A stretch of 64,000 nt of DNA from a virus. The position numbers and the translations under genes are program-made. The stretch covers positions 28,632-92,631 of IMG/VR virus record IMGVR_UViG_3300021963_006415. One strand, 5' to 3'. Below the pieces are notes generated by a model that ran no database searches, was not told where the DNA came from, and worked only from the letters and a program-made list of their open reading frames with translations. Shown here piece after piece: positions 1-64,000 of this stretch. Every line of letters begins with the position of its first letter. Positions within the stretch are counted from its first letter, which is position 1.

Positions 1-624
1 ATATTCTTTTATTTTTTGCAATATTTCTTCGTAAAATAATCTATGTCCTTCAAAAGACCAATGCCCATCGTTTATCTCTGCATCCACATGATTAATTCTT
101 TCCCATTTATTTTGATAACCATCTTCTAAATCCCAAACAATACAACACTTTACTTTTTTATAAGTTTCAATTATTTTTTTAAAAAATTGAATCCTTTCAA
201 TCCATCTATTATTATTTAAATCGGAATCGATAATTGATAATGTGTACATCAATGGAGCTATTTCATTTTCTACATATCCTTTTTCTTTTAGATGTAATTC
301 TGATGCTGGTGTTATTGTTTTCCAATATTGTGTACCATCTTCTGCTTTTTCACATATATCAAATCTGTGTGAGAATGTTTTTTGTATTATAACGATATCA
401 CCTTTTCCGATTAGTTCAAAATTATGTATAATACTATCAATTATATAATCGTTACCGATTGCTCCCATACCAAAATTAAATAATTTTAAATTTAATTTTT
501 TAGCCAAATGTTCAGGCCATATTAAATCATTTTCTGATTTTTTATATTTTAAAAAATATGGGTCATCTGATAAGCATCCGTTTCCACACGTAAATGAACA
601 TCCAAATACAATTAGTTTATTCAT
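1..624 (-). CDS. SGNH/GDSL hydrolase-like protein, partial (C-terminus outside window)
   Basis: The frame starts with ATG at 624 and is still open at base 1, so 208 residues are visible and the C-terminus is missing. The N-terminus has GCSFTCGNG (Ser10 is the candidate nucleophile) and the visible end has DGHWSFEGH, which fits the Asp-x-His block of SGNH hydrolases. It is a clear paralogue of the protein at 50899-51558: IWPEHLAKKL matches IWPNHLGNLL and NDYIIDSIIHNF matches NDYIFDSIIDNF. The substrate is unknown. Removal or transfer of an acyl group on a glycan is inferred from the glycosyltransferase neighbours. One base separates it from the upstream gene. Confidence 0.75.
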   Translation of the reverse strand, partial: MNKLIVFGCSFTCGNGCLSDDPYFLKYKKSENDLIWPEHLAKKLNLKLFNFGMGAIGNDYIIDSIIHNFELIGKGDIVIIQKTFSHRFDICEKAEDGTQYWKTITPASELHLKEKGYVENEIAPLMYTLSIIDSDLNNNRWIERIQFFKKIIETYKKVKCCIVWDLEDGYQNKWERINHVDAEINDGHWSFEGHRLFYEEILQKIKEY

Positions 625-625
625 A

Positions 626-1522
626 TTAATTTACATCCGATTTACTTTTATCAAAGTATCCGTTTTCATACCAATCTTTTGATATATTAAATATTTCTTG
701 CCAATCATTGATACTATGCAATCCTTTATCTTCAGCTTCTTTTCTAACAACATAATATGGGTTGGCATGCTCTGCATATGGATGAATGTTCCAATTTGTT
801 AAGTATTTATATAATAACGTTCCGGGGCCATAATAAAATTCTGGAAATTGTACAAATTCTTGTGTTACCTTTTGCTCTCTACCAACATTCATTATTTTTT
901 TATACCATCTATATAGTTGCGCTGTTATATCCATTGTAGTTGAATCTCCATAAAAAAATACATCATCAAAACAAACCTGATTAAATTCATTGGGAAATCT
1001 CGTTGGAGTTGGAGATGATGCATATGCTGTAAATGGTTTTAAAGAATGTACATAAAACTTATTAATTGGTAATCCAAATTTATTAACCCCTTCTTGTGGA
1101 AAATTAATATCAAATCTAGTTTTGATAACCATATCATAAGTCATATCTTTCATTAACTCATATCTACGTTTAAGTTCTATACTCTTCATAAAACTATAAA
1201 ACATACCTTCCCATGCTTCTAAAAAAGCATCGGAATTATATGTTTCATATTCCATTAATTTTGGTTTGAATGCAAATTTAATTTCGCTTTCTTCGTTTGG
1301 ATTATCTATTTTACAATCCACATTTTCCCAACGGGGTTGTGTTTTGTTTCTGTAACTATTTGTATCCCATGTATGGATAAAATAATCCACATTTACTTTA
1401 CAATTTTTATCTTTATTAATTTTTACATCAAAATAGTTAATTATATTTTCTTTAGCAGCTCTCCAAGTACGAGATTGCCCGCTTAAACAAACTGCTATAT
1501 TATATGTTGTTATTTTTTTCAT
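626..1522 (-). CDS. Glycosyltransferase-like protein, 'SGQ...HTWD' family, copy 3
   Basis: This 298-residue protein shares an ordered set of blocks with the next two genes upstream: AVCLSGQSRTW near residue 10, DYFIHTWD near 50, DMVIKTRFD in the middle and DDVFFYGDSTTMDI in the second half. The R-x-D block may be a nucleotide-sugar/metal site of a GT-A type glycosyltransferase, but no family is certain. Its ATG overlaps the TGA of the upstream gene by four bases (1519-1522), so translation is probably coupled. With its two neighbours it forms a tandem triplicate inside a glycan gene block. The glycosyltransferase function is inferred from motif style and context. Confidence 0.7.
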   Translation of the reverse strand: MKKITTYNIAVCLSGQSRTWRAAKENIINYFDVKINKDKNCKVNVDYFIHTWDTNSYRNKTQPRWENVDCKIDNPNEESEIKFAFKPKLMEYETYNSDAFLEAWEGMFYSFMKSIELKRRYELMKDMTYDMVIKTRFDINFPQEGVNKFGLPINKFYVHSLKPFTAYASSPTPTRFPNEFNQVCFDDVFFYGDSTTMDITAQLYRWYKKIMNVGREQKVTQEFVQFPEFYYGPGTLLYKYLTNWNIHPYAEHANPYYVVRKEAEDKGLHSINDWQEIFNISKDWYENGYFDKSKSDVN

Positions 1523-2364
1523 ATTATGCTTTTATTTATGTTTGGATTTGCTTCAATAGTACCTCTTATTATATCCGGGTCGATTTTTAATCTTACATTT
1601 TTAATATCAAACATTCTTATTACATATGCTAATATTGATTCAACTTTGACATCAAATGGGAATATATCCGGTGATAATTGTGGTAAATAATTATAAACAT
1701 TTGATACAATATCATATGTAAAACTATCTGAGTAAAAAAATATATCACCAATAGCATCATGTGGAAAATACTCTGTATTGAAGCTATGAACAGAATATAA
1801 TGTTCTTTCTTTTGGTTTTTCAAAATCATTTGTAAATATCATACGATTTAAATAATCAAAACTTAAATCACTCCTCATTCTAACAACCATATCATATTCA
1901 AATCCATTTTCAAATTCATAATTACGTTTCAGTTCAGCCGCTCTCATAATACCATATAATTGCGCTCCAGCCCAACTAATTGGTGCCCATTTTGTATAAT
2001 CTCCCAATCTCCATTGTGTTCTTGCATCCAATTCTTCTTTTCTACTGGTACTTTTGAATATATTTTCAATTAAATGTCTTTTTGGTTTTATGGTTTGTAA
2101 AAATTCTTCAATCTCTTCTTTACTAACTCCTTCTGCGGGCGGCTGTTCAAATCCTGTATGGAATTTTCCAGCATCCCATTGTTGTTTTGTCCAAACTGCA
2201 AATGGCGTACTATTAAAATCCCACGTATGTACAAAATAATCAACTTCAATATCATCACCATCAATTTCTGGTGAGGTTTTTAATTCATTAAAAAATGCAT
2301 CCCAACTTTTTTGAGCATCTTTCCAAGTTCTTAATTGACCGCTTAAACAAACTGCTATTCTCAT
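1519..2364 (-). CDS. Glycosyltransferase-like protein, 'SGQ...HTWD' family, copy 2
   Basis: The 281-residue product has the same blocks as its neighbours: RIAVCLSGQLRTW at the N-terminus, DYFVHTWDFNS near residue 45, DMVVRMRSDLSFD near 160 and DIFFYSDSFTYDI near 205. Identity between the copies is patchy outside these blocks, so the duplication is old rather than a recent assembly repeat. It ends in NKSII, like many genes of these cassettes that end in -LI or -II. A GT-A-like sugar transfer role is inferred. I cannot name the donor or acceptor. Confidence 0.7.
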   Translation of the reverse strand: MRIAVCLSGQLRTWKDAQKSWDAFFNELKTSPEIDGDDIEVDYFVHTWDFNSTPFAVWTKQQWDAGKFHTGFEQPPAEGVSKEEIEEFLQTIKPKRHLIENIFKSTSRKEELDARTQWRLGDYTKWAPISWAGAQLYGIMRAAELKRNYEFENGFEYDMVVRMRSDLSFDYLNRMIFTNDFEKPKERTLYSVHSFNTEYFPHDAIGDIFFYSDSFTYDIVSNVYNYLPQLSPDIFPFDVKVESILAYVIRMFDIKNVRLKIDPDIIRGTIEANPNINKSII

Positions 2365-2365
2365 T

Positions 2366-3250
2366 TTATTTTTCTTTTAATTCATCAATATAATATTCAA
2401 CATCATTATCAATAATATATTTATCTTTTAATAAACTAATATAATATCCTTCCGGAGTCATTGAATTTTTATTTGGGTTTCCATAATAATAATCCTCACA
2501 CCCAATACATTTATCATAAATACTTGTATATTCCAAACACTCTGGCCTTAACACAACATATCCTGTTTCTCCACCAAAATATCTTTGTTTAAAATCACAC
2601 ATTTTTACACCATTTAAAATACAATGTTTTATAAATCCATAAAAATTTTCACTGCCAAAGGCTAGCCCCCAATTTACCCATTTCAAATAATATTCGGATA
2701 CTATATTCATTGATTTTGTGTTTGATAAAAAGTAAACATCATCTACTGTGTTTGTATTTATTGAATAATCTCTTGCTAAATTTTCTATATAAATTTTTCC
2801 TGAATTCAAATCTTTCTCATAAAGCTCTATATCTTGACTTAACTTTCTATTATAATTAAAAAAAACATCTGGTCTTAGTTTTATAACATAATCATATTCA
2901 AATGAATTTTCTTTTTCAAATTCTTTTTTTAACTCTACGCTTTTATAAAAAGAATACCATAATGGCTGCACTATGTTAAATATTTTTAATTCATCTCTCA
3001 CCGATGCATAATTTTCAATAACAATTTTTTTAGGTTTATAATTTTGATTTATTGTTTCAATTTCATCTTCGTATAATTTTGTTTCTCTCGAAAATACATT
3101 AGATAAATTATAACATTTTTGCTTATTTATATCCCAAGTATGAATAAAAAAATCACAACTTGGATACAATATTCCAAAAAATTCTTTCAAATCATTATAA
3201 CAATTATTTCCAGTTCTCCACTGTCCACTAAAACAAACTGCTATTCTCAT
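2366..3250 (-). CDS. Glycosyltransferase-like protein, 'SGQ...HTWD' family, copy 1
   Basis: This is the first of three tandem paralogues in the direction of transcription (294 residues). Visible blocks are RIAVCFSGQWRTG at the start, DFFIHTWDIN near residue 35, DYVIKLRPDVFFN near 145 and DDVYFLSNTKSMNI near 185. The basic-x-Asp block (RPD) corresponds to RFD and RSD in the other copies. One base separates it from the downstream copy and two from the LamG-like gene upstream. It probably acts in the cytoplasm on an activated sugar, which is inference. Confidence 0.7.
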   Translation of the reverse strand: MRIAVCFSGQWRTGNNCYNDLKEFFGILYPSCDFFIHTWDINKQKCYNLSNVFSRETKLYEDEIETINQNYKPKKIVIENYASVRDELKIFNIVQPLWYSFYKSVELKKEFEKENSFEYDYVIKLRPDVFFNYNRKLSQDIELYEKDLNSGKIYIENLARDYSINTNTVDDVYFLSNTKSMNIVSEYYLKWVNWGLAFGSENFYGFIKHCILNGVKMCDFKQRYFGGETGYVVLRPECLEYTSIYDKCIGCEDYYYGNPNKNSMTPEGYYISLLKDKYIIDNDVEYYIDELKEK

Positions 3251-3252
3251 AA

Positions 3253-4002
3253 TTAATAATATACGTTTCCTTCTATATAAATTTGTGGGTAGTTACCATT
3301 AAATGCGTAATTCCAAAGTTTATATCTATTCGATATTTTAAAATCACAAAAGAAGGCAAAATATTTAGTTAGTTCCAAATTTGGATTAAATATCTTATAA
3401 TTTCCAAATATGTTTTTAGAATACTTTGAATCATAATTTTTTATAATATCTTGTACATCTAAATTTAATATTTTTTTTGAAGAACAAAATATTATTTCAT
3501 ATTCAAAATCACCAATTCCTCTTGTATCTTCATCGCCAAACATACTACCACACCCAATCCAAAATGGTGAATCTTTATAAGATAATTTATTAAACCCAGA
3601 ATATACTATACTTCCTACTATATTACCATTTAAATAGCACGATATTTTTGCTTTATCATCATCATTAATCATATATAAATCCACAAAATCTTCCATATCC
3701 GAATCTTTCAATTCTACATGTACTTGTTTAACGGATTTAGTACCATCTTCTTCGTTTTCGAACCAATATGTGTATTGTAAAAATACTTTGTCCAATTGAT
3801 TTTTAAAAACGGATATACCAGAATGCATTCCGCTTCTAGAAATAATAAATGATTCTTTTTCTGTCAATTTTTCTTTATCTATTTTTACTCTTGCAAAAAG
3901 AGTAAAATCCTTTTCCATAGAACCACCAATATTTGATTCTTTAAAGGATACATTTGATGGTAAAATCAAATATAAATTATCTGCATTTATTTTTAAACTC
4001 AT
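3253..4002 (-). CDS. Stand-alone LamG/concanavalin-like domain protein
   Basis: About 249 residues in beta-strand-rich style. The segment with CYLNGNIVGSIVYSG followed by SPFWIGCGSMFG is typical of the 'y.NG......i.iG' pattern of LamG/concanavalin A-like domains. An ATG at 4020 is also possible, but I prefer the ATG at 4002 (MSLKIN) because it overlaps the TGA of the radical SAM gene in a four-base TCAT/ATGA junction, as at other junctions here. The same kind of domain is embedded in three glycosyltransferases a few kb upstream. This copy may be a separate carbohydrate-binding partner or the remnant of such a fusion. No catalytic motif is seen. Confidence 0.6.
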   Translation of the reverse strand: MSLKINADNLYLILPSNVSFKESNIGGSMEKDFTLFARVKIDKEKLTEKESFIISRSGMHSGISVFKNQLDKVFLQYTYWFENEEDGTKSVKQVHVELKDSDMEDFVDLYMINDDDKAKISCYLNGNIVGSIVYSGFNKLSYKDSPFWIGCGSMFGDEDTRGIGDFEYEIIFCSSKKILNLDVQDIIKNYDSKYSKNIFGNYKIFNPNLELTKYFAFFCDFKISNRYKLWNYAFNGNYPQIYIEGNVYY

Positions 4003-5417
4003 ATAGTAATTGTTGAACAAAAGTGATAAAATTCTTCTAATTCAGGAAATGTTTTACAAAAATCAGTTCCTCTTCTTCTATCGTGCTCACTAAAGTATTT
4101 GTAAAAATTATGTCTATTTTTTAGTTGTTGCATTGAATCTTGTGGTGCTAACATCCAATCATAAATTCTTTTAATTTTTTGAACTTCTACATCACTATAA
4201 CCAATTTGTGTTGAGTTAAATGATGGTGTTGAAAAGAATGTTGCTAATTTTGCTTGATTCATTATTTTTTCAGAAAACTGATATGGTAGTATCTGAACAG
4301 TCTGATGTAGTGGCCATCTTAAATACGATGAATCTAAAAACGTTGCAGAGTTCCAGTACCTATATGGACTTGCGTATGTTTCTTTTAATTTATAAACTTC
4401 TTTTATAAATTTATCATAATTTAAAACAGATAATGCATTATATGTAACCATAAATGTAATAACTATTTTTGGGCAACTTAACAATATTTTATTTATGTTA
4501 TCCCAAAAACGATTAAATTCTAAACCTGTTCTAATATATTCCGCCTGTTGCCCCCAAGTATCGGCAGATGTAAATAAAATTAATTCTTTTACCTTTCCAC
4601 CATCTTCAATTTTTTTTATTTTTTCAATAAGTTTATCAATCAAAGCATCAGGTACACCTAAATTAGAATTAATTGCTAATTTAAGATTTTTATTTGGATT
4701 CTTTTCGCTAATAATATAATCTAATACTCTCCATGTATCTTTTGATAATAATGGTTCTCCGCCCGTTATTCTAAATGTGTGTAAACTATGATATAATTCG
4801 GGCCACCACTTCCAAAATGCTTCAACGTATGGATTATGTTCTCTTTGTGGAATTGGCATTTTATCTTCTCGCTTCATCCAAGTTATATCATTAAAATTAT
4901 CAGTAGTTGGGTATCCGCCATATTCTTCAATTTCTTCCATCCAAGTTGTACTAAATGATGGTCCGCAATACGAACATTTAAAGTTACATGTATTTGAAAA
5001 GGCTACTTCCACATATTTTGGATTGTAATCATCTCTCCAATCTGAATTAAAAATTTCTTCTTTATGTTCCCAACTCCAACTTTCAGAAGATTTAAAAACT
5101 CTATCTGAAAAACGGTCTGAATTATCTTCTACATTCCAACAATAATCACATTCCGTTGGACGTGCTCCACTCAACATTTCTTTTCTTTTTAATTTTTTAA
5201 AACGAGTGTTATGAAGTGCTGATGGATTTCGTGCTATTTCTTGCTCTGAAATTTTATGAGTGGCTGGGTGGTGACAAGAGTGATTGTGCCCACTTTGTAG
5301 TTGTAAAGTAACCTGTGTCCATTTAGCAAGACACATACCTGGCCCTATTGAATCTAACTCATTTTTTATTTGGACATATAATGGATTTTCTCCTTTTATA
5401 ATTTTATCTTCTGCCAT
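3999..5417 (-). CDS. Radical SAM protein (twitch-type)
   Basis: This 472-residue protein has the radical SAM [4Fe-4S] motif CNFKCSYC at residues 144-151 (Cys144, Cys148, Cys151) followed by the GGEPLLSKDTW block near 220. Extra cysteines lie before the core (Cys48, Cys90, Cys93 in ECDYCW), which suggests an additional N-terminal cluster or zinc site as in twitch-domain radical SAM proteins. Such enzymes make a 5'-deoxyadenosyl radical; the substrate cannot be told from sequence. It overlaps the LamG-like gene downstream by four bases and lies five bases after the GT7-LamG gene. That position suggests modification of a glycan or a virion peptide, which is inference. Confidence 0.85.
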   Translation of the reverse strand: MAEDKIIKGENPLYVQIKNELDSIGPGMCLAKWTQVTLQLQSGHNHSCHHPATHKISEQEIARNPSALHNTRFKKLKRKEMLSGARPTECDYCWNVEDNSDRFSDRVFKSSESWSWEHKEEIFNSDWRDDYNPKYVEVAFSNTCNFKCSYCGPSFSTTWMEEIEEYGGYPTTDNFNDITWMKREDKMPIPQREHNPYVEAFWKWWPELYHSLHTFRITGGEPLLSKDTWRVLDYIISEKNPNKNLKLAINSNLGVPDALIDKLIEKIKKIEDGGKVKELILFTSADTWGQQAEYIRTGLEFNRFWDNINKILLSCPKIVITFMVTYNALSVLNYDKFIKEVYKLKETYASPYRYWNSATFLDSSYLRWPLHQTVQILPYQFSEKIMNQAKLATFFSTPSFNSTQIGYSDVEVQKIKRIYDWMLAPQDSMQQLKNRHNFYKYFSEHDRRRGTDFCKTFPELEEFYHFCSTITI

Positions 5418-5421
5418 GTTA

Positions 5422-6894
5422 TTATTTTATACAATGAACGTTTATCATTTTGTGTTTATCAAATATGGTTTTTGTATTTAGATATTTAAACTTACTATCT
5501 AAGTTACTCATACCATCTTTTTTATAATCTATTTTTCCTTGCTGCATTTCTAATACATATCTTCTTTCGTTTGCAGCTGTTGTTTCTCCCTTTGCCCATT
5601 TTTCTATTCCGCCAACGTTTATTAAACCTTCGGTTTGATGTGGCAAACATAAAAATTTACCATCTCTTCTATGTGGTAAAACTACATCGGAAATTTTTAT
5701 TTCTCTATCTTCAAATGTTACATTTTTGCAAACACCATCATTTAATTCTGCTTGGTCTACAACTCTTCCAACTTCATCAAATTCTTTAAAATTATAGTGA
5801 AGTAACAATCCTTTTGTAGAAAATTGTTTATGTAATAATTCTATTTCAGCTGAATTTAATGCTCTATCCCAAAATTTTATATCAGCTATTTCTCCTTTAA
5901 AGAATGCATTTGGTTCAAATCCAGCTACCGATGTTGTATGTCCAATATAAAATGGTTCACTTCCATATCTTTTTAAATTATGTTCATATCTTATGGGTGA
6001 TTCTGTGCCCGTACCATGTCTTGCACTATTTTCTCTACCATTTAGATACAAATGCATGTTTTTATTATAGTCATCTACAACCATTGTAATCCAACTCCAC
6101 TCACCCTCATATCTTTTAAACCATTGATATATGTGCTCTTTGTGAGCGGTCCATAACATAGATGTATATGCTCTACTATTGTTAAAAGATAATCCCCAAT
6201 CATACCCTGGTTTTCTAATAATTGGATATTCTACAAATTTCCTTTCGGAATCACCAATTAACCAAATTGGAACTTTTTCTATTTGTTGGTCTGCTTTTAC
6301 TAATACAGATATTGTATGAGAACTATTTAAAGCAAATCTCATATTTTCACTGCATGGTATTTTTATCATCGATGATTTTCCATCAAATATAGCGGCTGTT
6401 TTTACTTTATCAAATTCAATGAATTGTCTATCAGCCATTCCCTCCATAACACATCTCCAAAATAGGTCATCATCCTCCATACCCCAATCCCAATAATCGT
6501 TTGAATATCCATTGGTTTTTTCTACTTGTTCTTTTGAGAATAAAACTGCACCACCAAAGTATTCATAATATTTTAAAGCATAATCGGATTGAGATATACG
6601 AACTGCAATATGTTGTGGATTATCTTCTGGAAATGAATAATCACAACTTTCATCTTCCGGCACCATATCAATATCGTGCCAAACAATGTAATCACACCCA
6701 TCTTCAAATGCGTATTTAGCAGCTACGTTTTTCATAAGTCCTCTATTAAAAAGGTACTCATCGCATTGATGTGCCAAATATATAGTATGGTCTATTCCTC
6801 TTTCATCCAAAAATTTAGATACTTTAGGAACAAACTCATTCATATGAGCTTCTCTATTTCTATATGGTACGCAAACGCCTAACTTATGCCCCAT
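5422..6894 (-). CDS. GT7-type galactosyltransferase-like protein with internal LamG domain, copy 3
   Basis: Residues 1-155 match the core of the beta-1,4-galactosyltransferase (GT7) family: VPYRNREAHM, FNRGLMKNVA, VWHDIDMVP (DxD metal site), YFGGAVLFSKEQ and NGYSNDYWDWGMEDDDLF. Residues of about 180-345 form a LamG/concanavalin-like domain (MHLYLNGREN, FYIGHTTSV, IADIKFWDRALNSAEI). The end returns to GT7 style with PHRRDGKFLCLPH and KKDGMSNLDSKF, so the LamG domain appears inserted into the GT fold rather than appended. The function is probably sugar transfer to a glycan acceptor, with the insert helping binding. It forms a series with the genes at 6898 and 8657. Confidence 0.85.
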   Translation of the reverse strand: MGHKLGVCVPYRNREAHMNEFVPKVSKFLDERGIDHTIYLAHQCDEYLFNRGLMKNVAAKYAFEDGCDYIVWHDIDMVPEDESCDYSFPEDNPQHIAVRISQSDYALKYYEYFGGAVLFSKEQVEKTNGYSNDYWDWGMEDDDLFWRCVMEGMADRQFIEFDKVKTAAIFDGKSSMIKIPCSENMRFALNSSHTISVLVKADQQIEKVPIWLIGDSERKFVEYPIIRKPGYDWGLSFNNSRAYTSMLWTAHKEHIYQWFKRYEGEWSWITMVVDDYNKNMHLYLNGRENSARHGTGTESPIRYEHNLKRYGSEPFYIGHTTSVAGFEPNAFFKGEIADIKFWDRALNSAEIELLHKQFSTKGLLLHYNFKEFDEVGRVVDQAELNDGVCKNVTFEDREIKISDVVLPHRRDGKFLCLPHQTEGLINVGGIEKWAKGETTAANERRYVLEMQQGKIDYKKDGMSNLDSKFKYLNTKTIFDKHKMINVHCIK

Positions 6895-6897
6895 AAT

Positions 6898-8325
6898 TTA
6901 AATTAATACAGATAAGTGATGATATTTTTCTATATGTGTATCCCCAATTGTTTGATACAAACAGCTGTTTAATCCATCCTTTTTAGTATCATACAAATCT
7001 TGCTTTATCTCATTAAGAAATTTTATCTGATTTATTCTAGTTTCATTATGAACCCACTTTCCACTTTCCCAACTATTTGTTTTATGTGATAGCAATTTAA
7101 ATAAACCAACACGTCTATATGGTACATCTATTGTTTTACCCAATGATTCTTGTGATTTAATAAAATGAGAATTAAATACTTGTCCATCATTTTTATTAAA
7201 TGTTAAATCCATTATGTAATTATTTTTTACAAATTTAGAATCATAGTATAACATTAATTTTTCTGAAGAATTATATCCTCTAAAATTTTCTAATAAAGAG
7301 TTTTCCAAAGCGTTCTCTGAAAGTGTTTGTATTTCTTTTGGATTTAATATATCATTGAATATAGCAAACTCTGATATAATTCCTGAAAAATAATTTGGAT
7401 TACTTCTTTTAGGGTCTCCTACTCCTAAATAAAAATGTTGTTCTTTTGAATAATCTTTTAATTTTCCTTTATATAAAATTTCTTCTATCAATTCACCATC
7501 TTTATAAAACGAAATTGTTTTTTCTATGGCATTTATTACTAAAGCAATTTGTGTAAAATGGTTTGTAAGTATTTCTGAATTTATTGAAATACATTTGTTT
7601 TTATCATCCCAAATATCAACTTTATATCTTCTAAATGAATTAAAAGAAATATTAGTATCATATCCTGGTATGGAAAATGCAGTGAAATCATCATATTCAT
7701 TATTTGGGTTGGATACCAAATCATCTGGTTTAAAACTTATTAAGATAGTTCTATTTTTTGAGAAATCTAATAAATCTTTTTTTTCAATTTTAATATGTGA
7801 TTGTGAACCATCAAAATATAAACCATAAACATTTTTTATGTCATTTTTTCCAATTATTGTAGTGTCCAAAGGTAAGTTTTCCTTTTTACTTCTAAATAAA
7901 AGGTCATCATCTTCAAACCCCCATCCCCAATATAAATTAGAATACCCATTTATTTTTTCAAATGCTTCAATTGAAAACATGGTAACTCCGCCGAAATAAT
8001 CTTCGAATGATAGATTTTTTGATTTATCATTTTCTAATTCAAATTCTGTTGCTAAATGAAGTGGTATATCTGAATAAGAATAATCAACATCCAATGGAAT
8101 CATGTCCACATCGTGAAACACTACATAGTCGCATTCTAATTTTTTAGCTTCTAAAAACCCAACATTTAATAATTTTCCTCTATTAAATGGTTTTTTATCA
8201 GATTGCTCTACAACTATTAATTCGTATTCTATATTGTTGTTCAAAAGATAGGCTGGAACATTTTTTATAAACTTTTCTAAATGTTCTGGTCTATCTCTAT
8301 ATGGAACTATAACTCCTAATTTCAT
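6898..8325 (-). CDS. GT7-type galactosyltransferase-like protein with internal LamG domain, copy 2
   Basis: The 475-residue product begins with VPYRDRPEHLEKF and FNRGKLLNVGF, then VFHDVDMIPLDVDYSY (DxD), DYFGGVTMFSIEAFEK and YWGWGFEDDDLLFR. This is a complete GT7 catalytic signature. A LamG-like insert covers roughly residues 165-340 (TISFYKDGELIEE, FYLGVGDP, ISEFAIFNDILNPKEI). The C-terminal part has the GT7-like PYRRVGLFKLLSH and KKDGLNSCLYQTIG. It ends in VLI with the sequence TTAATTTAA just before the next ATG. It probably transfers a hexose in the cytoplasm; the acceptor is unknown. Confidence 0.85.
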   Translation of the reverse strand: MKLGVIVPYRDRPEHLEKFIKNVPAYLLNNNIEYELIVVEQSDKKPFNRGKLLNVGFLEAKKLECDYVVFHDVDMIPLDVDYSYSDIPLHLATEFELENDKSKNLSFEDYFGGVTMFSIEAFEKINGYSNLYWGWGFEDDDLLFRSKKENLPLDTTIIGKNDIKNVYGLYFDGSQSHIKIEKKDLLDFSKNRTILISFKPDDLVSNPNNEYDDFTAFSIPGYDTNISFNSFRRYKVDIWDDKNKCISINSEILTNHFTQIALVINAIEKTISFYKDGELIEEILYKGKLKDYSKEQHFYLGVGDPKRSNPNYFSGIISEFAIFNDILNPKEIQTLSENALENSLLENFRGYNSSEKLMLYYDSKFVKNNYIMDLTFNKNDGQVFNSHFIKSQESLGKTIDVPYRRVGLFKLLSHKTNSWESGKWVHNETRINQIKFLNEIKQDLYDTKKDGLNSCLYQTIGDTHIEKYHHLSVLI

Positions 8326-8333
8326 ATTTTAAT

Positions 8334-8651
8334 TTAGACTGTTTCTATATCTTTTTTTGGTCTTACCTTTCTAACAGGCATTGGATTTGATTCGGATTCA
8401 ACTGATTCTACATCATCACCCGTGTTAGCTTTAGATTTAGCTAAGTTGTGAAATTCGTATAAATAATACGCAATTCTTTCACTCCAATCTTTTTTATCGA
8501 TTTCTTCAAACCAAATGGTTAGTGCATCTAATGAATTTGCAATTTTTTCTAATGCTTTAACTTTTCTAGTTTCTAAAACAACTAATTCTAAATTGGTTGG
8601 TTGTTGTGATTGTTCCTGCGTTGTTACTTCTTCTTTTTTGTTTGTAGCCAT
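8334..8651 (-). CDS. Hypothetical protein with helical core
   Basis: 105 residues with a Gln/Thr-rich start, a helical segment (ETRKVKALEKIANSLDALT, then SERIAYYLYEFHNLAKSK) and an acidic-then-basic tail ending in KDIETV. I recognise no family. It sits between two GT7-LamG genes, eight bases before one and five bases after the other, so it is co-transcribed. It could be a small partner or adaptor of these enzymes, but nothing beyond position supports that. There is no signal peptide and no membrane segment. Confidence 0.6.
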   Translation of the reverse strand: MATNKKEEVTTQEQSQQPTNLELVVLETRKVKALEKIANSLDALTIWFEEIDKKDWSERIAYYLYEFHNLAKSKANTGDDVESVESESNPMPVRKVRPKKDIETV

Positions 8652-8656
8652 AATAA

Positions 8657-10111
8657 TTAAATTTTAATTGAATGTATGAATATGTTTTCTTTTATTTTTT
8701 TAGTATCTTTTAAATCATATGATACTGTATTTAATCCAAATTTATCGGTATTTAAAACACCAGATGCTATTTCGTAGAAAAATATTTTTTCATTTTCTAC
8801 AAAATTTTCATCCTTTTCATCCCACTTATAGTTATCTAATTTAAGGAATTTTTTTGAATTTTCCAAAATTTCAAAATAACCAGGAGATTCTTCCGGCATA
8901 TCAAATTTGTAAGATACGTTTATATCTTCTTTTTCAATTTCTGATATAAGACCCGTAGATATTCCTCTCATATTACTTTTTGATTTTTTAGATACATCTA
9001 CATAAAAATCTCCAAATCTTTTATCAAATGGAATGTTAATTACAGGTTCAAATGTAGTGGTTTTTTCTTTATATCCATCTACATATATTTTTTGAATTTC
9101 CGATTGTTTTAGGGCATAATCAAAAATTAATAATTCTGATATTTTTCCTCTTAGATTATTTTTATACTCTAAACTGCCTACCCACACATCACTTTTAGAT
9201 GAATTTAAAATATTTGATGATATTGGTAATCTGCTGACATCTTTACCATTCATATATAAAATCATTTCTGAATTATTCAAATCAACTGTAAGAGCTATGT
9301 TAACCCACTCATTACAATAATTTCTATGTGGAAACCATATTTGTTGCAACTCTTTTTTATCGTTCCAAATTTGTGCAACTACTGCTTCGTTTTTCATAAC
9401 GAACAATCCAATATCATATCCTTTTTTACCTACTATACAAGCATTTTGTATTTGATTATCATTTATATAAACATTAGCAGAAATAGTAAAAGAATCATTA
9501 AATGTTAAATCTGTAATTTTATTTGATTTAATAACCCCACATATATTATCACTACATAAAAACGGATATATTGTTTTTTTAATTTCTCTATTTGCAAGTT
9601 TATTATCAGTCAATATGTGTGGTTTGTATATGTTTTTTGTAAAAAACTTACTTAGATTCAAATATCCACTTTTATTCAATCTATAAAGTAAATCATTCCA
9701 ATGAAATACTCCACCCCAATAATCATTACTAAATCCGTTTATTTTTTGAAATTGTTGTTTGTTTATTTTAAATGCACCACCAATCCAATCTGCGTAAGGT
9801 CTTAAATTTGGGCACAAATGAGTTGGTTTATCCGAATACCAATAATCACATCTTTCATCTTTTGGTAATACATCTATATCCTGAAAAACGAAATAGTCGT
9901 GGTCATCTTTTGTTAGTTCAAATCCTATATTACACAATTTACCATAATTAAAATATAAATCAGCATACTTTTGATTCATAAAGTGGATAGTATAATCCAT
10001 TTTATCTTCTAAAAAATATTCCATATGACCGGAAAACTTATACATTTCATCTAAACGATTTTCTGTATAAGGTACTATAATAGCTAATTTTTTACCTTTT
10101 GCATCTTTCAT
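8657..10111 (-). CDS. GT7-like protein with internal LamG domain, copy 1 (degenerate catalytic motif)
   Basis: The 484-residue product follows the same plan as the next two paralogues: VPYTENRLDEM, FNYGKLCNIGFEL, VFQDIDVLPKDERCDY (DxD kept), WIGGAFKINKQQFQK and NGFSNDYWGG. The motif that should read WGxEDDDL is replaced by VFHWNDLLYRL, so the usual catalytic acid pair is missing. A LamG-like domain lies at about residues 195-345 (MILYMNGKDVS, DVWVGSLEY, ISELLIFDYALKQSEI). The end has KFGLNTVSYDL, like the GT7 C-terminal DGLNS block. It may be inactive, bind-only, or use another acceptor geometry. Its ATG overlaps the upstream stop by one base. Confidence 0.8.
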   Translation of the reverse strand: MKDAKGKKLAIIVPYTENRLDEMYKFSGHMEYFLEDKMDYTIHFMNQKYADLYFNYGKLCNIGFELTKDDHDYFVFQDIDVLPKDERCDYWYSDKPTHLCPNLRPYADWIGGAFKINKQQFQKINGFSNDYWGGVFHWNDLLYRLNKSGYLNLSKFFTKNIYKPHILTDNKLANREIKKTIYPFLCSDNICGVIKSNKITDLTFNDSFTISANVYINDNQIQNACIVGKKGYDIGLFVMKNEAVVAQIWNDKKELQQIWFPHRNYCNEWVNIALTVDLNNSEMILYMNGKDVSRLPISSNILNSSKSDVWVGSLEYKNNLRGKISELLIFDYALKQSEIQKIYVDGYKEKTTTFEPVINIPFDKRFGDFYVDVSKKSKSNMRGISTGLISEIEKEDINVSYKFDMPEESPGYFEILENSKKFLKLDNYKWDEKDENFVENEKIFFYEIASGVLNTDKFGLNTVSYDLKDTKKIKENIFIHSIKI

Positions 10112-10968
10112 TACAAACTTATAATTTTTTTACTTAAATGATTCCAATTTTTATAATTTTCATAATTTGGAGTTGAACACATTTCAAACATATAATCCTT
10201 ATTAGAAACATCTACTATGAATCTATTATCTTTAAGAGCATCATACATTTTTTTATATTCATCCGAATATGAATATTCACTATTAATATCTGCTACGGCT
10301 TTTAACCTTCTTCTTACTGTTGAATCCCATTTAAAGTGGTGAACTTGAGTAAAGTTTTTTTCTATTGGATATCTAAATGGGTGATTCCATCCTTTCCATT
10401 TCCAAGTTGTTTCATTATCTATAATCGCATAATGTTGACCATTTGAAACCTCTACATTTCCTTTACATAAGGTAACTTTATTTGGACAAGCTCCACTCAT
10501 TGGGTGTCTAAAAAATCCAGCCATTGGAAATTCTTTCCAAAGATTAGTATCATCATCTATTGATGGAAAATCACCATCTATACCAATTCTATCTATAAAT
10601 CCACCTGTTACAAATCTCCAACCATTTATTTCACAATCATCTATTATTTCTGAAATGGGTTTTGAATATAATTGTAATTCATCATCATCAGCCACAATCC
10701 ACCAATCATCTGGAAAAAGCAACTTTGTTTCATTGTATAGCTTTGTAACCATTTCCCAATCAAATGGTTTATGTGTTTTTACTTTATGAATTTCTAATCC
10801 AAAATCAGAGCATATTTCTGCTATCTCAAATTCTATTTTCTTATTTGTTTCGGAGTTTTCATATACAACAACAAATATATCGCTCACTATATCTTTATAG
10901 TGATTTAATTGATGCCGTAATGTATTGGTACGATGGCCCGTAACTGTTACCAATTTTGGTTTAATCAT
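10111..10968 (-). CDS. Family 2-like glycosyltransferase
   Basis: A 285-residue protein that starts with LVTVTGHRTNTLRHQL, continues with IFVVVYENSE, and has WWIVADDDELQLY near residue 110, an acidic DxD-type site after two Trp residues as in GT2/GT92-like enzymes. HHFKWD near residue 215 is another block seen in that group. It probably transfers a sugar from a nucleotide donor in the cytoplasm. It lies between the methyltransferase and the GT7-LamG series in one transcript. Donor and acceptor cannot be assigned. Confidence 0.75.
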   Translation of the reverse strand: MIKPKLVTVTGHRTNTLRHQLNHYKDIVSDIFVVVYENSETNKKIEFEIAEICSDFGLEIHKVKTHKPFDWEMVTKLYNETKLLFPDDWWIVADDDELQLYSKPISEIIDDCEINGWRFVTGGFIDRIGIDGDFPSIDDDTNLWKEFPMAGFFRHPMSGACPNKVTLCKGNVEVSNGQHYAIIDNETTWKWKGWNHPFRYPIEKNFTQVHHFKWDSTVRRRLKAVADINSEYSYSDEYKKMYDALKDNRFIVDVSNKDYMFEMCSTPNYENYKNWNHLSKKIISL

Positions 10969-10991
10969 AACTTATTATATATGTATATATA

Positions 10992-11750
10992 TTACTTTTT
11001 ACTTAATATTGCTAAACCCGTACTTGTTGCTTTGGATGTAAAAGTACGAAAATTTTTTAAATTTACCAAATTCCATTCACTATTATTTTCCAATTCTTTA
11101 ATAAATTTTGCGGGTCCATCAAATGGAACAAAATCTTTTTTAGCTTCTTCGGCTATAATTAATGTATCTTGATATTTTTGGTCTGTATCGTGTATTGTTA
11201 TAATACCATTTTCTGACATTATGGTTGAATATAATTCAAAATCTTTTTTTACACCTTCATAAGAGTGGTCACCATCAATATGTAAGTAATCAATTTTAAT
11301 ATCTTGTCTTACAAAATAATCATAAAATGCTCTTTCAGATGTTTCTAAAATAACTTGTGGTTGAAAATGCTGTCTTAAAAAAGAATTGGTATCTGTCCAA
11401 TCGGTATATCCCCCCACTCCATTTGAAGCATCTACTATAATTGTAGTTCCTATATCACCCCATTCATTTGTATTTTTCCCTTCAAAAATACCTTGCTCCC
11501 ATAAATCATATCGTGATTGTGTCATAAGACGTGGTATAAACCCACCGCCAGTTCCAATACATACGCATATTTTTGCTCTAATAAATTGGATAAAAGAATA
11601 TATTAGAATACCATCTCCTAAATGTAAATCAGTTGCACCATGTGTCCATCTATATGAAACAGGATTTCTTATTATAATGCCATCGGTATTTATATAATGA
11701 TTATTTGTTAAATAATCTTTTACTCTATTTAAATTGATAAGGCTTTGCAT
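10992..11750 (-). CDS. SAM-dependent methyltransferase (Methyltransf_24-like)
   Basis: The 252-residue protein has a cofactor-binding glycine motif (CVCIGTGGGFIPRL, residues about 57-70), and later DYLHIDGDHSYEGVKKD and GIITIHDTD, the pattern of class I methyltransferases of the Methyltransf_24 group. Such enzymes often methylate sugars or small acceptors made by neighbouring glycosyltransferases. The start at 11750 overlaps the upstream glycosyltransferase gene by 22 bases, which supports coupled expression. The target is inferred to be a glycan; the sequence does not show it. Confidence 0.8.
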   Translation of the reverse strand: MQSLINLNRVKDYLTNNHYINTDGIIIRNPVSYRWTHGATDLHLGDGILIYSFIQFIRAKICVCIGTGGGFIPRLMTQSRYDLWEQGIFEGKNTNEWGDIGTTIIVDASNGVGGYTDWTDTNSFLRQHFQPQVILETSERAFYDYFVRQDIKIDYLHIDGDHSYEGVKKDFELYSTIMSENGIITIHDTDQKYQDTLIIAEEAKKDFVPFDGPAKFIKELENNSEWNLVNLKNFRTFTSKATSTGLAILSKK

Positions 11751-12718
11751 ATTTCTTTAATCCATTTTTGTTTATTACTATAATCACTTAATCCATTTCT
11801 TAATTTAGAAAATTCTGAATTTATTGTTTCAAAATCATCTTCTAATATTTTTAAATATATGTGATTAAATTCTTGCTTTGTGTTTGCTCTGTATTTGTAA
11901 TCAATATGCTTCATCCAATCGGTGTGTATTATTGGAACTTTACCATTATCAATTGCATCAAATATTGCATACCCAAATGGTTCTTTTGTATAACATCCGT
12001 GAAATATCTGAAAATTTCCATCAAAAAATTTCTGATGAAATTGGTAATCAAATTCTATGAATCTATGATAATGAGAATTTATTTTACTACCTTCTAACAT
12101 TCTTTTATAATCATATTTGTTAGAAAATATAATTGAAGGAATATTATCCAAATAATGTGCATTTTTTCTTGTCTCACATCTTGCAGCGTAACCAATTTTA
12201 TTGCTGATAATTCCTACAAATGGTTTGTTATTTTTCCATTCATAGTAATTTGCTATGTTAATAACGTGTGGATAACTTTGATGTATATTATCATTTTCGT
12301 ATCCTATCCAAACTATATTATTTGAATTATCTAATATTTGTTTTTGCCATTCCCAATCTATTTTAGTCATTAGATTTTCATATTCATCATTCAACCCCAA
12401 CATATCAGGAATGAAAGCATGAACAAATGTTGTGTGAGTTTTGTGTAGATATTTTTTGATTATGGGATTTGGCTTATAAGAATGATGTAAAAATACTATT
12501 TTATCACATGAATCTAATAAAGCATCTACTTTTCCATCATTTTCGTGAGTATATAACTTATAAAAGTTTTCTTTATTATTTACTAATGGTCTACCATCTA
12601 TTAATAATACAAATTGCTCTTTTATTAAAGGGAAAATGTTTTCTATAAAGTTATTACACCATATATCCGAACCACCTACAACATTTTTTCCGTAACCTGT
12701 TGTTATGAATACTATCAT
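11729..12718 (-). CDS. GT-B type glycosyltransferase
   Basis: A 329-residue protein whose C-terminal half contains YTKEPFGYAIFDAIDNGKVPIIHTDW (a block of the form E-x-FG...EA...G-x-(I/V)PI), the donor-binding signature of GT-B glycosyltransferases. The N-terminal part starts VFITTGYGKNVVGGSD and has FLHHSYKPNPIIKKYL. It likely transfers a sugar from a nucleotide donor. It overlaps the upstream gene by four bases and the downstream methyltransferase by 22 bases. The domain order is normal and nothing suggests truncation. Confidence 0.75.
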   Translation of the reverse strand: MIVFITTGYGKNVVGGSDIWCNNFIENIFPLIKEQFVLLIDGRPLVNNKENFYKLYTHENDGKVDALLDSCDKIVFLHHSYKPNPIIKKYLHKTHTTFVHAFIPDMLGLNDEYENLMTKIDWEWQKQILDNSNNIVWIGYENDNIHQSYPHVINIANYYEWKNNKPFVGIISNKIGYAARCETRKNAHYLDNIPSIIFSNKYDYKRMLEGSKINSHYHRFIEFDYQFHQKFFDGNFQIFHGCYTKEPFGYAIFDAIDNGKVPIIHTDWMKHIDYKYRANTKQEFNHIYLKILEDDFETINSEFSKLRNGLSDYSNKQKWIKEICKALSI

Positions 12719-13434
12719 AAAGTTTTAAAATAAATGTTTTTTTCTATTATAGATTCAACATATGTATTAATATTTGAATCGTTTCTACCAAAGCAAACCT
12801 TTGGATGAAAATTTTCTATATAGTTTTCTAAAGTGCAATTTGACCAAATTTGTATTGCAAATTCTTCAATTAAAGTTTTTAAATTTTGATTTTTTGCAAT
12901 TTGTAATAATTCAGTAGCTATGTTAGGATTTGATATGTAAATAAATCCAGCATTTGGTATTATATACGTTTCATCTTTTGACCAAGAGTATTTTTTTATT
13001 AAGTGTGATATATTATAATCAAATGATTCAACATCTTTATTAGAAGATTGTAATTCATTTATAGTATATTCATATATTGGTGCTAAAAATATCTTTGTAT
13101 TAAAATAGTTGAAAAAATCATCATCTAAATTTTTATATAAATTATAATCCCAATCTAAAAAAAGTATTTTTGAAAAGTTTTTAGATGCTTTTTCTATTGC
13201 AATTAATTTATGAATGAATTCATATAAAAATGATGTATATTTAAAATTTAATTTATTTCTATCGCATAGGATAGTAGTATATCCCATCGAATCCAATTGT
13301 AATTTATTTTCAATACCCCATACATATACAATTTCATTATATTGTGGTGTATTTGGAATTAATGATAAATCCATATCTCCCCAAACTGCTCTAACAAATT
13401 TAATATCTCTCGTATTTTGCGGTGTTGTAATCAT
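12715..13434 (-). CDS. GT-A-like glycosyltransferase, putative
   Basis: The 239-residue product has ILFLDWDYNLYKNLDDDF near residue 95 (a DxD-like LDWD site) and IPNAGFIYISNP further on, a layout common in small GT-A enzymes that act on nucleotide sugars. It is the first gene after the tail fibre gene, with a single base between them and no promoter or terminator, so it should share the fibre transcript. That makes the fibre a plausible substrate, which is inference. No membrane anchor is seen. Confidence 0.65.
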   Translation of the reverse strand: MITTPQNTRDIKFVRAVWGDMDLSLIPNTPQYNEIVYVWGIENKLQLDSMGYTTILCDRNKLNFKYTSFLYEFIHKLIAIEKASKNFSKILFLDWDYNLYKNLDDDFFNYFNTKIFLAPIYEYTINELQSSNKDVESFDYNISHLIKKYSWSKDETYIIPNAGFIYISNPNIATELLQIAKNQNLKTLIEEFAIQIWSNCTLENYIENFHPKVCFGRNDSNINTYVESIIEKNIYFKTL

Positions 13435-13435
13435 A

Positions 13436-16400
13436 TTATTGATTTTCTAATTCTAAAATTCTTTCCTCTAATTGTTCTATTTTTATAAGTAATTCTTTTA
13501 TAGCAGCTGTATTTAATGCTATTATTGCATTGTAATCTAATGATAATACATCGCTTAAATTATTTATATTTCCTACATTTTTTATTAAAAATGGAAATTC
13601 ATTTTGTACTTCTTGTGCTATGAATCCATATGAATCTCCCTTATCTGTCAATGGTGCAGTTATATCATTCCACAAAAATGATTTTGGATTTAACTTTTCA
13701 ATTTTTACTAATGGAGATTCCAAATCTCTTATATTAGTTTTTAATCTTTCATCCGAAGATGATAGAACGGCAGATGTATATAAAGCTCCATTTATTCTAA
13801 CATCTCCCAAAAATGCAGCACTATATGCAGTTCCACCTACTGTTGCAACCGGTCCGATTTGAGCAAAACCACCGGCTGATGATACAATCATACCATTTAC
13901 ACCAATAGAAGTTTTTTCTTCTGCTGATGTTATATCAATTGTAGGAGAACCTCCGGTGATACCAGTCCAAGCAAATTGACCAGAAAGTGTTACTGAACCA
14001 AATGTGAAAGCAATATATTGAGATGATATTGTTCTCGAAATATCTACAACAGCATAATAAGTTCCACCCGATGTTAATCCTGAAAATGGTACTGCTGCCG
14101 TTCCTGCTGTTATAGCTGGGTGGGTGTATGGTGATGTTGCGGATGATAAATAATCACGTTGAGAGAAAACCGTAACTGTTTTTGATGTAACATAAGAACC
14201 TCCCGATGTATATATTGTTACGGTAACTGTTTGTAGGGTAAGATTCTGAACACTTCTAAAATTTGCTAAAGTTTGATTCCATTGTGATTGACCTGGTACC
14301 GCAGTTCCCGTATATGGTACATTTACAATAATCGCAGTACCTCCTATTGTGAAGTTTCCAGTTGTGGCTGATGTACCAAAAGTATTACCTACAGTTTGTT
14401 GATAGTTAAAGCTACTAAATAGTGGATTTGCACTTGTATCGGTAGTACTTGGAAATGTCGCTGATGTAGATGTGCTATTTGTTGATAAACTATCTTTTGT
14501 AATTTTAATTTTTTCAACACCACCACTTGATAATGTTATGTTACCATCGTTATACAATATAGTTTGACTATTATTGGATGAAAGGGTTGTAGAACCAATC
14601 GTCCAACCACCAATAGTTCCCGATGTTGATTTTAAAACACCCGTTGGAGTTACACTAAATGGTGCGTTAGCAAATGTTATATTTCCTAAAGAAATTCCGC
14701 TTGAATTAGCTATAAAAATACTAGTAGTTCCACTACCAATAGAAATAGTTCCACCATTAAACGTTGAAGCATTCATAGTTCCGGTGATGGATAATGCACT
14801 TCCATTGAAAGTTAATTTATCTCCCAATGAAAATACATCGGTAGAACCGGATGCAAAATAAAATGGGGTATCGGTATTATTATAATTTCCTGTACCTACA
14901 AATATTTTTTTATTAGTACCATCCAATGTAATACCACCACTACCAACTTTAAATACAGAAGAAATATATCCAGCATTACCAGCTATAATTGGCGATGAAA
15001 TTGATGTTGATGTTATAAACGTACCACTACCACCAACCCAACCACCATTTGCTAATAGGTTTACGGAAGCACTTGCAACGGCTAAAGCGTTTGAATTTGC
15101 AGTAGCAATAGCTGCTGCTTGTGCGGCACTAGCTGCATTTGAACCAGAAGTAACGGCATTATTTGCGGCAGTTTGAGCAAATAGTTGGGCTGCAGATGCT
15201 GATGCCGCAGCATTATTTGCGGCTGTTTGCCCAGCTAATGTAGCTGCTGTTTGAGCTGCTGATGCTGAAATAGAACCCGATAAAGCTGCGTTTGAAGCGT
15301 ATAGTGAGCCAGATGATACTGCGTTTGAGCCAACAGTATTTGCATATGTTTGTGTTGCCGCATCTCCACCTGTAACACTAATAGAACCTTTTATTTCTAA
15401 ATTAGTTCCTGTCCATTTTATATATGAAGTACTTCCATTTACAATACTAAATTTAGAAAGATTACTATCTCTACCCAAAAATATACCATCATTTGCATAT
15501 CCTTGCGTTGTTTGGCCAACCGATAAATATGGATTTGTAGTGCCACCGGCAAGTGTGATATTTGCGGATGAAACTCCACCACTATTATTAGTACCAATAT
15601 TTAATGTACTTTGAACAAATGAATCTTCAAATAAACCTATTTTTGCTGCAACAAAGAAATCTTGTGTACCTAAGTTTTCCCAACCCGTTTGTGCAGTTTG
15701 GTTTGGTGAGCCATCGGCTACGTTTCCTGTTGTGGATGTATGTTGTCTAATTGCTGCATAATAGTTTTCATATGGTGCTACACCCGTTGGACTCCAAAGA
15801 ACCACATCTCTGCGGCCTGTTCCTGCGCCCGTACTAAATTGGTAAGCTCTGTTAGCTTCCCAAACTCCTGTGAATACAACACCCGGACCTGTTTGACCAT
15901 CTAATGTAACCGATACCGTATGTGTTTGAGAAACAGTTGCCGATGTACCGGCTGCATTTACATACACTACATTGAAAGTCACAATTGTTCCAGCGGTTGT
16001 TGTTGGTGTTGTTGGTGTTATTGTTGCACCACTATTAGTACCACCTGATAACGATGTTATTCTAAATGTTGAATTTGCGTATGGCGATGAATCATCGTAT
16101 GTGTATGTAGTACCTCCCTCAATTACACTAACAACAAATGAACCAGGCGTTCCATATGTTCCCGTATTACTTCTCGTTACAATTTGTGATGCAGGATTTA
16201 AGTTTATTACAACCCCACTTTCACCTTGCTTTATTTTTGAAGCTCGTATTGTTATGGTTTGTGTTTGACCCGTTGTACCTTCACTATCCGTATGCGTTAC
16301 AGTCAATGTTACCGATGCTTCATCTGCATTCATTACCGCCGATGTCATTGTAAGTGTATTACTACTTACAATTGGAGCGATTGAAAAGCCAGATGAAGAA

Positions 16401-19400
16401 GCAATAGCCATAGATGTAAATCTATTAGTTGTACCTTCTAAAGCCGTTATTGTAACGTTAGTAAGTGTGCCGGTTTGTGTACCAGCTGCATTTGCTGCAA
16501 CAGTTTGTGATTGTGGAGTTGCTGAAATCGTAACGCTTGGTACTGCTTTTTTAACTTTAGTTAAAGATATTGTATCACTTAAAGTTCTACTTTGTCCTTC
16601 CGAATCCGTAACTGATGCGGTAATTGCTACACTAGCAGCATTTGTTCCATTTGCTAAAGTTCTTCCTGCTAAAGTTACTAAACCTGTTGAATTATTTGTA
16701 ACAATGTTTGCTAAATCAGAGCTACTACCACTCAATAGTATTAATCCTAAATTTGATGTAGAACCATTGTACGTTTCTGCGATAGTTACAACCGCATTTG
16801 CAAAAGAATCAATTTGTTCGCCAGTTGATTTTGCTGAAACAGATTGTGCTTTATTTGTTGTTGATAACGTTAAAGATGGTGCTGCTGCTTTTGCCTTTGA
16901 ATACGTTACAACTTTTGTTATATCAGTTGAAGTTCCTCTACCATCTTTATATCTAACAACTAAACTTAAAGAACCACTATCAGCTGTTAATGATGTAATT
17001 CCATAAGTTGCGTCATCCGGCGTTGTATCATTTGGAGTACAATTTGTACCTGTTGCCGAAATTATATCAAATCTATTATTTGTTGATAATCCTTCTTCTC
17101 TTGTAATATCTTCACCACCTACTTTTACACTCACCGAACCACTTGTTGCAACGAATGAACCACTTGCTACCCAACCCGTAGAACGTGCTGGCAAAGTTGC
17201 GTTTTCGTTTGTTAAATTTACTGATATTTGAGATTCAGCAATAACCGATGATAGTGTAACTTCGTCATTATATGCGGTGCCATTTAAATCATATGCTGTA
17301 AATGTATATGTTTGTACGCCGGTACTATATTGGTAATTTGAGGATTGCCCAGCTGAAATTGTATAAGATGTAACACCATTTCCTTCATAGTTTGGTGCTG
17401 ATAAAGCAGGAACTCCACTACCGCTTGTTACAGTTATAGTATTTGTTAAACTTCCTAAGTTTAATCTTTTTGCTAATATTGTTATGGTTTGTGAAGATGG
17501 GATAGGCGATAAATCAGTCATTTTATAAAAAAACTGATTTGCATCCGATGTTGCTATTAATCCTTTACCCTTATCACCTTTTAATACTGCATCAATTGTT
17601 ACCGATGAAGTAAAATCTCCATCAACAGTATCATATTTAAAATCATAATGGGATTGTCCAAAATCATAAACATATCCACTTCCCGAAATTGGTGTTGCAC
17701 TATATGGATGTGTAGATGAAGTTACAAATAATCTATAAACAGTCGCATTTCCAATACTTTCTATTTCATGTAATGGTGGTGGTGTTCCAACTTCAGAGCC
17801 TGATGTGATATTAAATCCCTCATCTTCATATGATGGTAAATTTTGTCTTACCAAACGAATATCAATATAATCATCGACTATATCCGATTTGTATCTATCA
17901 TCCGGGTCAAATACAAAGCTATTTTTATCTGCCGTAGCATAAAATAATCTTGCAGGTGCACCTTGGTCTATTCTAAAAATTGTAAAGTATCTATTAACAT
18001 CTTCGCAACTGGCAGTATATGTAATTGCTCCAACAGTTACCCCTAAAGCAGAAGAACCTGTAAAGTTTGCTAAAGATAATGTTCTTGTATCAACATCGAC
18101 ATAATCTAATGTTCCGGGCTGCGGTGTTACTGTAATCAAATTTCCATTTACATCAACTGATTGTGATTGGAATGTAACAGAGCCAGTTAAACCTGTTTTT
18201 GTAAAATCAATTGTTACGAATTGTGGAAAAACAGATGCTGTTGAAAAGTTAAATGAATTATTAGAAACGTTTAATTGCAAATCTCTTCTAACATCAACAT
18301 CATTACCACCACTAAAAGTAAATTCTTCTTCTAATAAAACGGGAACGTAATTGTTATTTATATCGTATAACTCAAATTTAAAATCAAATGTTTCATTATT
18401 GATTTTAACAGGCACATTTACAGTCAATGTAATTTCATTTGGAGAAAAAGATGATTCTTGTGCCGCTCTTAAACTTATATCACTAATATGCCATACACCA
18501 CCCTTTACAACATATACTAAATTACCAACACCATCCGAATCTGGTTTAAAGTTTATTTGTTGTTTATCGTATTTTCTAAATTGAGTATTTGTTGTTAAAT
18601 CTCCAATTTTTTTTCCGTAGTTTGTTTCTAATGATGTTGGAGTAAACGCAGAACCACTCATATAAATTTCAATACCACCAAATGTATCAGCTGCCGCAGA
18701 TAATAGTGGTGTAAAATCCAATTGATATTCTGTATTCTTTGTGAAGTTTATTGATTCTTTATTATAGAACTTAAATAATCCAACCGATGAACTATAATCA
18801 CTTTGTGGTGTTAATAAAACCGATTTTAAAAGAGTTGTATTATCAACACTAAGATTTACGCCGGTTTCTATTGCCGATGATGTCCAAAATGATGATAATA
18901 TAGCGTTGGTAAATAAACCGGTTCTAACATTTAGTTGATTTGCAAAAGATGATGTTAATAATAACTCATTACTTTCTAATTGAACATCTTCTAATAATTG
19001 AAAATCTCCTAAATCATTTTTAGAACTCGCATAAACTTTGATTCGGTTTACATCACCACTAAATGTTTCTAAATCGGTAATATTAATTGTAGCAAATGAT
19101 GAATTGATTGCTGAATCGGTTAATGTAACAGTTGCATCATATGACATTGTATATGATGCCGATGTAAATGCGGTAACCGAATAATAATTTGGTAAAGATG
19201 AGCCTGTTATATAATATGGAACATCAACAAACGCTTTTTTGTTTGTTGTAACATCGGTTATAATTGGGGAGTATGATTTAGCTAATCCGTTTATTTGAAT
19301 GGTTTCTCTTTCCATTGATTCGGAAAATTGAGATAATCCATTTAAAGATAGTTCGTATCGTGATACTCCTTTGAACGTTCTATAATCTTCCCCCGCTGAT

Positions 19401-19969
19401 GGTAATGTTGGTGTACCATTTACTGAACCAGATATTGTTAATCTACTTACGTTTCTATTGTAGATTGGAAGTATTGATTCGCTTATATCGATTTTAGGTC
19501 TACGATAAAATCTTATTTTAGATGTATTTGCTAATATTGGGTTTACATTTATTTGCTTTTCCCATTTAACATTATATGTATCTTTCCAATTTTCAGGAAC
19601 AGGTATTGTAACTCCATTAAAATTATACTCACTTAATTCTCCTAATATTGTTATAGTGCAAGGACCAAAAGCAGTATCGGGGTATATGTAAACAGCAACA
19701 ACTTTAGAAGTTCCTTCAAAATATTCAGGAATACCTTCGCCTGGTTCGTGATAAACTATTTTACCTTGCGAATCTCTGATTTGAATTTTTACAATTGTAT
19801 CAGAAACCAATTCAGGAGAACCTTGAATAAGGAATGCGTTTTTACCTCCCGTAAAAGTATCGGGTAATTCTGTTATTTTAAAATATTTACTATTAGGGTC
19901 AGTATCGTTTACTAAAACATTAATTGTTTCTAAACTCTCATCAAAAAGGGTTTTCTTTAAAATTGCCAT
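13436..19969 (-). CDS. Large tail fibre/adhesin with C-terminal peptidase S74 chaperone domain
   Basis: 2177 residues. The last 110 residues form an intramolecular chaperone domain: SSDERLKTNIRDL, then YGFIAQEVQNEFP near 2110 and a final coiled coil (ELLIKIEQLEERILELENQ). S74 domains cleave themselves off after the fibre trimer folds. Before this come a glycine/serine/threonine-rich fibre body, an alanine-rich helical stretch at about residues 1540-1636, a GVWEANRAYQF block near 1380 and several Ig-like beta repeats from about 850 to 1440. It is probably the host-binding fibre. It is preceded by the ATATTTAT motif at 19992-20002 and followed after one base by glycosyltransferase genes. Antisense open frames inside it are shadows of its composition. 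Confidence 0.9.
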   Translation of the reverse strand: MAILKKTLFDESLETINVLVNDTDPNSKYFKITELPDTFTGGKNAFLIQGSPELVSDTIVKIQIRDSQGKIVYHEPGEGIPEYFEGTSKVVAVYIYPDTAFGPCTITILGELSEYNFNGVTIPVPENWKDTYNVKWEKQINVNPILANTSKIRFYRRPKIDISESILPIYNRNVSRLTISGSVNGTPTLPSAGEDYRTFKGVSRYELSLNGLSQFSESMERETIQINGLAKSYSPIITDVTTNKKAFVDVPYYITGSSLPNYYSVTAFTSASYTMSYDATVTLTDSAINSSFATINITDLETFSGDVNRIKVYASSKNDLGDFQLLEDVQLESNELLLTSSFANQLNVRTGLFTNAILSSFWTSSAIETGVNLSVDNTTLLKSVLLTPQSDYSSSVGLFKFYNKESINFTKNTEYQLDFTPLLSAAADTFGGIEIYMSGSAFTPTSLETNYGKKIGDLTTNTQFRKYDKQQINFKPDSDGVGNLVYVVKGGVWHISDISLRAAQESSFSPNEITLTVNVPVKINNETFDFKFELYDINNNYVPVLLEEEFTFSGGNDVDVRRDLQLNVSNNSFNFSTASVFPQFVTIDFTKTGLTGSVTFQSQSVDVNGNLITVTPQPGTLDYVDVDTRTLSLANFTGSSALGVTVGAITYTASCEDVNRYFTIFRIDQGAPARLFYATADKNSFVFDPDDRYKSDIVDDYIDIRLVRQNLPSYEDEGFNITSGSEVGTPPPLHEIESIGNATVYRLFVTSSTHPYSATPISGSGYVYDFGQSHYDFKYDTVDGDFTSSVTIDAVLKGDKGKGLIATSDANQFFYKMTDLSPIPSSQTITILAKRLNLGSLTNTITVTSGSGVPALSAPNYEGNGVTSYTISAGQSSNYQYSTGVQTYTFTAYDLNGTAYNDEVTLSSVIAESQISVNLTNENATLPARSTGWVASGSFVATSGSVSVKVGGEDITREEGLSTNNRFDIISATGTNCTPNDTTPDDATYGITSLTADSGSLSLVVRYKDGRGTSTDITKVVTYSKAKAAAPSLTLSTTNKAQSVSAKSTGEQIDSFANAVVTIAETYNGSTSNLGLILLSGSSSDLANIVTNNSTGLVTLAGRTLANGTNAASVAITASVTDSEGQSRTLSDTISLTKVKKAVPSVTISATPQSQTVAANAAGTQTGTLTNVTITALEGTTNRFTSMAIASSSGFSIAPIVSSNTLTMTSAVMNADEASVTLTVTHTDSEGTTGQTQTITIRASKIKQGESGVVINLNPASQIVTRSNTGTYGTPGSFVVSVIEGGTTYTYDDSSPYANSTFRITSLSGGTNSGATITPTTPTTTAGTIVTFNVVYVNAAGTSATVSQTHTVSVTLDGQTGPGVVFTGVWEANRAYQFSTGAGTGRRDVVLWSPTGVAPYENYYAAIRQHTSTTGNVADGSPNQTAQTGWENLGTQDFFVAAKIGLFEDSFVQSTLNIGTNNSGGVSSANITLAGGTTNPYLSVGQTTQGYANDGIFLGRDSNLSKFSIVNGSTSYIKWTGTNLEIKGSISVTGGDAATQTYANTVGSNAVSSGSLYASNAALSGSISASAAQTAATLAGQTAANNAAASASAAQLFAQTAANNAVTSGSNAASAAQAAAIATANSNALAVASASVNLLANGGWVGGSGTFITSTSISSPIIAGNAGYISSVFKVGSGGITLDGTNKKIFVGTGNYNNTDTPFYFASGSTDVFSLGDKLTFNGSALSITGTMNASTFNGGTISIGSGTTSIFIANSSGISLGNITFANAPFSVTPTGVLKSTSGTIGGWTIGSTTLSSNNSQTILYNDGNITLSSGGVEKIKITKDSLSTNSTSTSATFPSTTDTSANPLFSSFNYQQTVGNTFGTSATTGNFTIGGTAIIVNVPYTGTAVPGQSQWNQTLANFRSVQNLTLQTVTVTIYTSGGSYVTSKTVTVFSQRDYLSSATSPYTHPAITAGTAAVPFSGLTSGGTYYAVVDISRTISSQYIAFTFGSVTLSGQFAWTGITGGSPTIDITSAEEKTSIGVNGMIVSSAGGFAQIGPVATVGGTAYSAAFLGDVRINGALYTSAVLSSSDERLKTNIRDLESPLVKIEKLNPKSFLWNDITAPLTDKGDSYGFIAQEVQNEFPFLIKNVGNINNLSDVLSLDYNAIIALNTAAIKELLIKIEQLEERILELENQ

Positions 19970-19991
19970 TGTATCTTTTTGGGGTTACAAA

Positions 19992-20002
19992 GATAAATAT
20001 TT
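19992..20002 (-). promoter_or_regulatory. Late-type motif before tail fibre gene
   Basis: Minus-strand AAATATTTATC, 22 bases before the fibre ATG at 19969. It also overlaps a TATCTTTG at 19988-19995 that resembles a host -7 box but lacks the TTTG at 20 bases. Confidence 0.5.
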
Positions 20003-20021
20003 CAAAAAAAATATTATCTTC

Positions 20022-20035
20022 ATATTTATATAAAG
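20022..20035 (+). promoter_or_regulatory. Late-type motif before plus-strand RHH gene
   Basis: ATATTTATATAAAG on the plus strand, 32 bases before the ATG at 20068. This is the only plus-strand gene and the only plus-strand copy upstream of a gene, which supports the orientation of the motif. Confidence 0.55.
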
Positions 20036-20067
20036 AAAACTAATAAAAACTAAAGAAATATAAAGTT

Positions 20068-20247
20068 ATGAAATACGCAATGTTACAAATAAAAAAAGAA
20101 ACCCACGAACTTCTCAAACAATATTGTGAAGAACATGGGTTTAAGATGGGAAGTTTAGTTGAAAATTTAATTAAGAAACACGTTGGTGTTACTAAACCTC
20201 AAGCGAGTGTGTTAAGAGCTGATAAGGTTAAAAATCAATCTTACTAA
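20068..20247 (+). CDS. Small ribbon-helix-helix-like DNA-binding protein
   Basis: This is the only plus-strand gene I accept. It encodes 59 residues from ATG at 20068 to TAA at 20245-20247. A short N-terminal strand (KYAMLQIKKETHELL), a helix (KQYCEEHGF) and a second helix (MGSLVENLIKKHV) fit the ribbon-helix-helix fold of Arc/CopG-type repressors. It is divergent from the fibre gene and converges on the Mre11-Rad50 gene, overlapping its 3' end by 20 bases. An ATATTTATATAAAG motif lies 32 bases upstream in the plus orientation. It may regulate the divergent fibre promoter or transcription across the convergence. Confidence 0.7.
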   Translation: MKYAMLQIKKETHELLKQYCEEHGFKMGSLVENLIKKHVGVTKPQASVLRADKVKNQSY

Positions 20248-23200
20248 ATCCATCTATCTTTTTTATCTCTATCAATCCATCTACGATATCTCTCATTTGT
20301 TCTAAGTGAGAAATCATCCATATAAAATCGAATTGAGTTTTTAAATATTGCATCATCATAAATAATGATGATAAGTTATTTGCATCCAACGTACCAAATC
20401 CCTCATCAATTACTAAGAAGTTAGGACGGGGCAGGTTACATATGTTAATCAGAGCTACTCTAATAGCCAAACCACTTACAAACTTCTCCATACCACTACA
20501 CATTTCTAATGGCCATTCTTGGTCTTCGTAAACAATTTTTGCGTTAATAGATTTACCATCTATATCCATTACGATACTAAAATCTACAACCTGCGCAAGT
20601 ATATTATTGATTTCATTTTCAATAACAGGCATTGCTTTGGAAATGAGTTCGTATGGTACACCATCTCTCTTTACAGAATCGATATAATAGGTGTATAGGC
20701 GACTCTTTTCTTCCAATTCCTTAACTTCATCCATCTTATCCTTTACATTGTCTATAAACGATTGTATTTGAGTAATAGAGCTATTCAAATCAGATATTTG
20801 TTTGTTAAGCGATTTTACTTCGGATTCTATTTCACCTTTGGTTTTATTTAAACCTTCAATAACAGATTCTATTTGTTTATTACGTTTAATCGTATCTTCA
20901 TTATCGTGATACTTTTGGATATCTGAATTTACTTGCTCCAATTGAGTGTCATACAATTGTTTTTGAGTTTCAAATCCATTTAATTCGGCAATTGTTTTTT
21001 CTTTAATTACAATTGCTTTCTGATATTTAGATTTTAACTCAACCAAATAATCCCATTGTTCTTCTACATCCGCAATATAAGATGCCTGTTGAATTAGTGA
21101 TTGGTGTTTGTTTCCTAATTCAGTTAATTTATCTTCTTGCTCTTCTACTTTAGATTTTGTTTCTAACGCATCTTTTACGAATACGTTATTCATACAAAAC
21201 TTACAGTTTGGGTCATATTCGTGTTGTTCCAAATGTGAAAGTTTTTCTCTATTGGATTCTAAAGATTGTTCTAATAACTGAATTTGATGTTCAGTTTCAT
21301 TTATCTCACTTTTATACTCATCCCATTCCTTCTTAGCATCTTCGATTGGTTTACCATTAATAGTTTTGTGTTCTTCAATCGATTGTGATATTTCGGAAAT
21401 ACTTTGTGTGTATTCATCTAATTTTGCTTTCTTATTTTTTTCTTCTGAAAGAACATGTAGAATATCAAATCCAATTTGATTCTTTTTCTTTTCCAATTTA
21501 TCTAAATCTAAATTTGCATCTACTGGCACCAACTCTTTTGTTAATCCCAATATTCTATTAGATAAATCTTCTACATCATTTGCTTTTGTTTCTAATTCCT
21601 TTTCTTTTGCTCTTAATTCTGATTTCTTTGTTTGCTTTTCTAAACCCTTTTCAGCCAACTCTGTCGTAAAGTCGGTTTTCTTAAAATTTTTGATAAGTAC
21701 TGCTACTTCCTTAATATCCTCACTTGCAGTTTCATACAATTTATCGAATATATCTAACCCCATAAATTGTGCCAATAAATCCTTACGTTCACTTTGTGAT
21801 TTATCAATGAATAGTGCATTGTTACCTTGCAAACTCAATGCAGTTAATACGAAATCTTCGTACTTACCAACGTATTGTTCAATTACTGCGTTTGTATCTC
21901 TTCTCTCCGTTCCGTTTAGAGATGTGATTGTACCACCTTCATCTTTCCAAAATTGTACATCTACTTTAACGTTCTTTCCTTTGTTAATCGTTTTAGCAGT
22001 TCTACTAATATGAAAATCTATTCCATTTACTTGGAAGTGTAAGTTACATTCGAAATCCTTTTTACGATTGTTCATAATGTGAGTAGCCTTAAATGCTCTA
22101 CTACACTTATCAAACAAACAAAAGGAGATTGCATCAAATAGGGATGATTTACCACTAGCGTTTGGTGCGAATAATCCCATTAATCCTCCTACTTTTGCGA
22201 AATCTATTTTATTATTTTCACCATAGGAGAACATATTACTGAATGTAAACTTTATAGGTTTCCAATGTATGTTCCTATGTACTTCTTCTTGCGTTATTCT
22301 GCTATTGATATCTCTATTGATTGCTTCTAAACCATCTAAATCCGCAGTGGTTGTAAATGGCATCATTCTTTGAACATAATCCTTTATCAATGTGTTTTGA
22401 TAGTTGATATCGGATATATCTTCAAAATCTAATTTGTTTAATCTATTACCTGTCTTTTGTTTTGAGAATGAATCAGTTCTGATAATTGTAAAATCATCAA
22501 CACCATATCTCATTTTGATTTCGGTAATTACTTTCTTTGTATCGGCAGTATCAGTATTTGATAAACGAACTCTCAATCGAGGGAACTTTGGCATATCCGT
22601 TACAACTGGTACTACACCATTATCTACATCCAATGTATAATATCCATAATCATTTGGAATATCTATTGCTTCGTATTTTAAAGATGCAACATCCCAAATA
22701 AGGAATCCGTGTCCGTTTAAACTCTCACCAAAGTTTTGTTGTACCAATGAACCGGCGTAAACTACTTTACATCCGCTTGGAGAAATCATAGTTTGTCTTT
22801 TATGAATATCACCTAATAAGGCTAAATCATAACCATCAAACATATCCGTTGTAAAATGTCTACTACTTACTACATACCCCACGTCTGTCATTGAATTATC
22901 AACTGGTCCGTGAAATAATGCAATCTTTTTGTTTCCAAATAGTGTTTCTGCTTTTGGCCAATTATCTTTTTTATCAAAGATACTGAATACAGCAAAATCA
23001 ACCCCACCTAACGAATATACTTGCGTATCTTTAAGATAGTGAAAATTTGGTAGGTTTAAAGCCTCTACGATTGGAGTAAGTACATCCAAACGGTCAGAGT
23101 TGTTCATATTACAATCGTGATTACCTGCAATCAAAATTGTTTCACAATGTTTAGAGCATTCGGTAAATAACCAACTAATCTCTTTCACCAATTCCGGTGA

Positions 23201-23371
23201 CATTTCCAATTTAGCATGTGCAATATCACCTGCTAAATAAATGATTGAATCTTCCGTACCTCTTTTACGGATTTCTTCAAACATCTTTTCAAACACTGCT
23301 CTATACTCTTTGTGCCTTTGTACGTTACGAATATGAATATCCGCAATATGGTAAATTCTTTTTAAACTCAT
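20228..23371 (-). CDS. Single-chain Mre11-Rad50 (SbcD-SbcC / T4 gp47-gp46) recombination nuclease
   Basis: 1047 residues that join two proteins normally made separately. Residues 1-340 are an Mre11/SbcD calcineurin-like nuclease: HIADIHIRN, YLAGDIAHAK, LIAGNHDCN, ALFHGPVDN and LLGDIHKRQ. Residues from 370 on are Rad50/SbcC: Walker A LFAPNASGKSS at about 400-410, long coiled coils, a zinc hook CKFC at 723-726, signature LEMCSGMEKFVSG near 957 and Walker B FLVIDEGFGTLD near 986. The complex resects DNA ends and supports recombination-dependent replication in T4-like phages. The start overlaps the primase stop by four bases. There is no frameshift or stop at the junction. Confidence 0.95.
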   Translation of the reverse strand: MSLKRIYHIADIHIRNVQRHKEYRAVFEKMFEEIRKRGTEDSIIYLAGDIAHAKLEMSPELVKEISWLFTECSKHCETILIAGNHDCNMNNSDRLDVLTPIVEALNLPNFHYLKDTQVYSLGGVDFAVFSIFDKKDNWPKAETLFGNKKIALFHGPVDNSMTDVGYVVSSRHFTTDMFDGYDLALLGDIHKRQTMISPSGCKVVYAGSLVQQNFGESLNGHGFLIWDVASLKYEAIDIPNDYGYYTLDVDNGVVPVVTDMPKFPRLRVRLSNTDTADTKKVITEIKMRYGVDDFTIIRTDSFSKQKTGNRLNKLDFEDISDINYQNTLIKDYVQRMMPFTTTADLDGLEAINRDINSRITQEEVHRNIHWKPIKFTFSNMFSYGENNKIDFAKVGGLMGLFAPNASGKSSLFDAISFCLFDKCSRAFKATHIMNNRKKDFECNLHFQVNGIDFHISRTAKTINKGKNVKVDVQFWKDEGGTITSLNGTERRDTNAVIEQYVGKYEDFVLTALSLQGNNALFIDKSQSERKDLLAQFMGLDIFDKLYETASEDIKEVAVLIKNFKKTDFTTELAEKGLEKQTKKSELRAKEKELETKANDVEDLSNRILGLTKELVPVDANLDLDKLEKKKNQIGFDILHVLSEEKNKKAKLDEYTQSISEISQSIEEHKTINGKPIEDAKKEWDEYKSEINETEHQIQLLEQSLESNREKLSHLEQHEYDPNCKFCMNNVFVKDALETKSKVEEQEDKLTELGNKHQSLIQQASYIADVEEQWDYLVELKSKYQKAIVIKEKTIAELNGFETQKQLYDTQLEQVNSDIQKYHDNEDTIKRNKQIESVIEGLNKTKGEIESEVKSLNKQISDLNSSITQIQSFIDNVKDKMDEVKELEEKSRLYTYYIDSVKRDGVPYELISKAMPVIENEINNILAQVVDFSIVMDIDGKSINAKIVYEDQEWPLEMCSGMEKFVSGLAIRVALINICNLPRPNFLVIDEGFGTLDANNLSSLFMMMQYLKTQFDFIWMISHLEQMRDIVDGLIEIKKIDGFSKIDF

Positions 23372-24309
23372 AATGAATTTATTTTGTTTAATAGTAAATC
23401 TTCTGATGAAAACTCTTTAGTTTTCTTTAGTTCTTCATAAAATTTTTCATAACCCATATCCGATGCATCTTTATCTTTTAGATACATCATCTTTACATTG
23501 ATTCCATTTTTTCTGAAGTAATCAGCTGCTTTAAGTGCTTCGTTGATTGCATCGTTATCTAATGAAATAATGATATTGTTTACCCCACTCATAAAGATTT
23601 TTTCAACCAATTGTTTGGAAGGAAACTTACCTAAAAGTGGAATAGCGTTTCGTTTAATTGTAATAGCATCAAATACACCCTCACAAAGTATAATTGGTTC
23701 ATTCCAATTTACCTGTGATTCAAAACAAATTATATTCTTACTGATTGGCGGGTTTTTATATTTCATCTTCTCATCTTCATAATAAGAACGAGAAACAAAA
23801 TAATTAAGTGAACCATCTGAATTGTATGATGGGATTATCACTCTACGGGCATATAAACCTTCTTTACAATATCCAATATTGTGTTTGATGATATCTTTTA
23901 TACTAATACCTCTTTGGGTAAGATAATGTATAGCATGTTTGTATTCAGGATTAAATCCCTTTGGTTCTTCTGCTAATGAAATAAATTCTTTTGGGAGTTG
24001 AATAAACACCTTTGTTTCAGCATCTTCTTGCTGTGGTGTCCAATTACTATCACCATAGATTTCTCTAATAAGAGATATCGTTTTTCTATCTACATCTAAT
24101 TTACGAAGTAAAGATGTAAGTTTCTTACCACCACTATTACAAGTCCAACAATGCCACTTTTGGGTTTCGGTATTAACTTGTAGTTTTGGTTTGTGATGAT
24201 TACAAAAAGGACAGTAATATGCTATTTCGTTCCCTTTTAGGGATACTCCACTACCCAATACATTAGTAAGGGCAGTAATTACCTTATTTTTATCATTGCT
24301 ACTTAACAC
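23368..24309 (-). CDS. DnaG-type phage DNA primase
   Basis: About 313 residues with an N-terminal zinc ribbon (CPFC at residues 33-36, then HCWTC at 53-57) and a Toprim domain (IILCEGVFDAIT, later NIIISLDNDA and KDKDASDMG). It makes RNA primers at the replication fork. No ATG fits the start. The frame also reaches a TTG at 24327, but I choose the GTG at 24309 because the TATATTTG promoter box at 24314-24321 would lie inside the coding region otherwise. That start leaves almost no leader. It forms an operon with Mre11-Rad50, overlapping it by four bases. Confidence 0.85.
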   Translation of the reverse strand: MLSSNDKNKVITALTNVLGSGVSLKGNEIAYYCPFCNHHKPKLQVNTETQKWHCWTCNSGGKKLTSLLRKLDVDRKTISLIREIYGDSNWTPQQEDAETKVFIQLPKEFISLAEEPKGFNPEYKHAIHYLTQRGISIKDIIKHNIGYCKEGLYARRVIIPSYNSDGSLNYFVSRSYYEDEKMKYKNPPISKNIICFESQVNWNEPIILCEGVFDAITIKRNAIPLLGKFPSKQLVEKIFMSGVNNIIISLDNDAINEALKAADYFRKNGINVKMMYLKDKDASDMGYEKFYEELKKTKEFSSEDLLLNKINSL

Positions 24310-24313
24310 AAAC

Positions 24314-24345
24314 CAAATATACAACAAATATTTGAAATTACCAAA
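24314..24345 (-). promoter_or_regulatory. Bacteroidota-type promoter of primase operon
   Basis: On the minus strand TTTG (24345-24342), a 20-base spacer and TATATTTG (24321-24314). The spacer resembles that of the HD gene promoter (both begin G-x-AATTT). The GTG start at 24309 lies four bases after the box. Confidence 0.75.
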
Positions 24346-24354
24346 TTTTTATGG

Positions 24355-24765
24355 TTATAAGAACCATTCTTCTGGTATTTCTTTATCTGCGTATTTAAAT
24401 CCGTTCTTTTCGCACCAATCTGCGTAGGTGGTTTTGGATTTTTTATTGATTTTATTCTTAGAGTTTGTAAAAACGAATCTGATATCCAATTCTGGATGTT
24501 GTTGTTTAACTAATAGGTGCTTTTTTCTATCTGCTATAACAAATCTACCTTTAGTTTCTATAATAATTCCATTTGGTAACTTAAAATCAGGATTGTAAGT
24601 ATGTTCAGAAGCAGGTATAATATAAGCCACCTTTTCGGATTCATATTTAACCTCAATTCCTTTGCTTGCAATTTGATTGGAAATATTTTCTTCAAGACCG
24701 GATTTAAATCCATACTTTTTAGCAACCCATTTAGAGTTGGACTTTTTTGTAACTTTTTTTGGCAT
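24355..24765 (-). CDS. T7 endonuclease I-type Holliday junction resolvase
   Basis: 136 residues that match phage T7 gene 3 endonuclease I closely: FKSGLEENI (T7 FRSGLEDKV), YIIPASEHTYNPDFKLPNG (T7 YVIPASNHTYTPDFLLPNG), IETKG and RKKHLLVKQQHPELDIR. The catalytic residues known from T7 (Glu20, Asp55, Glu65, Lys67) fall at Glu25, Asp60, Glu70 and Lys72 with identical spacing. It resolves branched replication DNA before packaging. It follows the 69-residue gene after seven bases, behind the ATATTTATA motif at 24995-25007, so late expression is likely, as for T4 gp49. Confidence 0.95.
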   Translation of the reverse strand: MPKKVTKKSNSKWVAKKYGFKSGLEENISNQIASKGIEVKYESEKVAYIIPASEHTYNPDFKLPNGIIIETKGRFVIADRKKHLLVKQQHPELDIRFVFTNSKNKINKKSKTTYADWCEKNGFKYADKEIPEEWFL

Positions 24766-24772
24766 TAAATTA

Positions 24773-24982
24773 TTATTTCTTTACAGAATCCGAGTATTTT
24801 TTATCGTTAATTTCTCCACCTCTTCCGGTTTTGAATTTTGCAGCAGTTAACACTTGGTCATCTACCTTTTTCAAATCGTTTGTAGTGTATGGAGTTTGTG
24901 CGTTTACTCCAGCTTCAAATGAAATTTTATCAACACCTAAAGATGCTTGAGATGCTTTGTATAATTCTAAAATCTTTGACAT
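24773..24982 (-). CDS. Small hypothetical protein in late operon
   Basis: 69 residues, lysine-rich, without a family I recognise: it starts MSKILELYKASQASLGVDK and ends with a charged tail (GGEINDKKYSDSVKK). There is no membrane segment or signal peptide. It is the first gene behind an ATATTTATA motif and is followed after seven bases by endonuclease I. A small virion or tail-assembly component is possible from its place between tail genes and the resolvase, but this is only positional. Confidence 0.6.
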   Translation of the reverse strand: MSKILELYKASQASLGVDKISFEAGVNAQTPYTTNDLKKVDDQVLTAAKFKTGRGGEINDKKYSDSVKK

Positions 24983-24994
24983 AGTTTCTATTGT

Positions 24995-25007
24995 TTAATA
25001 TAAATAT
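24995..25007 (-). promoter_or_regulatory. Late-type motif before endonuclease I operon
   Basis: Minus-strand ATATTTATATTAA followed by ACAA, 12 bases before the ATG at 24982. Confidence 0.6.
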
Positions 25008-25010
25008 AAG

Positions 25011-26207
25011 TTAAGTATCAAAACGAACAATAAAGTTTACAGGCAATTCAGGGTCTGACTTAATTGGTTGTGGTAATTTAGCTACCGCCACTAAATCACA
25101 ATTATCATCGTATAATCCTATTGTAGTTATAAATGGTGCTAAGAAAGAACCTGTACTATCTACCGAACTACTAGCTTCCCAATGTTCAAATCCAGCTTTT
25201 GCGCTTCCCGTAGTTCCACTAAATCTATAATCTAAAATATCTCCATTTTCTAATATAGATTTTTTACGAATGTATTTTACACCAGGATTTGTTGTTACTT
25301 TTCTAACTATACCATTGGTATCTACATATGTAGAAGTTTCTGCACCAACAACCTCTACTGCTGATGGGTTTTGTGAAACGTTAAATTCATCGGGCTGAAC
25401 TATTAATAAGAATTCGTTTTCATAAATGGTTTCGGTTGATTTATAATCTAAAGTCCAACCACTATTTAATCTATTAGCTGCATCTCTCGTTAGTACTATC
25501 AATCCTTGTGTATAGAATACATTACCTATTTTTATACCCTGTGCTGCATCTGGTAAGAATGGTAAATCATCTGCAATCAATACTCCTGATTGTACATCGT
25601 ATGATATTAATTGTTGAAAATATGTAGTACCATCCCATAAAATTCTTATTTCTTCGTTTTGAATATCAACAAATACAGTTGTTGGGTATGGAGATGAAGC
25701 ACTATATTCATTATTAATATAATCTATAAAATTTATCTGATTTGTTTGATTATCTATTAGTGATAAAATTATACTATCTCTTGGGTCTTGTATATTACCA
25801 TATCCATCATCTACATAAGTGGTAGATGAATCTACTAATGTAACTGAAAACTTTTTTATACCTTCACCAACTGCAATTTGTGGAATACTTATTACTTTTG
25901 CATAATCCTCTATATATCTTTCTTTAGCTAATGTTGCCGTTTCGTAATAATTTTTTTTAGAACCAAATCTTAAAAATGGATTATCTTCATTACCATTATA
26001 AAATTGTCCTTTAAGTTGCCCGTAAACGGATACTCTATTATATTCAGAACCACTTAAATATCCTTCGGATACAGACGCAGTTGTGTTATTTGAATATAAA
26101 ATATTTTCTGCTTCAAAAACTGAAGCATTGGAAGTTGCTCTATCCCACTCTTTATAAGCCTTAAAAGGTCTTATACTAATATCCGATTTTGGTATTCTTT
26201 TTAACAT
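25011..26207 (-). CDS. Tail/baseplate-associated structural protein, paralogue of next gene
   Basis: 398 residues, rich in beta-forming and Ser/Thr/Gly residues, with no catalytic motif. The C-terminal 45 residues (ITTIGLYDDNCDLVAVAKLPQPIK and following) match the end of the protein at 26301-27515 (ITTVGLYDDANELLAVAKVSKPIE), so the two share a terminal domain. It is separated from that gene by a terminator at 26232-26260 and has its own ATATTTATA motif only five bases before the ATG, implying a very short or absent leader. A virion role is inferred from context. Confidence 0.7.
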   Translation of the reverse strand: MLKRIPKSDISIRPFKAYKEWDRATSNASVFEAENILYSNNTTASVSEGYLSGSEYNRVSVYGQLKGQFYNGNEDNPFLRFGSKKNYYETATLAKERYIEDYAKVISIPQIAVGEGIKKFSVTLVDSSTTYVDDGYGNIQDPRDSIILSLIDNQTNQINFIDYINNEYSASSPYPTTVFVDIQNEEIRILWDGTTYFQQLISYDVQSGVLIADDLPFLPDAAQGIKIGNVFYTQGLIVLTRDAANRLNSGWTLDYKSTETIYENEFLLIVQPDEFNVSQNPSAVEVVGAETSTYVDTNGIVRKVTTNPGVKYIRKKSILENGDILDYRFSGTTGSAKAGFEHWEASSSVDSTGSFLAPFITTIGLYDDNCDLVAVAKLPQPIKSDPELPVNFIVRFDT

Positions 26208-26212
26208 ATCAC

Positions 26213-26223
26213 ATATAAATATC
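26213..26223 (-). promoter_or_regulatory. Late-type motif before 398-residue structural gene
   Basis: Minus-strand GATATTTATAT, five bases before the ATG at 26207 and just downstream of the terminator at 26232-26260, as expected for a new transcript. Confidence 0.55.
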
Positions 26224-26231
26224 TTTCAAAC

Positions 26232-26260
26232 TAAAAACCCAACTTTTTTGGAGTTGGGTC
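26232..26260 (-). terminator. Rho-independent terminator after 404-residue gene
   Basis: Stem ACCCAACT (26237-26244) with AGTTGGGT (26252-26259), seven-base loop; on the minus strand the stem is followed directly by TTTTT. It ends the structural transcript before the gene at 26207. Confidence 0.85.
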
Positions 26261-26300
26261 TAGCCTATACATTGATAGTTCGATATAAGTTACTCTCTGA

Positions 26301-27515
26301 TTAAAAGTCCAATTTAACCTTAATTGCAACTTCCTTATCAAATGATTTTTCAATTGGTTTAGATACCTTTGCTACTGCTAATAATTCATTAGCATCATCG
26401 TAAAGACCTACAGTAGTAATGTACACTTTAGGGTCTCTTTCAAAAGTAGGTTGAACAAATTGTCCAGTTGAGCCGGTTACAAATGTTGGGTTGTTTGAGA
26501 AATTGAATTCTCTATTGTTAGCTCTTACGAAATAATGTGAAGTAGAAACGTTTTCAGTTCTACGAGCTTGGAAATCTTCTCCTTTTTTCAATGCACCAAA
26601 TAAATTGTGCATATTAGTTACGTTACTATATGTGTTAGCTGCCGATGCTGAAACAAATGTTGTTCCAACGCCTGCTCTAACAGCTGCTGGGTTTAAGATG
26701 ATAACTCCTGCATCAGGATAGAATAATCCCCATCCTTGTCCGTTTGAAGCGGTTGTTGAATTGATTGTACCTTCGTTGCCTGTACCAATGTTCAATGCAC
26801 CACTTACCATATTAAATACCCTACCGCTTGAACCAACAGTTTCAACTTGGCCAGAATCATCAATTAAAGTTACTAATCCAGCTGAACCTGATAAACTTAT
26901 TTGAATGTTACCTGGGTCTAATTTTTCTTTGTATCTAGCTCTATTGATGTTTAATGCGTAGAAGTGTTCTAAATCATGTCCACCTTCAGTAGACCCATTA
27001 TAAACACTAAAATATGTATCACCACTATCTAACAATAAATTTCTCATTTGAGAATAGATAGCTTTAGTTGCTAAAGTAGAACTATCCGTTTGAGATAATG
27101 TTGGTACACCACCACCACTAATATGTGCGTATGCTATTGAAAACTGCACTTCTGCTGATGCTGATGTGTAGTGTTCGTTGTAAACATCTAAATAGTATTT
27201 ACCACTTACAGAAGAACTTTGCTCTGAAGATGAATAGAAAGCGGTTAAAGAACCAGCATCACCACTCCAAATACCAGAAGTTACAACTTCTGTTCTATTT
27301 GTTACTTTATCAATAGCACCGAATTTTTTGTAAATACCATTTGTTACAGTAGTTACATCGGCACTGATTTGTTCACCTTGTCCTAAGAATTGGTTTACAA
27401 TGTTTACTAATTCGTTTGTATCAACGGGAGTACCTGCGGTGTTAGCTGCACCTGCAAGATATTGTGATAAATTACTTGCTAAAAGGGCTCCTCTATTATC
27501 TCTTATTACTGCCAT
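26301..27515 (-). CDS. Tail/baseplate-associated structural protein
   Basis: 404 residues, Ser/Thr/Gly-rich, with a helical start (MAVIRDNRGALLASNL, VDTNELVNIVNQFLGQG) and a beta-rich body including DAGVIILNPAAVRAGVG. The C-terminal segment ITTVGLYDDANELLAVAKVS is shared with the 398-residue protein downstream. I cannot assign a T4 counterpart. It lies eight bases after the 207-residue gene and ends just before a strong terminator, so it closes a transcript that starts at the 28168-28184 motif. It is probably an abundant virion component, judged by its own terminator and composition. Confidence 0.7.
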   Translation of the reverse strand: MAVIRDNRGALLASNLSQYLAGAANTAGTPVDTNELVNIVNQFLGQGEQISADVTTVTNGIYKKFGAIDKVTNRTEVVTSGIWSGDAGSLTAFYSSSEQSSSVSGKYYLDVYNEHYTSASAEVQFSIAYAHISGGGVPTLSQTDSSTLATKAIYSQMRNLLLDSGDTYFSVYNGSTEGGHDLEHFYALNINRARYKEKLDPGNIQISLSGSAGLVTLIDDSGQVETVGSSGRVFNMVSGALNIGTGNEGTINSTTASNGQGWGLFYPDAGVIILNPAAVRAGVGTTFVSASAANTYSNVTNMHNLFGALKKGEDFQARRTENVSTSHYFVRANNREFNFSNNPTFVTGSTGQFVQPTFERDPKVYITTVGLYDDANELLAVAKVSKPIEKSFDKEVAIKVKLDF

Positions 27516-27523
27516 AGTTTATA

Positions 27524-28147
27524 TTATTGAACGTATGTTACTGTTACTGGAATTGTTTGTGAACCACCAGTTTCGTTACCATAAACAGTTATAGTTGTTT
27601 TGATAGTCGAAGTTAATGATGGGTTTGGAATAAATTTGAAAGTTAAACCCTTAGCTACTGCTGCTGTTGCTGATACATCATCACCAATAAAGATAGGTAC
27701 AGTACCTACATCAGCGGTTACACCTTCACCTACAATATCACCAGCGTTTTTATTTGCTAATACGATTGTATATCCTAATCTTCTATTTCCGGCAGGAGAT
27801 GTAGTTGGAGATAATGAAACCTCACCACTTCTTTGATTTACTGCTACATTAGGAACACCAAATTCTACAACTGGGATTCTTGTAGTATTTTTTGGAAGTG
27901 TTACGATTTTATATTTCATCACTTGAGTTTCATCAGGCGATGCTTCTAATACTGGCATATTTTTGATTGCTGCATCATAGTAAGCAGAACCCAATGGATG
28001 TGCTGGCTCATATAATGAATAATCTATCTCATCATCTGCTAAGGCAAATTGGGTAATATTTAAACCCAAACCTGCTGCTAATTTTTCTCTACCTTTTTTA
28101 GTAAGAATTGCATCAACTGTCAATTCATTATTACTTAAATATCCCAT
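27524..28147 (-). CDS. Structural protein of the tail/baseplate region
   Basis: 207 residues. It starts with MGYLSNNELTVDAILTKKGREKLAAG, a helix-turn pattern I have seen at the start of phage tail or baseplate proteins, and then becomes beta-rich (KYKIVTLPKNTTRIPVVEFG, a C-terminal Ig-like strand set ending ITVYGNETGGSQTIPVTVTYVQ). There is no enzyme motif. A double ATATTTATA motif precedes it by 20 bases, so it probably begins its own late transcript, with the 404-residue gene next. Confidence 0.7.
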   Translation of the reverse strand: MGYLSNNELTVDAILTKKGREKLAAGLGLNITQFALADDEIDYSLYEPAHPLGSAYYDAAIKNMPVLEASPDETQVMKYKIVTLPKNTTRIPVVEFGVPNVAVNQRSGEVSLSPTTSPAGNRRLGYTIVLANKNAGDIVGEGVTADVGTVPIFIGDDVSATAAVAKGLTFKFIPNPSLTSTIKTTITVYGNETGGSQTIPVTVTYVQ

Positions 28148-28167
28148 AGTTTTTTAATTATCTTTGT

Positions 28168-28184
28168 TTATAAATATAAATATT
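28168..28184 (-). promoter_or_regulatory. Double late-type motif before 207-residue structural gene
   Basis: Two overlapping minus-strand copies, AATATTTAT (28184-28176) and ATATTTATAA (28177-28168), followed by ACAAAG; the ATG is at 28147. Confidence 0.6.
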
Positions 28185-28195
28185 TTAAAATTCCG

Positions 28196-31100
28196 TTATT
28201 CCACTTCCAATATTGGTTCACTTGCATCTCTACCCGCTTTATTAACTCTCAACGTATTTGGATTTGTTAAGAATGTTTCAACAGGAGGAGTACCATCCAA
28301 TGTAGTTGCTGCCGTATTTTTTGAACCATTATAAAACGAATTTTGTAATCCTCTAGTTAAATCGGATGTATTTCTATAATGCGTTTTTAAATATCCATTC
28401 AATGGAATTACTTCCATATTTGCATTTGATGATGTAAATTGATGTGAACCACTAAATGGTTGTATATTTAATTTTGTTTCAATATAAGTGTCCGTTCCAA
28501 TTTTGTTATAAAGTCCACTAACTCCTACACTTCCTGTCAAATATACATATTCTCTAGTCTTTGTTTCTTTTATAATTTGAACTCTAACTCTTTCTTTTTT
28601 AAGATTACCATCTTTATCATAGTATGTTCTTATAGCAGAACCACTTTGTGCATAAATACCAAATCCAACATTCTCATAATCACTTTGCCCAACTACAACA
28701 CTACTATTTATTAAATCTATTTCGGTTAATATAGTTGGTTCGTTAAACATAGAACCTATACTAGCCGTATATTGATATGAATTACCTTCTAATATTGAAA
28801 ACTCTTTTGCATCTATTGTAGATATGTGTTGATAAGATTCCCCATCTAATATTGCTGCTGAAGCAGATTGTATAGTTGATGTATATTGGTTATTTTCACC
28901 AATCAATGAATATTCACTTTCGGTATCTAATACAACATCGTATTGAGTATATTCAGCAGAAAGTAATTCATTACCATATTGTATTACGGATTCATAATTG
29001 TTATGCTCACCAACTGGTTTTGAATATTGATGTTTACTTCTTTCTAAAATATGTGGTTCTATTAAAAGACCGGTACTTGCTTTAACTCTTGCAGGTAACA
29101 TCTTCTTAATATCTTCAAACATAGATTTCTCATATAGTTTGATTAAGTTGATGTATGAATAAATATCTCTGCCATCGAATCTTTGGAAATAGTAATGTCT
29201 TAACTTATCCAAATTTCTATAACTATCTTTATATCTATCCGATGGGTCACCAATGTAGTTATCCAAATTAATTCCACCAAACGATTTAGCAATATCAATA
29301 TTCAACTCTTTTGTAGGAGAGAAGAATAAACCAACTCTATTTGAATCGGTTGGAGATTGGTCAAATGCTTTTTTAGTTGCTCTACCTTTTGATGATAAAT
29401 CAGAAACTAATGTTTGCTCCTCAAATCTAACTTTATTAGTTGAATAACGAGATGAGCCCATATCAGGAACTTCTAGCACAACACTTCTATCGATTGCCTC
29501 AAATTGATATGGATAATTTGGCTGTGCATTAAATCCTGCTACACTTGCGGAGAATGAAGCTGATGGATTAATTGAATACAAATCGGTTGAACTACCGCTT
29601 TCATAAGCTGCTCTATCAGAACCTTCAGCAAAGTAAATGTTTGTATCTACGTTTGGTAATGTTTGGAATACTGACAAATCTTTTGGATATTCAAAATCTA
29701 AACGGAAATGTAAATCATCGGTTGAAGATGAAATATGATTACCATTAATCATTTCAGGGAATGAAACGTGCTCATAGAATCTTTCTTTATTTAATGGCGT
29801 AGACCATAAACGGAATTCATCTGTTGTTCCAACAAAGTCATTACCAAATCTTATATTAGAACCATTGTTCCAATTTGAATTGGTTGCTAAAACGCTTATT
29901 GTTTTAGAGTCTTCAAATATAGTTCTATCTTTATCTGCTTGTCTTAAATTTAATTCAAAGTTATGATAGCTAGAACTAACTTCTCTACTAACTTCTACAC
30001 CAAAAAATCTACCATTAAATATTGGTAATAATGATGATGATATTGCGTTTGAGCCCGAATAGTTTAATATTACTCTACCATAATTTTGATTAGTAGAACC
30101 ACTTATATGTACTCCCCAACCACTACCAGAAACAATATTATATTCACCGGCTACGGATGGTTTTACAAAAAATTCTATTGTATCTGGTTTTCTATTTTGA
30201 TTTGTATTAAGCCAATCTATTGATATATAAGAGCCGTTATTCATTTTTAAACCATAAGTTAGATTATCAAATACTAACTTCGATTTACCAACTTCACTAA
30301 CTTCCGGTCCCCCAAATTCTAAAATTGAAAGATTTGATGATGGAATACCATAACAACTTAATAGTGCATATATACCCCTTCTTGTACCTTTATGTTTTAA
30401 TAGGTAAGGTAAGTTATTTACAATTCTTCTCCAAACTTCATATGTTCTTTGTTTAGCAGGATTTTCGTTTTTAATATTACCATCTACATCTATGCCAAAT
30501 GCATATTCCCAAAGTTTAGAATCTGCTGCAAGATTTTTTGCATCCCAATTGAATGATTTAAGAATATCAAATAACAATTTATCTGATACGCCATCTTTTG
30601 CTTTATATCCCAGCCCTCTACTCCTTTCAATTGCTTTAGTGTGGAAGTAAATGTTATCAAAATGTTGACCAACCATTGTAAAGAATAACGTAAATTGGTC
30701 ATTTATTTCATTATTAACAATATATTCAGGTATGTTATTTAAAACATAATTTGGATTTTCAATATCAAAATCTTCTGCTAAAGTTATTATATTATCATAC
30801 CAAGGAGTAACACTTGCAGTATCAGATGAACTCAATCTAATATTGCCATTATAAGGCCATCCCATAGAAGATGATTCGTATAAGAATTTCTCAAATCCAT
30901 CAAAACCAGCTATTAATGTATCTTTTTTAGATTGCTGTCTTTGTCTTTCTTGTATAGCAGATATTGAACCTGTATGTGAGCCGGATAAAGGAGCTGAGCC
31001 TGTTAGGTATGTATTATTAAATGCCGTTTCATATACTTCAATTAATTGAACCTTATAAACAAAATTATCAACTCTTTCTTTAGCTGAACTAAAATGTACA

Positions 31101-33373
31101 AAGTTATTCCATAGATAGTCCGAACCGCTAGCATATTCCACATTTAATTCATCGGTATTTATTAAAGATGATGTTAGGTATGTGGAAACTAATTGAGCCG
31201 ATGATGTTGAACCACTTAATATAAGATTATCCAATGATTCATAAGTAGTAGATTGACCACTTACAAAATCAGCATCAATATTAAAATTTGGTCCCTTTAT
31301 TGGAGGGCATTTAACATCATCTTGCTCTGTAAGAACTATTGTTTCAATTAGTGGATTGGACATTAATTTGGTAATCCACAATGTAGAATTTACAGAAATG
31401 TTAGGATTTAAAGGCGTGTATAATTTAAGAATTAAAGAATCTACTTCATTAGTTATCTTTACGTTTCCTATTTCATCTGTTTCTTTTTTCGATAAAGTCC
31501 AATTATCATTTTCCCAAGAAGAAATTAATATCTGCTCATCGTTACCAAAATTTGTTAAATGAGATAAATACTTATTTTCTTTTTCGGGTTCGATTACACT
31601 TAATTTTTCTGCAAAAGCATCAAATATAACAGTTGAGAATATATTTTCATCAAATTGAAATGCAGGTAATCCTAAAGTAGTTATTACCTCATATTCGTTA
31701 CCAATAAGTTCTTCGGCACCACCTCTATTAAATGGTTTAAATACTAAAGTTACGTTATCGCTTCCTGTCCAATTTGGAAACTTTTCTCTTAGAGTTTTTA
31801 AGTTTATTAAAACTTCTCCATTTGGATTTAAGTTTTTAAATAAACCTATTCTTCTTTTATCTTTTAGTAATAAATCTACATCAATAGTTGTTGTTGAAAA
31901 CGATGTATATTCTACTTTGTATTCTATATTAAAATCTGAAAACGATGGTACATCTATGTTTTGTGGAAAATTTATTTCTGTAATTGATGGAAAATCGTTT
32001 ACAGAATTAAAAGTAATTATTGAAGTAGCAGAATCACCTGTTCCGTATTTATCACTTTTAGCTAATAATACTACTTTTTTACTTCCGTAAATTTCACCAA
32101 AATCTTTTTTAAATGATAGTGTTATATATTCATTAGATGCTGGTATTGTTATTACTTCATCATTTCCATTAATGTAAATTAATATATTATCAGCGTTTTG
32201 CGTTTTAAATGGAATAGAAATAGTTTTATCATCATCCGATTCTTTTACTTGGACAGATATTTGTTTATATACATCATTTATTTCAATAGAAGGTCTTTCT
32301 ACTTGTATTTCTTTTTCAAAAAGAGTTACAACCGATATGCCTGTTTTTAAAGATTGACCTGGTACACTAAAAACAGATGATTGACTAGTCCATTTACTAT
32401 AATCAGAATCGTTTACCCCAGCTAATGCTGATGGGTTTGATGTTTGATATATGTTCTTTAAAAAATAGTTAGATGGTAAATTGTTGTATCTTATTTTAAA
32501 ATCAACCCTACTATTATTTAAAGTATTTAAATCTATTTGTTTTATAGTATTTCCCGTCTCTAAATCAATAGAACCTTCTCCTATTATATTGCCATTTGAA
32601 GAAAATATTGTATAATCTAATATTACATTTTTTCCTAATTCATTTTTTAAATTAGAAGAAAATCCAATTTCATATTCAACCATTTGTTGGGTTGGAGTTA
32701 TTTGGTCTATTGGATTTACAACATCAATCGGAAAGTTTTTTTGTATAGGTTTTAATGTAAACGTTAATGGAACGCTACCAAAATTAAATGTTCTACTATC
32801 GGCAAATTGATATGTACCATCCGATTGTAATTGCCACTCTCTTAATGTTAATATTTCAGAGTAACTATAATCGATGGCTGTTACGTTTGGTGTTATATTA
32901 TAGTTAAATCCATAGTAACCATAATCATATCTGTTATAACCATAAAAATCATAATTTGTTGGTTGATATGTGTTATAGTATGTATAATTTTGTGGTTGAT
33001 ATGTCTTTGTTACTTCTACCTCAAAATATTGATTTGGTAAAGTACCCTCTTTTCTAACCTCATATCTTTTAATACCATTAAATGTACTAGATGGAGAATA
33101 TGTTATAGTATTTGAAATACCATATCCTTTGTTTATACCATTTTCTAAAAATTCTACTTCACCACTATTTGATAATAGAGTTATTGTTATAGAATTATTA
33201 GTTATTTGATTTGTATAATTAGTTGGTACATACGTTGGATTTGGGGTAACAGGTGGTACATAACCTCCTCCACCTCCACCACCTCCATTTATAAAAGCAG
33301 TGTAATTACCATATCCATCATATGAATTCAAAGTTGGTTCTCCACCAAATATATTTTCTAATGCTGCTATCAC
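28196..33373 (-). CDS. Very large baseplate/fibre protein with polyglycine, Tyr-rich region and LamG-like domain
   Basis: 1725 residues from a GTG start at 33373 (MIAALENIFGG); no ATG fits, and the GTG lies 13 bases after an ATATTTATAA motif. Residues 30-37 are eight consecutive glycines followed by YVPPVTPNPTYVP. Residues 125-172 are strongly Tyr/Asn-rich with TYQP repeats. Several Ig-like segments follow. Residues of about 1040-1205 look like a LamG/concanavalin domain (NGSYISIDWL, FNLELN-like strands, TDEFRLWSTPLNKERF). The end is rich in repeated short blocks such as 'SYQHIST' and 'SYQYTAS'. It is likely a baseplate-attached fibre or tail-tip component. Confidence 0.8.
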   Translation of the reverse strand: MIAALENIFGGEPTLNSYDGYGNYTAFINGGGGGGGGYVPPVTPNPTYVPTNYTNQITNNSITITLLSNSGEVEFLENGINKGYGISNTITYSPSSTFNGIKRYEVRKEGTLPNQYFEVEVTKTYQPQNYTYYNTYQPTNYDFYGYNRYDYGYYGFNYNITPNVTAIDYSYSEILTLREWQLQSDGTYQFADSRTFNFGSVPLTFTLKPIQKNFPIDVVNPIDQITPTQQMVEYEIGFSSNLKNELGKNVILDYTIFSSNGNIIGEGSIDLETGNTIKQIDLNTLNNSRVDFKIRYNNLPSNYFLKNIYQTSNPSALAGVNDSDYSKWTSQSSVFSVPGQSLKTGISVVTLFEKEIQVERPSIEINDVYKQISVQVKESDDDKTISIPFKTQNADNILIYINGNDEVITIPASNEYITLSFKKDFGEIYGSKKVVLLAKSDKYGTGDSATSIITFNSVNDFPSITEINFPQNIDVPSFSDFNIEYKVEYTSFSTTTIDVDLLLKDKRRIGLFKNLNPNGEVLINLKTLREKFPNWTGSDNVTLVFKPFNRGGAEELIGNEYEVITTLGLPAFQFDENIFSTVIFDAFAEKLSVIEPEKENKYLSHLTNFGNDEQILISSWENDNWTLSKKETDEIGNVKITNEVDSLILKLYTPLNPNISVNSTLWITKLMSNPLIETIVLTEQDDVKCPPIKGPNFNIDADFVSGQSTTYESLDNLILSGSTSSAQLVSTYLTSSLINTDELNVEYASGSDYLWNNFVHFSSAKERVDNFVYKVQLIEVYETAFNNTYLTGSAPLSGSHTGSISAIQERQRQQSKKDTLIAGFDGFEKFLYESSSMGWPYNGNIRLSSSDTASVTPWYDNIITLAEDFDIENPNYVLNNIPEYIVNNEINDQFTLFFTMVGQHFDNIYFHTKAIERSRGLGYKAKDGVSDKLLFDILKSFNWDAKNLAADSKLWEYAFGIDVDGNIKNENPAKQRTYEVWRRIVNNLPYLLKHKGTRRGIYALLSCYGIPSSNLSILEFGGPEVSEVGKSKLVFDNLTYGLKMNNGSYISIDWLNTNQNRKPDTIEFFVKPSVAGEYNIVSGSGWGVHISGSTNQNYGRVILNYSGSNAISSSLLPIFNGRFFGVEVSREVSSSYHNFELNLRQADKDRTIFEDSKTISVLATNSNWNNGSNIRFGNDFVGTTDEFRLWSTPLNKERFYEHVSFPEMINGNHISSSTDDLHFRLDFEYPKDLSVFQTLPNVDTNIYFAEGSDRAAYESGSSTDLYSINPSASFSASVAGFNAQPNYPYQFEAIDRSVVLEVPDMGSSRYSTNKVRFEEQTLVSDLSSKGRATKKAFDQSPTDSNRVGLFFSPTKELNIDIAKSFGGINLDNYIGDPSDRYKDSYRNLDKLRHYYFQRFDGRDIYSYINLIKLYEKSMFEDIKKMLPARVKASTGLLIEPHILERSKHQYSKPVGEHNNYESVIQYGNELLSAEYTQYDVVLDTESEYSLIGENNQYTSTIQSASAAILDGESYQHISTIDAKEFSILEGNSYQYTASIGSMFNEPTILTEIDLINSSVVVGQSDYENVGFGIYAQSGSAIRTYYDKDGNLKKERVRVQIIKETKTREYVYLTGSVGVSGLYNKIGTDTYIETKLNIQPFSGSHQFTSSNANMEVIPLNGYLKTHYRNTSDLTRGLQNSFYNGSKNTAATTLDGTPPVETFLTNPNTLRVNKAGRDASEPILEVE

Positions 33374-33386
33374 TCTTTATTGTTTA

Positions 33387-33397
33387 TTATAAATATC
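33387..33397 (-). promoter_or_regulatory. Late-type motif before 1725-residue gene
   Basis: Minus-strand GATATTTATAA followed by TAAACAA, 13 bases before the GTG start at 33373. Nearly identical to the site at 62961-62971. Confidence 0.65.
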
Positions 33398-34774
33398 CTA
33401 TTGTATGTTTTCTCTTTGAAGCATATCTCTTTCAAATACTTGCTCTCTACCATATCCAGTTCCTAAATCTCTTTCTATATAGCCGCCGCCTCCGCCACCG
33501 CCGCTATAAGATGGAGTATCTGCTATCGGAGTTTTTATTGGGTCCTCTAATATGGGCTCTTCTTTTACAGGTTCTATTTTAATAATAGGGTCTGGTTCTA
33601 TTACTAAAATTGGTCTTGGTTTGATTGGCTCTATTTTAATAGGTTCAGGTTCTGCGGGTGGCGCTGGTGGTAAATCAACCGGCGGAATAACCTCTTTCGG
33701 TTGTTCTATAATATCAATTGGTTGTTCTACTTTTACATTATATATTTTACTACCTTTGATATTTAATTCTACTTTTTCAGGATTATATACATTCCTTACT
33801 CTATTTTCTTCAATTTTTATTTCACCAACTAAATCTTTAACTTCTTTTTTAAGTTCAGTAATTTCAAACTCTTTAGGAAGTGTTTTTATAGTAATATCTC
33901 TTCTTTTTAATGTTTTTGTATGATAATCTATACAATTTCTTAATATAGAGTTTATTTCACTCAATAATCTACTAAATTCATATTGTTCACAATCTTCAAA
34001 TCTAATTGCAGATGGTTTTCCAAAATTAGATTCTGAAACATTATAATTTTTATTGTTTACCCAATATGTTACACTATCTTTAAAATCAGAAAATATTCTT
34101 TTTTTAAATCCATCAAAATCAGATAAACCAAAATCTTTTTTAAGAATTGCAAAGAAATCTTTTCCGAATCTAGCAATCATAGCATCGGTGATTGATTCTA
34201 AATATGTAACTTCAAATGAATCCAATGCATCTAATATATTTTTTTTGTAATATTTAAAATCTTTATTTAGGTTATTTATATTTTTAAATTCTAATTCTAT
34301 TCTTTTATTAACAGTCGAATCACTTGTTTTTAATGGTAATACTCTTATCTCTTCTCTTGAGGGGGATATTTCTTGTATCCAAACTCTACTTAATTCATTA
34401 TCATTACCAACTCTATTTCTTACAAAGTTTATTATAACTTTAAGAATACCATTTGTAAATCCTAAGTCATTTAATAATTTTTCAATATCAATTGCTAATT
34501 CTTTTTGACCACCTTTGTTTGTAAGGTTATATAAATAATTTTTAATATCGCCTGTTTTTATGTAAGCAACATTATTACCCGTTTTGTGTGGAAGTAAATT
34601 GTTATTAATATCATAAACAGATACTTCCATAACATCGTATTTACAATCACCAAAATCGGTTTCTTCAACTTCATTTTTTGTGACAATAAATTTGTCATCC
34701 TTCATCAAAAATTCACCTTGATTGGATTTATTTATGTCGATTGAATCGAAGTTTGTATATTTTGTAATACTCAT
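33398..34774 (-). CDS. Baseplate-region protein with Pro-rich linker and polyglycine
   Basis: 458 residues: a globular N-terminal part (residues 1-320, with helical LKKEVKDLVGEIKIEENRV), then a long Pro/Glu/Ile-rich linker (PPVDLPPAPPAEPEPIKIEP and similar), then SYSGGGGGGGYIERDLG with seven glycines at about 425-431. The adjacent 1725-residue protein also carries a polyglycine run followed by Tyr, at its N-terminus. The flexible linker suggests that it tethers another virion part. There is no enzyme motif. It precedes the late motif at 33387-33397 directly. Confidence 0.7.
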   Translation of the reverse strand: MSITKYTNFDSIDINKSNQGEFLMKDDKFIVTKNEVEETDFGDCKYDVMEVSVYDINNNLLPHKTGNNVAYIKTGDIKNYLYNLTNKGGQKELAIDIEKLLNDLGFTNGILKVIINFVRNRVGNDNELSRVWIQEISPSREEIRVLPLKTSDSTVNKRIELEFKNINNLNKDFKYYKKNILDALDSFEVTYLESITDAMIARFGKDFFAILKKDFGLSDFDGFKKRIFSDFKDSVTYWVNNKNYNVSESNFGKPSAIRFEDCEQYEFSRLLSEINSILRNCIDYHTKTLKRRDITIKTLPKEFEITELKKEVKDLVGEIKIEENRVRNVYNPEKVELNIKGSKIYNVKVEQPIDIIEQPKEVIPPVDLPPAPPAEPEPIKIEPIKPRPILVIEPDPIIKIEPVKEEPILEDPIKTPIADTPSYSGGGGGGGYIERDLGTGYGREQVFERDMLQRENIQ

Positions 34775-34784
34775 AATTTATTTA

Positions 34785-35936
34785 TTAATATGAATTAGGA
34801 TGGTATTTACCAAAACCGGCATCATAAGTTTTTTCTTTGGATGTACCATCGGCACGTGTAATAGTTACTTTCAATGAACCACCTTTATAATCTTTTGAAT
34901 GCGTATGCCCTCCAAATAATCCACCCTTCTTTCTAGCATCTAAATCACCAACACTATTTTCTGTTAGTGAAAATTCAATTGATTTGTTTTCGCCAGGAGC
35001 CATTGTGAATGATGTTGATGGTATTGAATAAAAATCTCTACCACCTTCCGGATTAGTTTTTGTTATTTTAACTGTTATTTCCTTTTTATCATTATTTGTT
35101 ATACTTAATGATTTTCCGTTTTTCCATTGTGAACCACCGCCCGATTTGAATCTAGCCCATATCTTTGGTGCATTAGTATCTTCTTCAGGTTCTAACTTAA
35201 CAATAGCAACTTCATTTATAACATCAGCTCCAGCAGCTTGTGCCTGTGCCTGTGTACCTTGTACAATTGCCTGTTGGTTTTGTACTGCTCCCAATTGAGA
35301 TTGTAATCCTTCAACAATTGAATTCAATGAATCGATTTGTTTAATCAATGCTTGAATCTGAGCTTTAAATCCTGTATTTTGTGATTGAAGTGATGCTCTT
35401 AAAATACCTTCTTCTACTGATTTTTGTAATGACGTTTGAATTTGTATTGTGAAATCATCAATCGTTTGTGTTAGAGTATTTAATTGATTAACTAAAGCAT
35501 CGTTTGTTTGTTCGATATTTAATCTATTATCCGTTTCACTTTTCAAATTAACTTCTAAATCAGATACCTTTTGTGTTAAATCTTCAATTTGTTTAGTTAA
35601 ATTTTCGTTTTCTTTTCTTAAATCAGCATTATTATTAACCTCTTCATCATATAATGGTTTCGGTACTAAATCTAAATTTGGTTTTGGAATATCAGGTCTA
35701 AGTTCTTTAACTTCAACATTTATAGCTTTTTTAAGTTCTACCTCATCATACTTTGGCTTTACTAAAGTTTTAAATGCTAATGATGATGCTACATTATTTT
35801 CATCAACAACAGTTATACCATATTCATTTCTCGCAATAGCAGCAGAACCAGATACCTTTAATATGGTTTCTAATTCAGATTTTCTTTTTTCTTCTAGCTT
35901 TTGTGCTATTGTTTCCAATGGTGTTAATCCGTTCAT
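34785..35936 (-). CDS. Coiled-coil protein with C-terminal beta domain, baseplate region
   Basis: 383 residues. Residues of about 100-230 form a coiled coil (NENLTKQIEDLTQKVSDLEV, LNSIVEGLQSQLGAVQNQQ). The C-terminal 130 residues are an Ig-like beta domain (GKSLSITNNDKKEITVKITK, FTMAPGENKSIEFSL, GGSLKVTITRADG). The design, a trimeric rod plus a terminal beta head, fits a short fibre or whisker. It lies eleven bases before the Pro-rich gene and two after the 361-residue gene. The function is inferred from architecture and position. Confidence 0.7.
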   Translation of the reverse strand: MNGLTPLETIAQKLEEKRKSELETILKVSGSAAIARNEYGITVVDENNVASSLAFKTLVKPKYDEVELKKAINVEVKELRPDIPKPNLDLVPKPLYDEEVNNNADLRKENENLTKQIEDLTQKVSDLEVNLKSETDNRLNIEQTNDALVNQLNTLTQTIDDFTIQIQTSLQKSVEEGILRASLQSQNTGFKAQIQALIKQIDSLNSIVEGLQSQLGAVQNQQAIVQGTQAQAQAAGADVINEVAIVKLEPEEDTNAPKIWARFKSGGGSQWKNGKSLSITNNDKKEITVKITKTNPEGGRDFYSIPSTSFTMAPGENKSIEFSLTENSVGDLDARKKGGLFGGHTHSKDYKGGSLKVTITRADGTSKEKTYDAGFGKYHPNSY

Positions 35937-35938
35937 TA

Positions 35939-37024
35939 TTATTCTATTTCAAATATAAACCTATCATCTATTACAGTAGATATACCATCTTCAACTATTT
36001 TAATTTTCAATCTATAAGCTCTATTTATTGGTAAAGTTGATAAATTCATTTTAAAATAGTTACTCTCATTATCACAACTAACTTTTGTATATTCTCCAAA
36101 TGGAAATATAATATCGCCGGTTTTGTAATCTTCTAACTGATAATATGTTGTAGTTGGTAAATATTTAGTTTGTGCGTATTCGAATGTAATTCCAAAAGAT
36201 TTTAAAGGATAAGTATCTCTACCTTTTAATCTTACTTTAATAATAGAATTGGTTGGATATTTAGATTTTAAATTTGTAATTATAACTTTATAATCATCAT
36301 CTGAAGCAGAACCTGTTACAGGAGATAAATTACCTGTTGATATTATTTGGTCATTCCAAACTAATTCTAATTTTGGTTCGTATATGGTATTGGTTTCTTT
36401 TGAAAAGAATTTTAATACACCATAATCATTTGTATTTGATTCGCTTTCTAAACTATGATGAATGATGAATCCATTATTTGGTATAGAACCACTATTCCAA
36501 AGTTTAATTATTTCGGTAACATTCATTCTAACATCTGATTCTTCATAATTAAATGATTGAGATGCTTGAGATGCGGTGTACCAAGTACCACCCTCTGCGT
36601 TTGCAGAACCTGTTGTTCCAGTTGTAAATACAGCAGTACCACCTATTACATTATCCTGCCAAGTATTAATACCATCTCTATATTTCCAACTAACACCATC
36701 TGATGTTACATTATCAAATTTGGTACCAGTTCCCATTGTCCAACTTTGAGAAACTGCATTTGTATAGATTGTGTATTCTAATGGAATTTCTTCAGCTTGT
36801 ACTGATTTTAAGTTTAAATAAGCTTTCCAACTTCCACTAACTTCTCCATTTGCTATTGAAGCAGAAATTGAAGATACATCAAACTTAATTAAGGCTCTAC
36901 ATACTTCTCTATTATCACCATAGTATAGTTTGCCAACTTCTAATACTTCATCTCTACCCGAATTTTGGTCGGGTTGTTGAAGATATACGCTTGCATCAAA
37001 AGATGCTGTAAAAAATCTAATCAT
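35939..37024 (-). CDS. DNRLRE-like beta-sandwich structural protein
   Basis: 361 residues. RALIKFDVSSISASI near residue 45 and VTEIIKLWNSGSIPNNGFIIHH near 170 follow the layout of DNRLRE/disaggregatase-type beta-sandwich domains ('a.ikFD.s.i', 'dvt..v..W..g...n.G..i'). These act as carbohydrate- or surface-associated modules in bacterial proteins. A second beta domain follows (ITNLKSKYPTNSIIKVRLKG onward). It overlaps the gp6-like gene by one base at 37024, which puts it in the baseplate operon. It could link the wedge to fibres. Confidence 0.7.
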   Translation of the reverse strand: MIRFFTASFDASVYLQQPDQNSGRDEVLEVGKLYYGDNREVCRALIKFDVSSISASIANGEVSGSWKAYLNLKSVQAEEIPLEYTIYTNAVSQSWTMGTGTKFDNVTSDGVSWKYRDGINTWQDNVIGGTAVFTTGTTGSANAEGGTWYTASQASQSFNYEESDVRMNVTEIIKLWNSGSIPNNGFIIHHSLESESNTNDYGVLKFFSKETNTIYEPKLELVWNDQIISTGNLSPVTGSASDDDYKVIITNLKSKYPTNSIIKVRLKGRDTYPLKSFGITFEYAQTKYLPTTTYYQLEDYKTGDIIFPFGEYTKVSCDNESNYFKMNLSTLPINRAYRLKIKIVEDGISTVIDDRFIFEIE

Positions 37025-39045
37025 TATAATGCCCTACCTTTTATGTCTTTATTTGGATATTTAACTTCAAATACACAAGGGTCTAAAGATGGATAAACTA
37101 TTTTACCTTTAGTAGCCTCATCTATATTATATTTGTTTGGTGAATAGTTTCCATCACCACCGCACAAATTATAAATTTTAACAGATGGTACACTCATCAC
37201 ACCTTCTACATTTGCTAATATTAATTCTATTTCTGAAATGTTGATTGGTTTGTTGAATGTCCACTTATCTATTTCAAAATATGATTGCAATTCAGTTAAA
37301 CAATTTGCAACTACTTCTCTTTTATTATAATTTGAATAGCAAATTACTTCAAAATCTAAACCTATATTTACTATAAAACCATCAATAATATTAACTGCAT
37401 CAGTTAACATTCTATATTCACCTAAATAAGTTTTTAGATTTTGTTTAACCGCCTGGTTTAATTGAGTTAGGTTTTTGTTACCATCATATCCTAAAACATA
37501 CATATTAATAGCAAATGGGTTATTTACTTCTGCTATTGCGGTTTTCTTTTGAGAAAGATATTTAACTAATTCTTTTTGAATTTCGCTTGTAGATTTATCC
37601 TTCATTCCCTCTACAACACCAACAAACTCTGCTATATTTTTTGGAGATGCAAGAATTGAAGAAGGTGAATTATTATCTATCTCACCATCTGGAGATACAT
37701 AAACTTTTGCAACACTTCCATATCTTTCAGGTAAAGATAATGCTCTTACAACATAATCTTCTCTAGTTACTGCTCTATTTTGAGAACCAAACATTGCTAA
37801 TGCGTTTTGTCTGATTTCCTCTATTGTTTCTGCTCCTCTACCACCAACCGCAGGTTCATCATTATTTACTGCAATCGAATCTTTCATAAATGAATACAAA
37901 CTTGGGTTTTCTACTGAAACCAAATCTTCTTCGTATTCTATTTTAACTATTCTATTTAATTCATTTGAATTTATATTAGATGAAACTCCACCACCTACTA
38001 AATATTTAACACTCAATGTTGTATTTGTTGGTACAACGCCAAACGTATTTGTTTTTAAAAAGTTTGATGGGTCTATTCCTTGATTTAATCTGTTTATTGA
38101 ATTGGCCAAACCCAATCCTACATTTTTTGTATTTGGAAGAATTATTTCATCTGCCATATTTGTATCACCACTACCGAATTGTAAATCTAAGGTATTATCT
38201 GAATTTACCTTTACGGCAAATCTATATGGTACTTTTTGTACCTCTAATATGTAAGGAACTACCGATGATGAAACGCTTAATTCTCCACCATTTGATTCTG
38301 TATTTGCCTTTTCAATAAATACACTTTCTTGTGCTAAATATGGAACTTCATACCACTTAGTTGAACCACCATCGGAAGTTACGGATGATATACCAATTAT
38401 ATTATCATCTGTTATAGTTACCTTTGGGTATTCTTGATATGTTGTAAATGCAAATGATTGTTCCTTTTCGGTTGCAGATATTGCTTTAACTTTTTTAGTT
38501 AATAAATAGAATGTTGGCTCTCCTGTTATAGGATTTCTTTCTTGTACATCAACTTCTCTGTCGGCTTTTAATGAAAAATCAACTACATCCGTTGTTCTAA
38601 AAATAATATTAGAATCAGTATTAGAAGAAATTTCCATACCTTCTTTTATTCTAAGACAATATGATTCATCGGGTATATTTGAGCTACCACTACCAATAGA
38701 TGGCACTTGTTGGTACACAGTTAATGTAGTTACTGCTGGTGTTGATATTTTTGGTTTATAGCCCATTGTTTGAGCTAATGCAACAACGTTCTTTCTTTCA
38801 GAAGCGTGTGCTAACATTGATTCTTTTAATTGTGTATCCTGATAAAAAGATAATACATCTCCAATAGCTGCAGCTTGTTCAATAAACACCATACCGGGAG
38901 ATGCTTCATTGAAATCCGAATAGGTATTTGGGAAATACGTTTTAGTGTATTCGATAAGGTTTTCTTTTAATGTAGCAAAATCCTTACCAACATAATTTAT
39001 GTTTCTACTACTACCAAAATTCTTATCTTTAGGTTTTATCGCCAT
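37024..39045 (-). CDS. Baseplate wedge protein, T4 gp6-like / baseplate J-like
   Basis: 673 residues. The N-terminus (INYVGKDFATLKENLIEYTK, TYSDFNEASPGMVFIEQAAAI, DVLSFYQDTQLKESML) is the typical start of T4 gp6-type wedge proteins. The middle has GGRGAETIEEIRQNALAMFG and NRAVTREDYVVRAL, the conserved baseplate J/gp6 block. It assembles with the gp25-like protein into the inner baseplate ring of a contractile tail. It lies eight bases downstream of the gp25-like gene, the usual neighbour. Length is close to T4 gp6 (660 residues). Confidence 0.92.
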   Translation of the reverse strand: MAIKPKDKNFGSSRNINYVGKDFATLKENLIEYTKTYFPNTYSDFNEASPGMVFIEQAAAIGDVLSFYQDTQLKESMLAHASERKNVVALAQTMGYKPKISTPAVTTLTVYQQVPSIGSGSSNIPDESYCLRIKEGMEISSNTDSNIIFRTTDVVDFSLKADREVDVQERNPITGEPTFYLLTKKVKAISATEKEQSFAFTTYQEYPKVTITDDNIIGISSVTSDGGSTKWYEVPYLAQESVFIEKANTESNGGELSVSSSVVPYILEVQKVPYRFAVKVNSDNTLDLQFGSGDTNMADEIILPNTKNVGLGLANSINRLNQGIDPSNFLKTNTFGVVPTNTTLSVKYLVGGGVSSNINSNELNRIVKIEYEEDLVSVENPSLYSFMKDSIAVNNDEPAVGGRGAETIEEIRQNALAMFGSQNRAVTREDYVVRALSLPERYGSVAKVYVSPDGEIDNNSPSSILASPKNIAEFVGVVEGMKDKSTSEIQKELVKYLSQKKTAIAEVNNPFAINMYVLGYDGNKNLTQLNQAVKQNLKTYLGEYRMLTDAVNIIDGFIVNIGLDFEVICYSNYNKREVVANCLTELQSYFEIDKWTFNKPINISEIELILANVEGVMSVPSVKIYNLCGGDGNYSPNKYNIDEATKGKIVYPSLDPCVFEVKYPNKDIKGRAL

Positions 39046-39052
39046 TCTCTAA

Positions 39053-39487
39053 TTATTTTATGTCTATTATTACTGATGCTCCTACGTTGCTATTTGATTT
39101 TAATGAAAATTGTATTTCTAATTGTAATTTATTTGTATCAATATCATTTTCATCGTAATCAAACAATATGGTATCTATGTTTAAATATGGCAACCACGTA
39201 TTTACCGCATCTAATATAGATTGCTCAATCTTAGATTCTATATCCCCCTCTACAATTGGTTCAAATATTATTTTCCAAATATCACAACCAAATTCAGGCT
39301 GCATTAATCTTTCACCCTTTCTGGTTAGGATTAAGTTTTGTAAATTACTTTTTGCTTGATTAATAGATGTAAAGTTTACAGCGAACGCACCATTTGAAGT
39401 AGATGTTTCATTTATAGAAACACCAAGAACTTTATAGTCGTTCTCCTTTATATCCGTTACATTATATTTACCAAGCTCTATTGCCAT
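39053..39487 (-). CDS. Baseplate wedge protein, gp25-like
   Basis: 144 residues, the usual size of gp25/GpW-type baseplate proteins. NFTSINQAKSNLQNLILTRKGERLMQPEFGCDIWKI carries the conserved 'i...l..il.t..GeR...p.fG..l' signature, in which the Glu-Arg pair is essential for wedge assembly in T4-like tails and type VI secretion. It overlaps the upstream gene by one base and is followed by the gp6-like gene. It nucleates inner-baseplate and sheath assembly. The start at 39487 is an ATG. Confidence 0.92.
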   Translation of the reverse strand: MAIELGKYNVTDIKENDYKVLGVSINETSTSNGAFAVNFTSINQAKSNLQNLILTRKGERLMQPEFGCDIWKIIFEPIVEGDIESKIEQSILDAVNTWLPYLNIDTILFDYDENDIDTNKLQLEIQFSLKSNSNVGASVIIDIK

Positions 39488-40008
39488 TATTTAAATCTCT
39501 TTACTAATTCCGAATAATCTCTCGTTAATGCCTTTGCTAAAACATCCACACCAGCATTATCGGTTGATGGAATTTGATGTGATGGCATATTAGCATTTGA
39601 ATAACTTAATGTTTCCCAATCTTCTTCCATACTTCTTTCCGGCTGAATAGCATCTAAGATACTACCGCCACCCATACCCATTGAAGCAGCTGCTCCTTCT
39701 GCTCTATGTGCTGCAGTAAATGGTTGAGTCATATTTAAAATCTCATTTAAAACGGGATTCTTTGTAAACTCTCTTTGTGGTTGTGTTGGTGTAACCTTTC
39801 TACTATTTTGTAAAGCTTGATTTGCTTTTTCAAATGGGTCAATTTCGATTGCTTCTTTTAATGAAGGTGTTGTGGTTTTTGGTTTAGAGCTATTTAATGT
39901 AATAGCGCCACTTTTAACAAGTCTAACGATTTCTTCTTTAACCTGTTGTTTAACCTCATTTTTAACAACTTCTTTAATTAGACCCAATAATACATCTGAT
40001 TTTGACAT
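39487..40008 (-). CDS. Hypothetical structural-region protein ahead of gp25
   Basis: 173 residues, with a helical basic N-terminus (GLIKEVVKNEVKQQVKEEIV), a low-complexity middle and a C-terminal helix (NAGVDVLAKALTRDYSELVKRF). A Gly/Met/Ala patch (GAAASMGMGGGSILDAI) sits near residue 105. I do not recognise a family. It is the first gene behind an ATATTTATTAAAAAA motif 13 bases upstream, so it opens the gp25-gp6 late operon. It may be a small baseplate or assembly factor. Confidence 0.65.
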   Translation of the reverse strand: MSKSDVLLGLIKEVVKNEVKQQVKEEIVRLVKSGAITLNSSKPKTTTPSLKEAIEIDPFEKANQALQNSRKVTPTQPQREFTKNPVLNEILNMTQPFTAAHRAEGAAASMGMGGGSILDAIQPERSMEEDWETLSYSNANMPSHQIPSTDNAGVDVLAKALTRDYSELVKRFK

Positions 40009-40021
40009 AATAGATACTTTT

Positions 40022-40033
40022 TTAATAAATATT
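40022..40033 (-). promoter_or_regulatory. Late-type motif before gp25-gp6 operon
   Basis: Minus-strand AATATTTATTAA followed by AAAA, 13 bases before the ATG at 40008. Confidence 0.6.
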
Positions 40034-40050
40034 GAAATAGAAAATTTAAT

Positions 40051-40599
40051 TTAATCGGGCACTTTATATCCACTCCATTGAACAACACCTGGAGCAGGTG
40101 GAGATGGTGGTGGGTATTGTGCTAATACTGAATATATTCCCGATACACTCATTAAATGTAATTTAGCTGAACGTATGAATGCATCTAAAAATTGTTCAGG
40201 GTTATTGTTTGGTGGAACTTTTGTGGGAGTCCAAGTTCCTGGCTTTAGTACTACTCCCATTGTAGTTGCTATGTTTTTTATAGAACCGGGAGCGGGTATT
40301 GTTGGTGGTGGTAATGGTGACATTTTTCCACCTACCCAATATATTATAACTGCTGGTCCAACTACTTCTAAAAATGTAAGTACTTTTGCTTTTTGTGTTT
40401 GCTCTAAAAATTGAATGATTGCTTCTTGCATCAGAACGGGGTTTCCTTTCAATAATGGTACACCATTTATTGGGTCTTTACCTGATTTGATAGCTACATC
40501 ATATGCAAATGTAAATGCTTTTGCAAAATCACTAATACTCTGATAAGAGTTGTTTTGCATTTGTGGTAATAATGTCGATTTGAATGTTTTCCAAGACAT
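40051..40599 (-). CDS. Hypothetical protein next to gp5-like spike gene
   Basis: 182 residues. The N-terminal half is helical (FKSTLLPQMQNNSYQSISDFAKAFT, LMQEAIIQFLEQTQKAKVL) with a hydrophobic stretch (LEVVGPAVIIYWVGG, residues 77-92) that could pack in the baseplate hub or insert in a membrane. Proline-rich ends follow (SPLPPPTIPAPG, YPPPSPPAPG). It overlaps the stop of the gp5-like gene by one base and lies 17 bases before the late motif at 40022. A hub-associated role is inferred from position. Confidence 0.6.
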   Translation of the reverse strand: MSWKTFKSTLLPQMQNNSYQSISDFAKAFTFAYDVAIKSGKDPINGVPLLKGNPVLMQEAIIQFLEQTQKAKVLTFLEVVGPAVIIYWVGGKMSPLPPPTIPAPGSIKNIATTMGVVLKPGTWTPTKVPPNNNPEQFLDAFIRSAKLHLMSVSGIYSVLAQYPPPSPPAPGVVQWSGYKVPD

Positions 40600-41861
40600 T
40601 ATGATTTACTTAAAAAGTTTTTAGCAGATAGTAGTGTTTTTAACTTCGATTTAATTGAAGTAAATTGTGCTACGTTTGTAGGTCCAACCGATGAAGGTCC
40701 GGCTGGTGTTAAGTATTGTTGCTTTGTTATAGCATCAATCAGTTCACCCATAATTTTAACCAATTCGCCACCCATTACCATTTTTTGTACTGCAGCTCCT
40801 GCATCTCCCTCACCACTATTCTTTCCCAAATATATTTTACCGTTATCTGAATTTAAGAATATTTGATTAGAACCTTCGGAATGAATTGTTATGTTTTTCT
40901 TATTATGAAAATATATTTCCTTTTCAGCATCAATAGAAAAATTACCATCGGTTATTATGCCGGTGTTTCCTTTACCAAACATAATAAATTCTTTTGCTTT
41001 AGCTGATAAAACTATTCTATCTGAATTAACAAATAGTTGGTCTCCTTTAAAATCAGATGAAGATGGATATTCTTTAAATCCTTTCTTTTCTTTTTTTATT
41101 TCCTCTTTAAATGGAACTTTAACTTTGTTAGATACAATGTATATAGATGTACCATCTTTATTAATATCTTCTTCTACTAACTCACCAATTTTTTTATCAT
41201 CTAATTCTGGGTTTTGTTTGTTACGAATGAATATTGATGGAGATGATGTTTTACCATCTTCAGTTAAATGAAACTCACTAAAACGAATTGTGTTACCAAC
41301 TCTACCACTTATAATGGTATCGCCTTCTTTTGGATTTAAAAATTTAATTTTTTCGTTTACTTTATATTTTTTAGAATCCGATTTAGTTTGTGTTGGTTTT
41401 TGATTTGGCGTTCCAGTTGCTTTTGTTTCTTGGTAATTTTTGTTTTTAGATTCAGTAGTATTTTTTGATATCTCTTTTTCTTTACCTATTTGAGATGTTT
41501 TGTAATCCTCTCTATAATTTGGATAATGTGTATTAGAGTATGGAAGCCAATAGAAATCTTTACCAATTTCAAGTATTAAAACAGTCTCTCCTAATATTGG
41601 GTAAGTTATATTATTTTTATCAAATGGAAAAGCGTATCCTTCATTGATAATAGCAGATTCTCTTGCAAATTCAATAGCACCTAAAAAGCGAATATCATTA
41701 GAATCAAAGTTTTTGTTATCATTATATACTTTTATATAATCCTTCTCTTTATCTAATTCTTTATCCGATTTAAGATATACTTTGGTTACTACTGCTAAGT
41801 ATGCTTCAATAGCAGATGATGTACCGCCTTCATTACTATTTAGATTTGTTCCTGTTGGCAT
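40599..41861 (-). CDS. Baseplate hub/spike protein, gp5-like (OB-fold and beta-helix)
   Basis: 420 residues. The N-terminal 140 residues look like the OB-fold of gp5/VgrG-type spikes (VYLKSDKELDKEKDYIKV, ITYPILGETVLILEIGKDFYWLPY). A second block, PKEGDTIISGRVGNTIRFSE, is also of that kind. The C-terminal part has strand repeats such as NFSIDAEKEIYFHNKKNITIHSEG and IFLNSDNGKIYLGK, as in needle-like beta-helices. No lysozyme domain is present, unlike T4 gp5. It would form the membrane-puncturing tip. Confidence 0.8.
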   Translation of the reverse strand: MPTGTNLNSNEGGTSSAIEAYLAVVTKVYLKSDKELDKEKDYIKVYNDNKNFDSNDIRFLGAIEFARESAIINEGYAFPFDKNNITYPILGETVLILEIGKDFYWLPYSNTHYPNYREDYKTSQIGKEKEISKNTTESKNKNYQETKATGTPNQKPTQTKSDSKKYKVNEKIKFLNPKEGDTIISGRVGNTIRFSEFHLTEDGKTSSPSIFIRNKQNPELDDKKIGELVEEDINKDGTSIYIVSNKVKVPFKEEIKKEKKGFKEYPSSSDFKGDQLFVNSDRIVLSAKAKEFIMFGKGNTGIITDGNFSIDAEKEIYFHNKKNITIHSEGSNQIFLNSDNGKIYLGKNSGEGDAGAAVQKMVMGGELVKIMGELIDAITKQQYLTPAGPSSVGPTNVAQFTSIKSKLKTLLSAKNFLSKS

Positions 41862-41862
41862 T

Positions 41863-42267
41863 TTACATTTTGGATTTTAATTCGTCTAATTCTAATTTAA
41901 TATCATCCAATTTTTCTTCATTCTTTTTTTCTACTTCATTTATAGTTTCCTCCATATCTTGTAGTAGTTGAGCTTTTTCAGTTTCACTTAACCAACCATC
42001 TTCACCAATTCCTTTTGCTTCTGCAGCTGCTAACCTTTGTGCAATTGTTGCGAGTTTAATTAAGTGGTCATCATTTTTAACTGATACCTCTATAAGGTCT
42101 TTTATAATTGGAGCAATAACCGTTGCTTCACCAACATTTTTAATTAATTTACGAAGTGATTCAATCAAATCGGAAATGTTTTTCTTTTTGTTTTGTTGGT
42201 TTTCGTATATATCTTTAAACAATGATGATAGGTTTTTCCCATCAAACAATTGGAATTCTGATGCCAT
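41863..42267 (-). CDS. Hypothetical coiled-coil protein
   Basis: 134 residues, almost entirely helical and charged: NQQNKKKNISDLIESLRKLIK, then TIAQRLAAAEAKGIGEDG, then a C-terminal coiled coil rich in Glu/Lys (MEETINEVEKKNEEKLDDIK). No family is recognised. It lies one base before the spike gene and 24 bases after the carbamoyltransferase gene, so it may belong to the structural operon. I see no promoter motif directly upstream. Confidence 0.6.
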   Translation of the reverse strand: MASEFQLFDGKNLSSLFKDIYENQQNKKKNISDLIESLRKLIKNVGEATVIAPIIKDLIEVSVKNDDHLIKLATIAQRLAAAEAKGIGEDGWLSETEKAQLLQDMEETINEVEKKNEEKLDDIKLELDELKSKM

Positions 42268-42291
42268 AATTCGTATTTTATCTACTAATAA

Positions 42292-43989
42292 TTATTTACT
42301 TATCAAATAATTACCCAATACCAAATAATCCATATCCGAATTTAGAAATGTCCATATGGCTTTTTGTGGGTCATTAGTCATTGTATGTCCTCTTAAATTA
42401 AAGGATGTATTTAATAGTATTGGTGTACCACTAACTTTCTTAAATTCTTTTAACAAAGTGTGATATAGTTTATTTTGTTTTTTAGTAACAGTGTGTATTC
42501 TAGCGGATTTATCAACGTGTGTTACCGATGGAATTGATTTATAATTGGTAACTTTAACAACCTGATTCATATACGGAACTTCTCCTTCCGATGTAAAGTA
42601 TTTTGTGTATTCTTCTACTACAACCGATGGTGCAAATGGTCTAAATAGTTCTCTCTTTTTAACAACTCTATTTATCCTATCTCTAACATCTGGCAAATGT
42701 GGATTTGCTAATATAGAACGATTTCCTAATGCTCTTGCACCAAATTCGGTTCTACCCTGAAACCAGCCTACTACTGCTCCATCGTTTATTAATTTTGCAA
42801 CTTCTTTACACAACATCGTTACTTCATCATAAAACATTGCTTTATGTGTAACTTCTTCTTTGACAATTATATTTGTCAGTTGTTGATTAGTCCATTCTGG
42901 TCCTAAATACGGAGATTGATTATCTCCACCTTTTACTTTTGGGTTTCCTAATATATTATGCCAATGATATAAACATGCTCCAATAGCAGAACCAGCATCT
43001 GATGGTGCGAATGGAATCCATAAATTACCAACCGGTGCATGCTTTTGTATTTTACCATTAGCAGTTCCATTGTATGCAGAACCTCCACCCAATACTAAGT
43101 TAGATGTATTAGATTGTTGCATACAATTATTTGTAAAATAATAAAAACAACTCTCATACCATTTTTGTAATGCGGCTGCTAAATCCATATGGTGTTGCTC
43201 TATTTTCGATTCTGGCTCTCTTGGTTCTATTCCTATAAGATTTACTAATTTGTATGTGTACATATCAGTATTTGAATATTGCCAAGTAAAATACTTTTGC
43301 TCAATTTCTATACTACCACGAGCATCAAATTTTGAAATCTTATCAAATACGTGCTTATATTTTGTTGGGTCACCATATGGTGCTAATCCCATTACTTTAT
43401 ATTCTCCGTTGTTTGGTTTGAATCCTAAATATGCGGTTATGGTTGAATAAACCAATCCCAATGAGTTTGGAAATTTAAGAGATGCAATTTCTTCAAATGT
43501 ATTATTCTTACACATTACCGCTAATGCACTCTCCCACTCACCAACACCATCTACTGAAATACCAACACAATTATCAAATGGAGACGTGTAATATGAAAAA
43601 GCTAAATGAGAATGATGGTGTTTTATATATTCTATTTTGCCTGTAAAATTTAATTTTTTGGCCAAATATACGTTTAAATTACCTTCAGTTTCTTCAAATT
43701 CTTTTTTAAATTGTTTCCAAATTTTACGATTTTTCCACCAACGTTTTCCTACGGTGTTTTTTACTCTATCGTATTTTAAGATTGGGTCCTCATACCAACA
43801 AATGGTATCTATATCGGATATTGTTTTTTTAGAATAATCTAATACCCACTTAATTGCTTGCTTTGGAAATGAATTATCGTGTTTTATGCCAGATAATTTT
43901 TCTTCTTCAATAGCCGCTATCACTTTTCCGTTTTCAAATAAACAAACTGCTGAATCGTGATAAAATGCGGAAATGCCTAATGAAACCAT
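42292..43989 (-). CDS. Carbamoyltransferase, NodU/CmcH family
   Basis: 565 residues, a full-length member. The N-terminal Kae1/YrdC-like part has LGISAFYHDSAVCLFENGKV (residues 4-23), HHHSHLAFSYYTSPFDN, GISVDGVGEWE and LGGGSAYNGTANGKI. The C-terminal part has QGRTEFGARALGNRSILANP. These enzymes form carbamoyl-AMP from carbamoyl phosphate and ATP and transfer the carbamoyl group to a hydroxyl of a sugar, antibiotic or nucleoside. Here the acceptor could be a virion glycan or a modified nucleotide; the sequence does not decide. It is four bases downstream of the sigma factor gene. Confidence 0.93.
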   Translation of the reverse strand: MVSLGISAFYHDSAVCLFENGKVIAAIEEEKLSGIKHDNSFPKQAIKWVLDYSKKTISDIDTICWYEDPILKYDRVKNTVGKRWWKNRKIWKQFKKEFEETEGNLNVYLAKKLNFTGKIEYIKHHHSHLAFSYYTSPFDNCVGISVDGVGEWESALAVMCKNNTFEEIASLKFPNSLGLVYSTITAYLGFKPNNGEYKVMGLAPYGDPTKYKHVFDKISKFDARGSIEIEQKYFTWQYSNTDMYTYKLVNLIGIEPREPESKIEQHHMDLAAALQKWYESCFYYFTNNCMQQSNTSNLVLGGGSAYNGTANGKIQKHAPVGNLWIPFAPSDAGSAIGACLYHWHNILGNPKVKGGDNQSPYLGPEWTNQQLTNIIVKEEVTHKAMFYDEVTMLCKEVAKLINDGAVVGWFQGRTEFGARALGNRSILANPHLPDVRDRINRVVKKRELFRPFAPSVVVEEYTKYFTSEGEVPYMNQVVKVTNYKSIPSVTHVDKSARIHTVTKKQNKLYHTLLKEFKKVSGTPILLNTSFNLRGHTMTNDPQKAIWTFLNSDMDYLVLGNYLISK

Positions 43990-43993
43990 AATT

Positions 43994-44683
43994 TTAGATT
44001 TTTATATCACCTTCTCTATCAAACTCATTATAAAGTGCCATCTGCTTTTCTTTCATTTTGTTGACAACTTTAGTTATATAATGAGTAGGGTAGCCTGTCA
44101 TTTCTCTAATAAGTAGATAAAGTGATTTTTTATTGAAACTTTCTATATAATTTGCTCTTCTGAATAATTCTAATACTGCATCGGCTATTTGTATATCTCT
44201 TTTCTTTTGAAAGAAATTTTCTAAATGAACATCCCAGTATTGTAGCATTCTATCATTAAATGTTCTATGCTCATCGTTACGAACTTCTTCTGTCCAATTG
44301 TTTTCAGTATCCCAATTTTCAGGCAAAGATGACATTACATCGGTATCTTTGTATCTTTTGTAATTTGAATTGTTATTTAGAATAAGATAGTTTCTGGCAA
44401 CAATAGTAAAGTAAGAGAATGCTTTTCCCTTACCCTCTTGGTACATATGAATCTTCTCAATCATAAAGGCAACTACCTCTGCCATTACGTCTTGTGGGTC
44501 ATCATCAAAGTATGTAAACTTCCATTTATTGTAAACAATTTCAGCCAGCTTTTCAAATGAATGCTGAATTCTATCTTTGTATAATCTATTTTTTATACGT
44601 TGGTCATCGGTTTTATTATATTCGATGATAGCATCTTCTGTGTCTTTTGTGAAATAATCTCTGGGTACTCTTTTTCTAGGCAT
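43994..44683 (-). CDS. Late-transcription sigma factor, T4 gp55-like
   Basis: 229 residues. YNKWKFTYFDDDPQDVMAEV, MIEKIHMYQEGKGKAFSYFT and IVARNYLILNNNSNYKRY correspond to a shortened sigma region 2, as in T4 gp55. The C-terminal part (LYLLIREMTGYPTHYITKVVNKM) resembles a helix-turn-helix ending. In T4, gp55 directs host polymerase to late promoters. It lies in the operon that starts at the TATATTTG promoter near 47154, which suits early or middle production. The candidate target is the ATATTTATA motif listed in this annotation; the pairing is inferred. Confidence 0.75.
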   Translation of the reverse strand: MPRKRVPRDYFTKDTEDAIIEYNKTDDQRIKNRLYKDRIQHSFEKLAEIVYNKWKFTYFDDDPQDVMAEVVAFMIEKIHMYQEGKGKAFSYFTIVARNYLILNNNSNYKRYKDTDVMSSLPENWDTENNWTEEVRNDEHRTFNDRMLQYWDVHLENFFQKKRDIQIADAVLELFRRANYIESFNKKSLYLLIREMTGYPTHYITKVVNKMKEKQMALYNEFDREGDIKI

Positions 44684-44686
44684 TTT

Positions 44687-44926
44687 TTAGAATTGTTTGA
44701 ATTGGGTGATGGTATCCTTTATTTGCGTAAACAAAGAACCTACTTCATCATCCTTCTCAAACATTTGCTTAGAATCTATTCTACGCAAAGTCTCCAGTAA
44801 TGTTTGGTTATTTAATTCTTGCTGGTCTATAAAATCTTCATATCTTTCTACTTTAGATAATAGGTTATATACCGCATATACTAAAGCGATTAACATAAAG
44901 ACTAATATTAAAATTACATATTCCAT
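44687..44926 (-). CDS. Small membrane-anchored coiled-coil protein
   Basis: 79 residues. Residues 3-24 form one strong transmembrane helix (YVILILVFMLIALVYAVYNL) followed by a charged coiled coil (KVERYEDFIDQQELNNQTLL). It begins one base after the deformylase gene and ends three bases before the sigma factor gene. The topology suggests an N-terminal inner-membrane anchor with the coil in the cytoplasm. The function is unknown. Confidence 0.7.
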   Translation of the reverse strand: MEYVILILVFMLIALVYAVYNLLSKVERYEDFIDQQELNNQTLLETLRRIDSKQMFEKDDEVGSLFTQIKDTITQFKQF

Positions 44927-44927
44927 A

Positions 44928-45566
44928 TTATACTACTTCATATCCTTTTAAAAAATAATCGTTTGCTTTTTTGTATTTTACTTCAACTAAATCACCATTA
45001 GGTGCTTTCATAACAATCTTATCATTTCTACCATAAGATTGTTTTTTAACTATTGTAGTTGAATATACTCTATCTTTAATTGTAATCCCATCTAAATGGT
45101 CAATCTCATGTTGAACTACAACTGTTTTCATTGTATCTTCTGAAACTTGCCCTTCTAATTTTCTATCTTCTTCTGGGTTGATTTCAAATCTTAATTCACC
45201 TAAATTATCAGTTTGTACAACAACGTATGTTGAACGTATGGTTCTAACGGGTTTACGAATAGTATCTGGTATCGATAAACATCCTTCGTAGAATATAAAT
45301 CCTTCATTAGAACGTTCTGTAATAACAGGGTTTAAAAGAAATAGTTCGACATCATTAAATTTAATGACACATGCTCTTTTATTTACACCGATTTGATTTG
45401 CGGATAATCCTACACCACCCATACCTTTAAGTGCTGCAAATAGTGTGTCTCTTAGTACATCAACTTCTAATTGACTTAATTCGGATTTAGGTACTACATT
45501 TTTTAGATATTTTACAAAATCCGGATTTGGCATTCCAGTTTGTTTTTTATCAACGATTAATTTCAT
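44928..45566 (-). CDS. def: Peptide deformylase
   Basis: 212 residues with all three deformylase motifs: GVGLSANQIG (residues 51-60; consensus GxGLAAxQ), EGCLSIP (94-100) with the metal-ligand Cys96, and HEIDH (153-157) with the two metal-ligand His residues and the catalytic Glu. It removes the formyl group from nascent phage proteins, as known for many marine phage deformylases. A C-terminal extension (KQSYGRNDKIVMKAPNGDLVE) of about 45 residues follows the catalytic part. It sits five bases downstream of a 36-residue membrane peptide gene in the UvsE operon. Confidence 0.93.
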   Translation of the reverse strand: MKLIVDKKQTGMPNPDFVKYLKNVVPKSELSQLEVDVLRDTLFAALKGMGGVGLSANQIGVNKRACVIKFNDVELFLLNPVITERSNEGFIFYEGCLSIPDTIRKPVRTIRSTYVVVQTDNLGELRFEINPEEDRKLEGQVSEDTMKTVVVQHEIDHLDGITIKDRVYSTTIVKKQSYGRNDKIVMKAPNGDLVEVKYKKANDYFLKGYEVV

Positions 45567-45571
45567 AATAT

Positions 45572-45682
45572 TTAATTTGTTATTAAAATAATTCCCAATG
45601 TTATTATTAATCCAATAATAGCATAAAAGGATACATCTTGTGAGAATTTAATTTGTTCTGGTCTTTTACCTTGATTTTCCAT
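45572..45682 (-). CDS. 36-residue single-span membrane peptide
   Basis: A short frame from ATG at 45682 to TAA at 45572-45574. The first 15 residues are polar (MENQGKRPEQIKFSQ), then DVSFYAIIGLIITLGIILIT forms one membrane helix that ends the protein. Its start is one base after the stop of the DUF2061 gene and its end is five bases before the deformylase ATG, exactly filling the gap in a tightly packed operon. No family is recognised. The close fit to the gap supports translation. Confidence 0.6.
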   Translation of the reverse strand: MENQGKRPEQIKFSQDVSFYAIIGLIITLGIILITN

Positions 45683-45683
45683 T

Positions 45684-45896
45684 TTATTTTTGCTTTTTTA
45701 ATCCGTATTTTATATATTGATACCAAACTCTTTCATGTAAAAAATAAATAATCGGTTTAAATAATAATTCACCAACTCCAACCATACCTGCCCACTTTAA
45801 TGGTAATCCGGCGGATAATGTTAGTGCAATCGTTGTAAGTGTACCAACAAATCTGTAACTAATACTTTTAGCTATGTGTCGCTTTACCTGTGGCAT
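45684..45896 (-). CDS. DUF2061 small membrane protein
   Basis: 70 residues. KRHIAKSISYRFVGTLTTIALTLSAG, then KWAGMVGVGELLFKPIIYFLHERVWY, is the DUF2061 signature with two membrane helices. DUF2061 proteins are of unknown function and, from what I recall, often accompany sulfate-activation genes. Its ATG lies inside the end of the nucleotidyltransferase-like gene (29-base overlap). Confidence 0.85.
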   Translation of the reverse strand: MPQVKRHIAKSISYRFVGTLTTIALTLSAGLPLKWAGMVGVGELLFKPIIYFLHERVWYQYIKYGLKKQK

Positions 45897-46233
45897 CTAT
45901 TTCTCCTTTTCTAATTTTAGTTCCGCTAATTTCTGCAATTTCTGTTGGTGGTTCGTGGTATATAACTTCATATCCAACACCTCTACCATAGTTTACACTT
46001 TCGATATCTGGAATAATTGATACAAATAGTTTATCCCAATTGTTTTGAAAAAATGTTTCGTTTTGTAACATAGTTAAAACTTCATGAGCTGATTTGGGGT
46101 TGTTCTCATCTTTTGGAACATCTCTAATTGCAACCCATACATTTTTTCCTTTATCCATTTGCTGGCGGATTAACCATTCATGTCCTTTATGCCAGTTCTG
46201 CCAACGGCCTATGAACAATGCGTACTTTTTCAT
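45868..46233 (-). CDS. Cytidylyltransferase-fold nucleotidyltransferase (NMN adenylyltransferase-like)
   Basis: 121 residues. GRWQNWHKGHEWLI (residues 9-22) contains the HxGH-type nucleotide-binding motif, and ISGTKIRKGE near the end corresponds to the ISSTxIR block. This places it in the nucleotidyltransferase superfamily that includes NadR/NadM and adenylylsulfate-related enzymes. It is shorter than bacterial NMN adenylyltransferases (about 165-180), a common state in phages. Substrate is uncertain: NMN or another small adenylate acceptor. It overlaps the UvsE gene end by 47 bases and DUF2061 by 29. Confidence 0.75.
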   Translation of the reverse strand: MKKYALFIGRWQNWHKGHEWLIRQQMDKGKNVWVAIRDVPKDENNPKSAHEVLTMLQNETFFQNNWDKLFVSIIPDIESVNYGRGVGYEVIYHEPPTEIAEISGTKIRKGEIDATGKATHS

Positions 46234-47131
46234 TTATATTTTTTTTTAAATAGGGTAATATGGCTAACTCTTTACCTTTAGCTTCTACCATAACATCGAT
46301 ATCTAATCCGTATGTATTTGGTAGTTTGTTAATGTATAATGAGTGAGCCTGTGGTTTTTCTTTTGGATTATTTTCGTGTAATGCTTTTGATTCCGAATAA
46401 TGAACTTCTTGTCTAATATCTTTAGGCCAAGTTGTAGCTGCTAACTTTAATGCTTGTTCTTCCGAAAGGTCACCCGTACAAAATTGGTGGTGATGATAGT
46501 CAAATACAATTGGAATGTTTGTTTTTTCGTGTATATACATTAAGTCTTTAACGGAATACATAGAAGCCTTGTCATCGTTTTCAATTGTAAGCCTATTTTG
46601 AACTGATTTGGAGAGTCTTTTGAAATTAGTGATAAATCTATCCATCGCACTCTTTTTATCTCCATAAACACCATTACAATGGATATTAATGTTATTGTAT
46701 GTGGTTTTAGATAATCCCATCATATCAAATATCTTACCATGTAGTTCTAAATCTGCAATTGCGTTAGTTACAACATTTTCATTTGGTGAAGTAAGTACAC
46801 AAAATGGGCCAGGGTGTGAATTTATACGCATTTCCCAAAACTTAGCGAAATCACCTGCTTTTTTGAGTTCTGATTTAATTTGTTTGTAGTCTTTGAGTTG
46901 GGTCAAATCAATATGGTCACCCCAAGGTATAATTGCGGAAGATAAACGGAAGAATTTGATACCATTCAATCGATTCCATTCTAAAATCTTAATAATATCA
47001 CTTGCATTAGCTAATGCCAGTTCGGAAACATAATCCAAACCCTTAGATTGAAAGGTTTTTTTAACCATTGTACGATTTGTAGAAACTTTCTTACCCATCG
47101 TCATATTAATACAAGCGTATCCTAAATTCAT
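46187..47131 (-). CDS. uvsE: UV damage endonuclease (UvsE/UVDE)
   Basis: 314 residues across the whole UVDE family length. NLGYACINM opens the protein, followed by NGIKFFRLSSAIIPWGDH, FWEMRINSHPGPFCVL, NIHCNGVYGDKKSAMDRF, RLTIENDDKASMYSVKDL, PIVFDYHHHQF and EVHYSESKALHENNP. These hold the His/Glu/Asp metal ligands of the TIM-barrel nuclease. It nicks DNA 5' of UV photoproducts, useful for a phage of surface waters. It is the first gene behind the TTTG-N20-TATATTTG promoter at 47154-47185, and its operon continues to the sigma factor. Confidence 0.93.
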   Translation of the reverse strand: MNLGYACINMTMGKKVSTNRTMVKKTFQSKGLDYVSELALANASDIIKILEWNRLNGIKFFRLSSAIIPWGDHIDLTQLKDYKQIKSELKKAGDFAKFWEMRINSHPGPFCVLTSPNENVVTNAIADLELHGKIFDMMGLSKTTYNNINIHCNGVYGDKKSAMDRFITNFKRLSKSVQNRLTIENDDKASMYSVKDLMYIHEKTNIPIVFDYHHHQFCTGDLSEEQALKLAATTWPKDIRQEVHYSESKALHENNPKEKPQAHSLYINKLPNTYGLDIDVMVEAKGKELAILPYLKKNINEKVRIVHRPLAELA

Positions 47132-47153
47132 ATTTAAAGTTTATTAGTTTTAT

Positions 47154-47185
47154 CAAATATAAACAAAAAATATGAAAAAACCAAA
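47154..47185 (-). promoter_or_regulatory. Bacteroidota-type promoter of uvsE-sigma operon
   Basis: TTTG (47185-47182), 20-base spacer, TATATTTG (47161-47154), then a 22-base gap to the uvsE ATG at 47131. It probably drives uvsE through the sigma factor and carbamoyltransferase. Confidence 0.75.
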
Positions 47186-47189
47186 TAAA

Positions 47190-48314
47190 TTAATATGTTT
47201 TTGTATTTTCTAGTCTCTCTCTTTCCTCTTTAGCGTACTTATCAGCTTCTCTACGTGAACCACCTTTGGTTGAAATCCAATAATTAACTGCTTTTGGATT
47301 ATTAATCCACATTTTTTTATTATTCCAAGGAAATTCGGGATGCATGTATTCTTCCCATTTTAAATCGGGTGTTTCTGATGTGGTTTGTTGGGATTTTTCC
47401 ACATTAACTACGTTTTCTTCCTCTAATGTTGATTTTTTTCCACTATCTTCGATATTTTGTGAAATATTTTCCACTATATCTTCTTTTTTATCGCCATACA
47501 CCTCATATAACCCCAATTTTTCATCATTTTCCATCATTTCTATCAGAGTTTCCTTTTGTTTACGTTTTTTATCGGAAATCAATCCGTTAAAAGCGATAAT
47601 TAAAGCAACCGCAAGTGGGTCAAACACCAAAACTATCAAAAATATGAAAAATTTCACTACTTGAGCCAATTCTACACCGAATGCTTCAGCAACAAATCTG
47701 AATCCACCCACTTCTTTCTCTATATCAATGTTTGCGTTCTTAATTTTGTTGATTTCTTCGTAATTTTTGTTATTTTCTTCAGTTAAAGCGTTGATTTTTG
47801 CCGAAATTGTAGTAATTTCTTTATCTGCATTACGAACCATTTGAGAAAGACGTGATGTTGAGCCATTTCTTTCAACAACTTTGGAAATATTTTGCTCTTG
47901 TGAGTTACGAATGTTTTGTTGATTGGTTAATTGAGTGGTATAACGAGCAATTTCACTCTCATTTTGCTTAATTTTTGTATCAAAAACGGCAATTTCTCTT
48001 TCAATCTGCATCAATTCGATGTTTTGTTGTTGAAAAGCGTTTGAAAGGTAACCAAAAATACCGGCAGATGTGATTAACATAAGAACACCAACGGAAATTG
48101 TTATGTACCATTTGTTAAATCCACTAATTTCATCCCATTTTTGCTTTAAATATGTAGCTGCAACTAACTTTGCCAGTTCTAATGCGGAAGCCATTATCAT
48201 CACCGATAGTGAAGCTCCGGCAAATAGTACACCTAACCCCGTTACGGAGAAGTAAGCCGCACATCCTGCGATAATTAGTGCGGATAGACCCACTAAAATT
48301 TTAAGCCAATTCAT
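47190..48314 (-). CDS. Membrane protein with four helices and coiled coil
   Basis: 374 residues. Predicted membrane helices lie at about residues 5-25, 30-52, 68-92 and 218-245 (KFFIFLIVLVFDPLAVALII). Between the third and fourth is a coiled coil of some 110 residues (YLSNAFQQQNIELMQIERE onward, ALTEENNKNYEEINKIKNAN). The C-terminal 120 residues are polar and end with WEEYMHPEFPWNNKKMWIN and a basic tail. No enzyme motif is present. It might be an inner-membrane protein used in exclusion or lysis control, but there is no specific evidence. Confidence 0.7.
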   Translation of the reverse strand: MNWLKILVGLSALIIAGCAAYFSVTGLGVLFAGASLSVMIMASALELAKLVAATYLKQKWDEISGFNKWYITISVGVLMLITSAGIFGYLSNAFQQQNIELMQIEREIAVFDTKIKQNESEIARYTTQLTNQQNIRNSQEQNISKVVERNGSTSRLSQMVRNADKEITTISAKINALTEENNKNYEEINKIKNANIDIEKEVGGFRFVAEAFGVELAQVVKFFIFLIVLVFDPLAVALIIAFNGLISDKKRKQKETLIEMMENDEKLGLYEVYGDKKEDIVENISQNIEDSGKKSTLEEENVVNVEKSQQTTSETPDLKWEEYMHPEFPWNNKKMWINNPKAVNYWISTKGGSRREADKYAKEERERLENTKTY

Positions 48315-48490
48315 TATCTTTCTATACTAATGATTTCTGAAATACGTTCAGTAACCGCTTTTGTATCCTTAATAACTCTATCAACCTCCGCTTGAGATAA
48401 TCGCATAGAACCATTCGAAACGTTTTCGATAATTCTAAGTTTAGCGGTTAAAACCTCTAATAAATTTATTACTTTTTCTTTGTAAACCAT
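48314..48490 (-). CDS. Small helical hypothetical protein
   Basis: 58 residues from ATG at 48490 (MVYKEKVINLLEVLTAKLRI), ending in SEIISIER. An upstream ATG at 48529 would lie within the hairpin at 48518-48540, so I choose the inner start. The sequence is two amphipathic helices, rich in Leu, Ile and charged residues. Its end overlaps the start of the membrane protein gene by one base. A TATATTTG-type promoter lies 53 bases upstream. No family is recognised. Confidence 0.6.
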   Translation of the reverse strand: MVYKEKVINLLEVLTAKLRIIENVSNGSMRLSQAEVDRVIKDTKAVTERISEIISIER

Positions 48491-48510
48491 AATAATAAGT
48501 ATTTTTAAAT

Positions 48511-48540
48511 AAAAAAAGGTGGTAAGCACTTCTTACCACC
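48511..48540 (-). terminator. Rho-independent terminator after hsp20
   Basis: Perfect nine-base stem GGTGGTAAG (48518-48526) with CTTACCACC (48532-48540), five-base loop, then seven T on the minus strand (48511-48517). It lies 27 bases after the hsp20 stop. Confidence 0.9.
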
Positions 48541-48543
48541 TTC

Positions 48544-48575
48544 CAAATATACACAAAAAAATCAAATTAACCAAC
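48544..48575 (-). promoter_or_regulatory. Bacteroidota-type promoter overlapping a terminator
   Basis: GTTG (48575-48572), 20-base spacer and TATATTTG (48551-48544). The start would fall at the edge of the hsp20 terminator hairpin (48518-48540), upstream of the 58-residue gene. Confidence 0.6.
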
Positions 48576-48965
48576 TTTTATGGAAACTTTTTTGGGTTTA
48601 GATTCTTCTCTTTTATCTACCACCAATGTAAGAATACCATTTTTAAATTCTGCTTTGGCGCTTCTACCATCTAAATCTTTTCCTAATGTAATTCTATCAT
48701 CGATGTTAGCTACTAACTCATCAAATGGAGTTTTTTCATCTTTGGTTTCCCTCTTTGCTTTGATTTCAATCTTATCTTCATAACAATTGATTTCAATGTT
48801 TTTAGGGTCATGTCCTAATACTGATAAAGCTATGTGAGCCTTTTCATCTTTTACATCGACCGCAAATTTAGAAGGAACGAATGTTCTCGAATGTGTTTCC
48901 CAAAGCGGTTTGTTATCCGCTACTAATAATTTCTCAACGAATTTGTCAAAATCTGAATAAAACAT
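48567..48965 (-). CDS. Hsp20/alpha-crystallin small heat shock protein
   Basis: 132 residues. After a short N-terminal arm (MFYSDFDKFVEKLLVADNK) comes the alpha-crystallin domain: FAVDVKDEKAHIALSVLG, PKNIEINCYEDKIEIKAKR, DEKTPFDELVANIDDRITL, and AEFKNGILTLVVDKREESK with the conserved A-x-x-x-(N/D)-G-(V/I)-L motif. It ends in VSIKVG, an I-x-V-type tail used in oligomerisation. It is an ATP-independent chaperone; related genes occur in many T4-like marine phages. It is followed by a strong terminator at 48511-48540. Confidence 0.92.
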   Translation of the reverse strand: MFYSDFDKFVEKLLVADNKPLWETHSRTFVPSKFAVDVKDEKAHIALSVLGHDPKNIEINCYEDKIEIKAKRETKDEKTPFDELVANIDDRITLGKDLDGRSAKAEFKNGILTLVVDKREESKPKKVSIKVG

Positions 48966-49027
48966 AATTTATAATTTTTAAGTTAAACAATATACCCTAT
49001 ATGTTCAACTTTTATACCAACCCCTAT

Positions 49028-49071
49028 TTTGTAACAATTTACTGACAAAATTACATTAACTTTGTTACAAA
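49028..49071. promoter_or_regulatory. Inverted repeat upstream of hsp20
   Basis: Perfect ten-base inverted repeat TTTGTAACAA (49028-49037) and TTGTTACAAA (49062-49071) with a 24-base spacer that contains TAATTTTG on the minus strand (49053-49046). A TATATTG box (48994-48988) lies nearer the hsp20 ATG. It could be an operator for hsp20 or the end of the HD gene transcript. Confidence 0.4.
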
Positions 49072-49088
49072 TCGGAAAATTAGTCAGA

Positions 49089-49736
49089 TTAGATTTCGTT
49101 ACTTTGAGATTCTATTACTGTAGAGATATGGTCTGCCCAATGCATTATGTAAGGGATTTTATACTTCATCCTTTTACTAATATCAAACACCTTTAGATAT
49201 TTCATATTGTCCTCATCGTATAATCCATCGGTTAGTTTCATACCAAAATATTCTGCTTCTGAAAAGGTTATACTATATTGTTGTAAAACAAATATAGTTC
49301 TATCGGTATGAGTCATATGATGTAATTCAGGATTAGCTGCATATACTTTACCTTGATTCTTAATATGCCAATCTGAAGGATTTGGTATATAGTATGGTTT
49401 ATTTTTTAAACCTAACTTACCTAAGTCGTGATGTAGTGCTACAAATATCAATTCTTCGTCTGTAAAATCTACTTTACCGCCTAACTGAATAAATAATTCT
49501 TTAACTTTAAGTGCGTTTTTACAAACATTGAAAATATGGTCAATGTATCCGCCTGTATAACAATTATGATAACCGGCATTACCACTAGCTGGAGCAATTG
49601 CAAGATTTGGTCCTAACTCTCCTTCTGAATACATATGAAGAAGTTTCTCCAATCTATCACCTGTAAAATATTTTTTGATAATGGCAATAAACCTCTCGTA
49701 ATTGTCTTTCAGTTCTTTTTCTGTCTTTTGTTTCAT
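49089..49736 (-). CDS. HD-domain phosphohydrolase
   Basis: 215 residues. GGYIDHIFNVCKNAL (His67), ALHHDLGKLGL (His103-Asp104) and MHWADHIST near residue 200 give the H...HD...D ligand set of HD hydrolases. Members cleave phosphate from nucleotides or cyclic nucleotides. The substrate here is unknown; phage forms may adjust nucleotide pools or remove host alarm signals. A TTTG-N20-TATATTTG promoter lies at 49816-49847, implying a leader of about 75 bases. Downstream it is followed by the intergenic inverted repeat at 49028-49071. Confidence 0.85.
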   Translation of the reverse strand: MKQKTEKELKDNYERFIAIIKKYFTGDRLEKLLHMYSEGELGPNLAIAPASGNAGYHNCYTGGYIDHIFNVCKNALKVKELFIQLGGKVDFTDEELIFVALHHDLGKLGLKNKPYYIPNPSDWHIKNQGKVYAANPELHHMTHTDRTIFVLQQYSITFSEAEYFGMKLTDGLYDEDNMKYLKVFDISKRMKYKIPYIMHWADHISTVIESQSNEI

Positions 49737-49815
49737 ATTCTATTTTTTAAGTTTTATTTTTAATCTTTTAGTGCTTATGTACTGTCTGCTTTAAAGTAAT
49801 AATAAAAAGATACCT

Positions 49816-49847
49816 CAAATATACAAAAATTTTTTCAAATTTCCAAA
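49816..49847 (-). promoter_or_regulatory. Bacteroidota-type promoter of HD hydrolase gene
   Basis: TTTG (49847-49844), 20-base spacer, TATATTTG (49823-49816). The ATG is at 49736, so a leader of about 75 bases would result; I see no strong riboswitch-like structure in it. Confidence 0.75.
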
Positions 49848-50171
49848 TTAATACAGGTCTTTTTTTGTTAAAATTTTATAAAGTATCTCTACTTCCTCTT
49901 CTGTGGTTAATTCGGGAAGGTCTTCATCGAATAATCGCATAGTATAAAGGGTAATACCCTCCTCCGATTCAAACTCTGTAGACTCGGATGACCATAATGA
50001 TGGTATTGATTCTAAATTATTTTCTAATTCTTGCTGTGATACATCGATAAGCGGTATGATGTAGTAATGGTAGGTATCTTCTAAATTTTCATCCTTTACT
50101 TCTAATTTAATGCAAGGATTCCACTTAGTAAAGCTAACGTCTGTTATCGGAGTTTCTGGTACAATTATCAT
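49848..50171 (-). CDS. Acidic hypothetical protein
   Basis: 107 residues, strongly acidic (runs such as FDEDLPELTTEEEVEILY and SSESTEFESEEGITLY). Secondary structure looks like beta strands followed by a C-terminal helix. No family is recognised. Its ATG at 50171 lies only five bases after the TATATTTG box at 50177-50184, so the transcript would be essentially leaderless. Small acidic early phage proteins can be inhibitors or DNA mimics, but nothing here proves that. Confidence 0.65.
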   Translation of the reverse strand: MIIVPETPITDVSFTKWNPCIKLEVKDENLEDTYHYYIIPLIDVSQQELENNLESIPSLWSSESTEFESEEGITLYTMRLFDEDLPELTTEEEVEILYKILTKKDLY

Positions 50172-50176
50172 AATAC

Positions 50177-50208
50177 CAAATATATGTAAAAAATTTTAAA
50201 ATAACAAA
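50177..50208 (-). promoter_or_regulatory. Bacteroidota-type promoter of acidic-protein gene
   Basis: TTTG (50208-50205), 20-base spacer, TATATTTG (50184-50177), with the ATG at 50171 only five bases later. The layout predicts a leaderless or nearly leaderless transcript. Confidence 0.75.
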
Positions 50209-50209
50209 T

Positions 50210-50899
50210 TTAAATTAGATTAAATAACTCTGGTCTTTTATTTTTTAGTTCATTTAATTGTTCTTTTGTTAAATCCATATGTGTAAAGTCTGTTTCTTTA
50301 CTAAATAAAAACTTAAATCCTTTTATATTTTTATAATTTAAAAATAAATCATATATAAAATTACGATAAACAATATCAGGTTTAAAATTATAAACACCTC
50401 TAATTTGATTTATAAATCCATCTTTAGATATAACAACAACAACTCTACTATAATTAGAATTATCTATATCATATTCTCTAAGCTCTAAAAAATTTTGATA
50501 TGAATTCACTCTTCCACAATTATTCATTCTAAAAACCATTTCGGAACTATAATAGCAATTCAAATCAACCCAATATAATCCTATATTGTTTTTTCTATAA
50601 TCAAACAAAATATTATTATTTTCTATATAATTTTTTGATGTGTAAACTAATTTATTATTAATAACCCAATCTTTGTATAATTCTATTATATCGTTAATAG
50701 ATAATAACTCTAAGCCACCATATTTACCATTATTAACAAAATCTATATAATTTACAATTGGATAAACTATATCCGATACATATTTTGTTGATTTATGTGA
50801 TAGAGATATATTATCCGATTCAATTTTTTTTATAACGAAATCAGAATGCCTGTCGAAATGCGTTTTAATGTATTCTATATTTCTTATTATAGATGCCAT
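50210..50899 (-). CDS. Hypothetical protein, end of modification cassette
   Basis: 229 residues, very AT-rich, no recognised family. It contains GLYWVDLNCYYSSEMVFRMNNCGRVNSYQNFLELR and a later DGFINQIRGVYNFKP segment; the helical end carries TKEQLNELKNKRPELFNLI. The RMNNCGR segment with surrounding Tyr/Trp might be an active-site loop, which is speculation. It overlaps the upstream SGNH gene by one base and is the last gene of the cassette before an early promoter. Confidence 0.65.
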   Translation of the reverse strand: MASIIRNIEYIKTHFDRHSDFVIKKIESDNISLSHKSTKYVSDIVYPIVNYIDFVNNGKYGGLELLSINDIIELYKDWVINNKLVYTSKNYIENNNILFDYRKNNIGLYWVDLNCYYSSEMVFRMNNCGRVNSYQNFLELREYDIDNSNYSRVVVVISKDGFINQIRGVYNFKPDIVYRNFIYDLFLNYKNIKGFKFLFSKETDFTHMDLTKEQLNELKNKRPELFNLI

Positions 50900-51558
50900 T
50901 ATATTATTTTTTTATTATCAATTAATGAGTATAAAAAATGTGCAAAATTTAAATGACCATTAAATGAAAAGTGTGTATCCTTTATTAAACCATTCGTATG
51001 CTTATATATTGTTTCAAATGATGCGTATAGCTCATCATCATCTTCTAAAGACCATATGTAGCAAAACTTAACTTTGGTTTCGCTTAATAATCTTTTTTTT
51101 ATAAAATCAAATCTTTTTTTGTGTCTGTTTTTATAAAAAATATCATTTGAAAAATAATATTGAAAATTTAATATTGTTTCTATTTTATCTTTATCATTTA
51201 TACAATCTTTGTTCAAAATATTTTTAGCACCTTCATATGCTGATAATATGTGATGTATGTTATCATCAATAGGAACATCAATTCTTCCATATAAGGTTGT
51301 ATTTATTATAACAATATCATTATTTTGGATGGAATCAAAATTATCAATTATACTATCGAATATGTAGTCATTAGAAGCTCCATTTTTTCCAAAATTTTTA
51401 ACATCATAATTTAATAAATTACCTAAATGATTTGGCCAAATATCATCACCTTTATTCTTATATAAAGAATACTTCACACTAACATCGGATTTACAATTTA
51501 TATTACAACCATGACCAAATGTCATAGAATCTCCAAAAGTCCAAAGCACAGTACTCAT
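50899..51558 (-). CDS. SGNH/GDSL hydrolase-like protein
   Basis: 219 residues. The N-terminus has VLWTFGDSMTFGHGCN, a GDS block with candidate nucleophile Ser11. GKNGASNDYIFDSII is the Asn-containing block and DTHFSFNGHLNFAHFL near the end gives the Asp-x-His pair. It is a paralogue of the truncated gene at 1-624. SGNH proteins act as esterases, acetylhydrolases or acyltransferases on glycans. Its ATG overlaps the FkbM-type methyltransferase stop by four bases. Confidence 0.8.
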   Translation of the reverse strand: MSTVLWTFGDSMTFGHGCNINCKSDVSVKYSLYKNKGDDIWPNHLGNLLNYDVKNFGKNGASNDYIFDSIIDNFDSIQNNDIVIINTTLYGRIDVPIDDNIHHILSAYEGAKNILNKDCINDKDKIETILNFQYYFSNDIFYKNRHKKRFDFIKKRLLSETKVKFCYIWSLEDDDELYASFETIYKHTNGLIKDTHFSFNGHLNFAHFLYSLIDNKKII

Positions 51559-52166
51559 ATGAATCTTTTAATATTTTTTTTACAAAATTGAACATCTATA
51601 TCATATCTTTTTAAACTCTTTTTAAATAATTGTATTTCTGATGAATTGATTATATCGAAATCATTTTCTTTTAAAAAATTTATTACATCATCTATATAAT
51701 TAAAACTATTTAAATATAAATCTTCAAATAAAGATACTTCTACCTTGCCTCTTTTTATTATTGATATTTTTTCTCCAAATGATTTTAAAATTTTAAAATC
51801 CTCACCTTGAGCATCGCAATGAAAATAATCTACATAATTAATTTTATTTTGATTTAAAAACGCATCCATTCTTATAACATCTACCAATATTTTATCTACA
51901 TACTTTATTTTACTATTTTGATTAGCAAATTGAGTTAATTGATTTAAAGAAGAAGATAATCCATCACTTGCTAAATTAAAAAAGGAAGTTCCGTTAAAAT
52001 CACTAACCGCTTTTTCTATTATATTAACATTCTTATATCTTTTAAATTTGTTTTTTAATAAATTAGCATATATTGGATTTGGTTCAAAACACCAAACGTT
52101 TGCATTATCTAAAAAACCAATTGTGTGGCTTCCATCATTAGAGCCTATTTCAATTATATTTTTCAT
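51555..52166 (-). CDS. FkbM-type SAM-dependent methyltransferase
   Basis: 203 residues. NIIEIGSNDGSHTIGFL is the SAM-binding glycine motif; VWCFEPNPIYANLLKNKF, VNIIEKAVSDFNGTSFFN and VIRMDAFL...DYFHCDAQGEDFKILKSF follow the FkbM family pattern (E-P, A-x-x, D-x-x-G-x-E). FkbM enzymes O-methylate sugars and polyketides, so a glycan acceptor is likely. It overlaps both neighbours by four bases, a sign of translational coupling. It ends in KRFI. Confidence 0.85.
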   Translation of the reverse strand: MKNIIEIGSNDGSHTIGFLDNANVWCFEPNPIYANLLKNKFKRYKNVNIIEKAVSDFNGTSFFNLASDGLSSSLNQLTQFANQNSKIKYVDKILVDVIRMDAFLNQNKINYVDYFHCDAQGEDFKILKSFGEKISIIKRGKVEVSLFEDLYLNSFNYIDDVINFLKENDFDIINSSEIQLFKKSLKRYDIDVQFCKKNIKRFI

Positions 52167-52861
52167 ATCAGTTTTCCGGATTTAAATAAATGCCTATTCA
52201 ACATTTTTTCAGCCATATGATATACTCCATTTTTTTCTAAATTATCATAAGATGGGTTACTATCAAATAAATAATTAATATTATTAAAATATAAATTAAT
52301 GTATTGTTGATTTAATGTAATTGGTGGAACACCATTGTACCTTTCAATAAAAAAATCATAATTCTTGTCTATAATTTTCAACACATCAGAATAAGATTTA
52401 TTAACGTTTAAATAATCATTAGTCGCCACTATACACGTGTTATTTAATTCGTTAAATTTTAGAGGGATGTTAGAATAACGTTTATATATTTCAGTAAAAT
52501 GCTCTGTTTGGGTTTCACTTAAAGGATGTTTGTAACCTAAGTTCAGTTTATCACCATCTACGATGTTCATTAATTTACTAAAATCTTCAACTAATAAATC
52601 ATTATCTAAATGTATAAATGGAAAATCAATTGTGGATAATACTTTTAATTTAGGATATGACCATAACGCGTTTCGATTATATTTTTCATCTATCTCAAAT
52701 TTAATCCATTTATATTTTAGACCCACCTGTTCGAAATAATCTTTATCGGAATATATCAAAGGAATGATGTTTTGACTATTTAAATTTTCAATAGAGTATT
52801 TTAAATATATTTCAGTAGTTTGTTTAAGTCTAATTGGTAAATATGTAAATACAACTTGCAT
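52163..52861 (-). CDS. GT-A-like glycosyltransferase (HLDND type)
   Basis: 232 residues. FPFIHLDNDLLVEDFSKL near residue 80 holds a D-x-D site, and VYHMAEKMLNRHLFKSG lies at the end. The N-terminus QVVFTYLPIRLKQTTEIYLKYSIENL resembles GT-A-like nucleotide-sugar enzymes that start with an 'S.......Y...' helix. Donor and acceptor are unknown. It overlaps the downstream methyltransferase by four bases and the upstream gene by one. Confidence 0.7.
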   Translation of the reverse strand: MQVVFTYLPIRLKQTTEIYLKYSIENLNSQNIIPLIYSDKDYFEQVGLKYKWIKFEIDEKYNRNALWSYPKLKVLSTIDFPFIHLDNDLLVEDFSKLMNIVDGDKLNLGYKHPLSETQTEHFTEIYKRYSNIPLKFNELNNTCIVATNDYLNVNKSYSDVLKIIDKNYDFFIERYNGVPPITLNQQYINLYFNNINYLFDSNPSYDNLEKNGVYHMAEKMLNRHLFKSGKLI

Positions 52862-54114
52862 TATAATAAAGATTTTTTAATTAAAAATTCAGTTTTCAAA
52901 CCTCCATCAATTATCAAATCCAATAATGAATTTTCATTTTCTATTTTATACATTAGTTTGTTATGTACCAAATCGGACCATTCTTTACATAATCTATAAT
53001 TTTCATCAAAATTATGTAAAAAATCTTTAATAAAACATGCAAACATTTTTGAGTTTGCTCTAAATTCCTTAGATTCTTTATAAAAAGGATGCGGTCTTAC
53101 ACCTAACATAGATTGAACTATATCTAACGGATAATTATGCGTTGAAACAAAAGGTATCGAAGCTAATAGCAAGCTTAATGTTTTTTCTGAAAGATATTGT
53201 GATGTAAAATCTCTATCACTCCAAGACCAACTTTCGCATAATATTTGCATTTTGGATTTTGGAAGAACTCTAAAAAATACATCCATATATCCTTGGTGAT
53301 TTGCTATATAACTAATATCATCAAAATCTTTTTCACCATATATAGAATTGGTTTTTATATGAGTTATTTTTGGAGAATACTTTTCATATGCTTGATTTTG
53401 TAAAGCATTTGTATGTTGTAAATACAACCTATCATTTTTTAATTTACTTAATTCATTTATAATATTAATTCTGTTTATTTTATGATTCTTAATACTGTAC
53501 ATTAAATCATAATCAAAGTTTAATTTATCATATACTTGCTTAAACTCATAATACCATCTAACATTCCAATTTGTATTCCATTGAAATATTGTGTTTGTTA
53601 ATACATAATAAAAATTTGGGTACTGCTGTTTTATCGATTCGTTTAAAAAAAAATTATCTGTAATTATATGATGCTGACTCAATTGAGATATCAAAGATTC
53701 TATTTCTAACCATTTTTCATCAAAGTAATTAACATCTTTAGTTTGTAATATTTTTTCAGTTCTAAAATATGTTATTATCCATTTTTGATTTTTTGGACAA
53801 TTTTTTAATAAATTTATAAATATTTTTAAAATTTGTTGAGTTTCTCTTTCCATATACTGCATATCTGGCAGAATAGCACCTATTTTTGGGTCATTTTTCC
53901 CATATGAAAATGCCGCAAAATAATCTAATATATGGATACCATCTTCTTCAAAACTCATCTCTTGCTTAAAAATGAATTCTAATTTTGTATTATTGTACTT
54001 ACAAAATATACTTCCCTCATTATTATCTTTTATATCAAAGATTCTATTTGTAGTATTATGCGCTAATTTATAAAAAATAGATTTATTATAATAATGATGT
54101 ATGTATATTTTCAT
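52861..54114 (-). CDS. Putative glycosyltransferase, exostosin/GT-B-like C-terminus
   Basis: 417 residues. The N-terminal 260 residues are Asn/Tyr-rich and lack known motifs. The C-terminal third has LCESWSWSDRDFTSQYLSEK followed by TLSLLLASIPFVSTHNYPLDIVQSMLG, which fits the 'E......SEKt...l....Pfv' block of exostosin-like and other phage glycosyltransferases. It probably transfers a sugar to a glycan or protein acceptor. It shares one base with each neighbour. Confidence 0.6.
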   Translation of the reverse strand: MKIYIHHYYNKSIFYKLAHNTTNRIFDIKDNNEGSIFCKYNNTKLEFIFKQEMSFEEDGIHILDYFAAFSYGKNDPKIGAILPDMQYMERETQQILKIFINLLKNCPKNQKWIITYFRTEKILQTKDVNYFDEKWLEIESLISQLSQHHIITDNFFLNESIKQQYPNFYYVLTNTIFQWNTNWNVRWYYEFKQVYDKLNFDYDLMYSIKNHKINRINIINELSKLKNDRLYLQHTNALQNQAYEKYSPKITHIKTNSIYGEKDFDDISYIANHQGYMDVFFRVLPKSKMQILCESWSWSDRDFTSQYLSEKTLSLLLASIPFVSTHNYPLDIVQSMLGVRPHPFYKESKEFRANSKMFACFIKDFLHNFDENYRLCKEWSDLVHNKLMYKIENENSLLDLIIDGGLKTEFLIKKSLL

Positions 54115-54725
54115 TAAATTAAATTATTTAAAATATTAGAATATGCAGATTCATTTATTCCCATTTTTTTCAATATTTCATTTGCTATATAGTAATGGCC
54201 TTTTACATTTGGGTGCCCAATCGAATCTATTGAATATTTATTTTTTATCATATGTTCTTTATTAATTAATAAAGATTTATCCCAATTTATTTCCGAATAT
54301 ACTGATAAATTTTTTACGCTAATATCTAAATCCATATAATTAAAAAAGAAATAATTAATTTTATTATTTTCTAAAAAATTTTGTAATAAGAACATATAAT
54401 GTAAAGTGTGTTTACTAGCCATAGGTTCAAATTTTGGAAATAATTCAGTCCAATCGTAAGGAGTAACTAAACGTTCACTTCCATCAATATCACAATGAGT
54501 TCTTCTAGATGGTCCGGACCATTGTAATATTACTAAATCTGGATTAGATTTTAATTTTAGTAAATCTTCTAACGCAGTATGCAATATCCAATCATTGCCA
54601 ACGCTACATTTTGAAGAATTTGTAATATCACAATTAAAATAACTTTTTAATAATGATGGATATGAATTTTGTTTATTTACCCCATAACCATAAGTAACTG
54701 AACATCCAATAGAATAAATAAACAT
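54114..54725 (-). CDS. SGNH hydrolase-like protein
   Basis: 203 residues. IYSIGCSVTYGYGVN is the N-terminal nucleophile block, with Cys replacing Asp before Ser9; SVGNDWILHTALEDLL is the Asn-containing block; DSIGHPNVKGHYYIANEI is the C-terminal His block. These match SGNH proteins such as those near polysaccharide genes. It ends LNNLI, and its stop overlaps the next ATG by one base in the sequence TTAATTTAATG. It is more distant from the 51558 and 624 copies than those are from each other. Confidence 0.75.
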   Translation of the reverse strand: MFIYSIGCSVTYGYGVNKQNSYPSLLKSYFNCDITNSSKCSVGNDWILHTALEDLLKLKSNPDLVILQWSGPSRRTHCDIDGSERLVTPYDWTELFPKFEPMASKHTLHYMFLLQNFLENNKINYFFFNYMDLDISVKNLSVYSEINWDKSLLINKEHMIKNKYSIDSIGHPNVKGHYYIANEILKKMGINESAYSNILNNLI

Positions 54726-54727
54726 TT

Positions 54728-55216
54728 TTAAATTAATTTAGATTCTTCATTTTTAATTCTTAAACGATTATAACTATTTATATCAAATAAATTTTCATAG
54801 TATTGAATTTCAATATTTAATATCTTTGATAGTGTTTCTATTTCTTTAATCCATTTAAAGATATCACTTGTGCATAAATCTATAATATTTTTTGGCGGTT
54901 GTTTATAGCAATATTTATTATTAGAATTATACCCCTCTACTTTTGAAAAATAAGTTTGATATGAATGAGATTCTATCAACTCTTTTAAATTTTTTCTACT
55001 TAAAAGTATAACTTCATCAAATGATTTTGCTAATTCTAAATTATTGGGGTGGTGAGAAATTATCGTTTTAACAACTGAATTATTTTGATTATTATAAATA
55101 ACTCTATTAGTTCCATCAAATGGTTCAAAGAATGGTTTTAAATTTTTTTCATTTGCCAACCTATACATCAAAGATGTTGAGCCTGTTCTTGGTAAGGCTA
55201 TTATTAATATTTTCAT
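54728..55216 (-). CDS. Sulfotransferase-like P-loop protein (short)
   Basis: 162 residues. ILIIALPRTGSTSLMYRLA (residues 3-21) is the 5'-phosphosulfate-binding loop of PAPS-dependent sulfotransferases, and DEVILLSRKNLKELIESHSYQ near residue 70 corresponds to the 3'-phosphate-binding region. It is shorter than usual sulfotransferases (250 or more), so it could be reduced or partly degraded. The likely reaction is sulfate transfer from PAPS to a glycan or tyrosine. It overlaps the oxygenase upstream by four bases. Confidence 0.75.
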   Translation of the reverse strand: MKILIIALPRTGSTSLMYRLANEKNLKPFFEPFDGTNRVIYNNQNNSVVKTIISHHPNNLELAKSFDEVILLSRKNLKELIESHSYQTYFSKVEGYNSNNKYCYKQPPKNIIDLCTSDIFKWIKEIETLSKILNIEIQYYENLFDINSYNRLRIKNEESKLI

Positions 55217-55776
55217 AAAAAAGATTTTTCTTTTTTCATAGGTATAAATCTATTTTCTTCCTCCGATAACCAAATATTTAAAGCATATCGTTCACCTTTG
55301 GTCACAGGCAAAACACCGTGAAAAATTTCATTTCCTATAAAAGATATACCATCTCCTTTAGAAAGTTTTATAAGTTTTATATTATTTAAATTTTCAAAAT
55401 GATAGTTGTTACTAACCTTATTTGTTATAGCAAATCTTCCATCTTCATACTCATCATTTAAAGTTATAACAATTGTTAAAGAACTACTGGAATCTTTATG
55501 TAAATTTAAATATCTTCCATCATAGTATGCAGTTAAACTTACGTTTATACTTTTTACTTTTAAAGATTCAAAATCCATCCATAAATTCCAATCCCCCGCT
55601 TTATATTTACTTTCTAATATTTTATATACTTTTAGCTTCAATTCCTCATCATAAATTCTTCTACAATCCCAATTTTCATTTGGATTATAATTAAATGGTA
55701 CTCCTATTTCTAATGCTTTTTTTAGAAAATAAGAACATTCATCATCATTAAAAAAATTATTTATTGTATAGTTCAT
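55213..55776 (-). CDS. Fe(II)/2-oxoglutarate-dependent oxygenase
   Basis: 187 residues with the iron triad: LNLHKDSSSSLT (H-x-D) near residue 99, NEIFHGVLPVTKGERYALNIW with the second His and the 2-oxoglutarate-binding Arg. The fold between has VITLNDEYEDGRFAI, a double-stranded beta-helix pattern typical of prolyl 4-hydroxylase-like enzymes. It would hydroxylate a side chain of a protein or peptide, or a sugar. It overlaps both neighbours by four bases. Confidence 0.88.
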   Translation of the reverse strand: MNYTINNFFNDDECSYFLKKALEIGVPFNYNPNENWDCRRIYDEELKLKVYKILESKYKAGDWNLWMDFESLKVKSINVSLTAYYDGRYLNLHKDSSSSLTIVITLNDEYEDGRFAITNKVSNNYHFENLNNIKLIKLSKGDGISFIGNEIFHGVLPVTKGERYALNIWLSEEENRFIPMKKEKSFL

Positions 55777-56591
55777 ATTAGATGTGATTTTTTTACTGCA
55801 TCGTAATTTAATAAATTATTATTATCTATGAAACTAAATAATTCATCCGCAATAAATTTATATCCATTACTATTTGGGTGTTTACCCACAATATCCGACC
55901 AAGACTCATTATCTTCCCATACATCATTTTGTTTAGTATCTATTAGTAAGTCAGCCATTGTTTTGGTTTGATAACCCCAATATCGATTGATACCTATTAA
56001 ATTGGTTTTATTAATCAATGTATCTATATTTTTACTAATCATAGTATCAAACGCATCACAAAAAAGATATCTAATTCCTAACTCTTTGAACATAAACTGA
56101 AGATGAAGAATATAGTTTTGATTCACTATATCGTAGTATGCATCATTAAATAAATTAGCTATGTAGTAATTTCTAAAATTTTTCTCTGCTTTGTTATATT
56201 TTACACTATCTCCACTTATTCCATCAAATATATTTTTAAAAATATGTCCCTTACTTTTATATCGTTTACCCCATATAAAAAAATCATCTTCATTGTGAAA
56301 AAAAGGTAAGGGGTCTCTTAACGATGATGACCACATAACAACAACAAAATCATCTTTGGTGATAATTTCATTTTTCAGTTGATAAAAAATTGTATTAAAT
56401 ATTGCATTATTTGAGAAACCACCAACTCCATTATTTTTAACCTCACAACCAAGCGATTCAGACAGGTATTTTGGCCAACAATATTTTTGTCTTATTTTTG
56501 TTTTTTCTTCGGGAATATTGGTAGTATCTTCTTCTCTAATATTCCCACCAACTCCTTCTGTCCAGCTATCACCATATGTAAATAATTTCAT
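55773..56591 (-). CDS. SGNH hydrolase-like protein, long form
   Basis: 272 residues. KLFTYGDSWTEGVGGN is the GDS block (Ser9). GVGGFSNNAIFNTIF contains the Gly/Asn blocks; GKHPNSNGYKFIADEL is the C-terminal His block. An insert of about 60 residues after WSSSLRDPLPFFHNEDDFFI makes it longer than its relatives. It probably acts as an esterase or acyltransferase on a glycan. It lies three bases after the sulfotransferase gene and overlaps the oxygenase. Confidence 0.75.
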   Translation of the reverse strand: MKLFTYGDSWTEGVGGNIREEDTTNIPEEKTKIRQKYCWPKYLSESLGCEVKNNGVGGFSNNAIFNTIFYQLKNEIITKDDFVVVMWSSSLRDPLPFFHNEDDFFIWGKRYKSKGHIFKNIFDGISGDSVKYNKAEKNFRNYYIANLFNDAYYDIVNQNYILHLQFMFKELGIRYLFCDAFDTMISKNIDTLINKTNLIGINRYWGYQTKTMADLLIDTKQNDVWEDNESWSDIVGKHPNSNGYKFIADELFSFIDNNNLLNYDAVKKSHLI

Positions 56592-56594
56592 ACA

Positions 56595-57335
56595 CTATAT
56601 GATTGATAAGTTATTTTTAATAGAACCATCAATATACTTATTAACAAACTCTACTAACTCCGGTGTTCTCTTTACTTTAGAAGTTATTGAATTTTGATTT
56701 ACATGCATTAATTTAAAATCAACATTAAATTTATTAGACATATATGATTCAAATTCATACAATTTATCAAAATCAAATGTTTTAACTTTTACTCTATCGT
56801 TTAGAATCCAATGATATTGTGATGATAATCCAAATGTGTGAATTTGAAATCTATCATTGAACGCCTCATTAGTCAAATATTTTTGCTTAAACCCTAAATC
56901 GATTAATAATTTTTCAAAGAAAGATTTTCTAATATCTTGAGAGGAATAAATGTTTGTATATTCCGAATAGTTTTTTTTAATAAAATCAATTACAAACGAA
57001 TTATCTATATTTGTTAAATGATAAATAGTTTCTTCATCCGGATGTAGTTCACACATACCAGCTATAAAAAATCTCCAAGCGGATATAAACCTATCGGTAG
57101 AATCTCTTATTATTGAAACAAATTCAAAATCAGAACCAAAGCTAGCTATTAAAGAATGAAGTTTAGAATGTATGTGATTTCTTTTATTTTTCATTCTGAT
57201 ATTAGACCTAATCGAATTTTCCCATAAAGTATTTGGGAACTTTAAATCAAAACCATAAAATATACAGGATTCCTCTACAGACCAAGAAGCATTTTTAGGT
57301 ATTGGAATAAATGCAACTTTATCATTTATAATCAT
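56595..57335 (-). CDS. Sulfotransferase family 2-like protein
   Basis: 246 residues. VAFIPIPKNASWSVEES (residues 8-24) is the PAPS 5'-phosphosulfate loop of the family 2 type (vPKxAstS), and FEFVSIIRDSTDRFISAWRFF near residue 75 is the RDPxxRxxSxY block that binds the 3'-phosphate. The C-terminus is a helical substrate-binding region. It would transfer sulfate to a glycan. It is clearly different from the short P-loop protein at 54728. It requires PAPS, which must come from the host or another part of the phage genome. Confidence 0.8.
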   Translation of the reverse strand: MIINDKVAFIPIPKNASWSVEESCIFYGFDLKFPNTLWENSIRSNIRMKNKRNHIHSKLHSLIASFGSDFEFVSIIRDSTDRFISAWRFFIAGMCELHPDEETIYHLTNIDNSFVIDFIKKNYSEYTNIYSSQDIRKSFFEKLLIDLGFKQKYLTNEAFNDRFQIHTFGLSSQYHWILNDRVKVKTFDFDKLYEFESYMSNKFNVDFKLMHVNQNSITSKVKRTPELVEFVNKYIDGSIKNNLSII

Positions 57336-57336
57336 A

Positions 57337-57888
57337 TTAAATTAAACTTTTTGCGTTTTTAATTTTATTTTTTATTTGAAACCCCAAACTTAAAGTTATT
57401 CTAGGTTTATCACCAATAACAGGCGTAGAACCATGCATTACTTTTCCCGCAACACACCTCCAAACCATTTTTTCTTTAAGCTCGTTTATTTTTCCATTAT
57501 AAATTGAATGACCGCCTTCGTTTGGATACGATATTATTACATTATATCTAATGTGTGTATAACCTTCTAAATTTGGGTCACTATGTAGATGGATATTACC
57601 GCCGGCTTTATTTATACCAATACCATCTTCAAAATTTGGTTCTGTAACCCATTCATTAATTTTTTCTAAATTTATTATTCTATTTTTTATAGAACTAACT
57701 AACTCAAATATATTAGTATGAAATTCTTTTATAACCAAATACTTTCTAGAACCATATGGTGATGATTTTGATTCATTTACAGGAAAAATAAACTCATTTT
57801 CTTTTATCCAATTTAAAAAAGTTAATTGTTCACTATCGGATATAAAGTTTTCATACCCATATGTATCATATAGCTCGACTCGATTCAT
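57337..57888 (-). CDS. Fe(II)/2-oxoglutarate-dependent oxygenase
   Basis: 183 residues. NIHLHSDPNLEGYTHIRYNV holds the H-x-D pair; VWRCVAGKVMHGSTPVIGDKPRITLSLGFQ holds the distal His and the Arg. PNEGGHSIYNGKINELKEK lies between them. The pattern resembles phage and bacterial 2OG oxygenases that hydroxylate proteins or small molecules. It follows the 38-residue peptide gene after 20 bases. It ends NAKSLI on the recurring TTAATTTAA junction. Confidence 0.87.
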   Translation of the reverse strand: MNRVELYDTYGYENFISDSEQLTFLNWIKENEFIFPVNESKSSPYGSRKYLVIKEFHTNIFELVSSIKNRIINLEKINEWVTEPNFEDGIGINKAGGNIHLHSDPNLEGYTHIRYNVIISYPNEGGHSIYNGKINELKEKMVWRCVAGKVMHGSTPVIGDKPRITLSLGFQIKNKIKNAKSLI

Positions 57889-57908
57889 AACTAATTAAAT
57901 TAAATTAT

Positions 57909-58025
57909 TTATTGAGTAACATCCGTATATATAATAGATGCAACTTCTTGCATTATAGTTGCTATGCTAGAATTTGTAGATGAGCTTGTTAATACTACTT
58001 CTGATGATATGATTTTTGGTTTCAT
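57909..58025 (-). CDS. 38-residue Ser/Thr-rich peptide, candidate substrate peptide
   Basis: A short frame, ATG at 58025 to TAA at 57909-57911, encoding a peptide with a basic start (MKPKIISSEV), a Ser/Thr-rich middle (VLTSSSTNSSIAT) and an end IIYTDVTQ. It fills the gap between the ATP-grasp/Hint-like gene and the oxygenase gene. Small size, Ser/Thr content and neighbours that modify peptides make it a candidate precursor, but it has no leader/core signature I can name. It could also be a fortuitous frame. Confidence 0.45.
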   Translation of the reverse strand: MKPKIISSEVVLTSSSTNSSIATIMQEVASIIYTDVTQ

Positions 58026-58043
58026 TTTATTAAATTATTTATA

Positions 58044-59573
58044 TTATAGTTTAGGTATTGGGCCATAGCAAAAAGAGCAACTATTACAGTAATAATAAGC
58101 ACATGAGCTCGTCCAACACCAACCATAGCATGGATTGTGTTGGATAAACGATAATCCTAAATTTTCATCTGCTAAAGGTAAAAACAAATCATTCTCTTCC
58201 ACATCTATATCATATACTTTTCTATTTGCATATACCACTTCTAAATTTGTTATTTTAGATTTAACCAATGTATTATTATTATAATCATAAAACACAATGG
58301 AATCATTTACTCTAAATTCATTTGTATGAGAGAAAATTGTTCTAAGAGTATCATATTCTTCTATTAACATATCACTATGTGGCAAATCTTCATAAATCAA
58401 CCCATTTTCTAGAGTTACTTTTATCATTAAAGATTCCTTAGTTTCACTAACTAAATTAACTATTGTAGTGCCTGTTATACCAAACGTAGTTAAATCTTCG
58501 GCAAAACTTCCAGAATTTACAGTTGGTATATACAATGGTTCGCCTGTTTCCGATATATCATTTGCCGGCACCCAAGGTAATGTAACTGTTTTTAAAACAT
58601 CATTTTCAAGTACTTGATTCGGAAATTTCATTGAACCATCTGCGTATAATATCTTAGTATCATCATCAAAAATGTATGAAATACCCATTCTTTGGTTAGG
58701 CGATTTACTAATCCATAAAGGTCTTGCTTCCTGATTCATTAAACCATTAGAATTATATAATGTATCCCAACTATTAGCTTTAATAGGTGATGTCATTATA
58801 TATGAACCCAAATGTAAACAATTTAATGTAGAACCATATATAATATCTAAACTTCTGATAACACCCATTTTTTCTTCAACCACATTATCAGTATTTGAGT
58901 GAAACTCTTCTAAATACTCTAAAGATGTTAACGAAGCTTTTAATGTTGCTAAATCTTCTAAAGAATTTACTTTATATAATTTTGGATATTGTACATAATC
59001 CGTATTTGGATATCTAGTCTTTACAATATAGTTTGGAGCATCTCCATCTGTTAAATGTAATTCTATCAAATTATCTACATTAAGACTTGTATCGGTTGAT
59101 GAGTTATAATATATTTTTGTTGAAAAAGATTGATTAGAAACTGCTCTATGAAAATTCACTTTATCTTTTGCATAACTTTCATCAATAATAGCTGTTGTAT
59201 CATATGATGTTCTTAATATTAAAGTATCATCTGCATCTTCTACATATGGAACTGTTATTGAATTTTTTGCAACTTCATATGCGGTAAATGTACCACCAAT
59301 TTCGTTTGCAACCTCTTCCAATTTATCTTTTAAAGTTAGTTTTGGAATATGCGTATCGAATCTTGTGGCTCTTTCTGTATTTATGAAATTACCATCTGTA
59401 TAAATAAAATGTAATTTAGATATAGAGTTATCTATTAAAAATTGTTTAAAAGATACCCAATCTAAATCAGGCACAATTATATTATGCACATCTACATTAG
59501 TATTTGTTTCTACAATTTTTAAGTTACCATTGTTATCTTTAACAAAGTCAGTTCCAATTATTACGGCTTTCAT
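58044..59573 (-). CDS. ATP-grasp-like enzyme fused to a Hint/intein-like domain with Cys-rich tail
   Basis: 509 residues. The N-terminus MKAVIIGTDF, GNLKIVETNTNVDV has an E-x-N-T-N block that in ATP-grasp enzymes binds metal near the C-terminus, so the domain may be permuted. ADDTLILRTSYDTTAIIDE and NYIVKTRYPNTDYV follow, then VIRSLDIIYG. Residues of about 365-480 look like a Hint domain: VTLENGLIYEDLPHSDMLI, FRVNDSIVFYD, KVYDIDVEENDLFLP and SFIQHNPC. I see no clear first-block Cys or Ser. The last 29 residues have six cysteines (482, 486, 491, 496, 499, 502) with several Tyr and Trp. An ATATTTATAA motif lies 16 bases upstream of the ATG. The tail could be a released or modified Cys-rich peptide. 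Confidence 0.65.
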   Translation of the reverse strand: MKAVIIGTDFVKDNNGNLKIVETNTNVDVHNIIVPDLDWVSFKQFLIDNSISKLHFIYTDGNFINTERATRFDTHIPKLTLKDKLEEVANEIGGTFTAYEVAKNSITVPYVEDADDTLILRTSYDTTAIIDESYAKDKVNFHRAVSNQSFSTKIYYNSSTDTSLNVDNLIELHLTDGDAPNYIVKTRYPNTDYVQYPKLYKVNSLEDLATLKASLTSLEYLEEFHSNTDNVVEEKMGVIRSLDIIYGSTLNCLHLGSYIMTSPIKANSWDTLYNSNGLMNQEARPLWISKSPNQRMGISYIFDDDTKILYADGSMKFPNQVLENDVLKTVTLPWVPANDISETGEPLYIPTVNSGSFAEDLTTFGITGTTIVNLVSETKESLMIKVTLENGLIYEDLPHSDMLIEEYDTLRTIFSHTNEFRVNDSIVFYDYNNNTLVKSKITNLEVVYANRKVYDIDVEENDLFLPLADENLGLSFIQHNPCYGWCWTSSCAYYYCNSCSFCYGPIPKL

Positions 59574-59589
59574 CAGTTATTTCTTTTTG

Positions 59590-59600
59590 TTATAAATATT
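59590..59600 (-). promoter_or_regulatory. Late-type motif before ATP-grasp/Hint-like gene
   Basis: Minus-strand AATATTTATAA followed by CAAAAAG, 16 bases before the ATG at 59573. It suggests late expression of the modification cassette. Confidence 0.6.
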
Positions 59601-59606
59601 AATATT

Positions 59607-60242
59607 TTAAATTAAACTTACTTTTTCTTTTACATATTCAAACCCAACATTACCGGCTATTACTATTCTATCTTTAGTAGAATTAGGCGAATTATTTGGA
59701 GAATGCTCTAATGTTCCATCCATAACAATCAGGTCACATACTTCCGGCATTATATAATATCTTTTACCTTCTTTACCCCCAATAATCAATGTACCCTCAT
59801 TGTTTTCTAAATTATCAGGCATCTGCAAATAATATACAAATGTGTAATTTGGATAAAACAATCCATCTTTTTTTTGTAAATCTACATGATTATGTAGGGA
59901 TACTTCCTCATTTTTTTTGAAATTAGTTTGTTTTGGTTTTCCCTTTCTAACAACATTTATCCAACACCCAAATTTGATTATATTAAAATTCATTTTATTC
60001 GTTTTTGCTAAAGATGCACATTCCGCTAAACAAAGTTTTACAGCTTGCTCCATAAAATTATTTGGAATAAAATCTTTTTCTAAATCAAAAAAGTCGCCAC
60101 CGAAAAAAGAATAATTATCCCTCCTTGCATAACTATTTATTAGATAATCTTCACATTCTTTTAAAACTAATTTTTGAAAATCATATGAATCTATTTTTGT
60201 CTTATAGACAAATATCCCATCTTCAAACGTAATTTTTTCCAT
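59607..60242 (-). CDS. Fe(II)/2-oxoglutarate-dependent oxygenase
   Basis: 211 residues. EVSLHNHVDLQKKDG has the H-x-D pair, NYTFVYYLQMPDNLEN lies in the core, and DGTLEHSPNNSPNSTKDRIVIAGN has the distal His and the Arg. The type is that of phage 2OG oxygenases that carry a 'HxD...H...R' set. It lies two bases after the zinc-ribbon gene upstream and before the late motif at 59590. The stop lies in TTTAATTTAA. Confidence 0.85.
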   Translation of the reverse strand: MEKITFEDGIFVYKTKIDSYDFQKLVLKECEDYLINSYARRDNYSFFGGDFFDLEKDFIPNNFMEQAVKLCLAECASLAKTNKMNFNIIKFGCWINVVRKGKPKQTNFKKNEEVSLHNHVDLQKKDGLFYPNYTFVYYLQMPDNLENNEGTLIIGGKEGKRYYIMPEVCDLIVMDGTLEHSPNNSPNSTKDRIVIAGNVGFEYVKEKVSLI

Positions 60243-60244
60243 AT

Positions 60245-60541
60245 CTAAATAGTTGTTTTTTGTTTTTTACTTTTTAAGGTAAGAGATTTTACATATGGCT
60301 CTTCCACTATATTCCATTTATCCAATGGACAACTACCATATTGGTCTGTAAATATTTTTTTTGATAGAGGACATCCACACTTACCACATAAAGCAGACCA
60401 TTTTTTATTATGAATTATTTCCTTACGCATATCACATCCCATACAAATATTCAGCCTAAGTTCTGCTAATTCTTTTTGCATTTTATTTGGGTTTTCTGCT
60501 GTTACCCAAGCTTTTAATATTTCTATTAAATCAAATCCCAT
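60245..60541 (-). CDS. Small zinc-binding protein (DUF6171-like)
   Basis: 98 residues with eight apparent metal-binding positions: NICMGCDMR, ALCGKCGCPL and GSCPLDKW. These arrange as two or more Cys-x2-Cys knuckles, like DUF6171-type zinc-ribbon proteins found in marine phages. A structural zinc site is likely. It may bind nucleic acid or a partner oxygenase. It starts one base after the stop of the upstream prolyl hydroxylase-like gene. Confidence 0.75.
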   Translation of the reverse strand: MGFDLIEILKAWVTAENPNKMQKELAELRLNICMGCDMRKEIIHNKKWSALCGKCGCPLSKKIFTDQYGSCPLDKWNIVEEPYVKSLTLKSKKQKTTI

Positions 60542-60542
60542 T

Positions 60543-61103
60543 TTATAATAAAGTTTTTTTAATATTTTTTATTTGTTTTAATTTCAACCAATTTACTAAA
60601 GAGTATCTTATACCTGAAGTTATTGGTTTAACCCTATGTACCACTTCCGAAGGAAATATAAATAGATTTCCTACTCCTTTTTCTAATGTAATTTCTTTAT
60701 TTGTTAAAAGTTGAAACTCACCATCCATATATTCATCATTCAATTGCAGGACTATTGTATAAAATCTATCTTTAAATACCGTATCATTTGAATCGGCATG
60801 CCAATCAAAGAAATCGCCTTTTTCATATTTTGTAAACTGAAAGGTATCCAAAGATGGTTCATATCCTTTTATATTCTCAACATGCTCTTTGACTTTATCT
60901 AAAATTTTATTACCCACTATTCCAATATCTTCTACAAAAGAAACCTTAGATTTTCTCGTTTCTTTTTTTCTTTGAATATTATCAGGGTGATATACTTCCG
61001 CATTACTTAATTCCGAATCAATGTTATAATTGTTTATCAACAAATCACACTCATCCTTTTCTAAAAATTTCGGAATAGTTAGTATTTTATAATCATTTTG
61101 CAT
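60543..61103 (-). CDS. Prolyl 4-hydroxylase-like 2OG oxygenase
   Basis: 186 residues. FQFTKYEKGDFFDWHADSND (H-x-D at about residue 105), TIVLQLNDEYMDGEFQL and FPSEVVHRVKPITSGIRYSLVNWL (His and Arg) form a complete prolyl 4-hydroxylase-like set. It would hydroxylate Pro or Asp/Lys side chains in a target protein. The NDEYMDGEFQL block is shared in style with the oxygenase at 55213. It is one base downstream of the 100-residue gene. Confidence 0.9.
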   Translation of the reverse strand: MQNDYKILTIPKFLEKDECDLLINNYNIDSELSNAEVYHPDNIQRKKETRKSKVSFVEDIGIVGNKILDKVKEHVENIKGYEPSLDTFQFTKYEKGDFFDWHADSNDTVFKDRFYTIVLQLNDEYMDGEFQLLTNKEITLEKGVGNLFIFPSEVVHRVKPITSGIRYSLVNWLKLKQIKNIKKTLL

Positions 61104-61104
61104 A

Positions 61105-61407
61105 TTATAACTTATTTTTTATAGAATGTAATTTAGCACATTCTTCGTACATCTCTAATTCAGTTAACCTATTCATCAACCATTTACCCATAGAATTAAA
61201 ATCCTCTCTCTTTAGAGTTATATATGCTGGCATAGATTTATACTTAATCAGTATTATTTCCCTACACTTACGATTTGATTTCCAGTTATCCAACTTATCA
61301 ACCAATTCTGAAAGGTTTTGTTTAGATAATCTAGTCTTAGGAAGATATGTTTTCCACTCCAAAGATATCCATCCCTTTTCCAATTTATCTAAGACTGTAA
61401 TATTCAT
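61105..61407 (-). CDS. Hypothetical protein, first gene of the cassette
   Basis: 100 residues, basic, with DKLEKGWISLEWKTYLPKTR and WMNRLTELEMYEECAKLHSI. No family is recognised. Its ATG at 61407 lies six bases after the TATATTG box at 61414-61420, so the leader is nearly absent. It opens the oxygenase part of the cassette. The role is unknown. Confidence 0.65.
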   Translation of the reverse strand: MNITVLDKLEKGWISLEWKTYLPKTRLSKQNLSELVDKLDNWKSNRKCREIILIKYKSMPAYITLKREDFNSMGKWLMNRLTELEMYEECAKLHSIKNKL

Positions 61408-61413
61408 AACCTA

Positions 61414-61444
61414 CAATATACTAATAATTATTGAAATTTACAAA
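61414..61444 (-). promoter_or_regulatory. Bacteroidota-type promoter of cassette, variant box
   Basis: TTTG (61444-61441), 20-base spacer, TATATTG (61420-61414), then six bases to the ATG at 61407. The -7 box is shortened by one T compared with the other sites. Confidence 0.55.
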
Positions 61445-61453
61445 TTTATTTTT

Positions 61454-61471
61454 GGGGGTGGGGGTAGGGGG
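61454..61471 (+). repeat. G-tract array, possible quadruplex
   Basis: Three runs of five G separated by T and TA (61454-61458, 61460-61464, 61467-61471), followed by CCCGG. Strikingly G-rich in an AT-rich genome. It lies between the 51-residue membrane protein gene and the promoter at 61414. Confidence 0.6.
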
Positions 61472-61518
61472 CCCGGTCGTTTTTAAAAAAGAAAATTTTT
61501 TGTTATCCCTATTGATAG

Positions 61519-61674
61519 TTACACTTTAAACCATCTTTTCCTCGTCTTAAACGCTCTTTGTATCCACCATATGGGAAAACGTATAAGAAAGTATAAAACC
61601 ACCAATAAAGCAACTCCTATTAGCAATGGTAATAGAGTTACATAGAGTGATATATCTGCGAATCGTTTAAGCAT
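61519..61674 (-). CDS. 51-residue single-span membrane protein
   Basis: Frame from ATG at 61674 to TAA at 61519-61521. A hydrophobic helix (SLYVTLLPLLIGVALLVVLY, residues 9-28) is followed by IRFPIWWIQR and a basic tail (TRKRWFKV). The design is a short N-terminal segment, one membrane helix and a positively charged C-terminus, like small phage membrane or spanin-like proteins. It starts six bases after the stop of the 339-residue gene. No family is recognised. Confidence 0.6.
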   Translation of the reverse strand: MLKRFADISLYVTLLPLLIGVALLVVLYFLIRFPIWWIQRAFKTRKRWFKV

Positions 61675-61680
61675 ATACTA

Positions 61681-62700
61681 TTATATATCAATTCCTTTCG
61701 CTTTTAATCTTTGTAATAGAGAAGCGTTTGTATTCGTTAGATTTTGTTGTGCTTGGAGTAACTGCCTTCTTAGTTCGGATTGAGCTGCGGTATCGCCCGC
61801 TTGTGCGGTTTTAATAGTATTTTCCGTTTGGTTAATCTTTTGTTGTAAATCCGTTTGAGCCTGCTCTACCTTTTGTGCCAAATCATCTGCTTTCTTTTGA
61901 GCGGCATCGGCAACGGATGTGGATACGAGGGGTTTCTTATCTACCAAAGTAGAAGATTTATTCACCACTTGAACGGATATATCATCTCCCGAATCTGCTG
62001 CGGCAAGAGTAGTATATTTAGTTGTTGAAGTAGGTGTAATCTTCCCAAAGTAGAATATATCCTTAATGGTTTGAAAATCGGAATTCAATTGAGTTAACCT
62101 ATCATTGATTACCTTTAGATTATTAGCCAGTTTATCTTCAGGTATTCTTGCATCCTTATCTAATGGTTCTACGGGTATCTTATCTATTGAGTAATCTGCG
62201 GAAAGATTTAAATCAAATACCTTATAGGTATCTAATGGTTTAGGAGCATTAGGGGATAGTGTCCATATAATCTGCTTAATAAGTCCTGAAGTATCTCCTC
62301 CATTGATTTCCCATTCTACATCCTTAACTCCTGAAAAAGGAATCTTACCCTTTTGTTTCTCTATTTCCTCTAATATCTTTAGAGTATCTATTGGTATGAT
62401 AGGGATTGTTCTTCCGATTGTAGCACCTAATACCTTAGAGTGTTCCTTATATGTGTAGTGGGGGTTTATAGAAACCACTTCCGCAAGTGTTTGTACCAAT
62501 TCCTCCGATGCTATATACCTATTGTAATTTCTTAAATAAATAATTACTCCTCTAATATCAAAAGGTAGGATACCTTCTATCTCCAAATCATCTTCTAAGA
62601 CTTGGATAGTAACTGGCGGTATTCCTTCTTTAGCAGATATCGTATATACGTTATCGGTTTTGGAGTACCTTCTTTGGTTTTGTTGTAGTTCTACTATCAC
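61681..62700 (-). CDS. Hypothetical protein with C-terminal coiled coil
   Basis: 339 residues. The N-terminal 210 residues are mixed (IEGILPFDIRGVIIYLRNYNRY, VEWEINGGDTSGLIKQIIW), and the last 90 residues are a Gln/Ala-rich coiled coil (AQKKADDLAQKVEQAQTDLQ onward, ending LLQRLKAKGIDI). No enzyme motif is present. It overlaps the upstream 98-residue gene by 50 bases. The base composition is richer in G and C than in the modification cassette. It could be a structural protein. Confidence 0.7.
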   Translation of the reverse strand: MIVELQQNQRRYSKTDNVYTISAKEGIPPVTIQVLEDDLEIEGILPFDIRGVIIYLRNYNRYIASEELVQTLAEVVSINPHYTYKEHSKVLGATIGRTIPIIPIDTLKILEEIEKQKGKIPFSGVKDVEWEINGGDTSGLIKQIIWTLSPNAPKPLDTYKVFDLNLSADYSIDKIPVEPLDKDARIPEDKLANNLKVINDRLTQLNSDFQTIKDIFYFGKITPTSTTKYTTLAAADSGDDISVQVVNKSSTLVDKKPLVSTSVADAAQKKADDLAQKVEQAQTDLQQKINQTENTIKTAQAGDTAAQSELRRQLLQAQQNLTNTNASLLQRLKAKGIDI

Positions 62701-62947
62701 CTTTAATTGCTTTCTTATATATAGTTAATTCTTTAATTCCCTTACGAGCTATCCTTTCTAAACGAAGAACCTCTCTACGAACCTTCTGATAAGAACCATC
62801 CTCAATAGTGTGGTATATCAATTCGTTACATCTCATATCATCCGTTATCTTATGAGTTGAAGCATCCCACAGTTCCAAACCTCTTGCCATTCCAACCGCA
62901 GTTCCAAACTCCTCCGATATTCTTACATATGTATCTTGTCTAAGCAT
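62651..62947 (-). CDS. Hypothetical helical protein
   Basis: 98 residues: MLRQDTYVRISEEFGTAVGM, then LELWDASTHKITDDMRCN, and a basic helical end (REVLRLERIARKGIKELTI). No family is recognised. Its ATG lies 13 bases after an ATATTTATAATAAAG motif at 62961-62971. The long 50-base overlap with the next gene suggests coupled translation or an alternative start for the latter. Confidence 0.65.
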   Translation of the reverse strand: MLRQDTYVRISEEFGTAVGMARGLELWDASTHKITDDMRCNELIYHTIEDGSYQKVRREVLRLERIARKGIKELTIYKKAIKGDSRTTTKPKKVLQNR

Positions 62948-62960
62948 ATGGAATTCTTTA

Positions 62961-62971
62961 TTATAAATATC
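62961..62971 (-). promoter_or_regulatory. Late-type motif before 98-residue gene
   Basis: Minus-strand GATATTTATAA followed by TAAAGAA, 13 bases before the ATG at 62947. Confidence 0.6.
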
Positions 62972-63045
62972 ACTTAACTAAATATATTTCAGCTATATGC
63001 CGCATTAGTGTGTTAACACTTATATCAAAATTGCTTCCCATAGCG

Positions 63046-63083
63046 AAAAAACCGGGCTCGGTATTTAAGCGTACCCGACCGGG
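63046..63083 (-). terminator. Imperfect terminator-like hairpin
   Basis: On the minus strand CCGGTCGGGTA can pair with TACCGAGCCCGG with three single-base bulges, followed by six T (63051-63046). It may be a second terminator behind the one at 63199. Confidence 0.4.
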
Positions 63084-63153
63084 TTTGCACGTGCTCGAAT
63101 TCGTTGGGTTACATGAAATTCAGTTAGGGGGGTCTATCGCATATGTGGATATA

Positions 63154-63185
63154 CGAATATACAAATGTAAATTTACAAATGTAAA
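63154..63185 (-). promoter_or_regulatory. Promoter-like site with palindromic operator
   Basis: TTTA (63185-63182), 20-base spacer and TATATTCG (63161-63154), one mismatch in each box against the other sites. The 12-base perfect palindrome TGTAAATTTACA (63166-63177) lies in the spacer, as expected for a repressor site. It would drive the gene at 62947. Confidence 0.4.
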
Positions 63186-63198
63186 TGCGAATGAGCAT

Positions 63199-63229
63199 AA
63201 AAAAAGCCCATAGCATTTCGGCTACGGGC
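63199..63229 (-). terminator. Rho-independent terminator after 81-residue gene
   Basis: Stem GCCCATAGC (63206-63214) with GCTACGGGC (63221-63229). The one imperfect position is a G-U pair only in the minus-strand transcript, which also has seven T after it. Confidence 0.85.
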
Positions 63230-63259
63230 TCTTAGGGGATTGAGTGTTGTACTCTATAC

Positions 63260-63505
63260 TTACATGGCATGCAATCTGCGGAGTATTCGAATGAGTGGGT
63301 TAGAGTTTCTATCTACTCCACTCCATTGGCTCATTAGGTTGTTAGCATTGTGTACTAACTCTCTATTGGTATGTAGTCTACCTACGTTATACTGCTTATA
63401 CCACTTTTGGAATTGTGGGTCAGCCATTACAGTTTCTCTTTGTCTATGTAGGGCTTCTATCTTCTCTATATCTGTATATGTATCTACTACTATATGTGTA
63501 TTCAT
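63260..63505 (-). CDS. Hypothetical small protein
   Basis: 81 residues, helical and basic (KIEALHRQRETVMADPQF, NRELVHNANNLMSQWSG, LIRILRRLHAM). No family is recognised. It is followed after about 30 bases by a clear terminator at 63199-63229 on the same strand, which supports it as the last gene of a short operon. Confidence 0.6.
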   Translation of the reverse strand: MNTHIVVDTYTDIEKIEALHRQRETVMADPQFQKWYKQYNVGRLHTNRELVHNANNLMSQWSGVDRNSNPLIRILRRLHAM

Positions 63506-63547
63506 ATGCTTTGCTGATTTTATTTTTATTAAGGGTGTCCGATACGA

Positions 63548-63712
63548 TTATGCCGCCTCCACTCTATTGTGGGCTTTAATCAACTTCAATGCATCTCTAA
63601 TCTCATTTAACCTAGCCGATGCGGCCCATTTGGGGCTACCATCTTTCATAGCACGAATGCGTTTCATTAGGACCGCCTCCGCTTTCTCTAATACTAATAT
63701 TGCTTCTTCCAT
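63548..63712 (-). CDS. 54-residue hypothetical helical protein
   Basis: Frame from ATG at 63712 to TAA at 63548-63550: MEEAILVLEKAEAVLMKRIR, then MKDGSPKWAASARLNEIRDA, ending HNRVEAA. It forms helices with alternating charge. It lies four bases after the stop of the metallopeptidase-like gene and before the 81-residue gene, matching the spacing of this region. No family is recognised. Confidence 0.6.
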   Translation of the reverse strand: MEEAILVLEKAEAVLMKRIRAMKDGSPKWAASARLNEIRDALKLIKAHNRVEAA

Positions 63713-63716
63713 ATGT

Positions 63717-64000
63717 TTATTTATTTAATTTTGGTTTAATGTCCCTCCACATATCACTATATAGCTTCTCCGATGAATATGCTGCTCTTTCGAAGGGGTT
63801 TCTGCTATATGCTACCTCATTGTACTCCTTCCACTTAGATGTAAGGGGTTGTAGCGAGTGTGTCCATTCGTGGATGATTGTTTGTAATAACTCTTTAACG
63901 TTGTCTATATTCTTATAGTATATAAAGATAGTGTGCTCTTGTGGGTCATATTCACCCATATCGGTGTCCTCCTCAAACAGGCACCTCCAATAGCATACGC
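63717..64000 (-). CDS. HExxH metallopeptidase-like protein, partial (N-terminus outside window)
   Basis: The frame is open to the right edge (base 64000), so the N-terminus is missing; an ATG at 63959 lies inside it but the upstream codons (reading CLFEEDTD before it) continue without a stop. At least 94 residues are visible. IIHEWTHSLQP is an HExxH zinc-binding motif, and NPFERAAYSSEKLY may supply a Glu as third ligand about 28 residues later. EHTIFIYYKN fits the preceding strand. Related small phage proteins of unknown target are known; protease function is inferred. Confidence 0.7.
   Translation of the reverse strand, partial: VCYWRCLFEEDTDMGEYDPQEHTIFIYYKNIDNVKELLQTIIHEWTHSLQPLTSKWKEYNEVAYSRNPFERAAYSSEKLYSDMWRDIKPKLNK

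Follow-up and report, generated by a model that had tools for sequence, protein, structure and literature searches.

A cassette of tagged enzymes in an uncultured phage group may decorate a hypervariable cysteine-rich peptide

The window, a 64,000-nucleotide stretch of DNA from an IMG/VR virus record, carries a tight row of minus-strand genes between positions 50,210 and 61,103 (Table 1). The original prediction had described a dense cassette from 50,210 onward, and the gene calls, strand and overlaps agree with it. The arrangement is not a chance one, having been seen again in many contigs. The four 2OG proteins, two sulfotransferase-like proteins, three SGNH-like proteins and FkbM methyltransferase of that prediction were all recovered, and several of the enzyme calls in the cassette are sub-threshold. 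The motifs of the longer sulfotransferase-like protein (56595..57335) are taken by us to be those of sulfotransferases. One of the two genes labelled glycosyltransferase-like (52163..52861) may indeed encode such an enzyme; the label of the other (52861..54114) is unconfirmed because its product has no family match. The genes for C4, C5, the 38-residue C6 and the protein at 50210..50899 had been omitted. The 100-residue ORF at 61105..61407 is probably flank rather than a cassette member.

Table 1. Features of the cassette and its flank, from the 5′ end of the minus strand except for the flanking ORF, listed last. Values follow the family or profile matched; 'tagged' refers to the C-terminal motif described in the text.
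Feature	Position	Strand	Evidence
2OG-Fe(II) oxygenase	60543..61103	-	PF13640 1.3e-13; H-x-D...H...R by eye; C-terminus KNIKKTLL, tagged
C5, 98 aa, six conserved cysteines	60245..60541	-	DUF6171 0.0023; phrog_13558 7e-9; C-terminus SKKQKTTI
2OG oxygenase	59607..60242	-	phrog_81 (PHROG 2OG family) 6.5e-11; H-x-D...H...R by eye; C-terminus VKEKVSLI, tagged
TATTTAT box	59592..59598	-	about 18-25 bases upstream of C4 start
C4, 509 aa	58044..59573	-	N-terminal domain, Hint and variable tail
C4 residues 1-297, N-terminal domain	58683..59573	-	ATP-grasp-like motif, fold putative
C4 residues 298-480, predicted Hint/intein fold	58134..58682	-	Foldseek, VIA-align
C4 residues 481-509 with stop codon, hypervariable tail (six Cys)	58044..58133	-	PCYGWCWTSSCAYYYCNSCSFCYGPIPKL
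C6, 38-aa conserved ORF directly 3′ of C4	about 57909..58025	-	14/14 in first locus set
2OG-like protein	57337..57888	-	only phrog_13746 (function unknown) 1.2e-7; H-x-D...H...R by eye; C-terminus IKNAKSLI, tagged
PAPS-type sulfotransferase-like	56595..57335	-	phrog_3347 1.2e-4; motifs IPKNAS, RDSTDRFISAW; C-terminus IKNNLSII, tagged
SGNH-like	55773..56591	-	DUF6071 6.5e-5, Lipase_GDSL 0.0044, below Pfam cut-offs; C-terminus AVKKSHLI, tagged
2OG-Fe(II) oxygenase	55213..55776	-	PF13640 1.4e-8; H-x-D...H...R by eye; C-terminus MKKEKSFL, tagged
Sulfotransferase-like, short	54728..55216	-	PF13469 only 0.053; motif PRTGSTS; C-terminus KNEESKLI, tagged
SGNH-like	54114..54725	-	DUF6071 0.0013, below Pfam cut-offs; C-terminus SNILNNLI, tagged
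417-aa protein	52861..54114	-	no family match; C-terminus FLIKKSLL, tagged
DUF6734-like, possible glycosyltransferase	52163..52861	-	only DUF6734 6.4e-5; C-terminus LFKSGKLI, tagged
FkbM methyltransferase	51555..52166	-	PF05050 1.3e-11; C-terminus KKNIKRFI, tagged
SGNH-like	50899..51558	-	Lipase_GDSL_2 0.0024, below Pfam cut-offs; C-terminus LIDNKKII, tagged
Protein without useful family match	50210..50899	-	C-terminus RPELFNLI, tagged
100-aa ORF	61105..61407	-	C-terminus HSIKNKL, untagged

The structure of C4 was modelled from a 100-sequence alignment (pLDDT 83.1). In this predicted model, residues 298-480 resemble the Hint fold (Foldseek 4.2e-8; VIA-align Z of 16.1, rmsd of 2.1 over 139 residues). 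The terminal His479-Asn480 pair of this domain, at the junction with the tail, is kept in 100/100 C4 relatives, and by this sequence criterion C4 fits a C-terminally cleaving Hint. C4 fails as a protein-splicing intein: the column of the N-terminal nucleophile (300) holds Tyr in 54, Pro in 45 and Phe in one of 100 relatives, with no Cys, Ser or Thr, and the +1 nucleophile is not fixed. The residue after His-Asn is so varied (Gly 22, Ser 22, Ala 13, Pro 11, Val 10, Thr 6 and others) that ordinary splicing is unlikely. Judged by these residues, the domain may cut the tail from its carrier, performing at most a C-terminal cleavage. The C4 protein of L105 matches PT-HINT at 2.9e-4 (below the family cut-off), and in that of L179 the tail is followed by another Hint domain, which looks intact. 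A motif scan of the pooled loci found a Peptidase_S74-like stretch after the tail in two C4 proteins (L007 and L100), the Pfam match in L100 being 0.02, below the gathering score. Other Hint proteins adjoin tail-sheath-like genes in two relatives.

The N-terminal domain of C4 has conserved residues Asp9, Glu22, Asn24, Lys138, Lys185, Glu223 and Arg240. The RimK family of Pfam matches it at 0.019 at best, in 3/50 relatives, and hhalign gave a nonsignificant E of 0.18 for E. coli RimK, two unrelated proteins scoring 0.41 and 0.5. The fold search, which barely probed residues 1-297, reported no match there.

The tail that follows the Hint domain is 25-68 residues long, is distinct in 99/100 relatives and has an even number of cysteines in 98/100; in this phage it is disordered in the structure model. 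Sequence identity drops locally at the tail, which forms a bounded hypervariable island. The pooled pN/pS is.19 for the core of C4 and.45 for the tail (87 non-independent pairs), and in several pairs the dS of the tail is far above that of the core. Positive selection as the sole cause of the variation is ruled out, since synonymous sites in the tail diverge too; this divergence suggests, at the level of sequence, that tails vary by exchange. In L179 a Trp-rich tail is accompanied by a Trp halogenase (5.6e-107) in the cassette.

With C5 as bait, C4 was found alongside in 78/80 loci, and the remaining two contigs (L042 and L098) end within about 85 bases past C5. Profile relatives of the sulfotransferase-like protein at 56595..57335 occur in 74 of these 80 loci, and in 11 of the 14 loci of the first set the gene immediately 5′ of C4 is a relative of the 2OG oxygenase at 59607..60242. 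A small ORF of 25-58 residues, conserved within each of three types, is present 3′ of C4 in 101/106 loci. The original prediction had named random variation in the content of homologous clusters as evidence against it; what was found is a constant pair of C4 and its small downstream ORF, with C5 constant in most loci and satellite enzymes swapped between phages. The 60 nt preceding C4 contain TATTTAT in 96/107 loci, compared with 62/481 for other gapped genes. The box is promoter-like and, to go by this one element, would be of the late type.

Unrelated enzymes around C4 end in a common motif, K-[TS]-[LI]-[IL]-COOH. In 107 non-redundant loci this tag is present in 92/102 genes at position +1 from C4, 89/101 at +2, 81/94 at +3 and 71/105 at -1 (88% at +1 to +3 compared with 12% of distant genes, or 29/241 distinct genes at -8 or beyond and +12 or beyond), C4 itself being without the tag (1/106 only); the pattern was set after inspection of the first 14 loci, which are included in these counts. 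In the phage of this window 13/14 cassette genes are tagged compared with 3/76 others (Fisher 4.6e-12), the 76 including SGNH-, methyltransferase-, radical SAM- and glycosyltransferase-like genes as judged by eye. The C-terminus of C5 is tag-like, yet it was scored as untagged by the pattern. Genes for GNAT-like and some other proteins lack the tag even at positions +1 to +3, and the Trp halogenase of L179 ends in DNIQVL. Close homologues of one radical SAM protein have C4 nearby in 14/14 cases with 9 kb on both sides; 54/57 homologues are tagged and the other three end in THTSLI. No homologue that is both untagged and far from C4 was found, so that this bait provides no negative control.

Codon choice within the tag is near background (for Ser at -3, TCA.33 against.34, AGT.29 against.25 and TCT.20 against.23), which indicates selection on the protein; an origin of the tag in ribosome-binding sites was ruled out on codon use. 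ATA is over-represented at the last tag codon (0.71 compared with 0.48 in the background), Ile at -1 before gaps of six or more bases is encoded by ATT in 59, ATA in 58 and ATC in eight cases, and the last codon specifies Leu in 153 cases and Phe in 13. With 31-100 bases between a gene and the next one, the tag is still present in 104/141 cases.

C4 is present in over a hundred IMG/VR contigs. A tblastn search with four queries from different branches gave no match in 50,697 cultured phage records, two scans of 84,980 GTDB species genomes confirmed none in bacteria or archaea, and none was found among PDB sequences; C5 likewise has no match in cultured phages. As sulfation from PAPS would require, APS kinase, the PAPS maker, was found in 12/12 large relatives tested and in 12/13 records overall, the exception being the fragment that is the record of this phage. 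Cassettes adjoin large fibre-like genes in L008, L016 and L017. No such system was found described in the literature (mainly openly available journals, with bioRxiv preprints outside the search), and the literature and database searches thus agree with the earlier statement that no phage pathway with this set has been described.

The block of enzymes together with C4, in a virus group that is widespread yet uncultured, suggests an undescribed pathway that decorates a viral peptide. The original prediction, a modification of a virion glycoprotein, a secreted glycan or a peptide, pointed in the right direction; it overlooked the likely substrate, C4 with its Cys-rich tail, as well as the tag and the Hint domain. 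We consider the chances to be evenly balanced that a tag-coordinated tailoring operon makes a decorated, hypervariable, disulfide-type peptide as the C-terminal tail of C4. The peptide would be produced after the constant carrier part, and the tag would be a docking signal by which the enzymes bind that constant part or the product of the small ORF. Oxygenase, sulfotransferase, glycosyltransferase, methyltransferase, SGNH and radical SAM proteins would then be interchangeable, each still reaching the tail, which would become hydroxylated, sulfated or glycosylated, and disulfide-bonded. Cyclisation of the Hint Asn may free the tail from its carrier. In the least certain step, the product would be displayed on the virion tip, varying against host receptors. 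It counts against tailoring of the tail that SGNH and glycosyltransferase genes could modify a glycan instead.

Only tentatively do we go further and propose that, thanks to the common four-residue tag, phages can add nearly any modifying enzyme to the set, a single hypervariable, disulfide-rich peptide on a Hint carrier that cleaves itself being chemically diversified both by gene swapping and by sequence change. If so, phages would possess a combinatorial peptide chemistry that, as far as we found, has not been described before, and the tag would be a genetic handle for finding the enzymes of the pathway. A tag added to an enzyme should direct it to a chosen peptide, providing a ready test system. 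The abundance of orphan oxygenases, sulfotransferases and SGNH genes in aquatic phages could also be explained.

A possible, though rather doubtful, alternative is that C4 is a structural tail-tip adhesin in which Hint is a mere scaffold and the tail stays attached, decorated in place, with nothing released. S74 domains are known from tail fibres, and the additional domains after the tail in L007, L100 and L179, the promoter-like box, the fibre-like neighbours and the tail-sheath-like genes beside other Hint proteins would suit such a role; however, a pure scaffold has no obvious need of an invariant His-Asn, the S74 match is below its gathering score and C4 is absent from the cultured phage records searched. 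It is unlikely that the tail is a diffusible effector, bacteriocin-like or anti-host, released by Hint cleavage as in polymorphic toxins. The order of trunk, Hint and variable tip and the PT-HINT match of L105 are consistent with this, and HINT has been described as releasing C-terminal toxins in polymorphic toxin systems (PMC3482391), but an enzyme toxin would need a longer chain than the tail of C4, and the ORF after C4 is conserved and therefore unlike a matching immunity gene. Equally improbable is that the enzymes produce a glycan or a small metabolite, their only link to C4 being the hypervariable island in which both lie, with a tag that has some other role, such as virion packaging, localisation or turnover: the same phage does have glycosyltransferase-, SGNH-, carbamoyltransferase- and nucleotide-sugar-like genes elsewhere, but these other groups are almost untagged and tag frequency declines with distance from C4. 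That the tag merely reflects translation signals where a stop codon overlaps the next start, and is no feature of the proteins, is very hard to credit and already largely refuted, for although many genes overlap by four or one bases, the tag codons are A+T-rich and ATA is in excess, the synonymous codons are near background, the Ile codons are mixed, the tag persists before longer gaps and Leu rather than Phe is last.

The proposed tailoring of the C4 tail by tagged enzymes can be set beside several known systems. The end of the C4 gene is short, bounded and hypervariable, as are the targets of diversity-generating retroelements, but reverse transcriptase (RVT_1) was found in 0/13 records searched (which may be fragments), the 92.6-kb record of this phage has no second copy of the tail and synonymous sites vary too. 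Tail fibres with S74, an intramolecular chaperone, are comparable in that an S74-like domain follows the tail of two relatives, whereas most C4 proteins have none; C4, Hint included, is about 500 residues long and has no recognised fibre part. The predicted fold (Z of about 16) and terminal His-Asn recall inteins, BIL and Hedgehog Hint domains, from which C4 differs in having neither a Cys, Ser or Thr nucleophile at the first position nor a fixed +1 nucleophile. Polymorphic toxins with PT-HINT likewise have a constant trunk, Hint and a variable C-terminal tip, but the tip of C4 is a Cys-rich peptide among tailoring enzymes, and C4 loci have no variable immunity gene downstream. A few C-terminal residues are common to unrelated enzymes in peroxisomal PTS1 and in the docking ends of NRPS/PKS; the tag of the C4 cassettes differs in its residues and in its phage setting. 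As in RiPPs, peptides made on ribosomes and modified after translation, a short Cys-, Trp- and Tyr-rich segment ends a longer precursor, the core is hypervariable and oxygenase, radical SAM, methyltransferase and halogenase genes adjoin the precursor; the variable tail is found beside 2OG, sulfotransferase-like, radical SAM, SET and halogenase families. In contrast to RiPPs, the precursor part of C4 is about 480 residues long and includes Hint, the short motif sits on the enzymes, as if recruitment were reversed, and the system lies in phages. The conserved His-Asn of the Hint domain suggests that a leader may be removed from the core in a RiPP-like manner.

The virus record is 92,631 bases long, with the window as its bases 28,632-92,631. 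Contractile-tail genes are present, and the baseplate wedge protein is 40-43% identical to those of Flavobacterium phage immuto and Microcystis phage Mel-JY01. The gene calls bear out the tight packing described in the original prediction. Of the enzyme families that it named, two 2OG oxygenases and the FkbM methyltransferase score above curated cut-offs; weaker matches and motifs underlie the remaining cassette labels. Its gene list left out C4, the protein at the centre of the cassette.

Features of the window and of related IMG/VR loci (L handles)
Feature	Position	Remarks
Cassette	50,210-61,103, minus strand	1-4-base overlaps or few-base spacing; gaps wider around C4
C4	58,044-59,573	509 residues
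Small ORF	~57909-58025	38 residues
C5	60245-60541	98 residues, six Cys
Flank gene	61105-61407	counted with non-cassette genes
HSP20-type small heat-shock protein gene	48567-48965	3.6e-11; stays beside cassette in several relatives
DUF2061 membrane protein (6.2e-12) and small cytidylyltransferase-like gene	45684-46233	adjoin APS kinase in relatives
Carbamoyltransferase	42292-43989	3.7e-63; untagged; stays near cassette in several relatives
Second glycosyltransferase-, SGNH-, radical SAM- and methyltransferase-like gene group	1-13434	tag nearly absent; single exception 1519-2364
Giant fibre gene	13436-19969	beside second gene group
C4 relative, Cys-rich tail then second Hint	L179:7001-8884 and 10200-11720	tryptophan halogenase gene nearby (5.6e-107)
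GIY-YIG endonuclease-like (by eye)	L163:9608-10114	near C4
Other intact-looking Hint proteins	L267:3879-5639; L268:3854-5113	(near-)directly upstream of tail-sheath-like genes; both phages C4-bearing
72-residue six-Cys protein copies	L007:8812-9030; L100:3150-3368	no extension, no tag

PHROGs gave no match for C4, and its relatives scored 0.09 or worse; Pfam matches of the family are weak and of Hint type (Intein_splicing, 0.018, for C4; PT-HINT, 2.9e-4, for a relative). Relatives were gathered from IMG/VR by three routes: with C4 (eight loci with C4 itself and 13 with a profile), with C5 as bait (498 loci, of which 80 were retained, six of them on contigs already known from C4) and with a divergent C4 profile (229 loci, of which 80 were retained). 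C4 is present in 78 of the 80 C5-bait loci; in the other two (L042 and L098) the contig breaks off just past C5. In the pool, from which contigs already in the set were excluded (L010-L015, L018, L022-L038 and L041), C4 occurs in 162 of 164 loci; the non-redundant set numbers 107. No C4 relative was found in the cultured phage records or the GTDB genome contigs searched.

The AlphaFold2 model of C4 (100 relatives) has a mean pLDDT of 83.1 and a pTM of 0.79, with values below 50 in the tail (residues 482-509). Residues 298-480 show a predicted Hint fold, as judged by Foldseek (bacterial-intein-like domain, E 4.2e-8) and by VIA-align of the model with the NpuDnaB intein (Z 16.1, r.m.s.d. of 2.1 over 139 residues). 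The N-terminal nucleophile is lost, since the column of the intein first residue holds Tyr (54), Pro (45) or Phe (1). His479-Asn480 is kept in 100 of 100 relatives, and at position 462 there are 55 Asp and 36 His; the residues that remain are the set on which C-terminal Asn cyclisation relies. Within residues 1-297, D9, E22, N24, K185 and R240 are invariant and K138 and E223 nearly so, an order of residues that recalls a circularly permuted ATP-grasp as a candidate fold.

Directly after His-Asn comes a tail of 25-68 residues, distinct in 99 of 100 relatives. Its Cys share is 19.6%, compared with 0.5% in the C4 core, and 98 of 100 tails have an even Cys number (six in 65 of them, eight in 31, ten in one and twelve in one). 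Tail DNA identity is 74-91% in eight close pairs. Between L063 and L069 the tail is 84% identical, whereas the last 150 bases before it are 99% and the downstream sequence 98-99.8% identical; for L003 and L004 the corresponding values are 78%, 100% and 97-98%. The contrast is one-sided in L080/L083 and L095/L085 because the downstream side diverges too. Divergence is raised at synonymous and non-synonymous tail sites alike. Reverse transcriptase is absent from all 13 records searched, and no second tail copy was found in the window's own record. The GIY-YIG-like gene of L163 is possibly a homing element in the variable region. Wherever the tail is not last, a domain of a self-processing kind lies behind it: S74-like in L007 and L100, and a complete, canonical second Hint domain in L179 (Intein_splicing, 1.3e-12).

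The enzymes around C4 carry a C-terminal tag, K-[TS]-[LI]-[IL]-COOH. Ile or Leu is the last residue of 132 of 143 cassette-family proteins in the first 14 loci, compared with 52 of 185 others. The pattern was set after viewing these loci, and most of the 107 joined the set afterwards; with the pattern fixed, the tagged share across the 107 is 92/102, 89/101 and 81/94 for the first, second and third genes downstream of C4, 71/105 for its immediate upstream neighbour, 1/106 for C4 itself and 29/241 among distinct distant genes. The consensus (Lys at -7/-4, Thr/Ser at -3, Leu/Ile at -2 and Ile/Leu at -1) is similar across three C4 branches, and near variants (KTIV, KSLT and KTLY) are common among formally untagged neighbours. 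Codon use within the tag is close to that of gene bodies and the tag is maintained ahead of wide intergenic gaps; it is therefore a feature at the protein level. The window's own phage has it on 13 of 14 cassette genes and on three of 76 others (flank gene included). A second C5 copy in L007 is shorter and has neither extension nor tag.

In the relatives, genes that are tagged or lie nearby encode, among others, 2OG oxygenases, sulfotransferase-like and SGNH proteins, as well as radical SAM (1.7e-7), SET (1.1e-12) and glycosyltransferase family 2 (1.6e-5) proteins; the L179 halogenase, also of this repertoire, ends in DNIQVL, off the tag pattern. An ORF of 25-58 residues, of three sequence types by eye, lies directly 3' of C4 in 101 of 106 loci. 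The random variation in cluster content that the original prediction had weighed against itself is not what is seen: enzyme content differs between phages, but C4 and the small ORF are constant. APS kinase is present in 12 of 12 large relatives and was not found in the window's own record; in relatives, its place next to the DUF2061 and cytidylyltransferase-like genes hints at phage-run sulfate activation.

The simplest account is that C4 is a carrier, the constant part of which would gather the tagged enzymes by docking while its variable tail would be their substrate; the Hint domain may free the tail. The tail might then act as a freed effector, a destination that we consider unlikely. We tentatively favour display on the virion, given the promoter-like box at C4 (96/107, compared with 62/481 other genes), the fibre-like neighbours and the S74-like ends.

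The original prediction knew of no described phage pathway of this kind, and the literature and sequence libraries searched likewise held no comparable system. To our knowledge, phages offer no counterpart to a hypervariable peptide surrounded by unrelated enzymes that share a C-terminal motif. The C4 system borrows features from RiPPs, polymorphic toxins and inteins alike.

Follow-up and report, generated by a model that had tools for sequence, protein, structure and literature searches.

Genes and features at the locus

The window, i.e. the whole 64,000-nucleotide stretch of DNA analysed here, comes from a virus record of 92.6 kb, in which baseplate and tail-fibre genes of myovirus type occur. 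Its minus strand carries a gene for a 509-aa protein that appears to join a permuted ATP-grasp-like part, a Hint domain without Cys1 and a six-Cys tail. This gene, its parts, a small partner ORF and the neighbouring genes are as follows (counts out of 86 refer to distinct family members).

58044..59573, minus strand: 509-aa fusion protein, with a putative permuted ATP-grasp-like part, a Cys1-less Hint and a six-Cys tail
59478..59573, minus strand: residues 1-32, putative permuted ATP-grasp end piece (GTDF..G..ETNTN); D9, E22, N24 and T25 invariant (86/86)
58704..59477, minus strand: residues 33-290, putative pre-ATP-grasp part and ATP-grasp core, assigned by secondary structure, invariant residues and profile matches
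58134..58676, minus strand: residues 300-480, predicted Hint/intein fold, with Tyr300 in place of the block-A Cys and with neither the B-block TxxH nor the F-block His
58134..58139, minus strand: His479-Asn480, invariant (86/86), with cleavage predicted after Asn
58047..58133, minus strand: 29-residue tail PCYGWCWTSSCAYYYCNSCSFCYGPIPKL, six Cys, predicted to be disordered
57909..58025, minus strand: 38-aa partner ORF MKPKIISSEVVLTSSSTNSSIATIMQEVASIIYTDVTQ
59607..60242, minus strand: 2OG-Fe(II) oxygenase-like protein; family in 31/51 loci
60245..60541, minus strand: 98-aa Cys-rich protein, DUF6171/phrog_13558-like; family in 44/51 loci
60543..61103, minus strand: 2OG-Fe(II) oxygenase (PF13640, E 1.3e-13)
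57337..57888, minus strand: phrog_13746-like protein
56595..57335, minus strand: sulfotransferase-like protein; family in 45/51 loci
55773..56591, minus strand: SGNH/GDSL hydrolase-like protein
55213..55776, minus strand: 2OG-Fe(II) oxygenase (PF13640, E 1.4e-8)
54728..55216, minus strand: sulfotransferase-like protein, weak match
52861..54114, minus strand: 417-aa protein, no assigned function; family in 35/51 loci
51555..52166, minus strand: FkbM-type methyltransferase (PF05050, E 1.3e-11)

The blocks named in an earlier, sequence-only reading of the locus are all in the 509-aa ORF: IVETNTN (residues 20-26), VKTRYP (184-189), IRSLD (239-243), KVYDIDVEEN and SFIQHN, the last ending at N480. 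Likewise, the six-Cys tail it described comprises the 29 residues after N480, with Cys at positions 482, 486, 491, 496, 499 and 502. Annotation of the neighbours confirmed the enzyme-rich surroundings (oxygenases, sulfotransferases, a methyltransferase). The late-type motif that the same reading had assigned to the gene did not hold up: the window contains 23 copies of TATAAATA, where chance alone predicts 24.4, and the one immediately upstream of the ORF lies on the opposite strand, so the late-promoter argument was rejected.

The neighbourhood recurs in related phages. Across 51 loci, the most frequent neighbours were sulfotransferase-like proteins (45), ~95-aa Cys-rich DUF6171-like proteins (44) and 2OG oxygenases (40 and 31), with the ~427-aa family (35), SGNH proteins (26) and a second sulfotransferase (25) also recurring; radical SAM/SPASM, APS kinase, carbamoyltransferase and tryptophan halogenase were rarer. 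Examples from the gene clusters of related phages are a tryptophan halogenase (L113:3011-4258), a radical SAM/SPASM protein (L016:1130-2425) and an APS kinase (L014:3335-3802). For a comparable cyanophage cluster with a halogenase, 2OG oxygenases and carbamoyltransferases, the published interpretation is a pathway for a metabolite or a capsule (PMC7824862). Elsewhere in the window, the minus strand encodes a Nol-like carbamoyltransferase (42292-43989; phrog_1601, E 1e-123), a 1725-aa protein for which PHROGs gave no match (28196-33373), and a 1047-aa protein (20228-23371) with SbcD-like residues 4-335 and SbcC-like residues 291-1046, an apparent natural SbcD-SbcC fusion.

A virus-borne family with an obligate partner ORF

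A protein search yielded 8 relatives in IMG/VR and an alignment search 13. In one of them, L015, the Cys tail is followed by an S74 domain; the end of this protein served as a further query and, together with broader alignments, extended the family to at least 253 IMG/VR loci, on contigs of up to 287 kb. The closest 113 of these were fetched and analysed, and conservation was counted in 86 distinct members, the alignment of which reaches ~25% identity. Every fetched member has the identical build of ATP-grasp-like part, Hint and tail. A tblastn search of INPHARED found no family relatives, only S74 pieces, and the sole match in GTDB (L145) is a 3.7-kb contig in a Pelagibacterales MAG, which is probably viral despite its binning. 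The family is virus-borne and hardly seen among isolates. No entry in Pfam, PHROGs, PDB or INPHARED names it, and a PHROGs search with the window protein returned nothing.

Directly downstream of the fusion gene lies a small partner ORF of 37-52 aa, which the earlier reading had not mentioned, just as it had not mentioned the S74 and second-Hint forms of relatives described below. For the count, ORFs of 33-60 aa that begin with ATG and start within 62 nt of the gene were taken. Such an ORF was present at 113/113 loci, compared with 20/444 control genes at the same loci; the gene and its partner are an obligate pair. Many partner ORFs close with a helix-like segment containing KHL, and PHROGs held no match for the ORF. 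In 81% of close pairs the partner evolved more slowly than the tail, on which ground a role as payload-specific immunity protein was rejected.

A putative permuted ATP-grasp domain

Ten residues of the N-terminal half are invariant in 86/86 members (D9, E22, N24, T25, R121, D131, Y134, D137, K185 and R240), and D243 is kept in 85/86. They include the hallmarks of ATP-grasp enzymes, namely the E-x-N that binds metal in such enzymes (E22, N24), the Lys that binds ATP there (K185) and Arg/Asp (R240, D243). In the normal ATP-grasp order the GxD..ExN hairpin is the last element; here it is N-terminal. Profile matches are split in the same manner. In native order, residues 1-27 of one member (L163) matched positions 142-168 of the 188 in the RimK profile, while in another (L148) residues 169-219 matched RimK 42-87 and residues 5-29 matched ATPgrasp_ST 234-258 of 278. 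When the end piece of L163 was moved back, a single RimK match ran across the junction (64-168, E 0.007); this value was reached in one member only, with several others at E 0.03-0.2. The predicted strands and helices of the AlphaFold model also run in permuted ATP-grasp order.

Profile scores were low throughout. Comparison with RimK and ATPgrasp_ST by hhalign put the motifs in register at E 0.04-0.16, a weak result; scores for control families and reversed profiles were equally low or only slightly lower, and the case for an ATP-grasp is therefore based on the conserved residues, the order in which the profiles match and the secondary structure prediction. None of the Pfam ATP-grasp models reached its curated cut-off for the family, a PDB profile search with the restored-order sequence gave no match, and there was no ATP-grasp structure among the 50 Foldseek matches listed. 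Taken together, the sequence features make it highly probable that the N-terminal half is an ATP-grasp domain. The circular permutation, which the sequence-only reading had offered as a possibility, is supported, not proven: the scores are weak, and the order is consistent, the N-terminus corresponding to the profile end and later residues to its middle.

A Hint domain that keeps its terminal His-Asn

An AlphaFold (AF2) model built with 86 sequences reached a pLDDT of 86.5 and a pTM of 0.82, with a disordered tail; with only 14 close relatives the pLDDT was 47. The 50 PDB matches that Foldseek listed all belong to inteins, BIL domains or Hedgehog domains; the best had E 1.7e-7, and TM by target reached 0.77. 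The Pfam Intein_splicing match was weak (E 0.018), and a sequence-profile search of the PDB gave the TvoVMA intein as its sole match (E 0.47). In the predicted structure, residues 300-480 clearly form a Hint/intein fold, in agreement with what had been proposed from the late Hint blocks. These blocks are indeed present; so are the early ones, which the earlier reading did not list.

The earlier remark that a first-block Cys/Ser is missing was correct. The Cys1 position of block A is Tyr300 (YIFDDDTKILYADGS), and the family has no Cys there (Tyr 61, Leu 16, Phe 4, Val 2, Ile 2, Ala 1; n = 86). In block B the Thr position is Asp in 82/86 members, with His in 25, and the His position of the F block is Asp in 84/86. 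A class 1 intein was rejected, since Cys1/Ser1, the block-B TxxH and the F-block His are all missing; with these residues lost, the domain should neither splice nor cleave at its N-terminal side. His479-Asn480, in contrast, is kept in all 86 members, down to ~25% identity. In full-length relatives of 58-97% identity, this motif and the tail cysteines are both conserved. Neither of the two refuting conditions set by the earlier reading was thus borne out: the structure prediction shows a Hint fold, and homologues retain the His-Asn and the cysteines.

According to reviews, Asn cyclization is a separate step of splicing, and A-type BIL domains undergo C-terminal cleavage without a +1 nucleophile (PMC4031507, PMC5874633). 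Because the His-Asn is absolute and the other Hint residues are eroded, the pattern suggests that this Hint has retained C-terminal Asn cleavage only. The residue behind Asn480 is variable (S 25, Y 18, P, A and G 9 each, n = 86; T also occurs); the Pro that had been counted as a weak point does follow the Asn in the window protein, but is one option among several in the family. Two features nevertheless warn against cleavage in the window protein itself. One is the loss of the F-block His, a residue that aids Asn cyclization in inteins; the other is the predicted scissile bond, Asn-Pro, which is expected to be a poor bond for such cleavage. The His-Asn could instead be retained for structure.

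A different protein, with a mid-positioned Hint (Cys, THP, HN-K) and two large S74 tail fibres adjoining, is encoded in related large phages (L276:6379-8139 and L277:5852-7513). Its sequence suggests a lectin-like C-terminal part.

A tail with a constant Cys frame and variable loops

Where no C-terminal module follows, the median tail length is 29 residues, and Cys makes up 20%, Trp 8% and Tyr 9% of the tail. The usual number of cysteines is 6-12; it is even in all S74 members (6, 8, 10 or 12) and mostly even elsewhere. Asp, Glu and Lys account for 1.4, 1.6 and 3.7%, which makes a classic side-chain graspetide core, with its conserved Thr/Ser/Lys and Asp/Glu, unlikely. Between close pairs, at 79% identity of the body, 99% of the cysteines were kept and the other tail positions were 49% identical. 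Consistently, the median dN was 0.23 in the tail, 0.065 in the ATP-grasp part and 0.071 in the Hint, at similar dS. The tail thus looks like a peptide in which loops vary on a fixed Cys frame, a pattern typically seen in peptides stapled by disulphides or metal.

What follows the tail differs among members. In 24/86 an S74 domain with Ser and Lys(+5) stands directly behind it, confirmed by Pfam in 17 of the 33 members scanned; one clade of five (L147, L148, L149, L151 and L200) has a second, canonical Hint (Cys1, GHP, VHN), and the remaining 57/86 have neither. The window protein lacks S74 and ends 7 residues past the sixth Cys. The three C-terminal states changed at least six times on the tree. 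Two unrelated self-cleaving modules at one place fit a need to free the C-terminus of a peptide. In the divergent L200, almost no Cys precedes the second Hint. Of the 57 members with neither module, 40 have KL, KI or KV as their last residues, similar to the ends of S74 forms (..EFKKL/KKIN); such ends may be left over from a lost S74 or may have a function of their own.

A possible self-processing peptide precursor

We propose that the gene product is a self-processing precursor carrying its own peptide-bond-forming enzyme. Lacking the residues for the first, N-terminal step at Cys1, the Hint would perform only the last one, in which Asn480 cyclizes and releases the tail as a free peptide of ~29 residues. 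In relatives, the opposite end of this peptide would be trimmed by the C-terminal S74 autoprotease or the second canonical Hint. Next, the ATP-grasp part would act on the peptide, either by a RiPP-like cross-link or by attaching it to some target, for example a tail fibre. The partner ORF would serve this reaction as cofactor, carrier or substrate, and the nearby oxygenases and sulfotransferases may decorate the peptide or the target. These decorating enzymes may also act on glycans or fibres instead. We infer cleavage, ligation and target from the features described above. That Asn cyclization frees the Cys-rich peptide and that the ATP-grasp acts on or with this peptide to form an amide or ester bond seems to us to have somewhat less than an even chance. 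Only as a tentative suggestion do we put forward the wider reading, a new type of phage peptide maker in which a permuted ATP-grasp, a hypervariable cystine-framed peptide in cis, an Asn-only Hint and an obligate micro-protein yield a decorated peptide that is released or joined to the particle, S74 or a second Hint trimming its other end.

As the main alternative, the protein might be a virion or tail-fibre part with a structural or adhesin role, the Hint being a degenerate spacer or maturation-only cutter, the tail a hypervariable receptor-binding tip and S74 a trimerizing chaperone. S74 domains serve tail-fibre and tail-spike assembly (PMC7824862) and normally sit in virion proteins. For one S74 member, the PHROGs match is to a group of virion structural proteins. 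L108, L016, L017 and L018 have a tail-fibre gene within the same gene run, and in two of the phage genomes another Hint protein, with HN-K followed by more residues, adjoins large S74 tail fibres; rapid tail evolution on a constant Cys frame would also suit receptor binding. We nevertheless consider this alternative rather unlikely, as it leaves the invariant catalytic-type residues of the ATP-grasp unexplained, the majority of members have no S74, and in long genomes the fusion gene is distinct from the large S74 fibres. Peptide release and a virion role could both be partly true if a released or ligated peptide decorates the tail.

It is improbable that the ATP-grasp works in trans only, for instance as a ligase that adds amino acids to the partner or to proteins of the phage or the host, while Hint and tail only regulate or anchor it. 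ATP-grasps of the R2K clade have been proposed as protein-peptide ligases in phage conflicts (PMC4431377), and the partner ORF is obligate; however, the absolute His-Asn, the Cys frame with its variable loops and the self-cleaving modules after the tail would have no explanation. Equally poor are the prospects of a toxin-like payload, in which the Hint would release a Cys-rich effector against the host or competing phages and the small ORF would confer immunity: the layout is alike, with a C-terminal payload to be released by a Hint and a small gene behind it, and L148 has a Pfam PT-HINT match in its second Hint (E 2.2e-8), but the partner evolves too slowly relative to the tail for payload-specific immunity, all tails share one Cys theme with no swapping of unrelated domains, and an ATP-grasp in cis is left unexplained.

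If the predicted cleavage by the precursor is true, its Hint domain is limited to the final step of splicing, and ligase and peptide scaffold are genetically fused, with loops varying among fixed cysteines. It would also give a concrete function to the clusters of oxygenases, sulfotransferases and halogenases in large phages.

Comparison with known systems

Each part of the protein is a known fold, and C-terminal payloads released by a Hint are already known (PT-HINT). The assembly of permuted ATP-grasp, Asn-only Hint, Cys-frame tail and obligate micro-ORF was not found in the literature and databases searched, and the literature search returned no paper uniting ATP-grasp, Hint domain and phage. 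With RimK-like, ATPgrasp_ST and R2K proteins (CDC123, DUF4343) the family has the E-x-N, K, R and D motifs in common, and it matches the RimK and ATPgrasp_ST profiles. R2K members occur in phages and have been proposed to be peptide ligases (PMC4431377). Unlike the ATP-grasp superfamily, the window family has the last hairpin (GxD..ExN) at the N-terminus and is fused to a Hint and a Cys tail. Inteins and BIL domains are alike in Hint fold, block order and terminal His-Asn, and A-type BILs likewise lack a +1 nucleophile; the family differs from inteins in lacking Cys1/Ser1 and TxxH and in the Asp at the F-block His position.

Graspetides are RiPPs whose ligases are of the ATP-grasp type. Bacterial graspetide clusters with strict partner proteins and 2OG oxygenases are on record (PMC13097080). 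They resemble the present loci in the ATP-grasp enzyme, the small obligate partner and the nearby 2OG oxygenases, a parallel by gene content only; the candidate core of the family is fused to the enzyme, Cys-rich and phage-encoded. S74 tail-fibre proteins share their S74 domain with 24/86 members, whereas the window protein lacks it and the N-terminal part is enzyme-like rather than fibrous. PT-HINT toxins have the same arrangement of a Hint ahead of a C-terminal payload and a small gene behind; in the family, however, the payload is a conserved Cys frame and the partner does not co-diversify with it. In borosins, the enzyme is fused to its own C-terminal core peptide. The cis C-terminal peptide is thus alike, but borosins have a methyltransferase in place of the ATP-grasp, and no Hint.
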